A program made the translations under genes and the position numbers. The notes beneath the pieces are model-generated. The model saw only the letters and a program-made list of their open reading frames with translations, did not search any database and had not been told where the DNA came from. From a virus, in IMG/VR virus record IMGVR_UViG_3300020578_000343, positions 1 through 28,067 of that record: a stretch of DNA of 28,067 nt; one strand, 5' to 3'. Shown here piece after piece: positions 1-28,067 of this stretch. Position 1 is the first letter of the stretch. Every line of letters begins with the position of its first letter.

Positions 1-441
1 TGGAATTGCGATCCACTTGAACTTTTAGATATTGTTGACCCAACTAAAGCTGTTAGTGTTGTCAAGCATAACATCCAACAAGATCAAATTAAACCATTAA
101 AAATGGATGGTCAAAAACAAAGCTGGTATCCTAGAAAGAATTGGTCATCACTGATGGTATTTAACTGTGACCATGCATTCACAAAGAGATTGACTCCTCA
201 GGTTGTTTCTGAATCACCTGCTGGATATCTACACGAATTCAAATGGTGTGATGATCAATACATCGGTTCTATTCCACATACATATAACTATCTTGTAGGT
301 TATTATAGCGACCAACAGAATCCAAAGGCAATTCATTTTACAGATGGCGGCCCTTGGCATGCTGGTTATGAAAATGTTGAGTTTGCTGATAGGTTTAATT
401 TCTACAAAGAAAGGGTAATCCAGAAGTACGGTAGATTCTAA
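1..441 (+). CDS. Glycosyltransferase, C-terminal part (GT8-like), cut by window start
   Basis: The reading frame is open from base 1 and ends at the TAA at 439-441, so the N-terminus lies outside the window; the ATG at 103 is internal. The frame opens with WNCDPLELLDIVDP followed by SVVKHNI, which resembles the acceptor-side region after the DxD motif in GT8-like sugar-nucleotide transferases. It continues with a YPRKNWSSL segment, LTPQVV, a DDQYIGSIP segment and the diagnostic NPKAIHFTDGGPW near the end. Family members transfer a sugar from a nucleotide donor; the acceptor here is unknown. The stop overlaps the next start by one base, so it is translationally coupled to the GT29-like gene. 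Confidence 0.75.
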   Translation, partial: WNCDPLELLDIVDPTKAVSVVKHNIQQDQIKPLKMDGQKQSWYPRKNWSSLMVFNCDHAFTKRLTPQVVSESPAGYLHEFKWCDDQYIGSIPHTYNYLVGYYSDQQNPKAIHFTDGGPWHAGYENVEFADRFNFYKERVIQKYGRF

Positions 442-1271
442 TGTGGAATGAGAGACTCAACGATAAGTTTCAAAATAGACTAATTGGATATTGCCAAGGT
501 AAGAGAGTATTAGTTGTTGGCAACGCAATTAGTTTATTTGCTAACGAGTATGGGGGTCTCATTGATAACTTTGATGTAGTTGTGAGAATGGGTAAAGGTG
601 TACCATTCCCAGAGTTTAAAAAATTTTTAGGTTCCAAAACAGATGTTTGGGTAGGATCTGTTCTACGTGTAAACAACTTCATGTATTTTCAGGATACGCC
701 ATTCAAGATTATTAATATAACACAGATTCCTCTATACGATGCCAATAAACCAAATGTGTCAATTCCAAAACTGTTCTACTCGAAGGAATTTCAAATTTAT
801 AAGGACTATTTTCTCATAGGTAATTATGATATGACAAGAAGCCTAATTAAAAAGGCTTATGGGCACATAGATATAAACAACAGAATGTCCCAAGGCGCCA
901 TGGTCCTATCATACTTTACAAACATAATCCGTTCATATAAAGAGCTTCATGTGATTGGGTTTGATTTTTTCGAAGGTAGATTTCAGTATAAGCTTAATGA
1001 CCAAATTAATGAGGTTAGTAGTTTCCATCTACCTTTACCAACTCATAAAGGAAAAAACAGTAACCCCCATGCTGGCCTTTATGTTGAAGAAAACCTTGAT
1101 AAAACATATATCGAGAAACTAATTAATCAGAAGAAAATTGTTTTCCACGAGATGAAAAACATATCTCCTCCTCCCGAAAATATTCAGCTTATAATGTCTA
1201 AATATAGACCTAACGCAACATTAGTAACCTCAGAAGAGGTAGTTGAGGATAAAAATGAAACTAGTGATTGA
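441..1271 (+). CDS. GT29 (sialyltransferase-like) glycosyltransferase
   Basis: This 276-residue protein carries both hallmarks of the GT29 fold. A large sialyl motif at residues 22-52 has VLVVGNAISLF, YGGLID and FDVVVRM. A small sialyl motif at about 149-177 has MSQGAMVLSYF followed by ELHVIGFDFF. GT29 enzymes normally move a CMP-activated sugar such as sialic acid onto a glycan. No signal peptide or membrane anchor is visible, so it would act in the host cytoplasm. It starts on the overlapping TAATG and ends inside the next glycosyltransferase gene, which suggests a three-enzyme glycan operon. The donor sugar is inferred from the family only. Confidence 0.75.
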   Translation: MWNERLNDKFQNRLIGYCQGKRVLVVGNAISLFANEYGGLIDNFDVVVRMGKGVPFPEFKKFLGSKTDVWVGSVLRVNNFMYFQDTPFKIINITQIPLYDANKPNVSIPKLFYSKEFQIYKDYFLIGNYDMTRSLIKKAYGHIDINNRMSQGAMVLSYFTNIIRSYKELHVIGFDFFEGRFQYKLNDQINEVSSFHLPLPTHKGKNSNPHAGLYVEENLDKTYIEKLINQKKIVFHEMKNISPPPENIQLIMSKYRPNATLVTSEEVVEDKNETSD

Positions 1272-2217
1272 AAGAAATGAAACAAATAAGAATTCTAAGG
1301 GTGGTACAGAGCTCATGGCTCAAGCCTTAGAGCAATATGTTGATAAGGAACTTTTAAGTAAATTTCAAATTATACCATCAAGGGTTAGAGATATTAATCC
1401 TGACAAGATTCCAATCCTTTGGTTACATGACCTACCTTGGGATCCAGAGTCAGCTAAGCTGAAGGACCCTGAGTATAGAAAACAATTCAAAAAGATTGTC
1501 TTTGTATCTCATTGGCAACAGCAAATGTATCATACCGTTCTTGGTGTACCTTATTCAGAAGGTATTGTAATCAAGAATGCTATTAATCCTATTCCAATGA
1601 ATTTAATTGATAAGTCACCTCTAGATGAATCAGACATTAGACATGGTAAGATTAGATTAATCTATCACCCAACTCCTCACCGTGGATTAGAAATTCTCGT
1701 ACCAGTATTTAAAGAGATGCTGAAGTACCATCCACAAATTCACCTTGATGTATTCTCAAGCTTCAAGCTATATGGTTGGGCAGAAAGAGATGCTCCATAT
1801 CAAGAGCTATTTAAGGAAATCCAAGAACATCCAAATATGACCTATCATGGCTCCGTATCCCAAGAAGAACTAAGAACAGCAATTGGTAAGGCTCATATTT
1901 TTGCCTATCCTTCTATCTGGCAAGAGACAAGCTGCTTATGTGCCCTAGAGGCAATGTCAGCTCAATGCTTAACAGTGACATCTTCTCTTGCTGCATTGCC
2001 TGAGACCTGCGCTAACTATGCACTAATGTATAATTATACAGAAGATGTCAATACCCATGCTAATATGTTCTTCAAAATTCTTCATCATGCAATTGATGTT
2101 GTTAAGAAAAACTCTGCTGATAATTATTTAAAAGCTCAAAAAGAATACTTTGATAGAAATTATGATTGGAACTTGAGGAAAGAAGAATGGACATTCCTGC
2201 TAAATTCTCTTCTATAA
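1255..2217 (+). CDS. GT4-type glycosyltransferase
   Basis: 320 residues from the ATG at 1255, preferred over the in-frame TTG at 1243 because GAGG at 1245-1248 gives well-spaced ribosome binding. The N-terminal half has the KGGTELMA loop typical of nucleotide-sugar-dependent GT-B enzymes and a VFVSHWQQQMY segment. The C-terminal half has HPTPHRGLEIL and then the FAYPSIWQETSCLCALEAMS stretch, which carries the E-x7-E-like donor-binding motif of family GT4. It overlaps the preceding gene by 17 bases and the following methyltransferase by 31 bases. Donor and acceptor sugars cannot be deduced. Confidence 0.85.
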   Translation: MKLVIERNETNKNSKGGTELMAQALEQYVDKELLSKFQIIPSRVRDINPDKIPILWLHDLPWDPESAKLKDPEYRKQFKKIVFVSHWQQQMYHTVLGVPYSEGIVIKNAINPIPMNLIDKSPLDESDIRHGKIRLIYHPTPHRGLEILVPVFKEMLKYHPQIHLDVFSSFKLYGWAERDAPYQELFKEIQEHPNMTYHGSVSQEELRTAIGKAHIFAYPSIWQETSCLCALEAMSAQCLTVTSSLAALPETCANYALMYNYTEDVNTHANMFFKILHHAIDVVKKNSADNYLKAQKEYFDRNYDWNLRKEEWTFLLNSLL

Positions 2218-2879
2218 CACCAGATGTAGAAACACTAACTATAGGGTTCAAATGGAGAAGGCATCCCCTTCTACCTGAACTCGAGATGTTTTGTCTGCCC
2301 CAAAAAGACGATGGTGTTAAAAAGCTACTTCAACAAAATAATCATTCATGGCAATGGCCCTACCTCTGGGAATGTGGAGTTGTACTAGGCAGATGGATTC
2401 TCGACAATCCAAATATAGTAAAGGATAAAGTCGTCTATGATGTAGGCACAGGTCAGGGCACAGTTGCAATTGCTGCTAAGAGAGCAGGAGCAAAAATTTC
2501 AATAGGGGTTGATTGTTGTGTATACAGCGACTTCACTATTGCTGTCAACAGCACACACAACAATGAAGTTGTGACTGCATATATTAAAGATTTGTTTAAA
2601 GCTAAGATTGCTGAGCAGTCTGTCATCTTTGCATCAGATTTAATATATGGTCAACAAACAAGTACAGACCTTCTTAACTATTTGGCAGACCTTGGTCAAA
2701 CATCCACTGTCATTATTGCTCAGTCAGGTCGTCAGCATCCTCCATATGAAGTTAAACACGAAGCATTCCACCATCTTATGTCTTATGATGTTCCATGCTT
2801 CACTCCAGGCCTAGAAACCATTGAAACCATGCCAGTTTCCCTATGGACTACTAACTCCTTGATTCTACAGGGAATGTAA
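2187..2879 (+). CDS. Class I SAM methyltransferase, ETFB-lysine/PrmA-like
   Basis: 230 residues from the ATG at 2187, with GAGGA at 2174-2178 upstream; a TTG at 2166 is also in frame. The PYLWECGVVLGRWIL segment at about 58-72, followed by SAM motif I (VVYDVGTGQGTVAIAA, 82-97), matches the group containing ribosomal-protein methyltransferase PrmA and the electron-transfer-flavoprotein lysine methyltransferases. VDCC at about 108 and FASDLIYG fit the later acidic and post-II motifs. The substrate is probably a protein side chain, but this is inference from the family. Its last codons contain the first copy of repeat array A, so the regulatory element is written into its C-terminus. Confidence 0.7.
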   Translation: MDIPAKFSSITPDVETLTIGFKWRRHPLLPELEMFCLPQKDDGVKKLLQQNNHSWQWPYLWECGVVLGRWILDNPNIVKDKVVYDVGTGQGTVAIAAKRAGAKISIGVDCCVYSDFTIAVNSTHNNEVVTAYIKDLFKAKIAEQSVIFASDLIYGQQTSTDLLNYLADLGQTSTVIIAQSGRQHPPYEVKHEAFHHLMSYDVPCFTPGLETIETMPVSLWTTNSLILQGM

Positions 2880-2929
2880 CTTACTGATTCTACAGGTGTT
2901 TTTAAAACACGTGTAACTCCTTGATTCTA
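2851..2929 (+). repeat. Repeat array A: three direct 17-bp copies
   Basis: Three same-direction copies: CTAACTCCTTGATTCTA at 2851-2867, GTAACTTACTGATTCTA at 2876-2892 and GTAACTCCTTGATTCTA at 2913-2929. The gaps are 8 and 20 bp. Between the last two lie two short palindromes, GTGTTTTTAAAACAC (2896-2910) and ACACGTGT (2907-2914). The array ends 15 bp before a -35 element. The same repeat precedes promoters at 14934 and 25495. It looks like an operator or activator array; the bound protein is unknown. Confidence 0.8.
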
Positions 2930-2944
2930 AAGGAGCTGTTGCTG

Positions 2945-2972
2945 TTGCACCTATTGACCAACAGTGTATAAT
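2945..2972 (+). promoter_or_regulatory. Sigma70-type promoter A
   Basis: TTGCAC (2945-2950), 16-bp spacer, perfect TATAAT (2967-2972). The stretch ATTGACCAA..G.GTATA.TG is nearly identical to that of promoter C at 25503-25523. The expected start point, about 7 bases past the -10, falls on or next to the ATG at 2980, so the first mRNA may be leaderless. Confidence 0.7.
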
Positions 2973-2979
2973 GGACGGC

Positions 2980-3249
2980 ATGGAAAGTAAGAAATATATA
3001 GAAAAGGGCGACGTCGTCAAGAGCCTTGACTTCGTTGGTGTCAGCAACTGTTACTTTGTTGGTCTCGTCGATAGCGTCAACTATCAGAACAACACGTTCC
3101 GCGCAAAGACGATCAAGCGCGTATGGGAAGGTAAGGTCGACTCGGACTCACCCATCGACTTCTTCGTTGCTCCTCTCCCTGGTTGCCATTTCTTCGATGA
3201 CATGGCTGAAGAAAAGGGTTCGGAACCGCGCATCCAGGTGGTTGCCTAA
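2980..3249 (+). CDS. Conserved phage protein of unknown function
   Basis: 89 residues beginning MESKKYIEKGDVVKSLDF, with a GDVVKSLDFVGV segment, KRVWEGKV and a C-terminal EPRIQVVA. It looks like a small beta-rich domain and resembles short proteins common in marine T4-like phages, without a known role. I chose the ATG at 2980 because the one at 2971 lies inside the -10 element of promoter A. No Shine-Dalgarno sequence precedes it, consistent with a leaderless message. Its codons are richer in G and C than those of the genes upstream. It overlaps the next gene by one base (TAATG). Confidence 0.75.
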   Translation: MESKKYIEKGDVVKSLDFVGVSNCYFVGLVDSVNYQNNTFRAKTIKRVWEGKVDSDSPIDFFVAPLPGCHFFDDMAEEKGSEPRIQVVA

Positions 3250-3548
3250 TGAATATTGCTCAGACCATTGTTTCTCAGATCAAGACGATCGATGCTTGGG
3301 CGCTCAGCTCTTGGGGTGCTAAGGATCTTGTCGCCATGGAAGATGGCTTGAAGTTTAAAACTTCAGGGATGACGCCTTGGAAGGGCTATGTGTACGTTAA
3401 GTACAATCCAGTTCCTGACCTCTATGAGGTTCAGTTCTTCCGTCTTCGTAAGATGCGTGTTGAGGGCTTTGAGGTTATCCATGACAATATTGTCAAGGAT
3501 GTCTACGCGCCCGAACTCGTTAGCGTGATCGACAAGTTTGTAGGCTAA
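3249..3548 (+). CDS. Conserved phage protein of unknown function
   Basis: 99 residues, no cysteines and no membrane segment. The order WALSSWGAKDLVAMEDGLKF, then GYVYVKYNPVPDLYEVQFF, then VYAPELVSVIDKFVG is a pattern I recognise from small uncharacterised proteins of T4-like marine phages. It begins at an ATG overlapping the previous stop and is followed after one base by the SWIM-domain gene, so it is part of the promoter A operon. I do not know its function. Confidence 0.75.
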   Translation: MNIAQTIVSQIKTIDAWALSSWGAKDLVAMEDGLKFKTSGMTPWKGYVYVKYNPVPDLYEVQFFRLRKMRVEGFEVIHDNIVKDVYAPELVSVIDKFVG

Positions 3549-3549
3549 G

Positions 3550-3969
3550 ATGCAGATTCCTTCTATAGGTTCTCTCGTTAAGGTCACTACTCGGTATCCG
3601 AGTAATGTGGCTGGTCGAGAGTGGGATGATAACACTCATACGGGTAGGGTCGTACCGATTCCTGTATACTGGAAGAACGAGGTCGGCAACACATTTGCTG
3701 TTGAGACCGGGCGTTCATATCATCCTGTGTCACTCATCTATGCTCATAGGGTCATTGACCTTCAGATCTTAGAAGGCAAAGCTCTTAACAAGACCGAATT
3801 TAGCAAATTACTAACTATTGAATGTACTGTTGCCGGCAGTAAGGGTAACGTGTATAATGTAGTGTCCAAGGGTGGAAAATGGTCCTGTACTTGTACAGGG
3901 TTCGAATTCCGCAATCAATGTAAACACATCGCAGAGGCAAAGACAAAAATTTATGGCAAAGCAGCGTAA
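3550..3969 (+). CDS. SWIM zinc-finger protein
   Basis: 139 residues. The C-terminal 30 residues contain WSCTCTGFEFRNQCKHIAEA: C113-x-C115-x8-C124-x-H126, the CxC...CxH signature of SWIM zinc fingers, which bind nucleic acid or protein partners. The N-terminal 80 residues (IPSIGSLVKVTTRYPSN and onward) look like a small beta-barrel of unknown kind. In this operon of probable early genes, a role in binding host or phage nucleic acid is a reasonable guess. Its 3' end overlaps the next gene by 17 bases. Confidence 0.8.
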   Translation: MQIPSIGSLVKVTTRYPSNVAGREWDDNTHTGRVVPIPVYWKNEVGNTFAVETGRSYHPVSLIYAHRVIDLQILEGKALNKTEFSKLLTIECTVAGSKGNVYNVVSKGGKWSCTCTGFEFRNQCKHIAEAKTKIYGKAA

Positions 3970-5011
3970 CGATTCTCTCGCTCGTGCTCTCGGTTCAGAA
4001 CCGACGTTCACTGAACCTACCAAGTTGAACCTCGTTGAGGCTTTTAACTGGTATAACTATAACAGCGAAGATAGTGACCACAAGACTTGGTTGAGGCAGT
4101 TCCTTGTCCAGCATAAGTACTCTAAGATTGACATTGCTAAGGCTACTAGTGGTGATGTGCCTCGTGTTATAGCTGCAATCGCTAGAATGGAATTTCGTGG
4201 TGTTCATACCGGCGAGTCTGCTCGTGTTCTTGAGTTTGTGAAACAGGCAATTGCAACATCCACTCATGTTGATGAGGACGAGGTTGCCGAGCCAACTAAT
4301 GTGATCTCGATTCGTGACCGCTTGAAGGAGTCATGCACTCCGTATGTCGCTTGGGTCGATGAGCAGATTGATAACTTCATTGTTGGTAAGCCGTATGATA
4401 GTAATGTCTACGACTACTTGAATGGTCAAGGTTGTAAGGGTGCTCATGCTCGGATCATCCGTGAGGCGTTTCAATTTAACTTCGATGAGATGGCTCGCCT
4501 GAAAGATGGTGATCCGGCTGTCGTTGAGTGTTATGAGGCCTATGGTAAGAAGACTATCAAGGTTCTTGTTGCATTCTATGAGAAGTTAGAATCTGATCTT
4601 GCTCAACTTGAGCAGACGAAGAAGGCTGCTCGGGTTCGTAAGGTTAGGAAACCTAACGTCGAGAAGATGCTCTCTAAGGTTAAGTACTGTAAGGAGTCTT
4701 TTGAATTCAAGATTGGTTCAATCCATCCTCAGAAGGTTCTTGGTTGTGAGCAGCTTTGGGTCTTTAACACTAAGACTCGCCAACTTGGTCGCTATGTTGG
4801 TAGTAACATTCAGTTCAAGCGTTCATCGCTTATTAATATAGAACTTGACCAGTGTGTTAGCAAAAAGCTCCGTAAGCCTGAGGACTTCTTGAAGGTTGTA
4901 ATGAGTGCATCTAAGCCTCAGCTCAACAAGCAGTTCGATACTATCAAGGCTGTTGCTAAGCCGATGAATGGTCGTCTGAATGAGTTCACTGTTCTCTTGA
5001 GAGTGTGGTAA
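3953..5011 (+). CDS. Large conserved phage protein of unknown function
   Basis: 352 residues from the ATG at 3953; an in-frame ATG at 3872 would overlap the SWIM gene by 98 bases and is less likely. The protein is mostly helical and rich in charged residues, with KLNLVEAFNWYNY near the start, an ISIRDRLKES segment, a lysine/arginine patch KKAARVRKVRKPNVEKML in the middle, and FNTKTRQLGRYVG toward the C-terminus. Proteins of this type recur in T4-like marine phages, but no function is known to me. The basic patch would suit nucleic-acid contact. It ends in TAATG, coupled to a membrane mini-gene. Confidence 0.75.
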   Translation: MAKQRNDSLARALGSEPTFTEPTKLNLVEAFNWYNYNSEDSDHKTWLRQFLVQHKYSKIDIAKATSGDVPRVIAAIARMEFRGVHTGESARVLEFVKQAIATSTHVDEDEVAEPTNVISIRDRLKESCTPYVAWVDEQIDNFIVGKPYDSNVYDYLNGQGCKGAHARIIREAFQFNFDEMARLKDGDPAVVECYEAYGKKTIKVLVAFYEKLESDLAQLEQTKKAARVRKVRKPNVEKMLSKVKYCKESFEFKIGSIHPQKVLGCEQLWVFNTKTRQLGRYVGSNIQFKRSSLINIELDQCVSKKLRKPEDFLKVVMSASKPQLNKQFDTIKAVAKPMNGRLNEFTVLLRVW

Positions 5012-5106
5012 TGAAAACATTTTTCAAAATAATTTTGATCGCTGTCGCTATATATTCTGCTCCCCTTTTTATTGGTTTCTTCATAGGATTAGCATATGCC
5101 TACTAA
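5011..5106 (+). CDS. 31-residue single-pass membrane protein
   Basis: Starts at the ATG overlapping the previous stop (TAATG) and encodes MKTFFKIILIAV, IYSAPLFIGFFIGLAYAY: a short basic N-terminus followed by one hydrophobic span. It overlaps the next start by 11 bases. The coupled start, clean hydrophobic profile and good packing support it as a real gene. The function is unknown; an inner-membrane location is inferred. Confidence 0.6.
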   Translation: MKTFFKIILIAVAIYSAPLFIGFFIGLAYAY

Positions 5107-5311
5107 TACTTTCTCTATTTTTGTTCGTAACGCCGAGGGCGGTATCATTGAGTTCTTCGACCTCAGTAAGATGGAGGCATTGAACCTTGTTAAGGAAATG
5201 AAAGAAGATGGGTTTACGGAACTTGATATGGTTCCTACCTATAAGACTCCTTTGTTTACTGAATCGATCGTTGCTAAGGAAGAGGAAGAGGAAGATGGAA
5301 TCCTCGAATAA
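5096..5311 (+). CDS. Small acidic phage protein, unknown
   Basis: 71 residues starting MPTNTFSIFVRNAEGG, with a short beta-strand start, a helical segment (SKMEALNLVKEMKEDG) and a strongly acidic tail (KEEEEEDGILE). The purine-rich codons of that tail also supply the ribosome-binding sequence of the next gene. I recognise no family. Confidence 0.7.
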   Translation: MPTNTFSIFVRNAEGGIIEFFDLSKMEALNLVKEMKEDGFTELDMVPTYKTPLFTESIVAKEEEEEDGILE

Positions 5312-5681
5312 CGACAACGTCGTTAGCATGGCTGAGTTCCGTCGGAAGAAGATAGAACCTAAGCTCAAAAGAACTAAGCATATCGAAAGCTTTGTCGAGG
5401 GGTACAATGAGGCCGGTCCAGAAGCGACAGATATCTTTAATAAGTCAATAATGTTACTCAAAGCATACGGCTTTGAGACGGATGATTTTGACCGAAGAGA
5501 TGTTTTGCTGTTGAGGGAAGCAGTGTTTTCGATTATACTACGGTATAGGGAACATCACCATCCTCTGCATTCGTTTGTAGATGATTTTGATAAATACTTT
5601 AATAAACTTGAATATTTCCTGGATTCTGAATGGCATAATGCCGATGAAGATCCAGATGATGAAGGACCAGAAAGAGCATGA
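5295..5681 (+). CDS. Conserved phage protein of unknown function
   Basis: 128 residues from the ATG at 5295, preceded by a run of AGAGGAAG purines that serves as a strong ribosome-binding site; an upstream in-frame start at 5208 gives a low-complexity N-terminus and was rejected. The core (AEFRRKKIEPK, LLREAVFSIILRYREHHHPL, FVDDFDKYF) is helical. The tail is very acidic (EDPDDEGPE). Similar proteins sit near RNase H genes in T4-like marine phages as I recall them, without an assigned role. Its stop overlaps the RNase H start by 4 bases. Confidence 0.75.
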   Translation: MESSNNDNVVSMAEFRRKKIEPKLKRTKHIESFVEGYNEAGPEATDIFNKSIMLLKAYGFETDDFDRRDVLLLREAVFSIILRYREHHHPLHSFVDDFDKYFNKLEYFLDSEWHNADEDPDDEGPERA

Positions 5682-6547
5682 TAATTGTTGACCTTAACCA
5701 GGTTATGATTTCTAACCTAATGATGCAACTTGGCAACCACACAGATGCCAAGATTGAAGAAGGCCTTGTCCGTCACATGGTCTTGAACGCGATACGTTCC
5801 TACAAACAGAAGTTTGGTGAGGAGTATGGCGAACTTGTAATTGCATGTGACGATAAGAACTATTGGCGTAGAAAGATCTATCCTTACTATAAGGCTAACC
5901 GAAAGAAGGCTAGAGAGGAATCGGATATCGATTGGAATAGTATCTTCGAATGCTTTAATAAGATTCGTGAAGAGCTGAAGGACTATTTTCCATATCGAGT
6001 TCTAAAGGTAGATACAGCTGAAGCAGATGACATTATCTCAACACTTGTCCATCACCATGGCGCATTGCTAATGACTGGTAGTGCTCCTAAGATTTTAATC
6101 CTTTCTGGTGATAAGGATTTCATTCAGCTTCAAAAGTTTGTAAACGTCACCCAGTATGACCCTGTCCGTAAGAAGTTCATCTCACATAAGAATCCTGATG
6201 TGTATTTGAAAGAGCACATTATGAAAGGTGACTCAGGTGATGGTGTTCCAAACTTCCTATCAGGCGATGATGTCTTTATCTCAGGCACTCGTCAAAAGCC
6301 TATCCGCCAGAAAAGTCTCGATCAGTGGGTCAAGCATTGTAACCCTGAAGATTTTTGTGACCAGAATATGCTTCGTGGATATAAGAGAAACGAAGCACTT
6401 GTAGACCTATCTAAGATTCCAGTAGATGTCTATAACACTATCCTTACTCAGTTCAATGAGCAGGAAGGAAAGAAGAAAGCAGATTTGTTAAATTACTTCA
6501 TTAAGTTCAAACTGAAAAACTTAATGGAACATATTGGAGAATTCTAA
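5678..6547 (+). CDS. rnh: RNase H / 5'-3' exonuclease, T4 rnh type
   Basis: 289 residues. T4-type RNase H removes RNA primers from lagging-strand fragments as a 5'-3' flap nuclease. The acidic metal-binding residues of the family are visible in order: D5 (IIVDLNQ), D58/D59 (ACDDKNYWR, followed by the KIYPYYKANRK helix), E115/D117/D118 (DTAEADDII), D145 and D147 (LSGDKDF), and D185/D188 (KGDSGDGVPN), which precedes the DNA-binding helix-hairpin region. The length is close to that of the T4 protein. It is coupled by overlap to genes on both sides. Confidence 0.93.
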   Translation: MIIVDLNQVMISNLMMQLGNHTDAKIEEGLVRHMVLNAIRSYKQKFGEEYGELVIACDDKNYWRRKIYPYYKANRKKAREESDIDWNSIFECFNKIREELKDYFPYRVLKVDTAEADDIISTLVHHHGALLMTGSAPKILILSGDKDFIQLQKFVNVTQYDPVRKKFISHKNPDVYLKEHIMKGDSGDGVPNFLSGDDVFISGTRQKPIRQKSLDQWVKHCNPEDFCDQNMLRGYKRNEALVDLSKIPVDVYNTILTQFNEQEGKKKADLLNYFIKFKLKNLMEHIGEF

Positions 6548-6987
6548 TGAATAATAATGTGTATGAAGTACTAGAGGTTGCCAACAAGTTTAAGACAAAG
6601 CAAGAAAGAGCTGATGTCCTAAAGGCCAATGATTCGTTTGCTCTGAAGAGTGTTCTTCAGTTGGCATTCCATCCTAATGTTGTGGCAGCATTGCCAGAAG
6701 GTGCTCCTCCCTTCAAGCGAATTGAGAAGCAGCAGGATGAATACCATAAAGGTTATATTCATGCTGAGGCTCGTAAGTTTGGTTACCTTGTTGACCAGCC
6801 AGGTCAGAATATGACCAAGATGAAAAGAGAGAACATCTTTATTACTATTATCGAATCTTTACCTGGTGCAGAAGCTGATATGCTTGTTGCTGCCAAGGAT
6901 AAGAAACTTCATAAGCTGTATAAGGGAATCACAGCTGATGTCGCTAAGTTAGCATTCCCAGAAATCCTACCGGATGATGTTAAGTAA
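6547..6987 (+). CDS. Conserved T4-like phage protein (DUF6433-like)
   Basis: 146 residues. The pattern EVLEVANKFKTKQERADVL, FALKSVLQLAFHPNV, then LPEGAPPFKR matches a small family of T4-like phage proteins that I know only as a domain of unknown function (probably DUF6433; identification from memory). The C-terminal half, IFITIIESLPGAEADMLVAA followed by KLYKGITADVAKLAFPE, is helical. It overlaps the RNase H stop (TAATG). A replication-related role is only suggested by position. Confidence 0.75.
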   Translation: MNNNVYEVLEVANKFKTKQERADVLKANDSFALKSVLQLAFHPNVVAALPEGAPPFKRIEKQQDEYHKGYIHAEARKFGYLVDQPGQNMTKMKRENIFITIIESLPGAEADMLVAAKDKKLHKLYKGITADVAKLAFPEILPDDVK

Positions 6988-7001
6988 GAGGTTTTAGTTC
7001 C

Positions 7002-7199
7002 ATGACGATTAAGAAGTATTCTCGTAATCAACGCTTTGATGACTATGAGGACCGCCCATCTAAACCAAAGCAGAAGGACCGTAGTGAGAAGCATATTCGG
7101 AATGCTTTGAGGACCACCGATTTGGATGCGCTAAAGAGGTTGTCGGCCGACGACATGGATGAAGACTTTTACGACTATGAATCAGACTATAGGCGATAG
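7002..7199 (+). CDS. Small charged phage protein, unknown
   Basis: 65 residues with a basic first half (TIKKYSRNQRFDDYEDRP, KPKQKDRSEKHIRNALRT) and an acidic, tyrosine-rich tail (DMDEDFYDYESDYRR). AGAGG upstream at a suitable distance supports the ATG at 7002. Probably partly disordered; no family recognised beyond similar short proteins of T4-like phages. Confidence 0.65.
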   Translation: MTIKKYSRNQRFDDYEDRPSKPKQKDRSEKHIRNALRTTDLDALKRLSADDMDEDFYDYESDYRR

Positions 7200-7202
7200 T
7201 TA

Positions 7203-7415
7203 ATGATAGAACAATATGGTATACATATTCTATGGTTCCTAATGAGCTGTTGTTTTGGAGCCTGGATGTATTTCCAAGGCGCCATAAAAGGCACTACAGC
7301 TGGAGTTAATGCTGCTGTTATATTTTTTGTTATTCGTGGTAAGAAAAAAGAAGCAGAAAAATTTTTAGAATTTATTAATGAAGTCACAGGCAAAAACTTT
7401 AAGATTGATAAATAA
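7203..7415 (+). CDS. Small membrane protein, unknown
   Basis: 70 residues with hydrophobic stretches at about 7-26 (IHILWFLMSCCFGAWMYF) and 29-46 (TAGVNAAVIFFVI), then a charged C-terminal tail. It probably spans the inner membrane twice as a hairpin. The function is unknown. It lies four bases after the preceding stop and just before a typical T4-like gene. Confidence 0.6.
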   Translation: MIEQYGIHILWFLMSCCFGAWMYFQGAIKGTTAGVNAAVIFFVIRGKKKEAEKFLEFINEVTGKNFKIDK

Positions 7416-7419
7416 ACAT

Positions 7420-7656
7420 ATGCCTACATACACTTTTGAAAACACCAAGACAGGTGAAGTACATGAGGAGTTCATGTCTATCTCCAAGCTAGACGAGTAC
7501 CTAGCTGCGAACCCTCTCCTAGAGATTATAATCACACAAGCTCCCCCAATCGGAGATCCACACCTCCTTGGCCGTAAAAAGCCTGATGCAGGATTCCGTG
7601 ACGTCCTTAAAAATATTAAGTCTAAGCATAAAAGGAGTAACATCAACACATGGTAA
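7420..7656 (+). CDS. Conserved T4-like phage protein, FmdB-like without zinc ribbon
   Basis: 78 residues from the ATG at 7420, chosen because MPTYTFENTKTGEV is the conserved start of this protein in T4-like phages; the upstream in-frame ATG at 7378 lies in the preceding gene. FMSISKLDEYLAANP and the ending KPDAGFRDVLKNIKSKHK...NINTW are characteristic. The N-terminus resembles the FmdB/zinc-ribbon regulatory family, but the cysteine pairs are absent. The role is unknown. Confidence 0.75.
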   Translation: MPTYTFENTKTGEVHEEFMSISKLDEYLAANPLLEIIITQAPPIGDPHLLGRKKPDAGFRDVLKNIKSKHKRSNINTW

Positions 7657-7672
7657 CAAAAGGTAGTACTCA

Positions 7673-8383
7673 ATGCCAAACAAAGCTAAGAAGAAACTTA
7701 GATTAGCAGTTAACGGTAACCAACATCAGCAAGGAGTCAAGCTACATCAGATATATCCAATAACAAAAGCGCAGCAAAAAGTATTTGAGTCATTCTATAA
7801 ATCTCACTTACTACTACACGGTATCGCAGGCACAGGAAAGACATTCGTCAGCCTCTACCTTGCTCTAAAAGAAGTACTAGAGCATAAAGCGTTCAAACGT
7901 ATCGCCATAGTCCGCAGTTGTGTTCCTACAAGAGACATAGGCTTTATGCCAGGAACACTAGAAGAAAAGTTAAGCGTCTATGAACAACCATATAGAGAAA
8001 TCATTAATTGTCTAACACAAAGAGTTGATGGATATGATATCCTCAAGGAAGCTGGTATTGTTGAGTTTATGTCTACATCGTTCATTAGGGGTCTTACATT
8101 AGACAATACAGTTATCCTTGTAGACGAAATCCAAAACATGACATTTGGTGAATTGGATTCAGTCATTACAAGAGTTGGTGACTATTCTAAGATCATCTTC
8201 TGTGGTGACTATAGACAAACTGACTTACAATCAACCAAAGACAAATCTGGTCTGAAGGACTTTATGAAGATCCTCAACACTGTTGCTGATGTTGACTATA
8301 TTGAGTTTTTAGTGGATGATATAGTGAGATCAGGATTTGTTAAAAAATACATTATTGCTAAAACGGAACTAGGGTTTGGATAG
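7673..8383 (+). CDS. phoH: PhoH-like ATPase
   Basis: 236 residues. It carries a Walker A motif HGIAGTGKTF (residues 49-58), IVRSCVPTRDIGFMPGT (79-95), the Walker B stretch VILVDEIQNM (147-156) and the GDYRQTDLQ motif near 178, the order expected for the PhoH family of RNA/DNA-dependent ATPases. PhoH is widespread in marine phages; despite its name, a link with phosphate starvation is not evident here. AAAGG upstream supports the start, and the gene overlaps the nuclease gene by 8 bases. Confidence 0.93.
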   Translation: MPNKAKKKLRLAVNGNQHQQGVKLHQIYPITKAQQKVFESFYKSHLLLHGIAGTGKTFVSLYLALKEVLEHKAFKRIAIVRSCVPTRDIGFMPGTLEEKLSVYEQPYREIINCLTQRVDGYDILKEAGIVEFMSTSFIRGLTLDNTVILVDEIQNMTFGELDSVITRVGDYSKIIFCGDYRQTDLQSTKDKSGLKDFMKILNTVADVDYIEFLVDDIVRSGFVKKYIIAKTELGFG

Positions 8384-9065
8384 GGTAGACTTTGAACTAA
8401 AAACCCATCTATATAATTTTCCAAAATTAGAAAAGATAGACGGTGAACCAAGATTGTATCTAACACCGGAGGGGGCTAAGCTCCCTTCGGTGACTTCCGT
8501 TACTGGGTTCACAACTAAAGAAGGCATCCAGCAATGGAGAGCTAAGGTTGGTGAAGAAACTGCTAATAGAATATCTAAGAAGGCTTCCGGAAGGGGTACA
8601 GTTGTCCATAATTTGGCTGAAAAATACATCTTAAAACATAGTGACTTTGAGCATTATAAGAACAAAGCAATGCCGGATGCTGTGGACTTATTCCATAAGT
8701 TAAGAAGGGCCATGAATGCTAACGTAACAGCTATTCATGCCCTAGAAAAGCCAATCTGGTCAAACTACCTAAAGGTAGCTGGGACAGTGGATTGTATAGG
8801 AATGTACCAAGGTAAGCTAGCTGTTATTGACTTCAAAACATCAGCCAAAACTAAGGAAGAGAGGTGGATCGAGCATTATTTTATGCAAACTTCAGCTTAT
8901 GCCTGTGCTTGGTACGAGCTAACTAGAGAACCGATAAATACTTTAGTGGTTATTGTAGCAAATGATGTAGATTCTGAAGCACAAATATTTGAGAAGACTA
9001 CATATCCATACTTAAACAAGTTTAACTTGGCTCGTGAACAATTCTACAATCATTACGGAATTTAG
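8376..9065 (+). CDS. PD-(D/E)XK exonuclease (RecB/Cas4-like)
   Basis: 229 residues from a TTG at 8376 inside the end of phoH. The nuclease core is clear: H78 in GTVVHNLAEKY, E124 in ALEKPIW, D139 in AGTVDCIG, the D152-F-K154 catalytic pair in AVIDFKTS, and Q171-x3-Y (QTSAYACAWY), the QxxxY signature of RecB-type nucleases. The N-terminal LTPEGAKLPSVTSV segment is typical of the form found in T4-like marine phages. It probably processes DNA ends during recombination or host DNA breakdown. The TTG start is chosen because no ATG or GTG lies near and the N-terminal segment is conserved in character. Confidence 0.85.
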   Translation: MDRVDFELKTHLYNFPKLEKIDGEPRLYLTPEGAKLPSVTSVTGFTTKEGIQQWRAKVGEETANRISKKASGRGTVVHNLAEKYILKHSDFEHYKNKAMPDAVDLFHKLRRAMNANVTAIHALEKPIWSNYLKVAGTVDCIGMYQGKLAVIDFKTSAKTKEERWIEHYFMQTSAYACAWYELTREPINTLVVIVANDVDSEAQIFEKTTYPYLNKFNLAREQFYNHYGI

Positions 9066-9076
9066 AGGTAGCTACT

Positions 9077-9520
9077 ATGAGTTTTTACGGCGCAAAAATT
9101 TCTAACAAATACACAATCCACAAGAGAAGACTACAGGCCAATGGCGAGTTTCGCTTTGGTGGTCTTAACACACTGCTAGCATATAGAGTACCTGAAGCAC
9201 CAGAAGGGCCAATAGAAGTCCCTGTTGAACAGTCTGACTCAGATCCAGCTGTTCTTGTACTACGCACAGGATCTAGTGAGTGTGTATCAGTTGCAGTTAA
9301 ACCAAATGATGCCAACATAACCATCAATGCTCTTCAGCTTGTTGATTTTAATGGTGAACTAAAAGTAGAGCATAATAGGCATGCAGTATTGCTAGAAGGG
9401 TCAATGACACTTGCTAATGGTGAGGTTCATAATTCTGATTTAGAAATTCCAGTAGTCGTGGCTCAAGATTCTGAGCTTACCTTAACAGGCACTGGCAAGC
9501 TCCTAACATTCACATTATAA
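9077..9520 (+). CDS. Beta-rich protein of unknown function
   Basis: 147 residues, starting MSFYGAKISNKYTIHKRR. From residue 30 onward it is dominated by alternating hydrophobic/polar beta segments (PIEVPVEQSDSDPAVLVL, ECVSVAVKPND, LEIPVVVAQDSELTLTGTGK) with no cysteine cluster and no signal peptide. A beta-sandwich or virion-associated protein is possible, but that rests on composition only. AGAGGTAGC upstream gives a fair ribosome-binding site. Confidence 0.65.
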   Translation: MSFYGAKISNKYTIHKRRLQANGEFRFGGLNTLLAYRVPEAPEGPIEVPVEQSDSDPAVLVLRTGSSECVSVAVKPNDANITINALQLVDFNGELKVEHNRHAVLLEGSMTLANGEVHNSDLEIPVVVAQDSELTLTGTGKLLTFTL

Positions 9521-9563
9521 TATTGGATTCTAGTAATGTTGTAGCAACAATGGAGAAACGGTA

Positions 9564-10061
9564 ATGAGACTACAAATTGAAGGTGGAACAAAATTACACC
9601 ACAAACATTGTAGACAATTTGCTCGATTCTTTTCTAATAGATTCTTTACAAAAGACTTGAACAAACAAATTAACATTAAGTTAAAGTTAGTAAAGAAACC
9701 AGTTATAAATTATGAAGACGATTGTGCTAATGTTGAATGGATGGACAATAACAGACAACCTCGAAAGTTTGTAATGAATATTTTTGTACCTCCAAAGGTA
9801 TCGTTAAGGTATATCATTAGTGCACTTGCCCACGAAATGGTTCATGTTAAACAGTTTGTTAAGAATGAACTAATTGACCTTCCATCAACTGACTTCAATG
9901 TATCAGTATATAAGAATAAGAAGTATAACATTAATAAAGTTTCTTACTATGACCAACCTTGGGAGATTGAGGCTTATGGTCGAGAGCGTGGACTAACAAG
10001 GGAATACTTCGAAAAGGTCAAGTTAGCTAAAAAATTATTGAAGCGTCCTGTTGACTTTTAG
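9564..10061 (+). CDS. SprT-like zinc metallopeptidase, copy 1
   Basis: 165 residues. The zinc site H90-E91-M-V-H94 lies in SALAHEMVHVKQF. A downstream QPWEIEAYGRERGL segment (131-144) supplies the probable third ligand. The layout resembles SprT/SPRTN-type metallopeptidases, which in cells cut DNA-bound proteins; the target in this phage is unknown. A clear paralogue lies at 11200-11754 with the same two blocks (HETVH, FPWEVEARGYEKG). GGAGAAACGG upstream fits ribosome binding. The last codons also carry the -35 of the next promoter. Confidence 0.8.
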   Translation: MRLQIEGGTKLHHKHCRQFARFFSNRFFTKDLNKQINIKLKLVKKPVINYEDDCANVEWMDNNRQPRKFVMNIFVPPKVSLRYIISALAHEMVHVKQFVKNELIDLPSTDFNVSVYKNKKYNINKVSYYDQPWEIEAYGRERGLTREYFEKVKLAKKLLKRPVDF

Positions 10062-10079
10062 TCTTAGGTGCTTTATACT
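10051..10079 (+). promoter_or_regulatory. Sigma70-type promoter for the 10143 gene
   Basis: TTGACT (10051-10056), 17-bp spacer, TATACT (10074-10079): close to consensus. The -35 box lies in the last codons of the metallopeptidase gene. The start point would be near 10086, giving a leader of about 57 bases before the ATG at 10143. Confidence 0.65.
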
Positions 10080-10142
10080 TTACCCAACTTGATAAGTGTG
10101 ATATCAAGGAAGTTGTTAATGTTAATTGATGAGGTTATTAAA

Positions 10143-10430
10143 ATGCATAATTCTACTAAGACACGCGTTGTTGAAGTTCTTGAGTTAAAGAAGAACCGTA
10201 ATGGTTTGACACTCTCTCAGCTTCAGAAGCAGGTTGGTACTGGTGCAGCTGCTCGCGTTAGCGAAGCTCGCTTTGCTGGTTTTCCAATTTACTCGAACCG
10301 TAAGACGTTCGCTAACGGTCGCACATCAACTGTTTACCGTCTCGGTAAGCCTTCCAAGCGCTTCACGCGCAATATGAAGGCCGGGCGTACTCAGATTGCT
10401 GTTCGCTCGCTCTACACCCGCGCTGCCTAA
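10143..10430 (+). CDS. Small basic protein, probable winged-helix/HTH DNA-binding protein
   Basis: 95 residues from the ATG at 10143 (TGAGG upstream); an in-frame GTG at 10068 would precede the expected transcription start. GLTLSQLQKQVGTGAAARVSEARFAG fits helix-turn-helix geometry. It is followed by a wing-like FPIYSNRKTFANGRTSTVYRLG and a basic tail (KPSKRFTRNMKAGRTQ). The gene has its own promoter and a strong terminator, and its codons are G+C-richer than its neighbours, all of which suggests high, independent expression. It is a candidate for a regulator of the repeat-array promoters, but nothing in the sequence proves this. Confidence 0.7.
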   Translation: MHNSTKTRVVEVLELKKNRNGLTLSQLQKQVGTGAAARVSEARFAGFPIYSNRKTFANGRTSTVYRLGKPSKRFTRNMKAGRTQIAVRSLYTRAA

Positions 10431-10452
10431 TTCCCAATAGGCACTAGAGTAT

Positions 10453-10487
10453 GGAAGGGGGCTGGATTCTCTAGCCCCCTTTCTTTT
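10453..10487 (+). terminator. Rho-independent terminator
   Basis: GGGGGCT (10457-10463) pairs with AGCCCCC (10473-10479) around a 9-base loop, followed by TTTCTTTT. It closes the single-gene unit starting at 10143. The ATG of the deaminase gene follows at once. Confidence 0.85.
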
Positions 10488-10970
10488 ATGACAACAAGTT
10501 TACCATTGAACTATCCTTATGCTGAGCCCCACCCAGAAATCAAGTGGCATGTAAGGTTTATTAATTTAGCAACCCATATTGCTCAATGGTCTAAAGATCC
10601 ATCAACTAAGGTTGGTGCTGTGATTGTTGATAGTCAACGTAGAGTGGTTTCTCTTGGTTACAATGGCTTACCTAGAGGAGTACATGATGACTATCATATA
10701 CTAAATAATAAAGAACTAAAATTGCAAGTCGTTAAACACGCCGAAGAAAATGCTATCCTCAATTCTCTACTCCGTCCAGCTGGCTGCACAATATATGTTA
10801 CTCATCATCCTTGCGCTTCTTGTGCTGGTAGTATTATTCAGTCTGGCATCACTCGTGTTGTGTTTCTTTCTGTTCCTGTGGATAATACATTCAATCAACG
10901 ATGGCGACAATCAATTGAACTTGCGCAAACAATGTTTGAACAAGCAGGAGTAGAGGTACTAGAAGTATGA
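10488..10970 (+). CDS. cd: dCMP deaminase-like zinc enzyme
   Basis: 160 residues. The zinc/catalytic signature is complete: H84-A-E86 in VKHAEENAIL and C109-x2-C112 in HHPCASCAG, with DPSTKVGAVIVD (37-48) and GYNGLPRGV (58-66) upstream, as in ComEB/T4 cd deaminases. The reaction is dCMP to dUMP, feeding thymidylate supply. The ATG at 10488 lies directly after the terminator's T-run with no ribosome-binding site, so expression must come from read-through or an unseen start signal. It overlaps the next gene by 4 bases (ATGA). Confidence 0.88.
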   Translation: MTTSLPLNYPYAEPHPEIKWHVRFINLATHIAQWSKDPSTKVGAVIVDSQRRVVSLGYNGLPRGVHDDYHILNNKELKLQVVKHAEENAILNSLLRPAGCTIYVTHHPCASCAGSIIQSGITRVVFLSVPVDNTFNQRWRQSIELAQTMFEQAGVEVLEV

Positions 10971-11203
10971 TTGACTTAGATCAGAGGGTTACTGTTAATA
11001 ACTTTCAAACAACGATTGAGAGTTGTGTTCACAAGAAGGGTATGGGTTATCTTGAGGCTATCATGTTCTATTGTGAACAGCATAATATTGAGATTGAAGC
11101 TGTTGCCTCTCTAATCAAAAAGTCGGAAGCTATCCGCACTAAGCTTGAAGCTGAGTGTGAAGACCAAAATATGATCCAGAAGCAACCAAAGTTACCCTTA
11201 TGA
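10967..11203 (+). CDS. 33: Late promoter transcription accessory protein, gp33-like
   Basis: 78 residues. KKGMGYLEAIMFYCEQHNIE, then EAVASLIKK, then KLEAECEDQNMIQKQPKLPL match the order and spacing of the T4 gp33 core (its GMSYLEA helix, the short linker and the EA.DENLL segment). In T4, gp33 binds the RNA polymerase flap and, with gp55 and the sliding clamp, switches transcription to late promoters. Here it would sit in the host cytoplasm doing the same. This version is shorter than T4 gp33 at the N-terminus. Start and stop overlap both neighbours. Confidence 0.75.
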   Translation: MIDLDQRVTVNNFQTTIESCVHKKGMGYLEAIMFYCEQHNIEIEAVASLIKKSEAIRTKLEAECEDQNMIQKQPKLPL

Positions 11204-11754
11204 AAATTACTTGTACCAATAAGCTGAACCCAAAGCTCCGTAAGCATGTTATTGCTCTTACACGTTTCACTGTTGACCATATCTTCACTAAGAGACAGAA
11301 AGATAAACTTCAATCTATTAGTATTAGGATTGATAAGTCCTTAAACAATACTACTGTTCATAACGTAGATGCTGTTCCGTTAGCATATATGGACGCTCAC
11401 GTTGAAGACTATGGTGAAGCACCAGGTTGGGGTCCAAGAAACTTTGTTATTTGGATTAACCCCTTCTTCACGAAGAAGAACATTACAAGGTTTACTAAAG
11501 CCACATTTCTAGAAACTATTGTTCACGAGACTGTTCACATTAGACAGGCTCTTACTGGTCAGATGAAACAAGTATACCGAAATGGTAACATGATGATTAA
11601 GTTTCATAAGAGATACTATAAAATTGACTCAGCGGAGAAGTATTGGTTGTTCCCATGGGAAGTAGAGGCTAGAGGTTACGAGAAAGGTGTCCTTAATCTC
11701 TATTGTATCAAGAATCAATGCTATAGAGAGTTTCCTGACCACCCATTGAAGTAA
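11200..11754 (+). CDS. SprT-like zinc metallopeptidase, copy 2
   Basis: 184 residues. H109-E110-x2-H113 lies in ETIVHETVHIRQAL and the later block is FPWEVEARGYEKG, the same two-part site as the 9564-10061 protein. Otherwise the two differ strongly, including an insertion here (HVEDYGEAPGWGPRNFVIW) before the active-site helix, so they are old duplicates. It starts at an ATGA overlap with the gp33-like gene and ends overlapping the carbamoyltransferase start. The substrate is unknown. Confidence 0.8.
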   Translation: MKITCTNKLNPKLRKHVIALTRFTVDHIFTKRQKDKLQSISIRIDKSLNNTTVHNVDAVPLAYMDAHVEDYGEAPGWGPRNFVIWINPFFTKKNITRFTKATFLETIVHETVHIRQALTGQMKQVYRNGNMMIKFHKRYYKIDSAEKYWLFPWEVEARGYEKGVLNLYCIKNQCYREFPDHPLK

Positions 11755-12788
11755 TGTACACGCTTGGTATCAACCTATCACATCATTCCTCTATAGCTCT
11801 ACTCAAAGACAACGAAGTAGTTCTTTTTATATTAGAAGAAAGATTGAATAGAAAAAAATATTGTAAAACAATTCCATATGAATGTTTGAAGTTAGTTTCA
11901 GAAATAACTAATCAAATAGATTACTTAATAGTCACTTCTTGCTCGAAAGAAAATCTTCACGATATCGTTGAGTGTCTAAAATCTTCTAATGTCAAGGTAG
12001 TTAGATCTAATATTAATAATACCGATCATCACAAATTCCACGCCGCAGCCGGCTTTTATATGTCACAGTTTGATCATGCATCCTGTCTTGTGATTGATGG
12101 TGCTGGATCACTTACAAAATTTAGGCCATCTGATAATATCAGAGCAAGCGAGACAACATCTGTATATGATGTTAGGTTTCCAAATACCTTCGACTGCCTA
12201 TATAAAAACTTTACAGTTGGTATATATGATAGTGGACTTCGCTTTGACTCAAGAATGAATGTTAATATATCAATTACTGAAGAGGATGTTAGAAAGTTTA
12301 AGAAAAAATTCAGTAACATCAAGCACTTGGATGTTTCAACAAATACTGATATCGGTTTTAGGTATACTATTGTTTCTCACCTCATCGGATTCCCAAAGAT
12401 GGGTGGCGAAGGTAAGACAATGGGTCTTTCTGCTTATGGGCCATTTCAATCTGACATCAAATCCAAGTTAGCATATGAGATACAGAAGCAGCTTGAACAA
12501 ACATTTTTATCTCGAGCAGAGATGTGTAGGGACGATAATATTGTTATTTGCGGTGGCTGCGCTCTCAACATTCTTGGCAATTCTTTAATCAAAAAAAAGT
12601 ATCCTAATAAAAACATATACATAGATCCAGTAGCAGCTGATTGTACAAATGCTCTTGGTGCTGCAGCCCTTTATTTTTATACACTTAGCGGTTGCCTAGA
12701 TAAACTTGTATTTAATCCTTACGGTGGTCCTCATTATAACTTGAATAAGCACTATATAAATGAACTTACAAGAAAATATTCAATATAA
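11754..12788 (+). CDS. Carbamoyltransferase N-terminal (ASKHA-like) domain, first copy
   Basis: 344 residues. The start MYTLGINLSHHSSIALLKD is the N-terminal strand-loop of the NodU/CmcH/TobZ carbamoyltransferase family. The metal/nucleotide motif TDHHKFHAAAGFY is near residue 90, followed by VIDGAGS, GEGKTMGLSAYG, and VICGGCALNILGNSL with DPVAADCTNALGAA. The family carbamoylates hydroxyl groups using carbamoyl phosphate and ATP via a carbamoyl-adenylate. The frame stops at the TAA at 12786, exactly where the C-terminal domain should begin; that domain continues in the +1 frame in the next gene. Confidence 0.85.
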   Translation: MYTLGINLSHHSSIALLKDNEVVLFILEERLNRKKYCKTIPYECLKLVSEITNQIDYLIVTSCSKENLHDIVECLKSSNVKVVRSNINNTDHHKFHAAAGFYMSQFDHASCLVIDGAGSLTKFRPSDNIRASETTSVYDVRFPNTFDCLYKNFTVGIYDSGLRFDSRMNVNISITEEDVRKFKKKFSNIKHLDVSTNTDIGFRYTIVSHLIGFPKMGGEGKTMGLSAYGPFQSDIKSKLAYEIQKQLEQTFLSRAEMCRDDNIVICGGCALNILGNSLIKKKYPNKNIYIDPVAADCTNALGAAALYFYTLSGCLDKLVFNPYGGPHYNLNKHYINELTRKYSI

Positions 12789-13317
12789 AGATGTTGCTAC
12801 GCTACTTGCAGATAAAAAGATAGTAGCTATCTTTCAAGGCAGATCCGAGAGCGGTCCCAGGGCTTTGGGTAACAGATCAATGCTCTACACACCTCTTGAC
12901 CCAAATGGGAAGGACCACGTCAATAGTGTAAAGGGCAGAGAATACTTTAGACCACTAGCTGCATCAATGTTGTTAGAGTATGCAAACGATTGGTTTGATA
13001 TGATTGGAGTAGATGAGTCACCCTACATGACATTTTCGTTCACATGTAGGGAGAATAAGAAACACATCATTCCGTGTGTAATTCATGTTGATGGTTCATG
13101 TCGAATACAAACTGTTACACAACAACAAAACTTTCATTATTACAATCTCATTAAAGCATTTAATGACATCACAGCTGTACCAATGATTCTGAATACGTCT
13201 CTTAACTTGGCTGGCGATCCACTCGTTGAGACAATAGATGACGCATTTAGAACATTTGCAAAATCTAAGATAGATTATTTGTATTTGCCAGAACTTGAAC
13301 TTATAGTATCCAAATGA
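12760..13317 (+). CDS. Carbamoyltransferase C-terminal domain as a separate frame
   Basis: 185 residues. IVAIFQGRSESGPRALGNRS, then REYFRPLAASML and ILNTSLNLAGDPLVETIDDA are the hallmark blocks of the C-terminal domain of NodU/CmcH-type carbamoyltransferases. The start ATG at 12760 lies inside the previous gene and has no ribosome-binding sequence. Read through with a +1 shift near the TAA at 12786, the two frames would make a normal full-length enzyme. It is therefore either a frameshifted gene, a programmed shift or a true separate subunit. It ends with an overlap into the second N-domain gene. Confidence 0.82.
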   Translation: MNLQENIQYKDVATLLADKKIVAIFQGRSESGPRALGNRSMLYTPLDPNGKDHVNSVKGREYFRPLAASMLLEYANDWFDMIGVDESPYMTFSFTCRENKKHIIPCVIHVDGSCRIQTVTQQQNFHYYNLIKAFNDITAVPMILNTSLNLAGDPLVETIDDAFRTFAKSKIDYLYLPELELIVSK

Positions 13318-14534
13318 GTTACTACACAGTAGCCATATCATCATCTAATCATGATTCTTGTATATGTATTATGCAGGATGCAGCAATTGTAGCAGCTTGG
13401 CAATGCGAGCGCATAAGCCGTGATAAGCATACGCAGAAAATATCCCAAAGTAATATTAATTTAATTAAGCAATACACAAGCCGCATTGATTGCGTTATAT
13501 GTGTAAATGTTTATGATCATAATCTTACAGACGTTAAACTTAAAACATTCAACAAATTACCTAGACCAGGTGGCTTCGAGGTATCCGAATCCTTATCTGC
13601 AATAAAACAAAAGTTTAGTAAGGCTGGAATTGAGTGCGGCAAATTTGTAGTAGACAATTCTAACCATCATTTGTACCACGCAGCAACTGGCTTCTATACA
13701 TCAGGGTTCGATCAAGCTCTATGTATTGTGATGGATGGAGTTGGTTCGGGTTGGGCGTGGGAAAGTGGTATGCTTTCTGAAACGACGACAATCTTTTTTG
13801 CTGATGATGGGATTACACCACTATATAAAAATTTACATTACAAAGCCACTGACTACGATCTGAAAGGTTGGAACGACAATGTAATAAAGAACATTAAAAA
13901 ATTATTTAATTGTGAAGTTGACATATCCCCAAATCTTGATATAGGTAAGATGTATGGCACTATAACTAGACACATAGGATTTCGCTCATCTACAGAAGCA
14001 GGTAAGACGATGGGTCTTGCAGCATATGGACAGCAAAACAACTTACCACCTATGTTGTTAGATGGTAGAGCAATATCCGATGCCAACTTTTTTAGAAATG
14101 ATAGTCAGCTCAATACATTCTTATATCCTAGTTTGGTTGACCCTTCCGAGAACACTAAAAAGAATTTAGCATATAATGTTCAAAGAGCGACTGAAACAAT
14201 TTTTATCAAAAGAGTAGAACAAGCATTGAGCCTTCGACCTTGTAACAATATAGTACTTGGAGGTGGTTGTGCTCTTAACATATTAGCAAATTCAATATTG
14301 AAAAAAAGATTTCCTGACATTAATTTTTATATCGAACCTATCGCTGCTGATTCAGCTCAGGCAATGGGTGCAGCCCTATACCATTACAAGAGAATGTTCC
14401 CAAAAACGAAATACGAAAAACTCAACGTGTTGTATCTTGGACCAGTCTATAATATAATACAAGTCAAAGCTAAACTTTTACAACTAGTGGAACAGTATAA
14501 CAATGAGTCTAATCTACCGGTCAATGTCAGTTAA
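13314..14534 (+). CDS. Carbamoyltransferase N-terminal domain, second copy, no C-terminal domain
   Basis: 406 residues. The domain repeats the same signatures as the 11754 gene: YYTVAISSSNHDSCICIMQD, SNHHLYHAATGFY, VMDGVGSGWAWESG, TEAGKTMGLAAYG, and VLGGGCALNILANSIL followed by EPIAADSAQAMGAALYHY. It ends shortly after LYLGPVYN, where a full-length family member would go on to the FQGRxExGPRALGNRS domain. No such domain follows downstream. It overlaps the stand-alone C-domain gene by 4 bases, so the locus reads N1, C, N2, perhaps with one C-domain serving two N-domain partners. Confidence 0.85.
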   Translation: MSYYTVAISSSNHDSCICIMQDAAIVAAWQCERISRDKHTQKISQSNINLIKQYTSRIDCVICVNVYDHNLTDVKLKTFNKLPRPGGFEVSESLSAIKQKFSKAGIECGKFVVDNSNHHLYHAATGFYTSGFDQALCIVMDGVGSGWAWESGMLSETTTIFFADDGITPLYKNLHYKATDYDLKGWNDNVIKNIKKLFNCEVDISPNLDIGKMYGTITRHIGFRSSTEAGKTMGLAAYGQQNNLPPMLLDGRAISDANFFRNDSQLNTFLYPSLVDPSENTKKNLAYNVQRATETIFIKRVEQALSLRPCNNIVLGGGCALNILANSILKKRFPDINFYIEPIAADSAQAMGAALYHYKRMFPKTKYEKLNVLYLGPVYNIIQVKAKLLQLVEQYNNESNLPVNVS

Positions 14535-14691
14535 CAATAAGGTTGCTGAACTCGTTGTCAACAACCACGAAGACATCATCTGTGTTCTTACAGATAAGAA
14601 TCTCAACATAGAAGAGAGAATACAGTGCCATGACCTCCGCTATGCAGAGCGTTTGGTCGAGCAATTTTTACGCCCTAAAAATCCTTACTAG
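14503..14691 (+). CDS. Small protein of unknown function
   Basis: 62 residues from the ATG at 14503 (a GTGGAA stretch lies upstream); an alternative ATG at 14524 would remove seven residues. VAELVVNNHEDIICVLTDKN, then ERIQCHDLRYAERLVEQFL look like a compact alpha/beta peptide. It shows none of the carbamoyltransferase C-domain motifs. Its stop codon lies inside the first inverted copy of repeat array B. Unknown function. Confidence 0.55.
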   Translation: MSLIYRSMSVNNKVAELVVNNHEDIICVLTDKNLNIEERIQCHDLRYAERLVEQFLRPKNPY

Positions 14692-14929
14692 AATCAATAG
14701 GTTACAGACCAGCGTTCTAAATCGTTCAAAACACGTTTTCCTTTAGAATCAATAGGTTACATGTTTCGAGGTCGTCTAGAAGGTGTAGTTGTGTATGATT
14801 GGCGTGCTACTAGCTCAATTTTCGTGTATACGCGTCAAAACGCGCTCTCAAATTCCCCAGTAGAATCAACAAGTTATAACTCCTTAAAAATCAACAAGTT
14901 ATGGTCAATTACGTAACTCCTTGATCTTC
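14689..14929 (+). repeat. Repeat array B: five 17-bp copies, four inverted and one direct
   Basis: Inverted copies: TAGAATCAATAGGTTAC at 14689-14705 and again at 14744-14760, TAGAATCAACAAGTTAT at 14861-14877, and a weaker AAAAATCAACAAGTTAT at 14886-14902. A direct copy, GTAACTCCTTGATCTTC, is at 14913-14929. The last three copies and the following -35 box have gaps of 8, 10 and 4 bp, exactly as in array C at 25422-25490. Facing copies could pair as a stem-loop. The array lies between the carbamoyltransferase locus and the tRNA cluster. Confidence 0.82.
14761..14916 (+). CDS. Possible 51-residue protein overlapping array B
   Basis: An open frame starts with ATG right after the second inverted repeat and ends in the last repeat. 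It begins MFRGRLEGVVVYDW and ends SPVESTSYNSLKINKLWSIT. That C-terminal half is encoded by the repeats and resembles the end of the oxygenase at 24872-25468 (SPLESIGYESLKINELV). It may be a real small protein, a gene remnant carried with the element, or a by-product of DNA-level conservation. Ribosome-binding support is weak. Confidence 0.25.
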   Translation: MFRGRLEGVVVYDWRATSSIFVYTRQNALSNSPVESTSYNSLKINKLWSIT

Positions 14930-14933
14930 ATGG

Positions 14934-14961
14934 TTGACCGATTCTGCCATTTGTGTATAGT
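14934..14961 (+). promoter_or_regulatory. Sigma70-type promoter B
   Basis: TTGACC (14934-14939), 16-bp spacer, TATAGT (14956-14961), four bases after the direct repeat copy of array B. Geometry is identical to promoter C (16-bp spacer, 4-bp distance to the repeat). The transcript would run into the tRNA cluster. Confidence 0.65.
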
Positions 14962-14980
14962 GTCCGTATCTCAAATACTG

Positions 14981-15009
14981 TTGACATACATATTGCTCTA
15001 GCAGATAAT
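14981..15009 (+). promoter_or_regulatory. Second strong promoter of the tRNA cluster
   Basis: Perfect TTGACA (14981-14986), 17-bp spacer, GATAAT (15004-15009). It lies 20 bases downstream of promoter B without its own repeat array. The start point would be near 15016, about 250 bases before the first tRNA. Confidence 0.7.
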
Positions 15010-15015
15010 GCTAGG

Positions 15016-15266
15016 CCCTGAATAAGACATTGTGCTCTTGTTCAGTTGTTTAAAAATACGAATTCCAATTAGGTGCTTCGCGACCTGTCGGCGTTAGTTA
15101 GTCCTTTTTAGACCGACTAGAGTATTATACTCGGCTTGCTGTTCAGGTAGGCTTAATTGCGACCTTATTAGTTGGGTGTCCCGCCACCCCCTCGTTGTAG
15201 GTAGGCCAATTGTTGTCGGCCCGAACCGTTTTGTTGTTGTAACGGTGAAAAGCGTGGACCTTTTAT
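15016..15266 (+). other. Non-coding structured leader of the tRNA transcript
   Basis: About 250 bases with no supportable gene. Visible stem-loops: an 8-of-9-bp stem at 15095-15119 with loop CTTTTTA, GAGTA/TACTC at 15120-15132, and ACCGTT/AACGGT at 15225-15246. Short open frames on both strands here have no ribosome-binding site and run into tRNA genes. The role may be RNase processing or transcript protection; that is inference. Confidence 0.45.
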
Positions 15267-15350
15267 GCCCATGTGGCGGAATTGGTAGACGCAACGGTCT
15301 TAGAAGCCGTCGCCGAAAGCGTGGGGGTTCGAGTCCCTCCATGGGCACCA
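15267..15350 (+). tRNA. tRNA-Leu (UAG)
   Basis: Acceptor GCCCATG/CATGGGC, anticodon loop CTTAGAA in an ACGGT/GCCGT stem, long variable arm as expected for Leu, T-loop GGTTCGAGTCC and encoded ACCA end. First gene of the cluster. Confidence 0.93.
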
Positions 15351-15439
15351 ATTACAGACTGCTACCTGTTATCGTAGCAGCGTGGACTGTCACCACGGAG
15401 CATAGTGTGACGCCGGATTAGTAACCGGCACTTATTATT

Positions 15440-15515
15440 GGACCTGTCGTCTAGAGGCCTAGGACGTGGCCCTTTCACGGCCGTAACGCGAGTTCGAATC
15501 TCGCCAGGTTCACCA
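15440..15515 (+). tRNA. tRNA-Glu (UUC)
   Basis: Acceptor GGACCTG/CAGGTTC (one G-U pair), anticodon loop CTTTCAC reading UUC, T-arm with GAGTTCGAATCTC, encoded ACCA. Confidence 0.93.
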
Positions 15516-15521
15516 TATTAT

Positions 15522-15597
15522 GGATCGTTAGCTCAGCTGGTAGAGCATTTGACTCTTAATCAACAGGTCGTAGGTTCGAACCCTACACGGTCCACCA
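15522..15597 (+). tRNA. tRNA-Lys (CUU)
   Basis: Acceptor GGATCGT/ACGGTCC, D-arm GCTCAGCTGGTAGAGC, anticodon loop CTCTTAA giving CUU, T-loop TTCGAAC, encoded ACCA. Complements the UUU tRNA at 16345. Confidence 0.93.
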
Positions 15598-15605
15598 TTT
15601 TGTTT

Positions 15606-15679
15606 GCCGGATTGGTATAACGGAATTACAGCGGTCTCCAAAACCGTTAACGGGGGTTCGACTCCCTCATCCGGTGCCA
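15606..15679 (+). tRNA. tRNA-Trp (CCA)
   Basis: Acceptor GCCGGAT/ATCCGGT with a G-U first pair, anticodon loop CTCCAAA in a GCGGT/ACCGT stem, T-loop TTCGACT, discriminator G and encoded CCA. Confidence 0.9.
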
Positions 15680-15693
15680 TGCACATATATTAT

Positions 15694-15768
15694 TGGCGTG
15701 TAGATCAGCGGTAGATCAAGTGACTGTTAATCACTCTGTCGTAGGTTCGATCCCTACCACGCCAGCCA
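15694..15768 (+). tRNA. tRNA-Asn (GUU)
   Basis: Acceptor TGGCGTG/CACGCCA, anticodon loop CTGTTAA in an AGTGA/TCACT stem, T-loop TTCGATC, discriminator G and encoded CCA. Confidence 0.92.
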
Positions 15769-15771
15769 TCT

Positions 15772-15908
15772 TGATGTTGCGCGCGACATCCTTTCAGTGT
15801 AAGGGCTTATCCGTTTCGGTAACACTGATCGAATTATGAGGGCGAACGGATTGCAACCTTGCTGTGTGGGGGTAAGGATTAAGACAAACCTTGAATGGTA
15901 GCCCACAC
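15772..15908 (+). other. Structured spacer between tRNA-Asn and tRNA-Ala
   Basis: No gene seen. The spacer holds several inverted repeats: GATGT/ACATC around 15772-15789, CAGTGT/ACACTG starting near 15796, an ATCCGTTTCG segment complementary to CGAACGGAT about 40 bases later, and GTGTGGG (15864-15870) with CCCACAC (15902-15908) enclosing AAGG/CCTT. It may be a processed leader or an unrecognised RNA. Confidence 0.35.
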
Positions 15909-15915
15909 CTTATTT

Positions 15916-15990
15916 GGGGGATTAGTGCTAATGGGAACACGCTGCGTTTGCATCGCAGAGTTGAGAGTTCGATTCTCTCATCCTCCACCA
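15916..15990 (+). tRNA. tRNA-Ala (UGC)
   Basis: Acceptor GGGGGAT/ATCCTCC (one G-U), anticodon loop TTTGCAT in a CTGCG/CGCAG stem, T-loop TTCGATT, encoded ACCA. The third acceptor pair is G-U, adjacent to the usual Ala identity position. Confidence 0.88.
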
Positions 15991-15996
15991 ATTTTC

Positions 15997-16071
15997 GCAG
16001 GATGTGGCAAGCAGTAATGTGTTGCCTCCATCGGATGCCTGGAGTGAGCAATCCCAACTATCCCATCCTGC
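15997..16071 (+). ncRNA. tRNA-sized structured RNA candidate, not a canonical tRNA
   Basis: Ends pair perfectly: GCAGGATG (15997-16004) with CATCCTGC (16064-16071). Inside are GGCAA/TTGCC (16006-16010 with 16022-16026) and TCCA/TGGA (16027-16030 with 16040-16043, 9-base loop TCGGATGCC). The total is 75 bases between two tRNA genes, with D-like and anticodon-like arms. There is no GTTCRANNC T-loop and no CCA. It could be a decayed tRNA or a new small RNA. Confidence 0.35.
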
Positions 16072-16079
16072 ACTTATTT

Positions 16080-16150
16080 TGAGGAGTCGTCTAACGGCAG
16101 GACAGCAGGTTTTGATCCTGCTTATCGTGGTTCGAATCCATGCTCCTCAA
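16080..16150 (+). tRNA. tRNA-Gln (UUG), CCA not encoded
   Basis: Acceptor TGAGGAG/CTCCTCA, anticodon loop TTTTGAT in a GCAGG/CCTGC stem, T-loop TTCGAAT. After discriminator A the DNA reads CAA, not CCA. It is the only one of the 24 tRNA genes here without the encoded end, so it needs a CCA-adding enzyme. Confidence 0.9.
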
Positions 16151-16161
16151 CAAAACAATGT

Positions 16162-16247
16162 GGGCAAGCGGTGAAGTTGGAGAGTCACAACAGACTGTAA
16201 ATCTGTCGCCTTAGGCTGAGTAGGTTCGAATCCTTCCTTTCCCACCA
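16162..16247 (+). tRNA. tRNA-Tyr (GUA)
   Basis: Acceptor GGGCAAG/CTTTCCC with one C-T mismatch at the fourth pair, anticodon loop CTGTAAA, long variable arm around GCCTTAGGC as expected for bacterial Tyr, T-loop TTCGAAT, encoded ACCA. Confidence 0.9.
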
Positions 16248-16257
16248 TAATATTTCA

Positions 16258-16334
16258 GGCCCGTTAGTTCAGTTGGTTAGAACGCATGCCTGTCACGCAT
16301 GAGGCCACCGGTTCAAGTCCGGTACGGGTCGCCA
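16258..16334 (+). tRNA. tRNA-Asp (GUC)
   Basis: Acceptor GGCCCGT/ACGGGTC, anticodon loop CTGTCAC in a CATGC/GCATG stem, T-loop TTCAAGT, discriminator G and encoded CCA. Confidence 0.93.
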
Positions 16335-16344
16335 TTTTAATTCT

Positions 16345-16420
16345 GGGACCTTAGCTCAGCTGGTAGAGCAGTAGACTTTTAATCTATTGGTCAGGAGTTC
16401 GACTCTCCTAGGTCCTACCA
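16345..16420 (+). tRNA. tRNA-Lys (UUU)
   Basis: Acceptor GGGACCT/AGGTCCT, anticodon loop CTTTTAA in a TAGA/TCTA stem, T-loop TTCGACT, encoded ACCA. Confidence 0.93.
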
Positions 16421-16421
16421 C

Positions 16422-16450
16422 TTTACTTTCCACCATAGATATAGTATAGT
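16422..16450 (+). promoter_or_regulatory. Internal promoter before tRNA-Pro
   Basis: TTTACT (16422-16427), 17-bp spacer, TATAGT (16445-16450). The expected start lies directly at the tRNA-Pro 5' end (16459). It would boost the second half of the first tRNA block. Confidence 0.45.
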
Positions 16451-16458
16451 ATACAAAT

Positions 16459-16535
16459 CGGATATTAGCACAGTCTGGTAGTGCACCTGCTTTGGGAGCA
16501 GGGGGTCGCAAGTTCGAATCTTGCATATCCGACCA
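16459..16535 (+). tRNA. tRNA-Pro (UGG)
   Basis: Acceptor CGGATAT/ATATCCG with the C1-G72 pair typical of Pro, anticodon loop TTTGGGA in a CCTGC/GCAGG stem, T-loop TTCGAAT, encoded ACCA. Confidence 0.93.
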
Positions 16536-16539
16536 TTTT

Positions 16540-16624
16540 GCGACTGTGGTGGAATCGGTATACACAACAGACTTAAAATCTGTCGGCGTTAGCCATGTCG
16601 GTTCAAGTCCGACCAGTCGCACCA
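16540..16624 (+). tRNA. tRNA-Leu (UAA)
   Basis: Acceptor GCGACTG/CAGTCGC, anticodon loop CTTAAAA in an ACAGA/TCTGT stem, long variable arm, T-loop TTCAAGT, encoded ACCA. Confidence 0.93.
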
Positions 16625-16630
16625 GTTGCT

Positions 16631-16707
16631 GGCTCCGTAGCTCAGTGGATTAGAGCAACAGCCTTCTAAGCTGTGGGTCGCTGGTTCGAATCCAGCCGGG
16701 GTCGCCA
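16631..16707 (+). tRNA. tRNA-Arg (UCU)
   Basis: Acceptor GGCTCCG/CGGGGTC, anticodon loop CTTCTAA in an ACAGC/GCTGT stem, T-loop TTCGAAT, discriminator G and encoded CCA. It reads AGA, the arginine codon favoured by these A+T-rich genes. Confidence 0.93.
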
Positions 16708-16732
16708 ATTTGGGATAAAAAAGGATAAAAAT

Positions 16733-17089
16733 ATGAATGTAATTACAACACAACTTATCTACGGTTCTTTATTTGCCTTAGCTTGTATTATAATGGTCTA
16801 TACGGCTGTTGGGTGGAAGTCAATTAAAGACTGCTACTTAAACCTATTTCAAAAACAATACTGGACAGACTACAACATTGTTGAGTTTGCTAGTTGGTTA
16901 ACTAAGGCGGTAGTTATCATACCGGGTTTAATTTTTGGTCTACAGTATTGGTGGTTATACATATTTACATTAATAACTAGTATTGGTCTCATCTGGGCTA
17001 GCAATAAAAAGCTGCTTCCAACATTGGTTGGATTCAATACGATCTGGGTGTGGCTATCATGTATGGCTTTAATAGGACATTTCTTATGA
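16733..17089 (+). CDS. Multi-pass membrane protein of unknown function
   Basis: 118 residues from the ATG at 16733 (AAGGAT upstream). Hydrophobic spans are at about 8-28 (LIYGSLFALACIIMVYTAV), 60-92 (two adjoining helices, VVIIPGLIFGLQYWWLYIF and onward) and 95-118 (TIWVWLSCMALIGHFL). It is therefore probably a four-helix inner-membrane protein with many tryptophans. No family recognised. It lies between tRNA-Arg and the halogenase gene and overlaps the latter by four bases (ATGA), so the two are co-translated; a shared role is possible but unproven. Confidence 0.7.
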   Translation: MNVITTQLIYGSLFALACIIMVYTAVGWKSIKDCYLNLFQKQYWTDYNIVEFASWLTKAVVIIPGLIFGLQYWWLYIFTLITSIGLIWASNKKLLPTLVGFNTIWVWLSCMALIGHFL

Positions 17090-18288
17090 CAAAAAGAATA
17101 GCAATTATTGGTGCAGGAACAGCTGGCGCAATATCAGCTGGCTTTTTTGCTCATGAACACCACTTTAAAGAAAATGCAGAAGTAACGTGGTATGCTGACT
17201 CAAGCATTCCTACCCAAGCTGTCGGCGAGGGGTCAAATCTTATTGTGCCTAGACAACTTCTTAACGTATTAAATTTTAGGTACGAAGACCTCAAAGAGGT
17301 TAATGGAACATTTAAGTCAGGTATTGCAAAGTACAATTGGGGTAAAGAAAATTCTTATTACTTCCATGACTTTTCACCTCCAGCTGTTGGTTACCACTTT
17401 AATGCCGTTAAGTTGCAGCAATATATTGCCAAGCGTCTTGAAGGTAAGGTACGAATGATTGATCAGAACGTAAAGGCTAGCGATATTGATGCTGATTACA
17501 TAATTGATTGTTCTGGTCGTCCAAAAAGTCTGGATGATAACTTTTACGAATCCAGAAATATTCCTGTGAACTCAGTTCATGTTACTCAATGCTTTTGGGA
17601 TTTTCCGAGATTCCAACACACGCTGACCATTGCAAGACCTTATGGTTGGGTGTTTGGCATTCCTCTCCAAAACAGATGTGCAATTGGCTATCTCTATAAC
17701 AATAAAATTAACACTCTTGATGAAATCAAAGAGGATGTAAAAAATGTATTTAAAGAGTTTGCCTTAACGCCCAGTGATACGACAAATACATTTTCATTTT
17801 ACTCTTATTGCCGCCGACAAAATTTTATAGGTAATATTGCATACAACGGTAACGCATCTTTTTTCACTGAACCACTTGAAGCAACTACAATTGGAAACAT
17901 GATGCTTATCAATAGAGACATGCTTGGTGTGATTACTGGTGTTACGAGTCTAGAGAAAGCGAATAAAAATTATCTGTTTATGAACCAAGGCTCGATTGAT
18001 ATGATATGCCTACATTATTTTGCTGGCTCGGCTTTTGATACAGAATTTTGGCAGCATGCTAAGACGCTTGCTGTAAACCAGCTTACACAGGCCGCTCGCA
18101 ATGGTCCATTTAGAAATATATGCTTAGAAGCAATTAAGCAGCTTAGTGCCAACGCCAAGTATAATAAAATGCTTACCCTCAAAAAGGGAGAATACGGCAC
18201 ATGGTCAGTCGCTAGTTATGCAACTAACATTAACGGACTTGGTATAGCTAGTCAGTTAGCAGATTTTTTACATCAGAATAGTCGTTGA
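17086..18288 (+). CDS. Flavin-dependent (tryptophan-type) halogenase
   Basis: 400 residues. The FAD-binding motif G9-A-G11-T-A-G14 (IAIIGAGTAGAISA) and AVGEGSNLIVP (45-55) are present, as is the catalytic-lysine segment TFKSGI (K77) and the TEPLEATTI stretch (261-269) with conserved acidic residues. These are the hallmarks of PrnA-like halogenases, which use FADH2, O2 and halide. The WxWxIP signature is altered to W188-V-F-G-I-P. A cyanophage halogenase of this group (VirX1) has been reported to iodinate many substrates, so the substrate need not be tryptophan. A flavin reductase is not visible in the window. Confidence 0.85.
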   Translation: MTKRIAIIGAGTAGAISAGFFAHEHHFKENAEVTWYADSSIPTQAVGEGSNLIVPRQLLNVLNFRYEDLKEVNGTFKSGIAKYNWGKENSYYFHDFSPPAVGYHFNAVKLQQYIAKRLEGKVRMIDQNVKASDIDADYIIDCSGRPKSLDDNFYESRNIPVNSVHVTQCFWDFPRFQHTLTIARPYGWVFGIPLQNRCAIGYLYNNKINTLDEIKEDVKNVFKEFALTPSDTTNTFSFYSYCRRQNFIGNIAYNGNASFFTEPLEATTIGNMMLINRDMLGVITGVTSLEKANKNYLFMNQGSIDMICLHYFAGSAFDTEFWQHAKTLAVNQLTQAARNGPFRNICLEAIKQLSANAKYNKMLTLKKGEYGTWSVASYATNINGLGIASQLADFLHQNSR

Positions 18289-18313
18289 CTATTTTTGCTG
18301 TACATTGTAACAT
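18285..18313 (+). promoter_or_regulatory. Promoter before tRNA-Thr
   Basis: TTGACT (18285-18290) overlaps the halogenase stop TGA; 17-bp spacer; TAACAT (18308-18313) as a moderate -10. The start would fall just at the tRNA-Thr gene (18322). Confidence 0.4.
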
Positions 18314-18321
18314 ACATATAC

Positions 18322-18397
18322 GCCCTTGTAGCTCAGCTGGTAGAGCGCCTGATTTGTAATCAGGATGTCGGCGGTTCGATTCCGTCCGGGGGCACCA
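18322..18397 (+). tRNA. tRNA-Thr (UGU)
   Basis: Acceptor GCCCTTG/CGGGGGC (two G-U pairs), anticodon loop TTTGTAA in a CCTGA/TCAGG stem, T-loop TTCGATT, encoded ACCA. Confidence 0.92.
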
Positions 18398-18413
18398 TTT
18401 CAATGAGGTTATT

Positions 18414-18617
18414 ATGAATAACAGTTTACTAAAGGAAGTGTGGCGAACAGCTGAGAACGCTAGAGACCCAAACCTTACTGGGTTTGTTAACTGGCCATAT
18501 AAGCAACAGCTTTATCTTGCTCAGAAAGAAATTGAAAAACAACTTGCCCAGTGCTCAACATTTGTTGGTGAAGAAGAATGGTTAGCAGAGATGAGAGCTG
18601 AAGGAAAGGTATTATAA
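18414..18617 (+). CDS. Small protein of unknown function
   Basis: 67 residues, start supported by TGAGG. It is helical and amphipathic (LLKEVWRTAENARD, YLAQKEIEKQLAQCS, EEEWLAEMRAEGKVL), without cysteine pairs or membrane spans. It lies alone between tRNA-Thr and a structured spacer. No family recognised. Confidence 0.6.
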   Translation: MNNSLLKEVWRTAENARDPNLTGFVNWPYKQQLYLAQKEIEKQLAQCSTFVGEEEWLAEMRAEGKVL

Positions 18618-18626
18618 ATAAGCAAC

Positions 18627-18678
18627 CAGCCGCCCTACCTTTCGGTGTAAGGTTTGTCGCATAGCGATGGCTGTTTTT
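18627..18678 (+). other. Branched stem-loop with T-run
   Basis: CAGCC (18627-18631) pairs with GGCTG (18669-18673), enclosing small hairpins including TCGC-ATA-GCGA, and is followed by TTTTT. It could act as a terminator after the 18414 gene or be a structured RNA before the next tRNA. Confidence 0.35.
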
Positions 18679-18741
18679 CGTAAATAAGGAATCTAGGGCA
18701 CAGTGCGCAATGTGTGGCGATAGATAAACCGAGACTTTTAT

Positions 18742-18816
18742 TGCGGAGTAGAGAAGTAGAATCTCGTCAGCCTCATAAGCTGAAGACCGGTGGTGCGAAT
18801 CCATCCTCCGCTACCA
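18742..18816 (+). tRNA. tRNA-Met (CAU), initiator-like
   Basis: Acceptor T1 to G7 pairs with C66 to C71, leaving 1-72 as an unpaired T-T. The D-stem GAGA/TCTC has A11-T24; both are marks of bacterial initiator tRNA. The anticodon loop is CTCATAA, but its stem (TCAGC/GCTGA) lacks the three G-C pairs of classical initiators. The T-loop reads TGCGAAT with G at position 55. ACCA is encoded. Confidence 0.85.
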
Positions 18817-18825
18817 ACTTTAATT

Positions 18826-19098
18826 ATGACATTAGATCAATTCAATAGCCTATTTCCTATCATAGCTAGTGTTGCTGTGATAATGAACATTCATAGACTC
18901 TACAGAGATAAAATTGTAAAGGGTATTCATCCCTTTAGCCCTCTCATAGGGTATACTGGTCAAATCTCAGGAACAATCCTTCTATACTCACTTGGTCAAT
19001 ACTATTCCGCGGCAGCTGGTGCCTGGTATACACTGTTGTCTTTCACATGGTATTCGATGATGATATACTATAACTTTTATAGAAAGACGCCCGGTTAG
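18826..19098 (+). CDS. Small membrane protein of unknown function
   Basis: 90 residues from the ATG at 18826; an upstream in-frame start lies in the tRNA gene and was rejected. Three hydrophobic spans are seen: LFPIIASVAVIMNI (about 8-21), SPLIGYTGQISGTILLYSLG (about 38-57) and AGAWYTLLSFTWYSMMIYY (about 65-84). The stop TAG is at bases 8-10 of the tRNA-Val gene, so the last three codons are also the tRNA's acceptor strand. No family recognised. Confidence 0.65.
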   Translation: MTLDQFNSLFPIIASVAVIMNIHRLYRDKIVKGIHPFSPLIGYTGQISGTILLYSLGQYYSAAAGAWYTLLSFTWYSMMIYYNFYRKTPG

Positions 19099-19164
19099 CT
19101 CAGCTGGTAGAGCGCCGCCTTTACACGGCGATTGTCGGCGGTTCGATCCCGTCACCGGGTACCA
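19089..19164 (+). tRNA. tRNA-Val (UAC)
   Basis: Acceptor GCCCGGT/ACCGGGT, D-arm GCTCAGCTGGTAGAGC, anticodon loop TTTACAC, T-loop TTCGATC, encoded ACCA. The anticodon stem has four of five pairs. The 5' end overlaps the preceding gene by ten bases. Confidence 0.9.
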
Positions 19165-19192
19165 ATTAGCCTCGTACTGTTCAGGCAAGTGG

Positions 19193-19240
19193 GGCAAAGG
19201 CCGGAGACTCGCGGCGCCAAGCACGAAAAAGGCCTTGGCC
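19193..19240 (+). other. Stem-loop in spacer before tRNA-Ser(GCU)
   Basis: GGC-A-AAGGCC (19193-19202) pairs with GGCCTT-G-GCC (19231-19240) in a nine-pair stem with one mismatch. The spacer 19165-19261 holds no gene. It may guide processing of the tRNA precursor. Confidence 0.4.
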
Positions 19241-19261
19241 AACATGAGTCCTTGTTTTACT

Positions 19262-19349
19262 GGAAGGTTGCTAGAGAGGCCTATTAGCGCTCTTTGCTAA
19301 AGAGATGGATGTAAAAGTCACGTAGGTTCGAATCCTACACCTTCCGCCA
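19262..19349 (+). tRNA. tRNA-Ser (GCU)
   Basis: Acceptor GGAAGGT/ACCTTCC, anticodon loop TTGCTAA, long variable arm as required for Ser, T-loop TTCGAAT, discriminator G and encoded CCA. Confidence 0.9.
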
Positions 19350-19364
19350 CTATGTGAGGTTTAT

Positions 19365-19646
19365 ATGCCAATAGATATTCCAGAATCAGAAATTGTTTAT
19401 GTTATGGAAGGTGAACAGCAAAACGAGGGAATGGTTTTCCTCAAAGCCGATTGCCCAACAAAACATTTAGGTCAGTTTGTGTATGCAGTTGTTGATGGTA
19501 TGGTGATTCGCAAGGGTTGCTATAAATCAAAACAACAAAATGGTCAGCAGACTTTGAGTGTTATATGGTTCGAAGAAAACATTAAGGATGAAAAGGCACC
19601 AGAGATCGAACGTGTGCCTGTACTCCCTGATCCAGTTATAATTTAG
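19365..19646 (+). CDS. Small protein of unknown function
   Basis: 93 residues, start supported by TGAGG. Beta-rich (ESEIVYVMEGEQQNEGMVFL, GQFVYAVVDGMVIRKG, TLSVIWFEENI) with a proline-rich acidic C-terminus (VPVLPDPVII). Two cysteines only. Its stop codon TAG overlaps the first two bases of the following tRNA gene. No family recognised. Confidence 0.65.
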   Translation: MPIDIPESEIVYVMEGEQQNEGMVFLKADCPTKHLGQFVYAVVDGMVIRKGCYKSKQQNGQQTLSVIWFEENIKDEKAPEIERVPVLPDPVII

Positions 19647-19720
19647 CAACGTAGCATAGTGGCTAATGCACTTCCTTCATACGGAATTTATCGTCAGTTC
19701 GAGTCTGACCGTTGCTACCA
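19645..19720 (+). tRNA. tRNA with CAU anticodon: elongator Met or Ile2
   Basis: Acceptor AGCAACG/CGTTGCT beginning A1-T72, D-arm GCAT/ATGC with C11-G24 (elongator type), anticodon loop TTCATAC in a CTTCC/GGAAT stem, T-loop TTCGAGT, encoded ACCA. It could decode AUG, or AUA if the C34 is converted to lysidine. Frequent ATA codons in the window make the second option real. Confidence 0.88.
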
Positions 19721-19721
19721 T

Positions 19722-19796
19722 GTTGCGGTGGCAGAAAAGTTATGCAAGAGTCTGCAAAACTCTTTTATGCTGGTGCGAGTCCAGTCCGCAACTCCA
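19722..19796 (+). tRNA. tRNA-Cys (GCA), T-loop with G55
   Basis: Acceptor GTTGCGG/CCGCAAC, discriminator T as usual for Cys, anticodon loop CTGCAAA in an AGAGT/ACTCT stem, encoded CCA. The T-loop reads TGCGAGT: G at position 55, where nearly all tRNAs have U. The initiator-like tRNA at 18742 has the same change. Confidence 0.9.
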
Positions 19797-19801
19797 ACAA
19801 C

Positions 19802-19879
19802 GCGGGTAGATTAGGACAAGGGGCGTCCAGCAGCCTTCCAAGCTGATAATGCGGAGTTCGACTCTCCCTACCCGCTCCA
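19802..19879 (+). tRNA. tRNA-Gly (UCC), unusual D-arm
   Basis: Acceptor GCGGGTA/TACCCGC, anticodon loop CTTCCAA, T-loop TTCGACT, discriminator T and encoded CCA. The D-arm pairs only as GGAC/GTCC after a five-base linker GATTA instead of two bases, and the first T-stem pair is C-C. Confidence 0.8.
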
Positions 19880-19883
19880 CTAT

Positions 19884-19960
19884 GTGACCGTTGTCAAGTG
19901 GTCTAAGACCCTGGGTTGTGATCCCAGTATACGTTGGTTCGAATCCAACCGGTCACCCCA
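19884..19960 (+). tRNA. tRNA-His (GUG)
   Basis: Acceptor GTGACCG/CGGTCAC, anticodon loop TTGTGAT in a CTGGG/CCCAG stem, C73 then encoded CCA. The base before G1 is T, so the G-1 that normally pairs with C73 in tRNA-His is not encoded. Confidence 0.9.
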
Positions 19961-19971
19961 TATACATATAA

Positions 19972-20047
19972 GGGACAATAGCTCAGTTGGTAGAGCAAAG
20001 TGTTGATAACGCTTAGGTCCATGGTTCGAGCCCATGTTGTCCCACCA
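19972..20047 (+). tRNA. tRNA-Ile (GAU)
   Basis: Acceptor GGGACAA/TTGTCCC, anticodon loop TTGATAA in an AAGTG/CGCTT stem, T-loop TTCGAGC, encoded ACCA. Confidence 0.92.
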
Positions 20048-20061
20048 TCTTCGAGGTTACT

Positions 20062-20643
20062 ATGGCATACTTACCTGAATACTTAGACTTTGTTATGGAC
20101 TCAATCAATCTTGAGTACTATAACCCAGCTGGCCTTTCTATGTTTGAACTTGGCAATCAAAGATTTATTGGTGGTCAGTACACAACCGGTAAAGAATACT
20201 TCAAACACATTGGTATGAAACATACCTCTGTTGATATTAACGGAGAAGATGGAGCACTGCCTTTAGATTTAACAAAGCCAGAACTTTTTTATGACTTTAG
20301 ATGTGAGTATGATGTGCTGACTAACCTTGGTACTACAGAACATGTTGAACCAATTGCTAACCAGTATGAATGCTTCTCTATTATCCACGATGTGGTAAGG
20401 GCTGGCGGTATTATGATCCACATGGTACCTGATGTGGAAGAACTGGATAACTCCGGTGCCTGGCGTGACCATTGTAGGATATACTATAGGAAGGAATTCT
20501 TTACTAAATTGGCTGAGCATTGCAACTACACAATGCTTGAGGATAAAGTAATCTTTGGATTGAGGTCTGTTGTCCTTCGGAAGGAAACTGCAAGAGCATT
20601 TACAACAAATAGAGAAATATTTAAATCAATTGAGGCTCGATGA
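20062..20643 (+). CDS. SAM-dependent methyltransferase-like protein
   Basis: 193 residues. A Rossmann methyltransferase pattern can be followed: LSMFELGNQRFIGG (motif I region, about 25-38, without a standard GxGxG), TSVDINGEDGALPLDL (motif II and III, about 55-70), YDVLTNLGTTEHV (motif IV, about 83-95) and VRAGGIMIHMVPD (about 111-123). The family often methylates small molecules or sugars. CGAGG upstream supports the start. It is coupled by overlap to the first of three 2OG oxygenases, so they may act on a shared product. Confidence 0.65.
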   Translation: MAYLPEYLDFVMDSINLEYYNPAGLSMFELGNQRFIGGQYTTGKEYFKHIGMKHTSVDINGEDGALPLDLTKPELFYDFRCEYDVLTNLGTTEHVEPIANQYECFSIIHDVVRAGGIMIHMVPDVEELDNSGAWRDHCRIYYRKEFFTKLAEHCNYTMLEDKVIFGLRSVVLRKETARAFTTNREIFKSIEAR

Positions 20644-21320
20644 ACACTTTCACAATTGACACCGGGCTTGCTGACAGACTAGAAAGAGATATTATTATTG
20701 ATTGTAAGCCAAGGTACACATATCTCAGAGATACTGCTGACTACAATTATAGAAACGGTAGCAAAACAGCAGGTGGCCAAAAAATAATAAGATCTCAGGG
20801 ATTCACCAATGGCGTGTATACAATGCTTCGCCATTATCCAATTTATGGGACGTATGAAAAAATGATTGAACGTGATCCAGATTGTGTTCCTGTACAAGCT
20901 CCAAGTATTACAGAGTTGGTATACCAGTTGAGAAATCAATACCTTGATCCTCTATATGATATTGTTCGAGTCTATGTAAACATTATGACAATAGGGGTGG
21001 AGTCGGGTGTAACCACACCCCACTATGATGTGGATGATGAAGAAGCAATAACATTTCTATATTACGTTGTAGATAGCGATGGAGATACGTTTCTCTTTGA
21101 TGAAGAAACTGACAGTATTATTTTTAGGCATCCACCTATAAAGGGGACAGGAATATATTATCCATCAAAAACAGTACATGCAGCCTCTATACCAACAACA
21201 CATGAAATTAGATCGGCCCTTAATATTATTTACAGCAAAAACTACTTTGAAAGAAATGGCAATTACCTTCTGAAAGAACATGATAGACGTAGTAAGCAAC
21301 ATACCAGACCACATCGTTAA
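20640..21320 (+). CDS. 2OG-Fe(II) oxygenase, copy 1 of 3
   Basis: 226 residues. The iron triad H128-x-D130 (TTPHYDVDD) and H180 (TVHAAS), with the 2-oxoglutarate-binding R191 (TTHEIRSALNIIY), is complete in a prolyl-4-hydroxylase-like fold; GDTFLFDE and PPIKGTGIYYPS are typical core strands. These enzymes hydroxylate a substrate using O2 and 2-oxoglutarate. The N-terminus FTIDTGLADRLERDI is like that of copy 3 (IIVNSQLADSVEREI), showing descent by duplication. Starts by ATGA overlap with the methyltransferase gene. Confidence 0.85.
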   Translation: MNTFTIDTGLADRLERDIIIDCKPRYTYLRDTADYNYRNGSKTAGGQKIIRSQGFTNGVYTMLRHYPIYGTYEKMIERDPDCVPVQAPSITELVYQLRNQYLDPLYDIVRVYVNIMTIGVESGVTTPHYDVDDEEAITFLYYVVDSDGDTFLFDEETDSIIFRHPPIKGTGIYYPSKTVHAASIPTTHEIRSALNIIYSKNYFERNGNYLLKEHDRRSKQHTRPHR

Positions 21321-21843
21321 TAATGTAGAACGCTGGATTGTATCGACAAAGATACCATGGTTCTATTTTAACCACACCTTGGGAGATGTGCCAAAGGGTG
21401 ATAGTGAAGTTGAACAAAGTAAGTACATCATAAAAGATCTGCCAAGATTTACCCATTACTTTTACCCCAATTCAAAGACGCCAGATGAAGATAAAAAAAT
21501 TGTAGCGCCACTCTCAGAGTGGTGCATAAAAAATATACTACCACATAACTACGAGGTCAAAAGAGTGATGGGCAACATGACATTATGTGACGGTGACAGT
21601 AGTAAACTGCTAAACATACCCCATGTAGATTCCCACAACAATAATTTTTATTCCTTTTTGTATTACGTTAATACAAGTGATGGCGTTACAGTATTCTTTA
21701 AAGACAGAAAGATTGAACATGAGATCAAACCAATTAAAGGTACTGGTGTGCTTTTTCCATCCAATGTTGTACATGCAGGACAGATTCCTAGTATAAATAA
21801 AACTAGGTATGTGATTAATATTATATTCGGCAAGCGGGATTGA
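21280..21843 (+). CDS. 2OG-Fe(II) oxygenase, copy 2 of 3
   Basis: 187 residues. H115-V-D117 (IPHVDSHN), H165 (VVHAGQIPS) and R176 (KTRYVINIIFG) form the iron and cosubstrate site, with IKGTGVLFPSN between. It overlaps copy 1 by 41 bases. The stop TGA at 21841-21843 lies inside tRNA-Gly(GCC), whose acceptor strand encodes its last residues (KRD). The substrate is unknown; the tandem copies may hydroxylate different positions of one target. Confidence 0.85.
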   Translation: MIDVVSNIPDHIVNNVERWIVSTKIPWFYFNHTLGDVPKGDSEVEQSKYIIKDLPRFTHYFYPNSKTPDEDKKIVAPLSEWCIKNILPHNYEVKRVMGNMTLCDGDSSKLLNIPHVDSHNNNFYSFLYYVNTSDGVTVFFKDRKIEHEIKPIKGTGVLFPSNVVHAGQIPSINKTRYVINIIFGKRD

Positions 21844-21907
21844 TGTAATGGTAGCCTGGGACCTTGCCAAGGTTCGCGCGCGAGTTCGATTCTCGCATCC
21901 CGCTCCA
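21834..21907 (+). tRNA. tRNA-Gly (GCC)
   Basis: Acceptor GCGGGAT/ATCCCGC, anticodon loop TTGCCAA in a GGACC/GGTTC stem, T-loop TTCGATT, discriminator T and encoded CCA. Its first ten bases are also the end of the oxygenase gene. It sits between oxygenase copies 2 and 3. Confidence 0.92.
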
Positions 21908-21921
21908 TTAATGGTGCAACA

Positions 21922-22575
21922 ATGTTTCAGAAAATAATTGTAAATTCTCAATTAGCAGACAGTGTCGAGCGTGAAATTAGTTCAGTGAAGCCTAAGTGGC
22001 AGTATACTTCTAGAACAACAAACTATCCTGAAATAACGAGTAATGAACAGCACAAAAAAGACATTGAGGCTCTAAAACAAAAGTTCAATGTTGAAGATAC
22101 ACAAAAATTTTCTGAGTGTATCTTCAACTCAACAAAGAACCCGCAGCTGCATCGTAGTAAATCTGGCATGCCGGCATCATTCATACAAATGAGAGCCGAT
22201 CCCAATTCACGTTACAATAGGGAATTCCCTAATACAGCTAAGCTCTTAGACCACCTTCAGTCCACATACATTCCAAGAAATTATATTGTAAAAAGATTCC
22301 TAATTAATTTACAAACAATTAGACCAACTTGGGCATTGAACGAAATCCACCCTGATTTTTCAAATTCCGAATTAATAACTATATTATACTATATTAACGA
22401 TAGCGATGGGGATACTTACTTTTTTGAGGGGCAAGAGCTTGCGCATGTTGTTCCACCTGTAAAGGGCACTGCTGCTATGTTTAGATCAAACATGCTGCAC
22501 GCTGGATCTCCTCCAACAAAACACGAAACAAGACTTGTAATTAACTTTTGTTTTGGTCCTAAAGAACAGAGTTGA
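21922..22575 (+). CDS. 2OG-Fe(II) oxygenase, copy 3 of 3
   Basis: 217 residues. H143-P-D145 (EIHPDFSN), H193 (MLHAGSPP) and R204 (HETRLVINF) form the catalytic set; GDTYFFEGQE and VKGTAAMFRSN lie between, parallel to copy 1 (GDTFLFDE, IKGTGIYYPS). The region 55-105 has an insertion absent from copy 2. Its stop TGA is embedded in the TTGACC of the next promoter. Confidence 0.85.
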   Translation: MFQKIIVNSQLADSVEREISSVKPKWQYTSRTTNYPEITSNEQHKKDIEALKQKFNVEDTQKFSECIFNSTKNPQLHRSKSGMPASFIQMRADPNSRYNREFPNTAKLLDHLQSTYIPRNYIVKRFLINLQTIRPTWALNEIHPDFSNSELITILYYINDSDGDTYFFEGQELAHVVPPVKGTAAMFRSNMLHAGSPPTKHETRLVINFCFGPKEQS

Positions 22576-22600
22576 CCTTGTTTGATGTTTATGGTATTAT
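22572..22600 (+). promoter_or_regulatory. Promoter before tRNA-Ser(UGA)
   Basis: TTGACC (22572-22577, overlapping the oxygenase stop), 17-bp spacer, TATTAT (22595-22600). The start would fall a few bases before the tRNA-Ser at 22613. It would also feed the genes that follow. Confidence 0.6.
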
Positions 22601-22612
22601 ACCTCCGAATAG

Positions 22613-22702
22613 GGAAGTGTGGCAGAGCGGTTGATTGCAACAGTCTTGAAAACTGTCGTCTCTTTACGGGGACCGTAGGTTCAAATCCTACCACTTCCGC
22701 CA
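22613..22702 (+). tRNA. tRNA-Ser (UGA)
   Basis: Acceptor GGAAGTG/CACTTCC, anticodon loop CTTGAAA in an ACAGT/ACTGT stem, long variable arm, T-loop TTCAAAT, discriminator G and encoded CCA. Last tRNA of the cluster. Confidence 0.93.
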
Positions 22703-22723
22703 AGTTAAAGATGAGGTAATGTT

Positions 22724-23110
22724 ATGGCTAAAAAGTGGAAAATCTCAACAATCGATAAAAAGTCAATTGTCGACACATGGCTCTTCATTAAAGATAATAA
22801 TGATGAGAAGTGGGCCAAGGTTGAAGAGCATTGGCGATGGGGCTATGTTGTGGTTGAATCGACAAAGAAGCCAAAGATCGGAACCAACGAAGATGGTTTC
22901 AATATCTACGATTATGATGTTTGGGACCAAGAGACAGATGATGGTGTTGGCACATGGTTTACCTACTCTGATTCTGTCCCAGCAGAAGAACAAGCAGAGT
23001 TTGAAAATGCATATTGGGAAGGATTTGATATTCTAGAAAACGCTGGCTGGTTAGATCAAGAGAATGAAAGAGTCTTTATTGGACCGTGCAATGTTGAGCC
23101 CCACAAATGA
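22724..23110 (+). CDS. Acidic conserved phage protein, unknown
   Basis: 128 residues, acidic and tryptophan-rich. WAKVEEHWRWGYVVVEST, FNIYDYDVWDQETDDG and VPAEEQAEFENAYWEG recall an uncharacterised family of T4-like marine phages. Such strongly acidic small proteins sometimes mimic DNA or bind host enzymes; that is only a guess here. Supported by GAGGTAATG upstream and an ATGA overlap with the next gene. Confidence 0.7.
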   Translation: MAKKWKISTIDKKSIVDTWLFIKDNNDEKWAKVEEHWRWGYVVVESTKKPKIGTNEDGFNIYDYDVWDQETDDGVGTWFTYSDSVPAEEQAEFENAYWEGFDILENAGWLDQENERVFIGPCNVEPHK

Positions 23111-23214
23111 ATAAGCCAAAACTAACTTGGGCTAACTTTAAGAAAGACACGTGGCTACAAATCCAGTTAGCTATAATAATTGGTGTTACATTAATTTACT
23201 GGATCATGCTGTGA
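23107..23214 (+). CDS. 35-residue membrane protein
   Basis: Starts at the ATGA overlap and reads MNKPKLTWANFKKDTW followed by one hydrophobic helix (LQIQLAIIIGVTLIYWIML). The stop overlaps the next start (GTGA). The double coupling and clear single span support a real gene. Unknown function. Confidence 0.6.
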   Translation: MNKPKLTWANFKKDTWLQIQLAIIIGVTLIYWIML

Positions 23215-23438
23215 AGACATATATCCATGTCAACCAGCATGTGATACGTTCTAACAAAAAGAACAACGAGTCAGAAGCAGTTATTACAGTTAAAAGAGGC
23301 TCTAAGAACACATACTGTAAGAAAGTAAAAATCTTAGGGCCAAGTGAAGTTATCTATTCTGGTAATGATAAGCCGCTGCTCCCTTGTGGTGCAAGAGTGG
23401 CAGTTGTAACAGAATCAGAAGTTGAAATAGTAGAATGA
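23211..23438 (+). CDS. Conserved small phage protein, unknown
   Basis: 75 residues from the GTG at 23211, coupled to the previous stop; the upstream in-frame GTG at 23151 lies inside the membrane gene. MKTYIHVNQHVIRSN, EAVITVKRGSKNTYCKKVKI, then GPSEVIYS and CGARVAVVTESEVEIVE form a recurrent small beta-rich protein of T4-like marine phages. Function unknown. Confidence 0.75.
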   Translation: MKTYIHVNQHVIRSNKKNNESEAVITVKRGSKNTYCKKVKILGPSEVIYSGNDKPLLPCGARVAVVTESEVEIVE

Positions 23439-23962
23439 AAGTTATTAATTTATTTGGTGGGCCTGGTGTTGGCAAATCTACAGTTGCAGCCGACCTCTTT
23501 GCTATAATGAAGCGTGAAGGCTTTAGTGTAGAGCTAGTGAATGAATATGCTAAAGAGGTTACCTGGGAGGAGCACTTTAATTATTTTGATGATGAGTTTT
23601 ATGTCCTGGCCCACCAAAACAGACGTTTAGTTAGACTAAAGAATAAAGTTGATTATGTAGTTACTGACTCACCAATCTTACTTGGGTTGGCCTACACTTC
23701 ACCTACCTACTACCCTGAATACTTTAGTAAGTTTATCCATGAGGTTTGGAATTCGTATACTAATATAAATGTTGTTATTGAGAGACAAAGTAATGATTAT
23801 ACTAAAACAGGAAGAAATCAGAAGTATGATGAAGCTCTTAACAAAGACAAAATGATGATTGATCTTCTCAATAAAAACAATGATAAATATATAATAACTA
23901 CTCCTGATAGAACAACGAAATACGAAATTCTAGAATATATAAAATATGGCAACAGAAAATAA
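23435..23962 (+). CDS. P-loop ATPase/kinase (AAA_28, NadR-like)
   Basis: 175 residues. Walker A is FGGPGVGKST (7-16). NEYAKEVTW (about 36-44) and DYVVTDSPILLGL (about 73-85, Walker-B-like with DSP) follow, then FSKFIHEVWNSY and an RQSNDYTKTGRNQ lid with arginine. The layout is that of thymidylate-kinase-fold ATPases such as the NadR kinase domain, common in T4-like phages. It probably phosphorylates a nucleoside or ribosyl compound, but the substrate is unknown. ATGA overlap with the gene before. Confidence 0.8.
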   Translation: MKVINLFGGPGVGKSTVAADLFAIMKREGFSVELVNEYAKEVTWEEHFNYFDDEFYVLAHQNRRLVRLKNKVDYVVTDSPILLGLAYTSPTYYPEYFSKFIHEVWNSYTNINVVIERQSNDYTKTGRNQKYDEALNKDKMMIDLLNKNNDKYIITTPDRTTKYEILEYIKYGNRK

Positions 23963-24131
23963 TTCTAACTCAGAAAATACTACTCAGACAAAAGTATCAA
24001 AAAATGATATAACTGGAGATGTCATTCAGACAAAGTTAGCATCTGATACTTATAGACAGAACTGGGAAAAGATTTTTGGTAATAAGAAAAAAAAGAAGAA
24101 TGAACGACGAAGAAATTCTACAAAAGTTTAA
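23946..24131 (+). CDS. Small phage protein, unknown
   Basis: 61 residues. After a polar N-terminus (MATENNSNSENTTQTK) comes DITGDVIQTKLASDTYRQNWEKIFG, a motif I recognise from tiny proteins of T4-like marine phages, and then a lysine/arginine-rich tail (NKKKKKNERRRN). The tail codons double as the ribosome-binding region of the next gene. Function unknown. Confidence 0.7.
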   Translation: MATENNSNSENTTQTKVSKNDITGDVIQTKLASDTYRQNWEKIFGNKKKKKNERRRNSTKV

Positions 24132-24267
24132 CGAACTAGTTAAACAATATGGTAATCAGCTACCAAACCATATTCACGAACCAAAACAATTTTCTCATTA
24201 TGTTAGTCTTGTAGGATGGAATAAAGAACTACAGAGGTTAACCGTTGATTCTAAACCTAGAGGCTAG
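24100..24267 (+). CDS. Small protein of unknown function
   Basis: 55 residues from the ATG at 24100, overlapping the previous gene by 32 bases; a TTG at 24076 is in frame upstream. The AAGAAGA stretch supports the ATG. MNDEEILQKFNELVKQYGNQL suggests one helix. Its stop TAG is directly before the TATAAT of the next promoter. Confidence 0.6.
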   Translation: MNDEEILQKFNELVKQYGNQLPNHIHEPKQFSHYVSLVGWNKELQRLTVDSKPRG

Positions 24268-24273
24268 TATAAT
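24245..24273 (+). promoter_or_regulatory. Sigma70-type promoter for the HNH gene
   Basis: TTGATT (24245-24250), 17-bp spacer, perfect TATAAT (24268-24273). The start near 24280 gives a 26-base leader with TTAGGAG before the GTG at 24306. Confidence 0.65.
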
Positions 24274-24305
24274 AAATATTACATACTGACCATTAGGAGT
24301 TTATT

Positions 24306-24875
24306 GTGTCTCTTGTATTGATTGCTGATAGTGCTGGTACGCCTAAAGATTGGGTTAACTTTGAAACAGCTGTTTGCTATTATGCCAGAAATAAAGTTCT
24401 CTGGGAAGCAGGTTCTCAAATAAGAGAATTTCTTGGCGGTCACAACTATCTTGGCAAGCAATCAAAAATCACGATCTCCTCAATCCTTGGTGTATCAGGA
24501 CCAATCCTCGGTTCTGAATTTTATGATAGAGAGTCAATCTATGCTGATCGTTATGTTCTATATTCACGTGATCGCCACCTTTGTGCTTACTGCGGTAATC
24601 AGTTTCAACCTAAAGAGCTAACTATTGATCATGTCCATCCTCGCTCAAGAGGTGGTAAGAATCTTTGGACGAATGTTGTAGCTGCCTGTAAGCCTTGCAA
24701 CCACAAAAAAGGAAATAAGACACCAGAAGAAGCAAAAATGCACCTTCTCTATGTTCCATATGTTCCTAACATCTTCGAAAAGATGATTCTACGGAATAGG
24801 AAGATCTTGGCTGACCAGATGGAATTCTTGATTGGTAGAATTCCTAAGCATAGTAGAATCTTTCCTGTTCAATGA
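24306..24875 (+). CDS. HNH endonuclease
   Basis: 189 residues from a GTG at 24306, with AGGAG seven bases or so upstream. The nuclease domain has C93-x2-C96 (HLCAYCG), the catalytic D108-H109 and H111 (LTIDHVHPRSRGG), N123 (WTNVVAAC) and C128-x2-C131 (CKPCNHKKG), giving a zinc-bound HNH fold of McrA/5-methylcytosine-endonuclease type. The N-terminal 80 residues are unassigned. It has its own promoter. It may be a homing nuclease or one that cuts host DNA. The stop overlaps the oxygenase start. Confidence 0.88.
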   Translation: MSLVLIADSAGTPKDWVNFETAVCYYARNKVLWEAGSQIREFLGGHNYLGKQSKITISSILGVSGPILGSEFYDRESIYADRYVLYSRDRHLCAYCGNQFQPKELTIDHVHPRSRGGKNLWTNVVAACKPCNHKKGNKTPEEAKMHLLYVPYVPNIFEKMILRNRKILADQMEFLIGRIPKHSRIFPVQ

Positions 24876-25468
24876 AGTTGCCAAATCTTCTTTATAAGAT
24901 TGGAGAGGTTGACGTCTCTACAATTGAGGAACATGTTAACCAACTAACTCAAGAACAATGGATTGAATGGGACCTAAGACAGAATAGGTATAAAGTCCAC
25001 TCTGCCACAGAATCTTATCCATTCCTGTTCTCTGAGTATGGTGAAGAGCCAAAGGAATATAACCATGACACTAATTTATGGAATGTAGTTAAGCCTCTTA
25101 TCGGTAAGCTTGAGAAGTTCTATAATAGAAAAGCTGGAGCAGTTGTCCTGGTTAAGCTCAAGCCAAACACAAATATCATTCCGCACACTGATGGTGGTTG
25201 GTTTGTTGACACACATAGGCTTCATATTCCTATCATTACCAATCCTGGTATCATATTCACTCTTACTAATAAGAGAGTGCATTTGAAGAAAGGGTGGATC
25301 TACGAACTTAACAACCTTGTCCAGCATGGTGTGATCAACCCAACAGACGTTGGTAGAGTCCATTTAATGGTAGACCTTGACCCCAAACACCCACTGAATC
25401 CTGCAATCCAAAAAAGTCCTTTAGAATCAATAGGTTACGAATCGTTAAAAATCAACGAGTTAGTGTAG
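24872..25468 (+). CDS. Aspartyl/asparaginyl beta-hydroxylase-like 2OG oxygenase
   Basis: 198 residues. IIPHTDGGW (H105, D107), VDTHRLHIPIITN, then LVQHGVINPTDVGRVHLMVDL (H152, R162) match the aspartyl/asparaginyl hydroxylase group, distinct from the three oxygenases in the tRNA region. It presumably hydroxylates a peptide or small molecule with 2-oxoglutarate and O2. Its last 16 residues (LESIGYESLKINELV and neighbours) are encoded by two copies of repeat array C, so the regulatory element has shaped or extended the C-terminus. Confidence 0.82.
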   Translation: MKLPNLLYKIGEVDVSTIEEHVNQLTQEQWIEWDLRQNRYKVHSATESYPFLFSEYGEEPKEYNHDTNLWNVVKPLIGKLEKFYNRKAGAVVLVKLKPNTNIIPHTDGGWFVDTHRLHIPIITNPGIIFTLTNKRVHLKKGWIYELNNLVQHGVINPTDVGRVHLMVDLDPKHPLNPAIQKSPLESIGYESLKINELV

Positions 25469-25490
25469 TTACTGTAACTCCTTGATTCTA
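25422..25490 (+). repeat. Repeat array C: two inverted and one direct 17-bp copy
   Basis: TAGAATCAATAGGTTAC (25422-25438, inverted), AAAAATCAACGAGTTAG (25447-25463, inverted, weaker) and GTAACTCCTTGATTCTA (25474-25490, direct). Gaps of 8 and 10 bp, then 4 bp to the -35, are the same as in array B. The outer copies can pair: TAGAATCAA with TTGATTCTA and GTTAC with GTAAC, so a large stem-loop at the end of the oxygenase gene is possible. Confidence 0.85.
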
Positions 25491-25494
25491 CGTG

Positions 25495-25522
25495 TTGTCT
25501 CAATTGACCAATCGCGTATAGT
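25495..25522 (+). promoter_or_regulatory. Sigma70-type promoter C
   Basis: TTGTCT (25495-25500), 16-bp spacer, TATAGT (25517-25522). Its core closely matches promoter A (ATTGACCAA..G.GTATA.TG). The start near 25530 leaves a short leader with AGAGAGGA before the ATG at 25549. Confidence 0.7.
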
Positions 25523-25548
25523 GAGCGACATGAAGAGAGGATTGTACA

Positions 25549-25863
25549 ATGTTGATTGAAAATTATGATTTTGATATGGCTTTGTGTCGTTACGTTGATC
25601 ATCTTCGGAATGACTATAACAAGACAGGTACAGAGGGCAACTTTCAAGTGTCGTTTGATCGTGGTCGTAAGTTTCTGAAGGTTGTATCCAATAGTTGGGG
25701 ATCACGTTCGGTGCATAGTTTTATCTGCATCAAGGAGCATGATGGCTGGAAGTATGGTGACATTCTGAAGGCAGCATCTTGGGCACAACCTGCGAAGAAT
25801 TTTGTTCGCGGTAACGTGCTGAATGTGAATAGCTACAAGAATATTCGGTGGGCTGGTGTTTAA
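25549..25863 (+). CDS. Conserved phage protein of unknown function
   Basis: 104 residues, first gene after promoter C, with a strong ribosome-binding site (AGAGAGGA). GNFQVSFDRGRKFLKVVSN, SVHSFICIKEHDGWKYGDIL and KAASWAQPAKNFVRGNVLN are features I recognise from small proteins of T4-like marine phages. Function unknown. Like the genes after promoter A, it uses more G+C-rich codons than most of the window, as expected for high early expression. Confidence 0.75.
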   Translation: MLIENYDFDMALCRYVDHLRNDYNKTGTEGNFQVSFDRGRKFLKVVSNSWGSRSVHSFICIKEHDGWKYGDILKAASWAQPAKNFVRGNVLNVNSYKNIRWAGV

Positions 25864-26292
25864 ATGTCGTTATGGCGTAAGCGTCAGATCCAGGATAAGG
25901 TTCAAGAAAGTATAAGGAAGGATTACGTTATGTCGTATCGAGAAGCGTTAGAGGCTGCTGGCGCTCAAGTTCTCATGTTTGAACATTTTGGTGACTGGCA
26001 AGGCTCATGGCTTGCGTTAGTCGATTACCAAGGTCAGCGTGGCTGGGTGCAAGGCGCATTTGGTTCTTGTGATCATTGTGACGCATTCCAAGCTGAGTTC
26101 GATTGGGATTCTGACTTTGCATGCGAAGGTGTTCAACAACGTCTTGTGCAGTTTGGTCAATCGTACTTGGATGATTTGCGGTCATCGGCTCAGCTGCTTG
26201 CGCAGTATGATGCTGATGCTCAATGGGATTCTGATTCTGCAGACGCTGCTCTATGGGTTCGAGCTGCTCAAGAACGATATGGAGTTGTGTGA
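25864..26292 (+). CDS. Conserved phage protein with CxxC, unknown
   Basis: 142 residues from the ATG directly after the previous stop. An alternative in-frame ATG at 25930 has a far better AAGGAAGGA ribosome-binding site and would give 120 residues (MSYREALEAAGAQ...), so it may be the true start. The core VLMFEHFGDWQGSWLALVDY, GWVQGAFGSCDHCDAFQAEF resembles a phage protein group of unknown function. The C-terminal part is aspartate-rich with two similar stretches (FDWDSDFA, QWDSDSAD). Confidence 0.72.
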   Translation: MSLWRKRQIQDKVQESIRKDYVMSYREALEAAGAQVLMFEHFGDWQGSWLALVDYQGQRGWVQGAFGSCDHCDAFQAEFDWDSDFACEGVQQRLVQFGQSYLDDLRSSAQLLAQYDADAQWDSDSADAALWVRAAQERYGVV

Positions 26293-26375
26293 TGGAATTC
26301 TTTTGGACAGTATTAGCTGTTATAGTTGGGAGTTATATTTACGACCGTTGGTTCAAGTATAAAGATGGAGAGTAG
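26292..26375 (+). CDS. 27-residue membrane mini-protein
   Basis: Starts on the TGATG overlap with the previous stop: MEFFWTVLAVIVGSYIYDRW then FKYKDGE. One membrane helix followed by a positively charged end. The coupled start is the main support. Its last codons and stop form the left arm of a perfect hairpin. Confidence 0.5.
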   Translation: MEFFWTVLAVIVGSYIYDRWFKYKDGE

Positions 26376-26389
26376 TGTTTACTCTCCAT
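26365..26389 (+). other. Perfect 10-bp hairpin at operon end
   Basis: ATGGAGAGTA (26365-26374) pairs fully with TACTCTCCAT (26380-26389) around GTGTT. No T-run follows, so it is not a standard terminator. It includes the stop codon of the mini-gene and may protect the mRNA end or act as an operator. Confidence 0.5.
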
Positions 26390-26406
26390 GGAAGTTGTAG
26401 TATACT
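26378..26406 (+). promoter_or_regulatory. Possible promoter for the 26413 gene
   Basis: TTTACT (26378-26383) lies in the hairpin's right arm; 17-bp spacer; TATACT (26401-26406). Start codons follow only seven bases after the -10, so a message from it would be nearly leaderless. Confidence 0.35.
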
Positions 26407-26412
26407 TATGTG

Positions 26413-26868
26413 ATGAAAATGTTTATAAAAACACCTAAACACGGTTACCATTACACGCATGTTACCATTAAGAGAATGGTTAAAGATTACAAAGCGAAGT
26501 ATATGGGTCCCTGGGCGTATCGATCAAACGACAAATGGTTTGAAATACCTGTAGATGTTTTTTATTTACCAGATCCCGAAAAATATGGTTCACTTTCTAG
26601 TGGAGAACAGATAACTAATTACCTTGGTATGTATAATATGCCAGGTTATGGTTTATTTACATTGGATGCTAAAAGTGCATTTAGTGTACCTATAATTGGA
26701 ATTAAAACAGAAGACGGTGAGGTTCTTGTAAGTCGCCACAGGCATGATTGTGTTCAGAAAGGACCATACATGATTGATGGTGGTCGTGACTATTTGCGAA
26801 CGACTGGTGGACTAGCAATGGTCAAGGTGACAGTTGTTGATGGTGAATTCCAGTTTGAGGTGTACTAA
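26413..26868 (+). CDS. Conserved phage protein of unknown function
   Basis: 151 residues from the ATG at 26413 (GTG at 26410 and ATG at 26419 are also possible). MFIKTPKHGYHYTHVTIKRM, WFEIPVDVFYLPDPEKYG, then FSVPIIGIKTEDGEVLVSRHRHDC and GGRDYLRTTGG. The arrangement suggests a mixed alpha/beta domain with conserved histidines, but I recognise no characterised family. It overlaps the next gene by one base (TAATG). Confidence 0.7.
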   Translation: MKMFIKTPKHGYHYTHVTIKRMVKDYKAKYMGPWAYRSNDKWFEIPVDVFYLPDPEKYGSLSSGEQITNYLGMYNMPGYGLFTLDAKSAFSVPIIGIKTEDGEVLVSRHRHDCVQKGPYMIDGGRDYLRTTGGLAMVKVTVVDGEFQFEVY

Positions 26869-27098
26869 TGGACAAGAAGATTACAGTTGAACTTGATTGG
26901 GATACGATTGATGGAATCACAACTTGCGCGATGAAGAGCATTCTTGAGAATCTTGAAGTTGATCTCGAGAATCGCAAGGCTGGAACTGGTATTGCTGTCT
27001 TTGACACAAACAAGAAGAAAGACATTGCTGAAATTAAGCGACACATCGATGCATTCAAGACTGTCTTGAAATATTATGGTGAAAATTATGAAAATTGA
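26868..27098 (+). CDS. Conserved small phage protein, unknown
   Basis: 76 residues. ITVELDWDTIDGITTCAMKSILENLEVDLEN followed by KKKDIAEIKRHIDAFKTVLKYYG: two long helices likely to form a coiled hairpin. Similar proteins occur near the ends of small-gene clusters in T4-like marine phages. Function unknown. Confidence 0.75.
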   Translation: MDKKITVELDWDTIDGITTCAMKSILENLEVDLENRKAGTGIAVFDTNKKKDIAEIKRHIDAFKTVLKYYGENYEN

Positions 27099-27204
27099 TA
27101 AGGTTGCATTGATCGCGGTTTTAGTAATCGTGCTTCATTCTACAATTCCGTTGGTAGTCGCTCATGGATTCTATCATGGTTGGCTACTAGAAATGTTTCA
27201 ATGA
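27088..27204 (+). CDS. 38-residue membrane protein
   Basis: Overlaps the previous gene by 11 bases and the next by 4 (ATGA). MKIDKVALIAVLVIVLHSTI, then PLVVAHGFYHGWLLEMFQ: a charged start followed by a long hydrophobic segment, probably one inner-membrane span. Unknown function. Confidence 0.55.
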   Translation: MKIDKVALIAVLVIVLHSTIPLVVAHGFYHGWLLEMFQ

Positions 27205-27398
27205 GTGATCTTGTTCGCATGACACCAGAGACAATCTGGCACTTCACCTGCGATTCTTGTAAGAATTGGTGGAGCATTAGTTCAGTTGGATCTGGGTGGA
27301 AACCAAGAAAACTTTTCTGCCCTCATTGCGGACACAAACACACATACGAACATTCATCAGTTGAATCTCAACTAGTTGATTCTGGTGATTACACATAA
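27201..27398 (+). CDS. Zinc-ribbon protein
   Basis: 65 residues from the ATG at 27201, coupled to the previous stop. Cysteine pairs FTCDSCKNWW and LFCPHCGHKH (CxxC...CxxC about 20 residues apart) give a small zinc ribbon, with few other features. Such ribbons bind nucleic acid or partner proteins; the role here is unknown. Confidence 0.75.
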   Translation: MSDLVRMTPETIWHFTCDSCKNWWSISSVGSGWKPRKLFCPHCGHKHTYEHSSVESQLVDSGDYT

Positions 27399-27523
27399 TG
27401 AAAGATTTTTGGACACTTCTAATTATTTTAGGACTTGTCATCACTCTTGGTGTAACAGTCATCTATGTTATCTCTAATTTTGGATTAATCGATCCTGGTT
27501 CAGGTGCAAATTTAGGTACATAG
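27398..27523 (+). CDS. 41-residue membrane protein
   Basis: Starts on TAATG overlap. MKDFWTLLIILGLVITLGVT, then VIYVISNFGLIDPGSGANLG: one membrane helix with a short outer tail. It follows the zinc-ribbon gene and precedes another membrane gene. Unknown function. Confidence 0.55.
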   Translation: MKDFWTLLIILGLVITLGVTVIYVISNFGLIDPGSGANLGT

Positions 27524-27524
27524 C

Positions 27525-27716
27525 ATGAAGACTGTAGAAAAAATTTGGGCACGAGCTACTGGTCATCTTATGGGACAGAATGATGAAGACCGTCCAGATG
27601 TGCCAATACTTACGGTCAAAGAAGCAAGGATAGCATTATTCTTTAAAACATTTTGGGTGATCATACATATTGTTACTTGTTTTTTTATCATGGCTAATAT
27701 CATACATCATTGGTAA
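27525..27716 (+). CDS. Conserved phage membrane protein
   Basis: 63 residues. WARATGHLMGQNDEDRPDVP then LTVKEARIALFFKTFWVIIH, VTCFFIMANIIHHW: a soluble N-terminus and one long membrane helix near the C-terminus. I recognise this arrangement (GHL.GQ..EDRPDVP and WVIIHI.TC) from T4-like marine phages, where it is uncharacterised. Confidence 0.75.
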   Translation: MKTVEKIWARATGHLMGQNDEDRPDVPILTVKEARIALFFKTFWVIIHIVTCFFIMANIIHHW

Positions 27717-27767
27717 TGAAACATCCAATACGACAATGGACTGCCAAATAAAAATTTATAAAGACTA

Positions 27768-28067
27768 ATGACTATGAATATAAATGATAAAATTAAACAG
27801 TATCAGAATATACTCAGCACTTTCAATGATAACACTGAACGATATAGATTCTTAATTGATATTGCTCGTAAAGCAAAACCATTTCCAGAGGAATACCGAT
27901 TAGATACTTTTAAGGTGAGAGGATGTATGAGTCAGGTGTGGCTTGTACCTAAACTTGAAGAAGGTTTAATAAAATATTTTAGTGACAGTGATGCAATGAT
28001 TGTTAAAGGTACAGTTGCACTGGTAAGTGATATCTATTCAGATAGCACAGCCAAAGAAATAATTGAA
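27768..28067 (+). CDS. sufE: SufE-like sulfur acceptor protein, cut by window end
   Basis: The frame is open to the window edge (100 codons). It starts at ATG 27768 or 27774; neither has a strong ribosome-binding site. ERYRFLIDIARKAKPFPEEY, then FKVRGCMSQVWLVPK with the active-site cysteine, then YFSDSDAMIVKGTVALVSDIYS and AKEIIE follow SufE/CsdE order. SufE takes persulfide sulfur from the cysteine desulfurase SufS and passes it to the Fe-S scaffold. A phage copy would support host Fe-S assembly; the partners must be host proteins or lie outside the window. Confidence 0.85.
   Translation, partial: MTMNINDKIKQYQNILSTFNDNTERYRFLIDIARKAKPFPEEYRLDTFKVRGCMSQVWLVPKLEEGLIKYFSDSDAMIVKGTVALVSDIYSDSTAKEIIE

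Follow-up and report, generated by a model that had tools for sequence, protein, structure and literature searches.

In phage promoters assisted by IHF, among them lambda pL and Mu Pe, sites of the IHF consensus precede a sigma70 promoter, and to our knowledge these sites are single or widely spaced. The PeSL cassettes of T4-type phages consist of an early promoter plus a stem-loop. In the cultured Stenotrophomonas phage DLP6, a member of the T4 superfamily, 25 "phage promoters" were listed by its authors, 22 of them grouped in twos ahead of gene clusters, and IHF was not mentioned (PMC5349666). These "phage promoters" are apparently the same repeats as the arrays described below, so the repeats of DLP6 were probably known before and the link to the IHF consensus is apparently added here. 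With high confidence it can be said that promoters in a lineage of the T4 superfamily carry arrays in which an IHF-consensus site recurs in several phased copies; these arrays differ from the lambda pL and Mu Pe type in that the sites are clustered at 25 or 37 bp and are reused across many promoters per genome.

In the window (the whole analysed stretch of 28,067 nt) the 17-bp element was matched 9 times with no more than 3 mismatches, where shuffles predict 0.09, and every match fell inside one of three clusters; the position matrix added two weaker copies (14886-14902 and 25447-25463), while matrix matches elsewhere in the window were weak singles (e.g., 24237 and 27157). The total of eleven copies confined to three arrays, which had been claimed in the first-pass annotation, was thereby borne out, including the range of array B from 14689, where two extra distal copies were found (14689 and 14744) that are kept in a 188-kb relative (G001) at 178198 and 178253. 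The common geometry of arrays B and C (inverted copy, 8 bp, inverted copy, 10 bp, direct copy, 4 bp, -35 hexamer) and the position of the last copy of array A, 11 bp further upstream than in B and C, were confirmed as well. Sites are spaced by 25 or 37 bp, and each array is followed by the expected sigma70-like promoter with a 16-bp spacer, although the -35 of promoter A can be aligned equally well at 17 bp; the -35 hexamers of promoters A and C are poor (Table 1).

Table 1. Arrays and promoters of the window; dyads (first A of AATCAA) are given relative to the start, which is estimated as seven bases past the -10 element.
Feature	Position	Strand	Description
Array A	2851..2929	+	three direct copies (2851-2867, 2876-2892, 2913-2929) with spacings of 25 and 37 bp; dyads at about -115, -90, -53
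Promoter of array A	2945..2972	+	TTGCAC, 16 bp, TATAAT (2967-2972)
Array B, distal pair	14689..14760	-	inverted copies 14689-14705 and 14744-14760, 55 bp apart
Array B, core	14861..14929		inverted 14861-14877, inverted 14886-14902, direct 14913-14929; dyads at about -104, -79, -42
Promoter of array B	14934..14961	+	TTGACC, 16 bp, TATAGT (14956-14961); tRNA cluster downstream
Array C	25422..25490		inverted 25422-25438, inverted 25447-25463, direct 25474-25490; dyads at about -104, -79, -42
Promoter of array C	25495..25522	+	TTGTCT, 16 bp, TATAGT (25517-25522); orthologue in contig L127

The dyads of array C were counted by hand to the TATAGT box and not to a TATGAT further downstream; in its L127 orthologue the computed dyads were also -104, -79, and -42. 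The first in-frame ATG after promoter A is at 2980, approximately at +1, and its mRNA is possibly leaderless. An ATG about seven bases past the -10 (TATAAT-GGACGGC-ATG) was seen at several promoters (2967-2982, 149873 in G001, and 143474 in DLP6), and the annotated DLP6 gene AAY80_251 begins at such a near-+1 ATG, which suggests that several array promoters may give leaderless mRNAs. Downstream of array B, 23 tRNA genes are clustered at 15267-22702, some of them between protein genes. Adjacent carbamoyltransferase-type ORFs occupy 11754-14534, where 13314-14534 matches phrog_1601 and the ORFs at 11754-13317 resemble, by eye, a split related copy of it.

The core consensus of IHF is WATCARNNNNTTR within a full site of 35 bp, and A-tracts left of the core are a feature of strong sites (PMC8421141); the consensus is also given as TAAnnnnTTGATW (PMC10380432). 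On the opposite strand the 17-mer reads TAGAATCAANNNGTTAC, which includes the IHF consensus WATCAANNNNTTR and also TAACTCCTTGATT. The first-pass annotation had missed this match and is revised here as to the type of the element, since on that strand every copy fits the IHF consensus either exactly or with one mismatch: in the window exact matches to WATCAANNNNTTR make up 9 of the 11 array copies, 2876-2892 and 14913-14929 have one mismatch each, and in DLP6 all copies but one are exact to the core consensus. Exact WATCAANNNNTTR occurs in the window 15 times against 2.3 expected, and its close pairs 5 times against 0 expected. For comparison, the lambda P-arm site in NC_001416 (attP), which we take to be the H1 IHF site, reads CTAAGTAGTTGATTCATAG. 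Of 14 distal DLP6 copies, 9 have an A-tract at -12 to -10 (background 0.0065). A-tracts also precede several copies in the window, such as 25422-25438 of array C, whose A6 tract lies 9 bp before the core, and were lacking at other copies. In one conserved type of array the middle copy, GTAACTCCGCGTTTTTA, departs from the consensus but holds its position. A single site has room for 35-bp IHF wrapping, while neighbours at 25 bp overlap because this spacing is shorter than the site, and full wrapping of both at once is doubtful; this is the chief objection to IHF as the binder.

Viral contigs contain the exact 17-mer in 74 stretches, of which many show arrays with 0/25/62 spacing, and this geometry of array A recurs in many contigs and in DLP6 (34653/34678/34715). 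The same arrays are present in larger relatives and in the cultured phage. G001 contains about six arrays or copies (98918, 113251, 115723, 149818, 162819, and 178198) with promoter-like sequence after each, the T4-like contig G011 contains about ten arrays, and DLP6 possesses approximately 30 copies of AATCAACGACTTA or near variants in 15 arrays, almost throughout as pairs at exactly 25 or 26 bp. DLP6 shares with the window the same element, the 25-bp pairs, one 0/25/62 array, the position upstream of gene clusters, and the gene order RNaseH, PhoH, exonuclease, dCMP deaminase; it differs in the core AATCAACGACTTA, in the predominance of pairs without a proximal copy, and in the GC-rich hairpin that often precedes the promoter.

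No arrays beyond chance were detected in T4, S-PM2, S-RIM8, S-CRM01, phiM12, Melnitz, Mosig, HTVC008M, and Lacusarx, and in most of 80 polymerase relatives arrays were missing from the fetched region around that gene. The trait is therefore either restricted to a lineage or patchy. Sinorhizobium, the host of the T4-superfamily phage phiM12, presumably has IHF, and thus IHF presence alone does not predict arrays. BLAST with the paired consensus also matched named phages (Klebsiella and Vibrio phages, Lacusarx, Enc34, HTVC115P, and others), of which six were inspected and hold single cores, and for this reason only DLP6 was counted among them; there were matches in plasmids too. Pairs of IHF sites at 31 bp gave chance matches only. 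Among the matches listed for pairs at 25 bp there were many Bacteroidetes-like phage contigs (L136, L146, L154, L201, and others) with the palindromic 25-bp unit TAACNNNTTGAWWWTCAANNNGTTA; since some of these units are terminator-like hairpins with T runs and few of the contigs show a Bacteroidetes-type -7 box close by, they were left out of the claim. Polymerase matches in genome contigs, considered as a host clue, pointed to one contig in a Bacteroidetes MAG and were uninformative.

On the + strand of DLP6 a core lies between -120 and -20 in 13 of the 14 extended -10 promoters, and a sigma70-type -10 element is situated downstream of all arrays at a quantised distance. Taking DLP6, the window, and its close relatives together, the dyads are at about -58, -69, -79, or -90, in steps of one helical turn. 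In DLP6 the pair member nearer the promoter is at -58/-59, -68/-69, or -78/-79, and most arrays lack a proximal copy, their nearest site being at -58 or more distal. In the window and its close relatives the positions are -67/-68, -79/-80, and -90, with additional proximal copies at -42/-43 or -53. At a period of 10.5 bp the Rayleigh R was 0.956 for DLP6 (reached by 0 of 50,000 random draws), phasing in the window with G001 to G004 gave p=0.001, and the whole of G011 gave p=0.08, or p=0.0007 once two opposite-face arrays were dropped by a post hoc choice, all of these values overstating independence because cassettes within one genome are probably duplicates. The distant arrays of L184, L207, and L135 are on other registers. 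Direct and inverted copies have identical dyads (-42/-79/-104 in B and C) that agree within 1 bp with the all-direct DLP6 array, as expected of a pseudo-symmetric dimer, and since 25 bp is about 2.4 turns and 37 bp about 3.5 turns, successive sites are on roughly opposite faces. Thus the regulatory reading of the first-pass annotation is strongly supported: copies were not scattered at random without promoters, and the arrays are nearly all beside promoters, from which they are set off in steps of the helical turn, the cultured phage included.

Sequence constraint was estimated in an alignment of A-type orthologues only, where among 14 distinct orthologues of array A the invariant columns comprised 26 of 27 IHF-specified positions against 22 of 42 spacer positions (permutation p=1e-4) and 9 of 12 N positions, this conservation being partly built in because the exact third copy served to fetch the orthologues, while the first two copies were unselected. 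A further source of constraint may be that the first copies of array A are located within the last part of the preceding coding frame. The flanks of the 17-mer are also largely conserved, more than IHF requires, and within DLP6 the N positions are near-invariant (CGAC).

Similarity to PeSL cassettes, suggested earlier for the window, consists in the repeated modules between gene clusters and the sigma70-like promoter, and several DLP6 modules add a stem-loop; the array of IHF-type sites and the lack of a strong hairpin in the window modules are the differences. In folding, the window modules were weak (-4 to -6.5 kcal/mol), and strong GC hairpins appeared in 3 of 5 DLP6 cassettes folded. The comparison suits DLP6, with GC-rich hairpins between array and promoter in several cassettes, better than the window. 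The hairpins at 87612-87675 and 121628-121691 of DLP6 (about -18 kcal/mol) are perhaps terminators of the upstream operon. With T4 middle promoters (MotA/AsiA) the modules share an extended -10 and a poor -35, but the repeats lie upstream of the -35 rather than at -30, and no match to MotA or AsiA was obtained in G001 to G004, G011, and DLP6 with a positive T4 control, the contigs other than DLP6 being possibly incomplete.

Each array may be considered as a group of targets for an IHF/HU-family protein that bends DNA as a pseudo-symmetric dimer, with IHF of the host as the likeliest candidate and the downstream promoters presumably read by host sigma70 RNA polymerase. No IHF/HU gene (PF00216) was found in seven array-bearing phage contigs other than DLP6, possibly incomplete, which would leave IHF or HU of the host as the binder. 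Soon after DNA entry host IHF would occupy the arrays and bend the upstream DNA in phase with polymerase, and this would activate promoters with a weak -35; the weak -35 hexamers of A, C, and DLP6 together with the phased upstream sites make activation by bending the likeliest mode. We favour, with some reservation, host IHF as both binder and activator of these promoters, a role that is predicted from site sequence and position. Repression by the same kind of binding, where the arrays keep promoters silent or delayed and the sites are cleared later by replication or a phage factor, is regarded as unlikely: the proximal -42 copies of B and C would put a 35-bp footprint across the -35 hexamer, but the general absence of proximal copies in DLP6 speaks against it, and weak -35 hexamers with helical-turn steps seem to fit activation better.

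It is less improbable, though still doubtful, that the arrays are operators of a phage-encoded dimeric protein whose target is only IHF-like and which activates or represses a regulon of early or middle genes. The restriction of arrays to a lineage (they are absent from the surveyed region of most polymerase relatives and from the nine named phages), the conservation of N positions and flanks beyond the needs of IHF, and a dimer footprint compatible with the 25-bp unit agree with such operators, and the product of 10068-10430 (given earlier as 10143-10430), a possible winged-helix protein, would be a candidate binder with a 68% orthologue in G001. Its weak DLP6 match is in synteny and matches HTH_39 below the cut-off, with homology limited to 32% over 71 aa (E=0.019). 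Moreover, the exact agreement with the IHF consensus at the specified bases and the A-tracts on the expected side would then be coincidental, and unrelated Bacteroidetes-like large phages carry similar 25-bp arrays. That the repeats are themselves phage promoters read by a phage factor, apparently the PHIRE-based proposal of the DLP6 authors, accords with their published list and its grouping in twos before gene clusters (PMC5349666), yet the sigma70-type -10 at a quantised distance downstream of all DLP6 arrays and the occurrence of both orientations relative to genes make this very improbable. A function as recombination site, replication iteron, or mobile cassette, with no part in transcription, would explain tandem multi-copy sites with fixed spacing and the apparent duplication of DLP6 cassettes; this is the least probable explanation, given the link to promoters in helical register with the -10 and the several dispersed positions per genome that are kept between relatives.

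Under activation by host IHF the array promoters would together constitute a presumably early regulon of the T4-superfamily lineage. A further suggestion, which is tentative, is that tandem sites on alternating faces give rise to a nucleoprotein of zigzag shape ahead of almost all early promoters of this lytic lineage. With sites that overlap at 25 bp, the two bends would then exclude each other or be half-wrapped; we know of no description of a promoter architecture with zigzag, overlapping sites of a bending protein.

In summary, an unexplained repeat, apparently published as "phage promoters", is turned into a testable hypothesis, where DLP6 with its host permits direct testing and the natural one-turn spacing variants represent ready phasing mutants. 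Judging by the arrays and their helix-fixed distances, the promoters that carry them probably need an architectural protein of the host, and if this is true, a T4-superfamily lineage ties many of its promoters to a nucleoid protein of the host.
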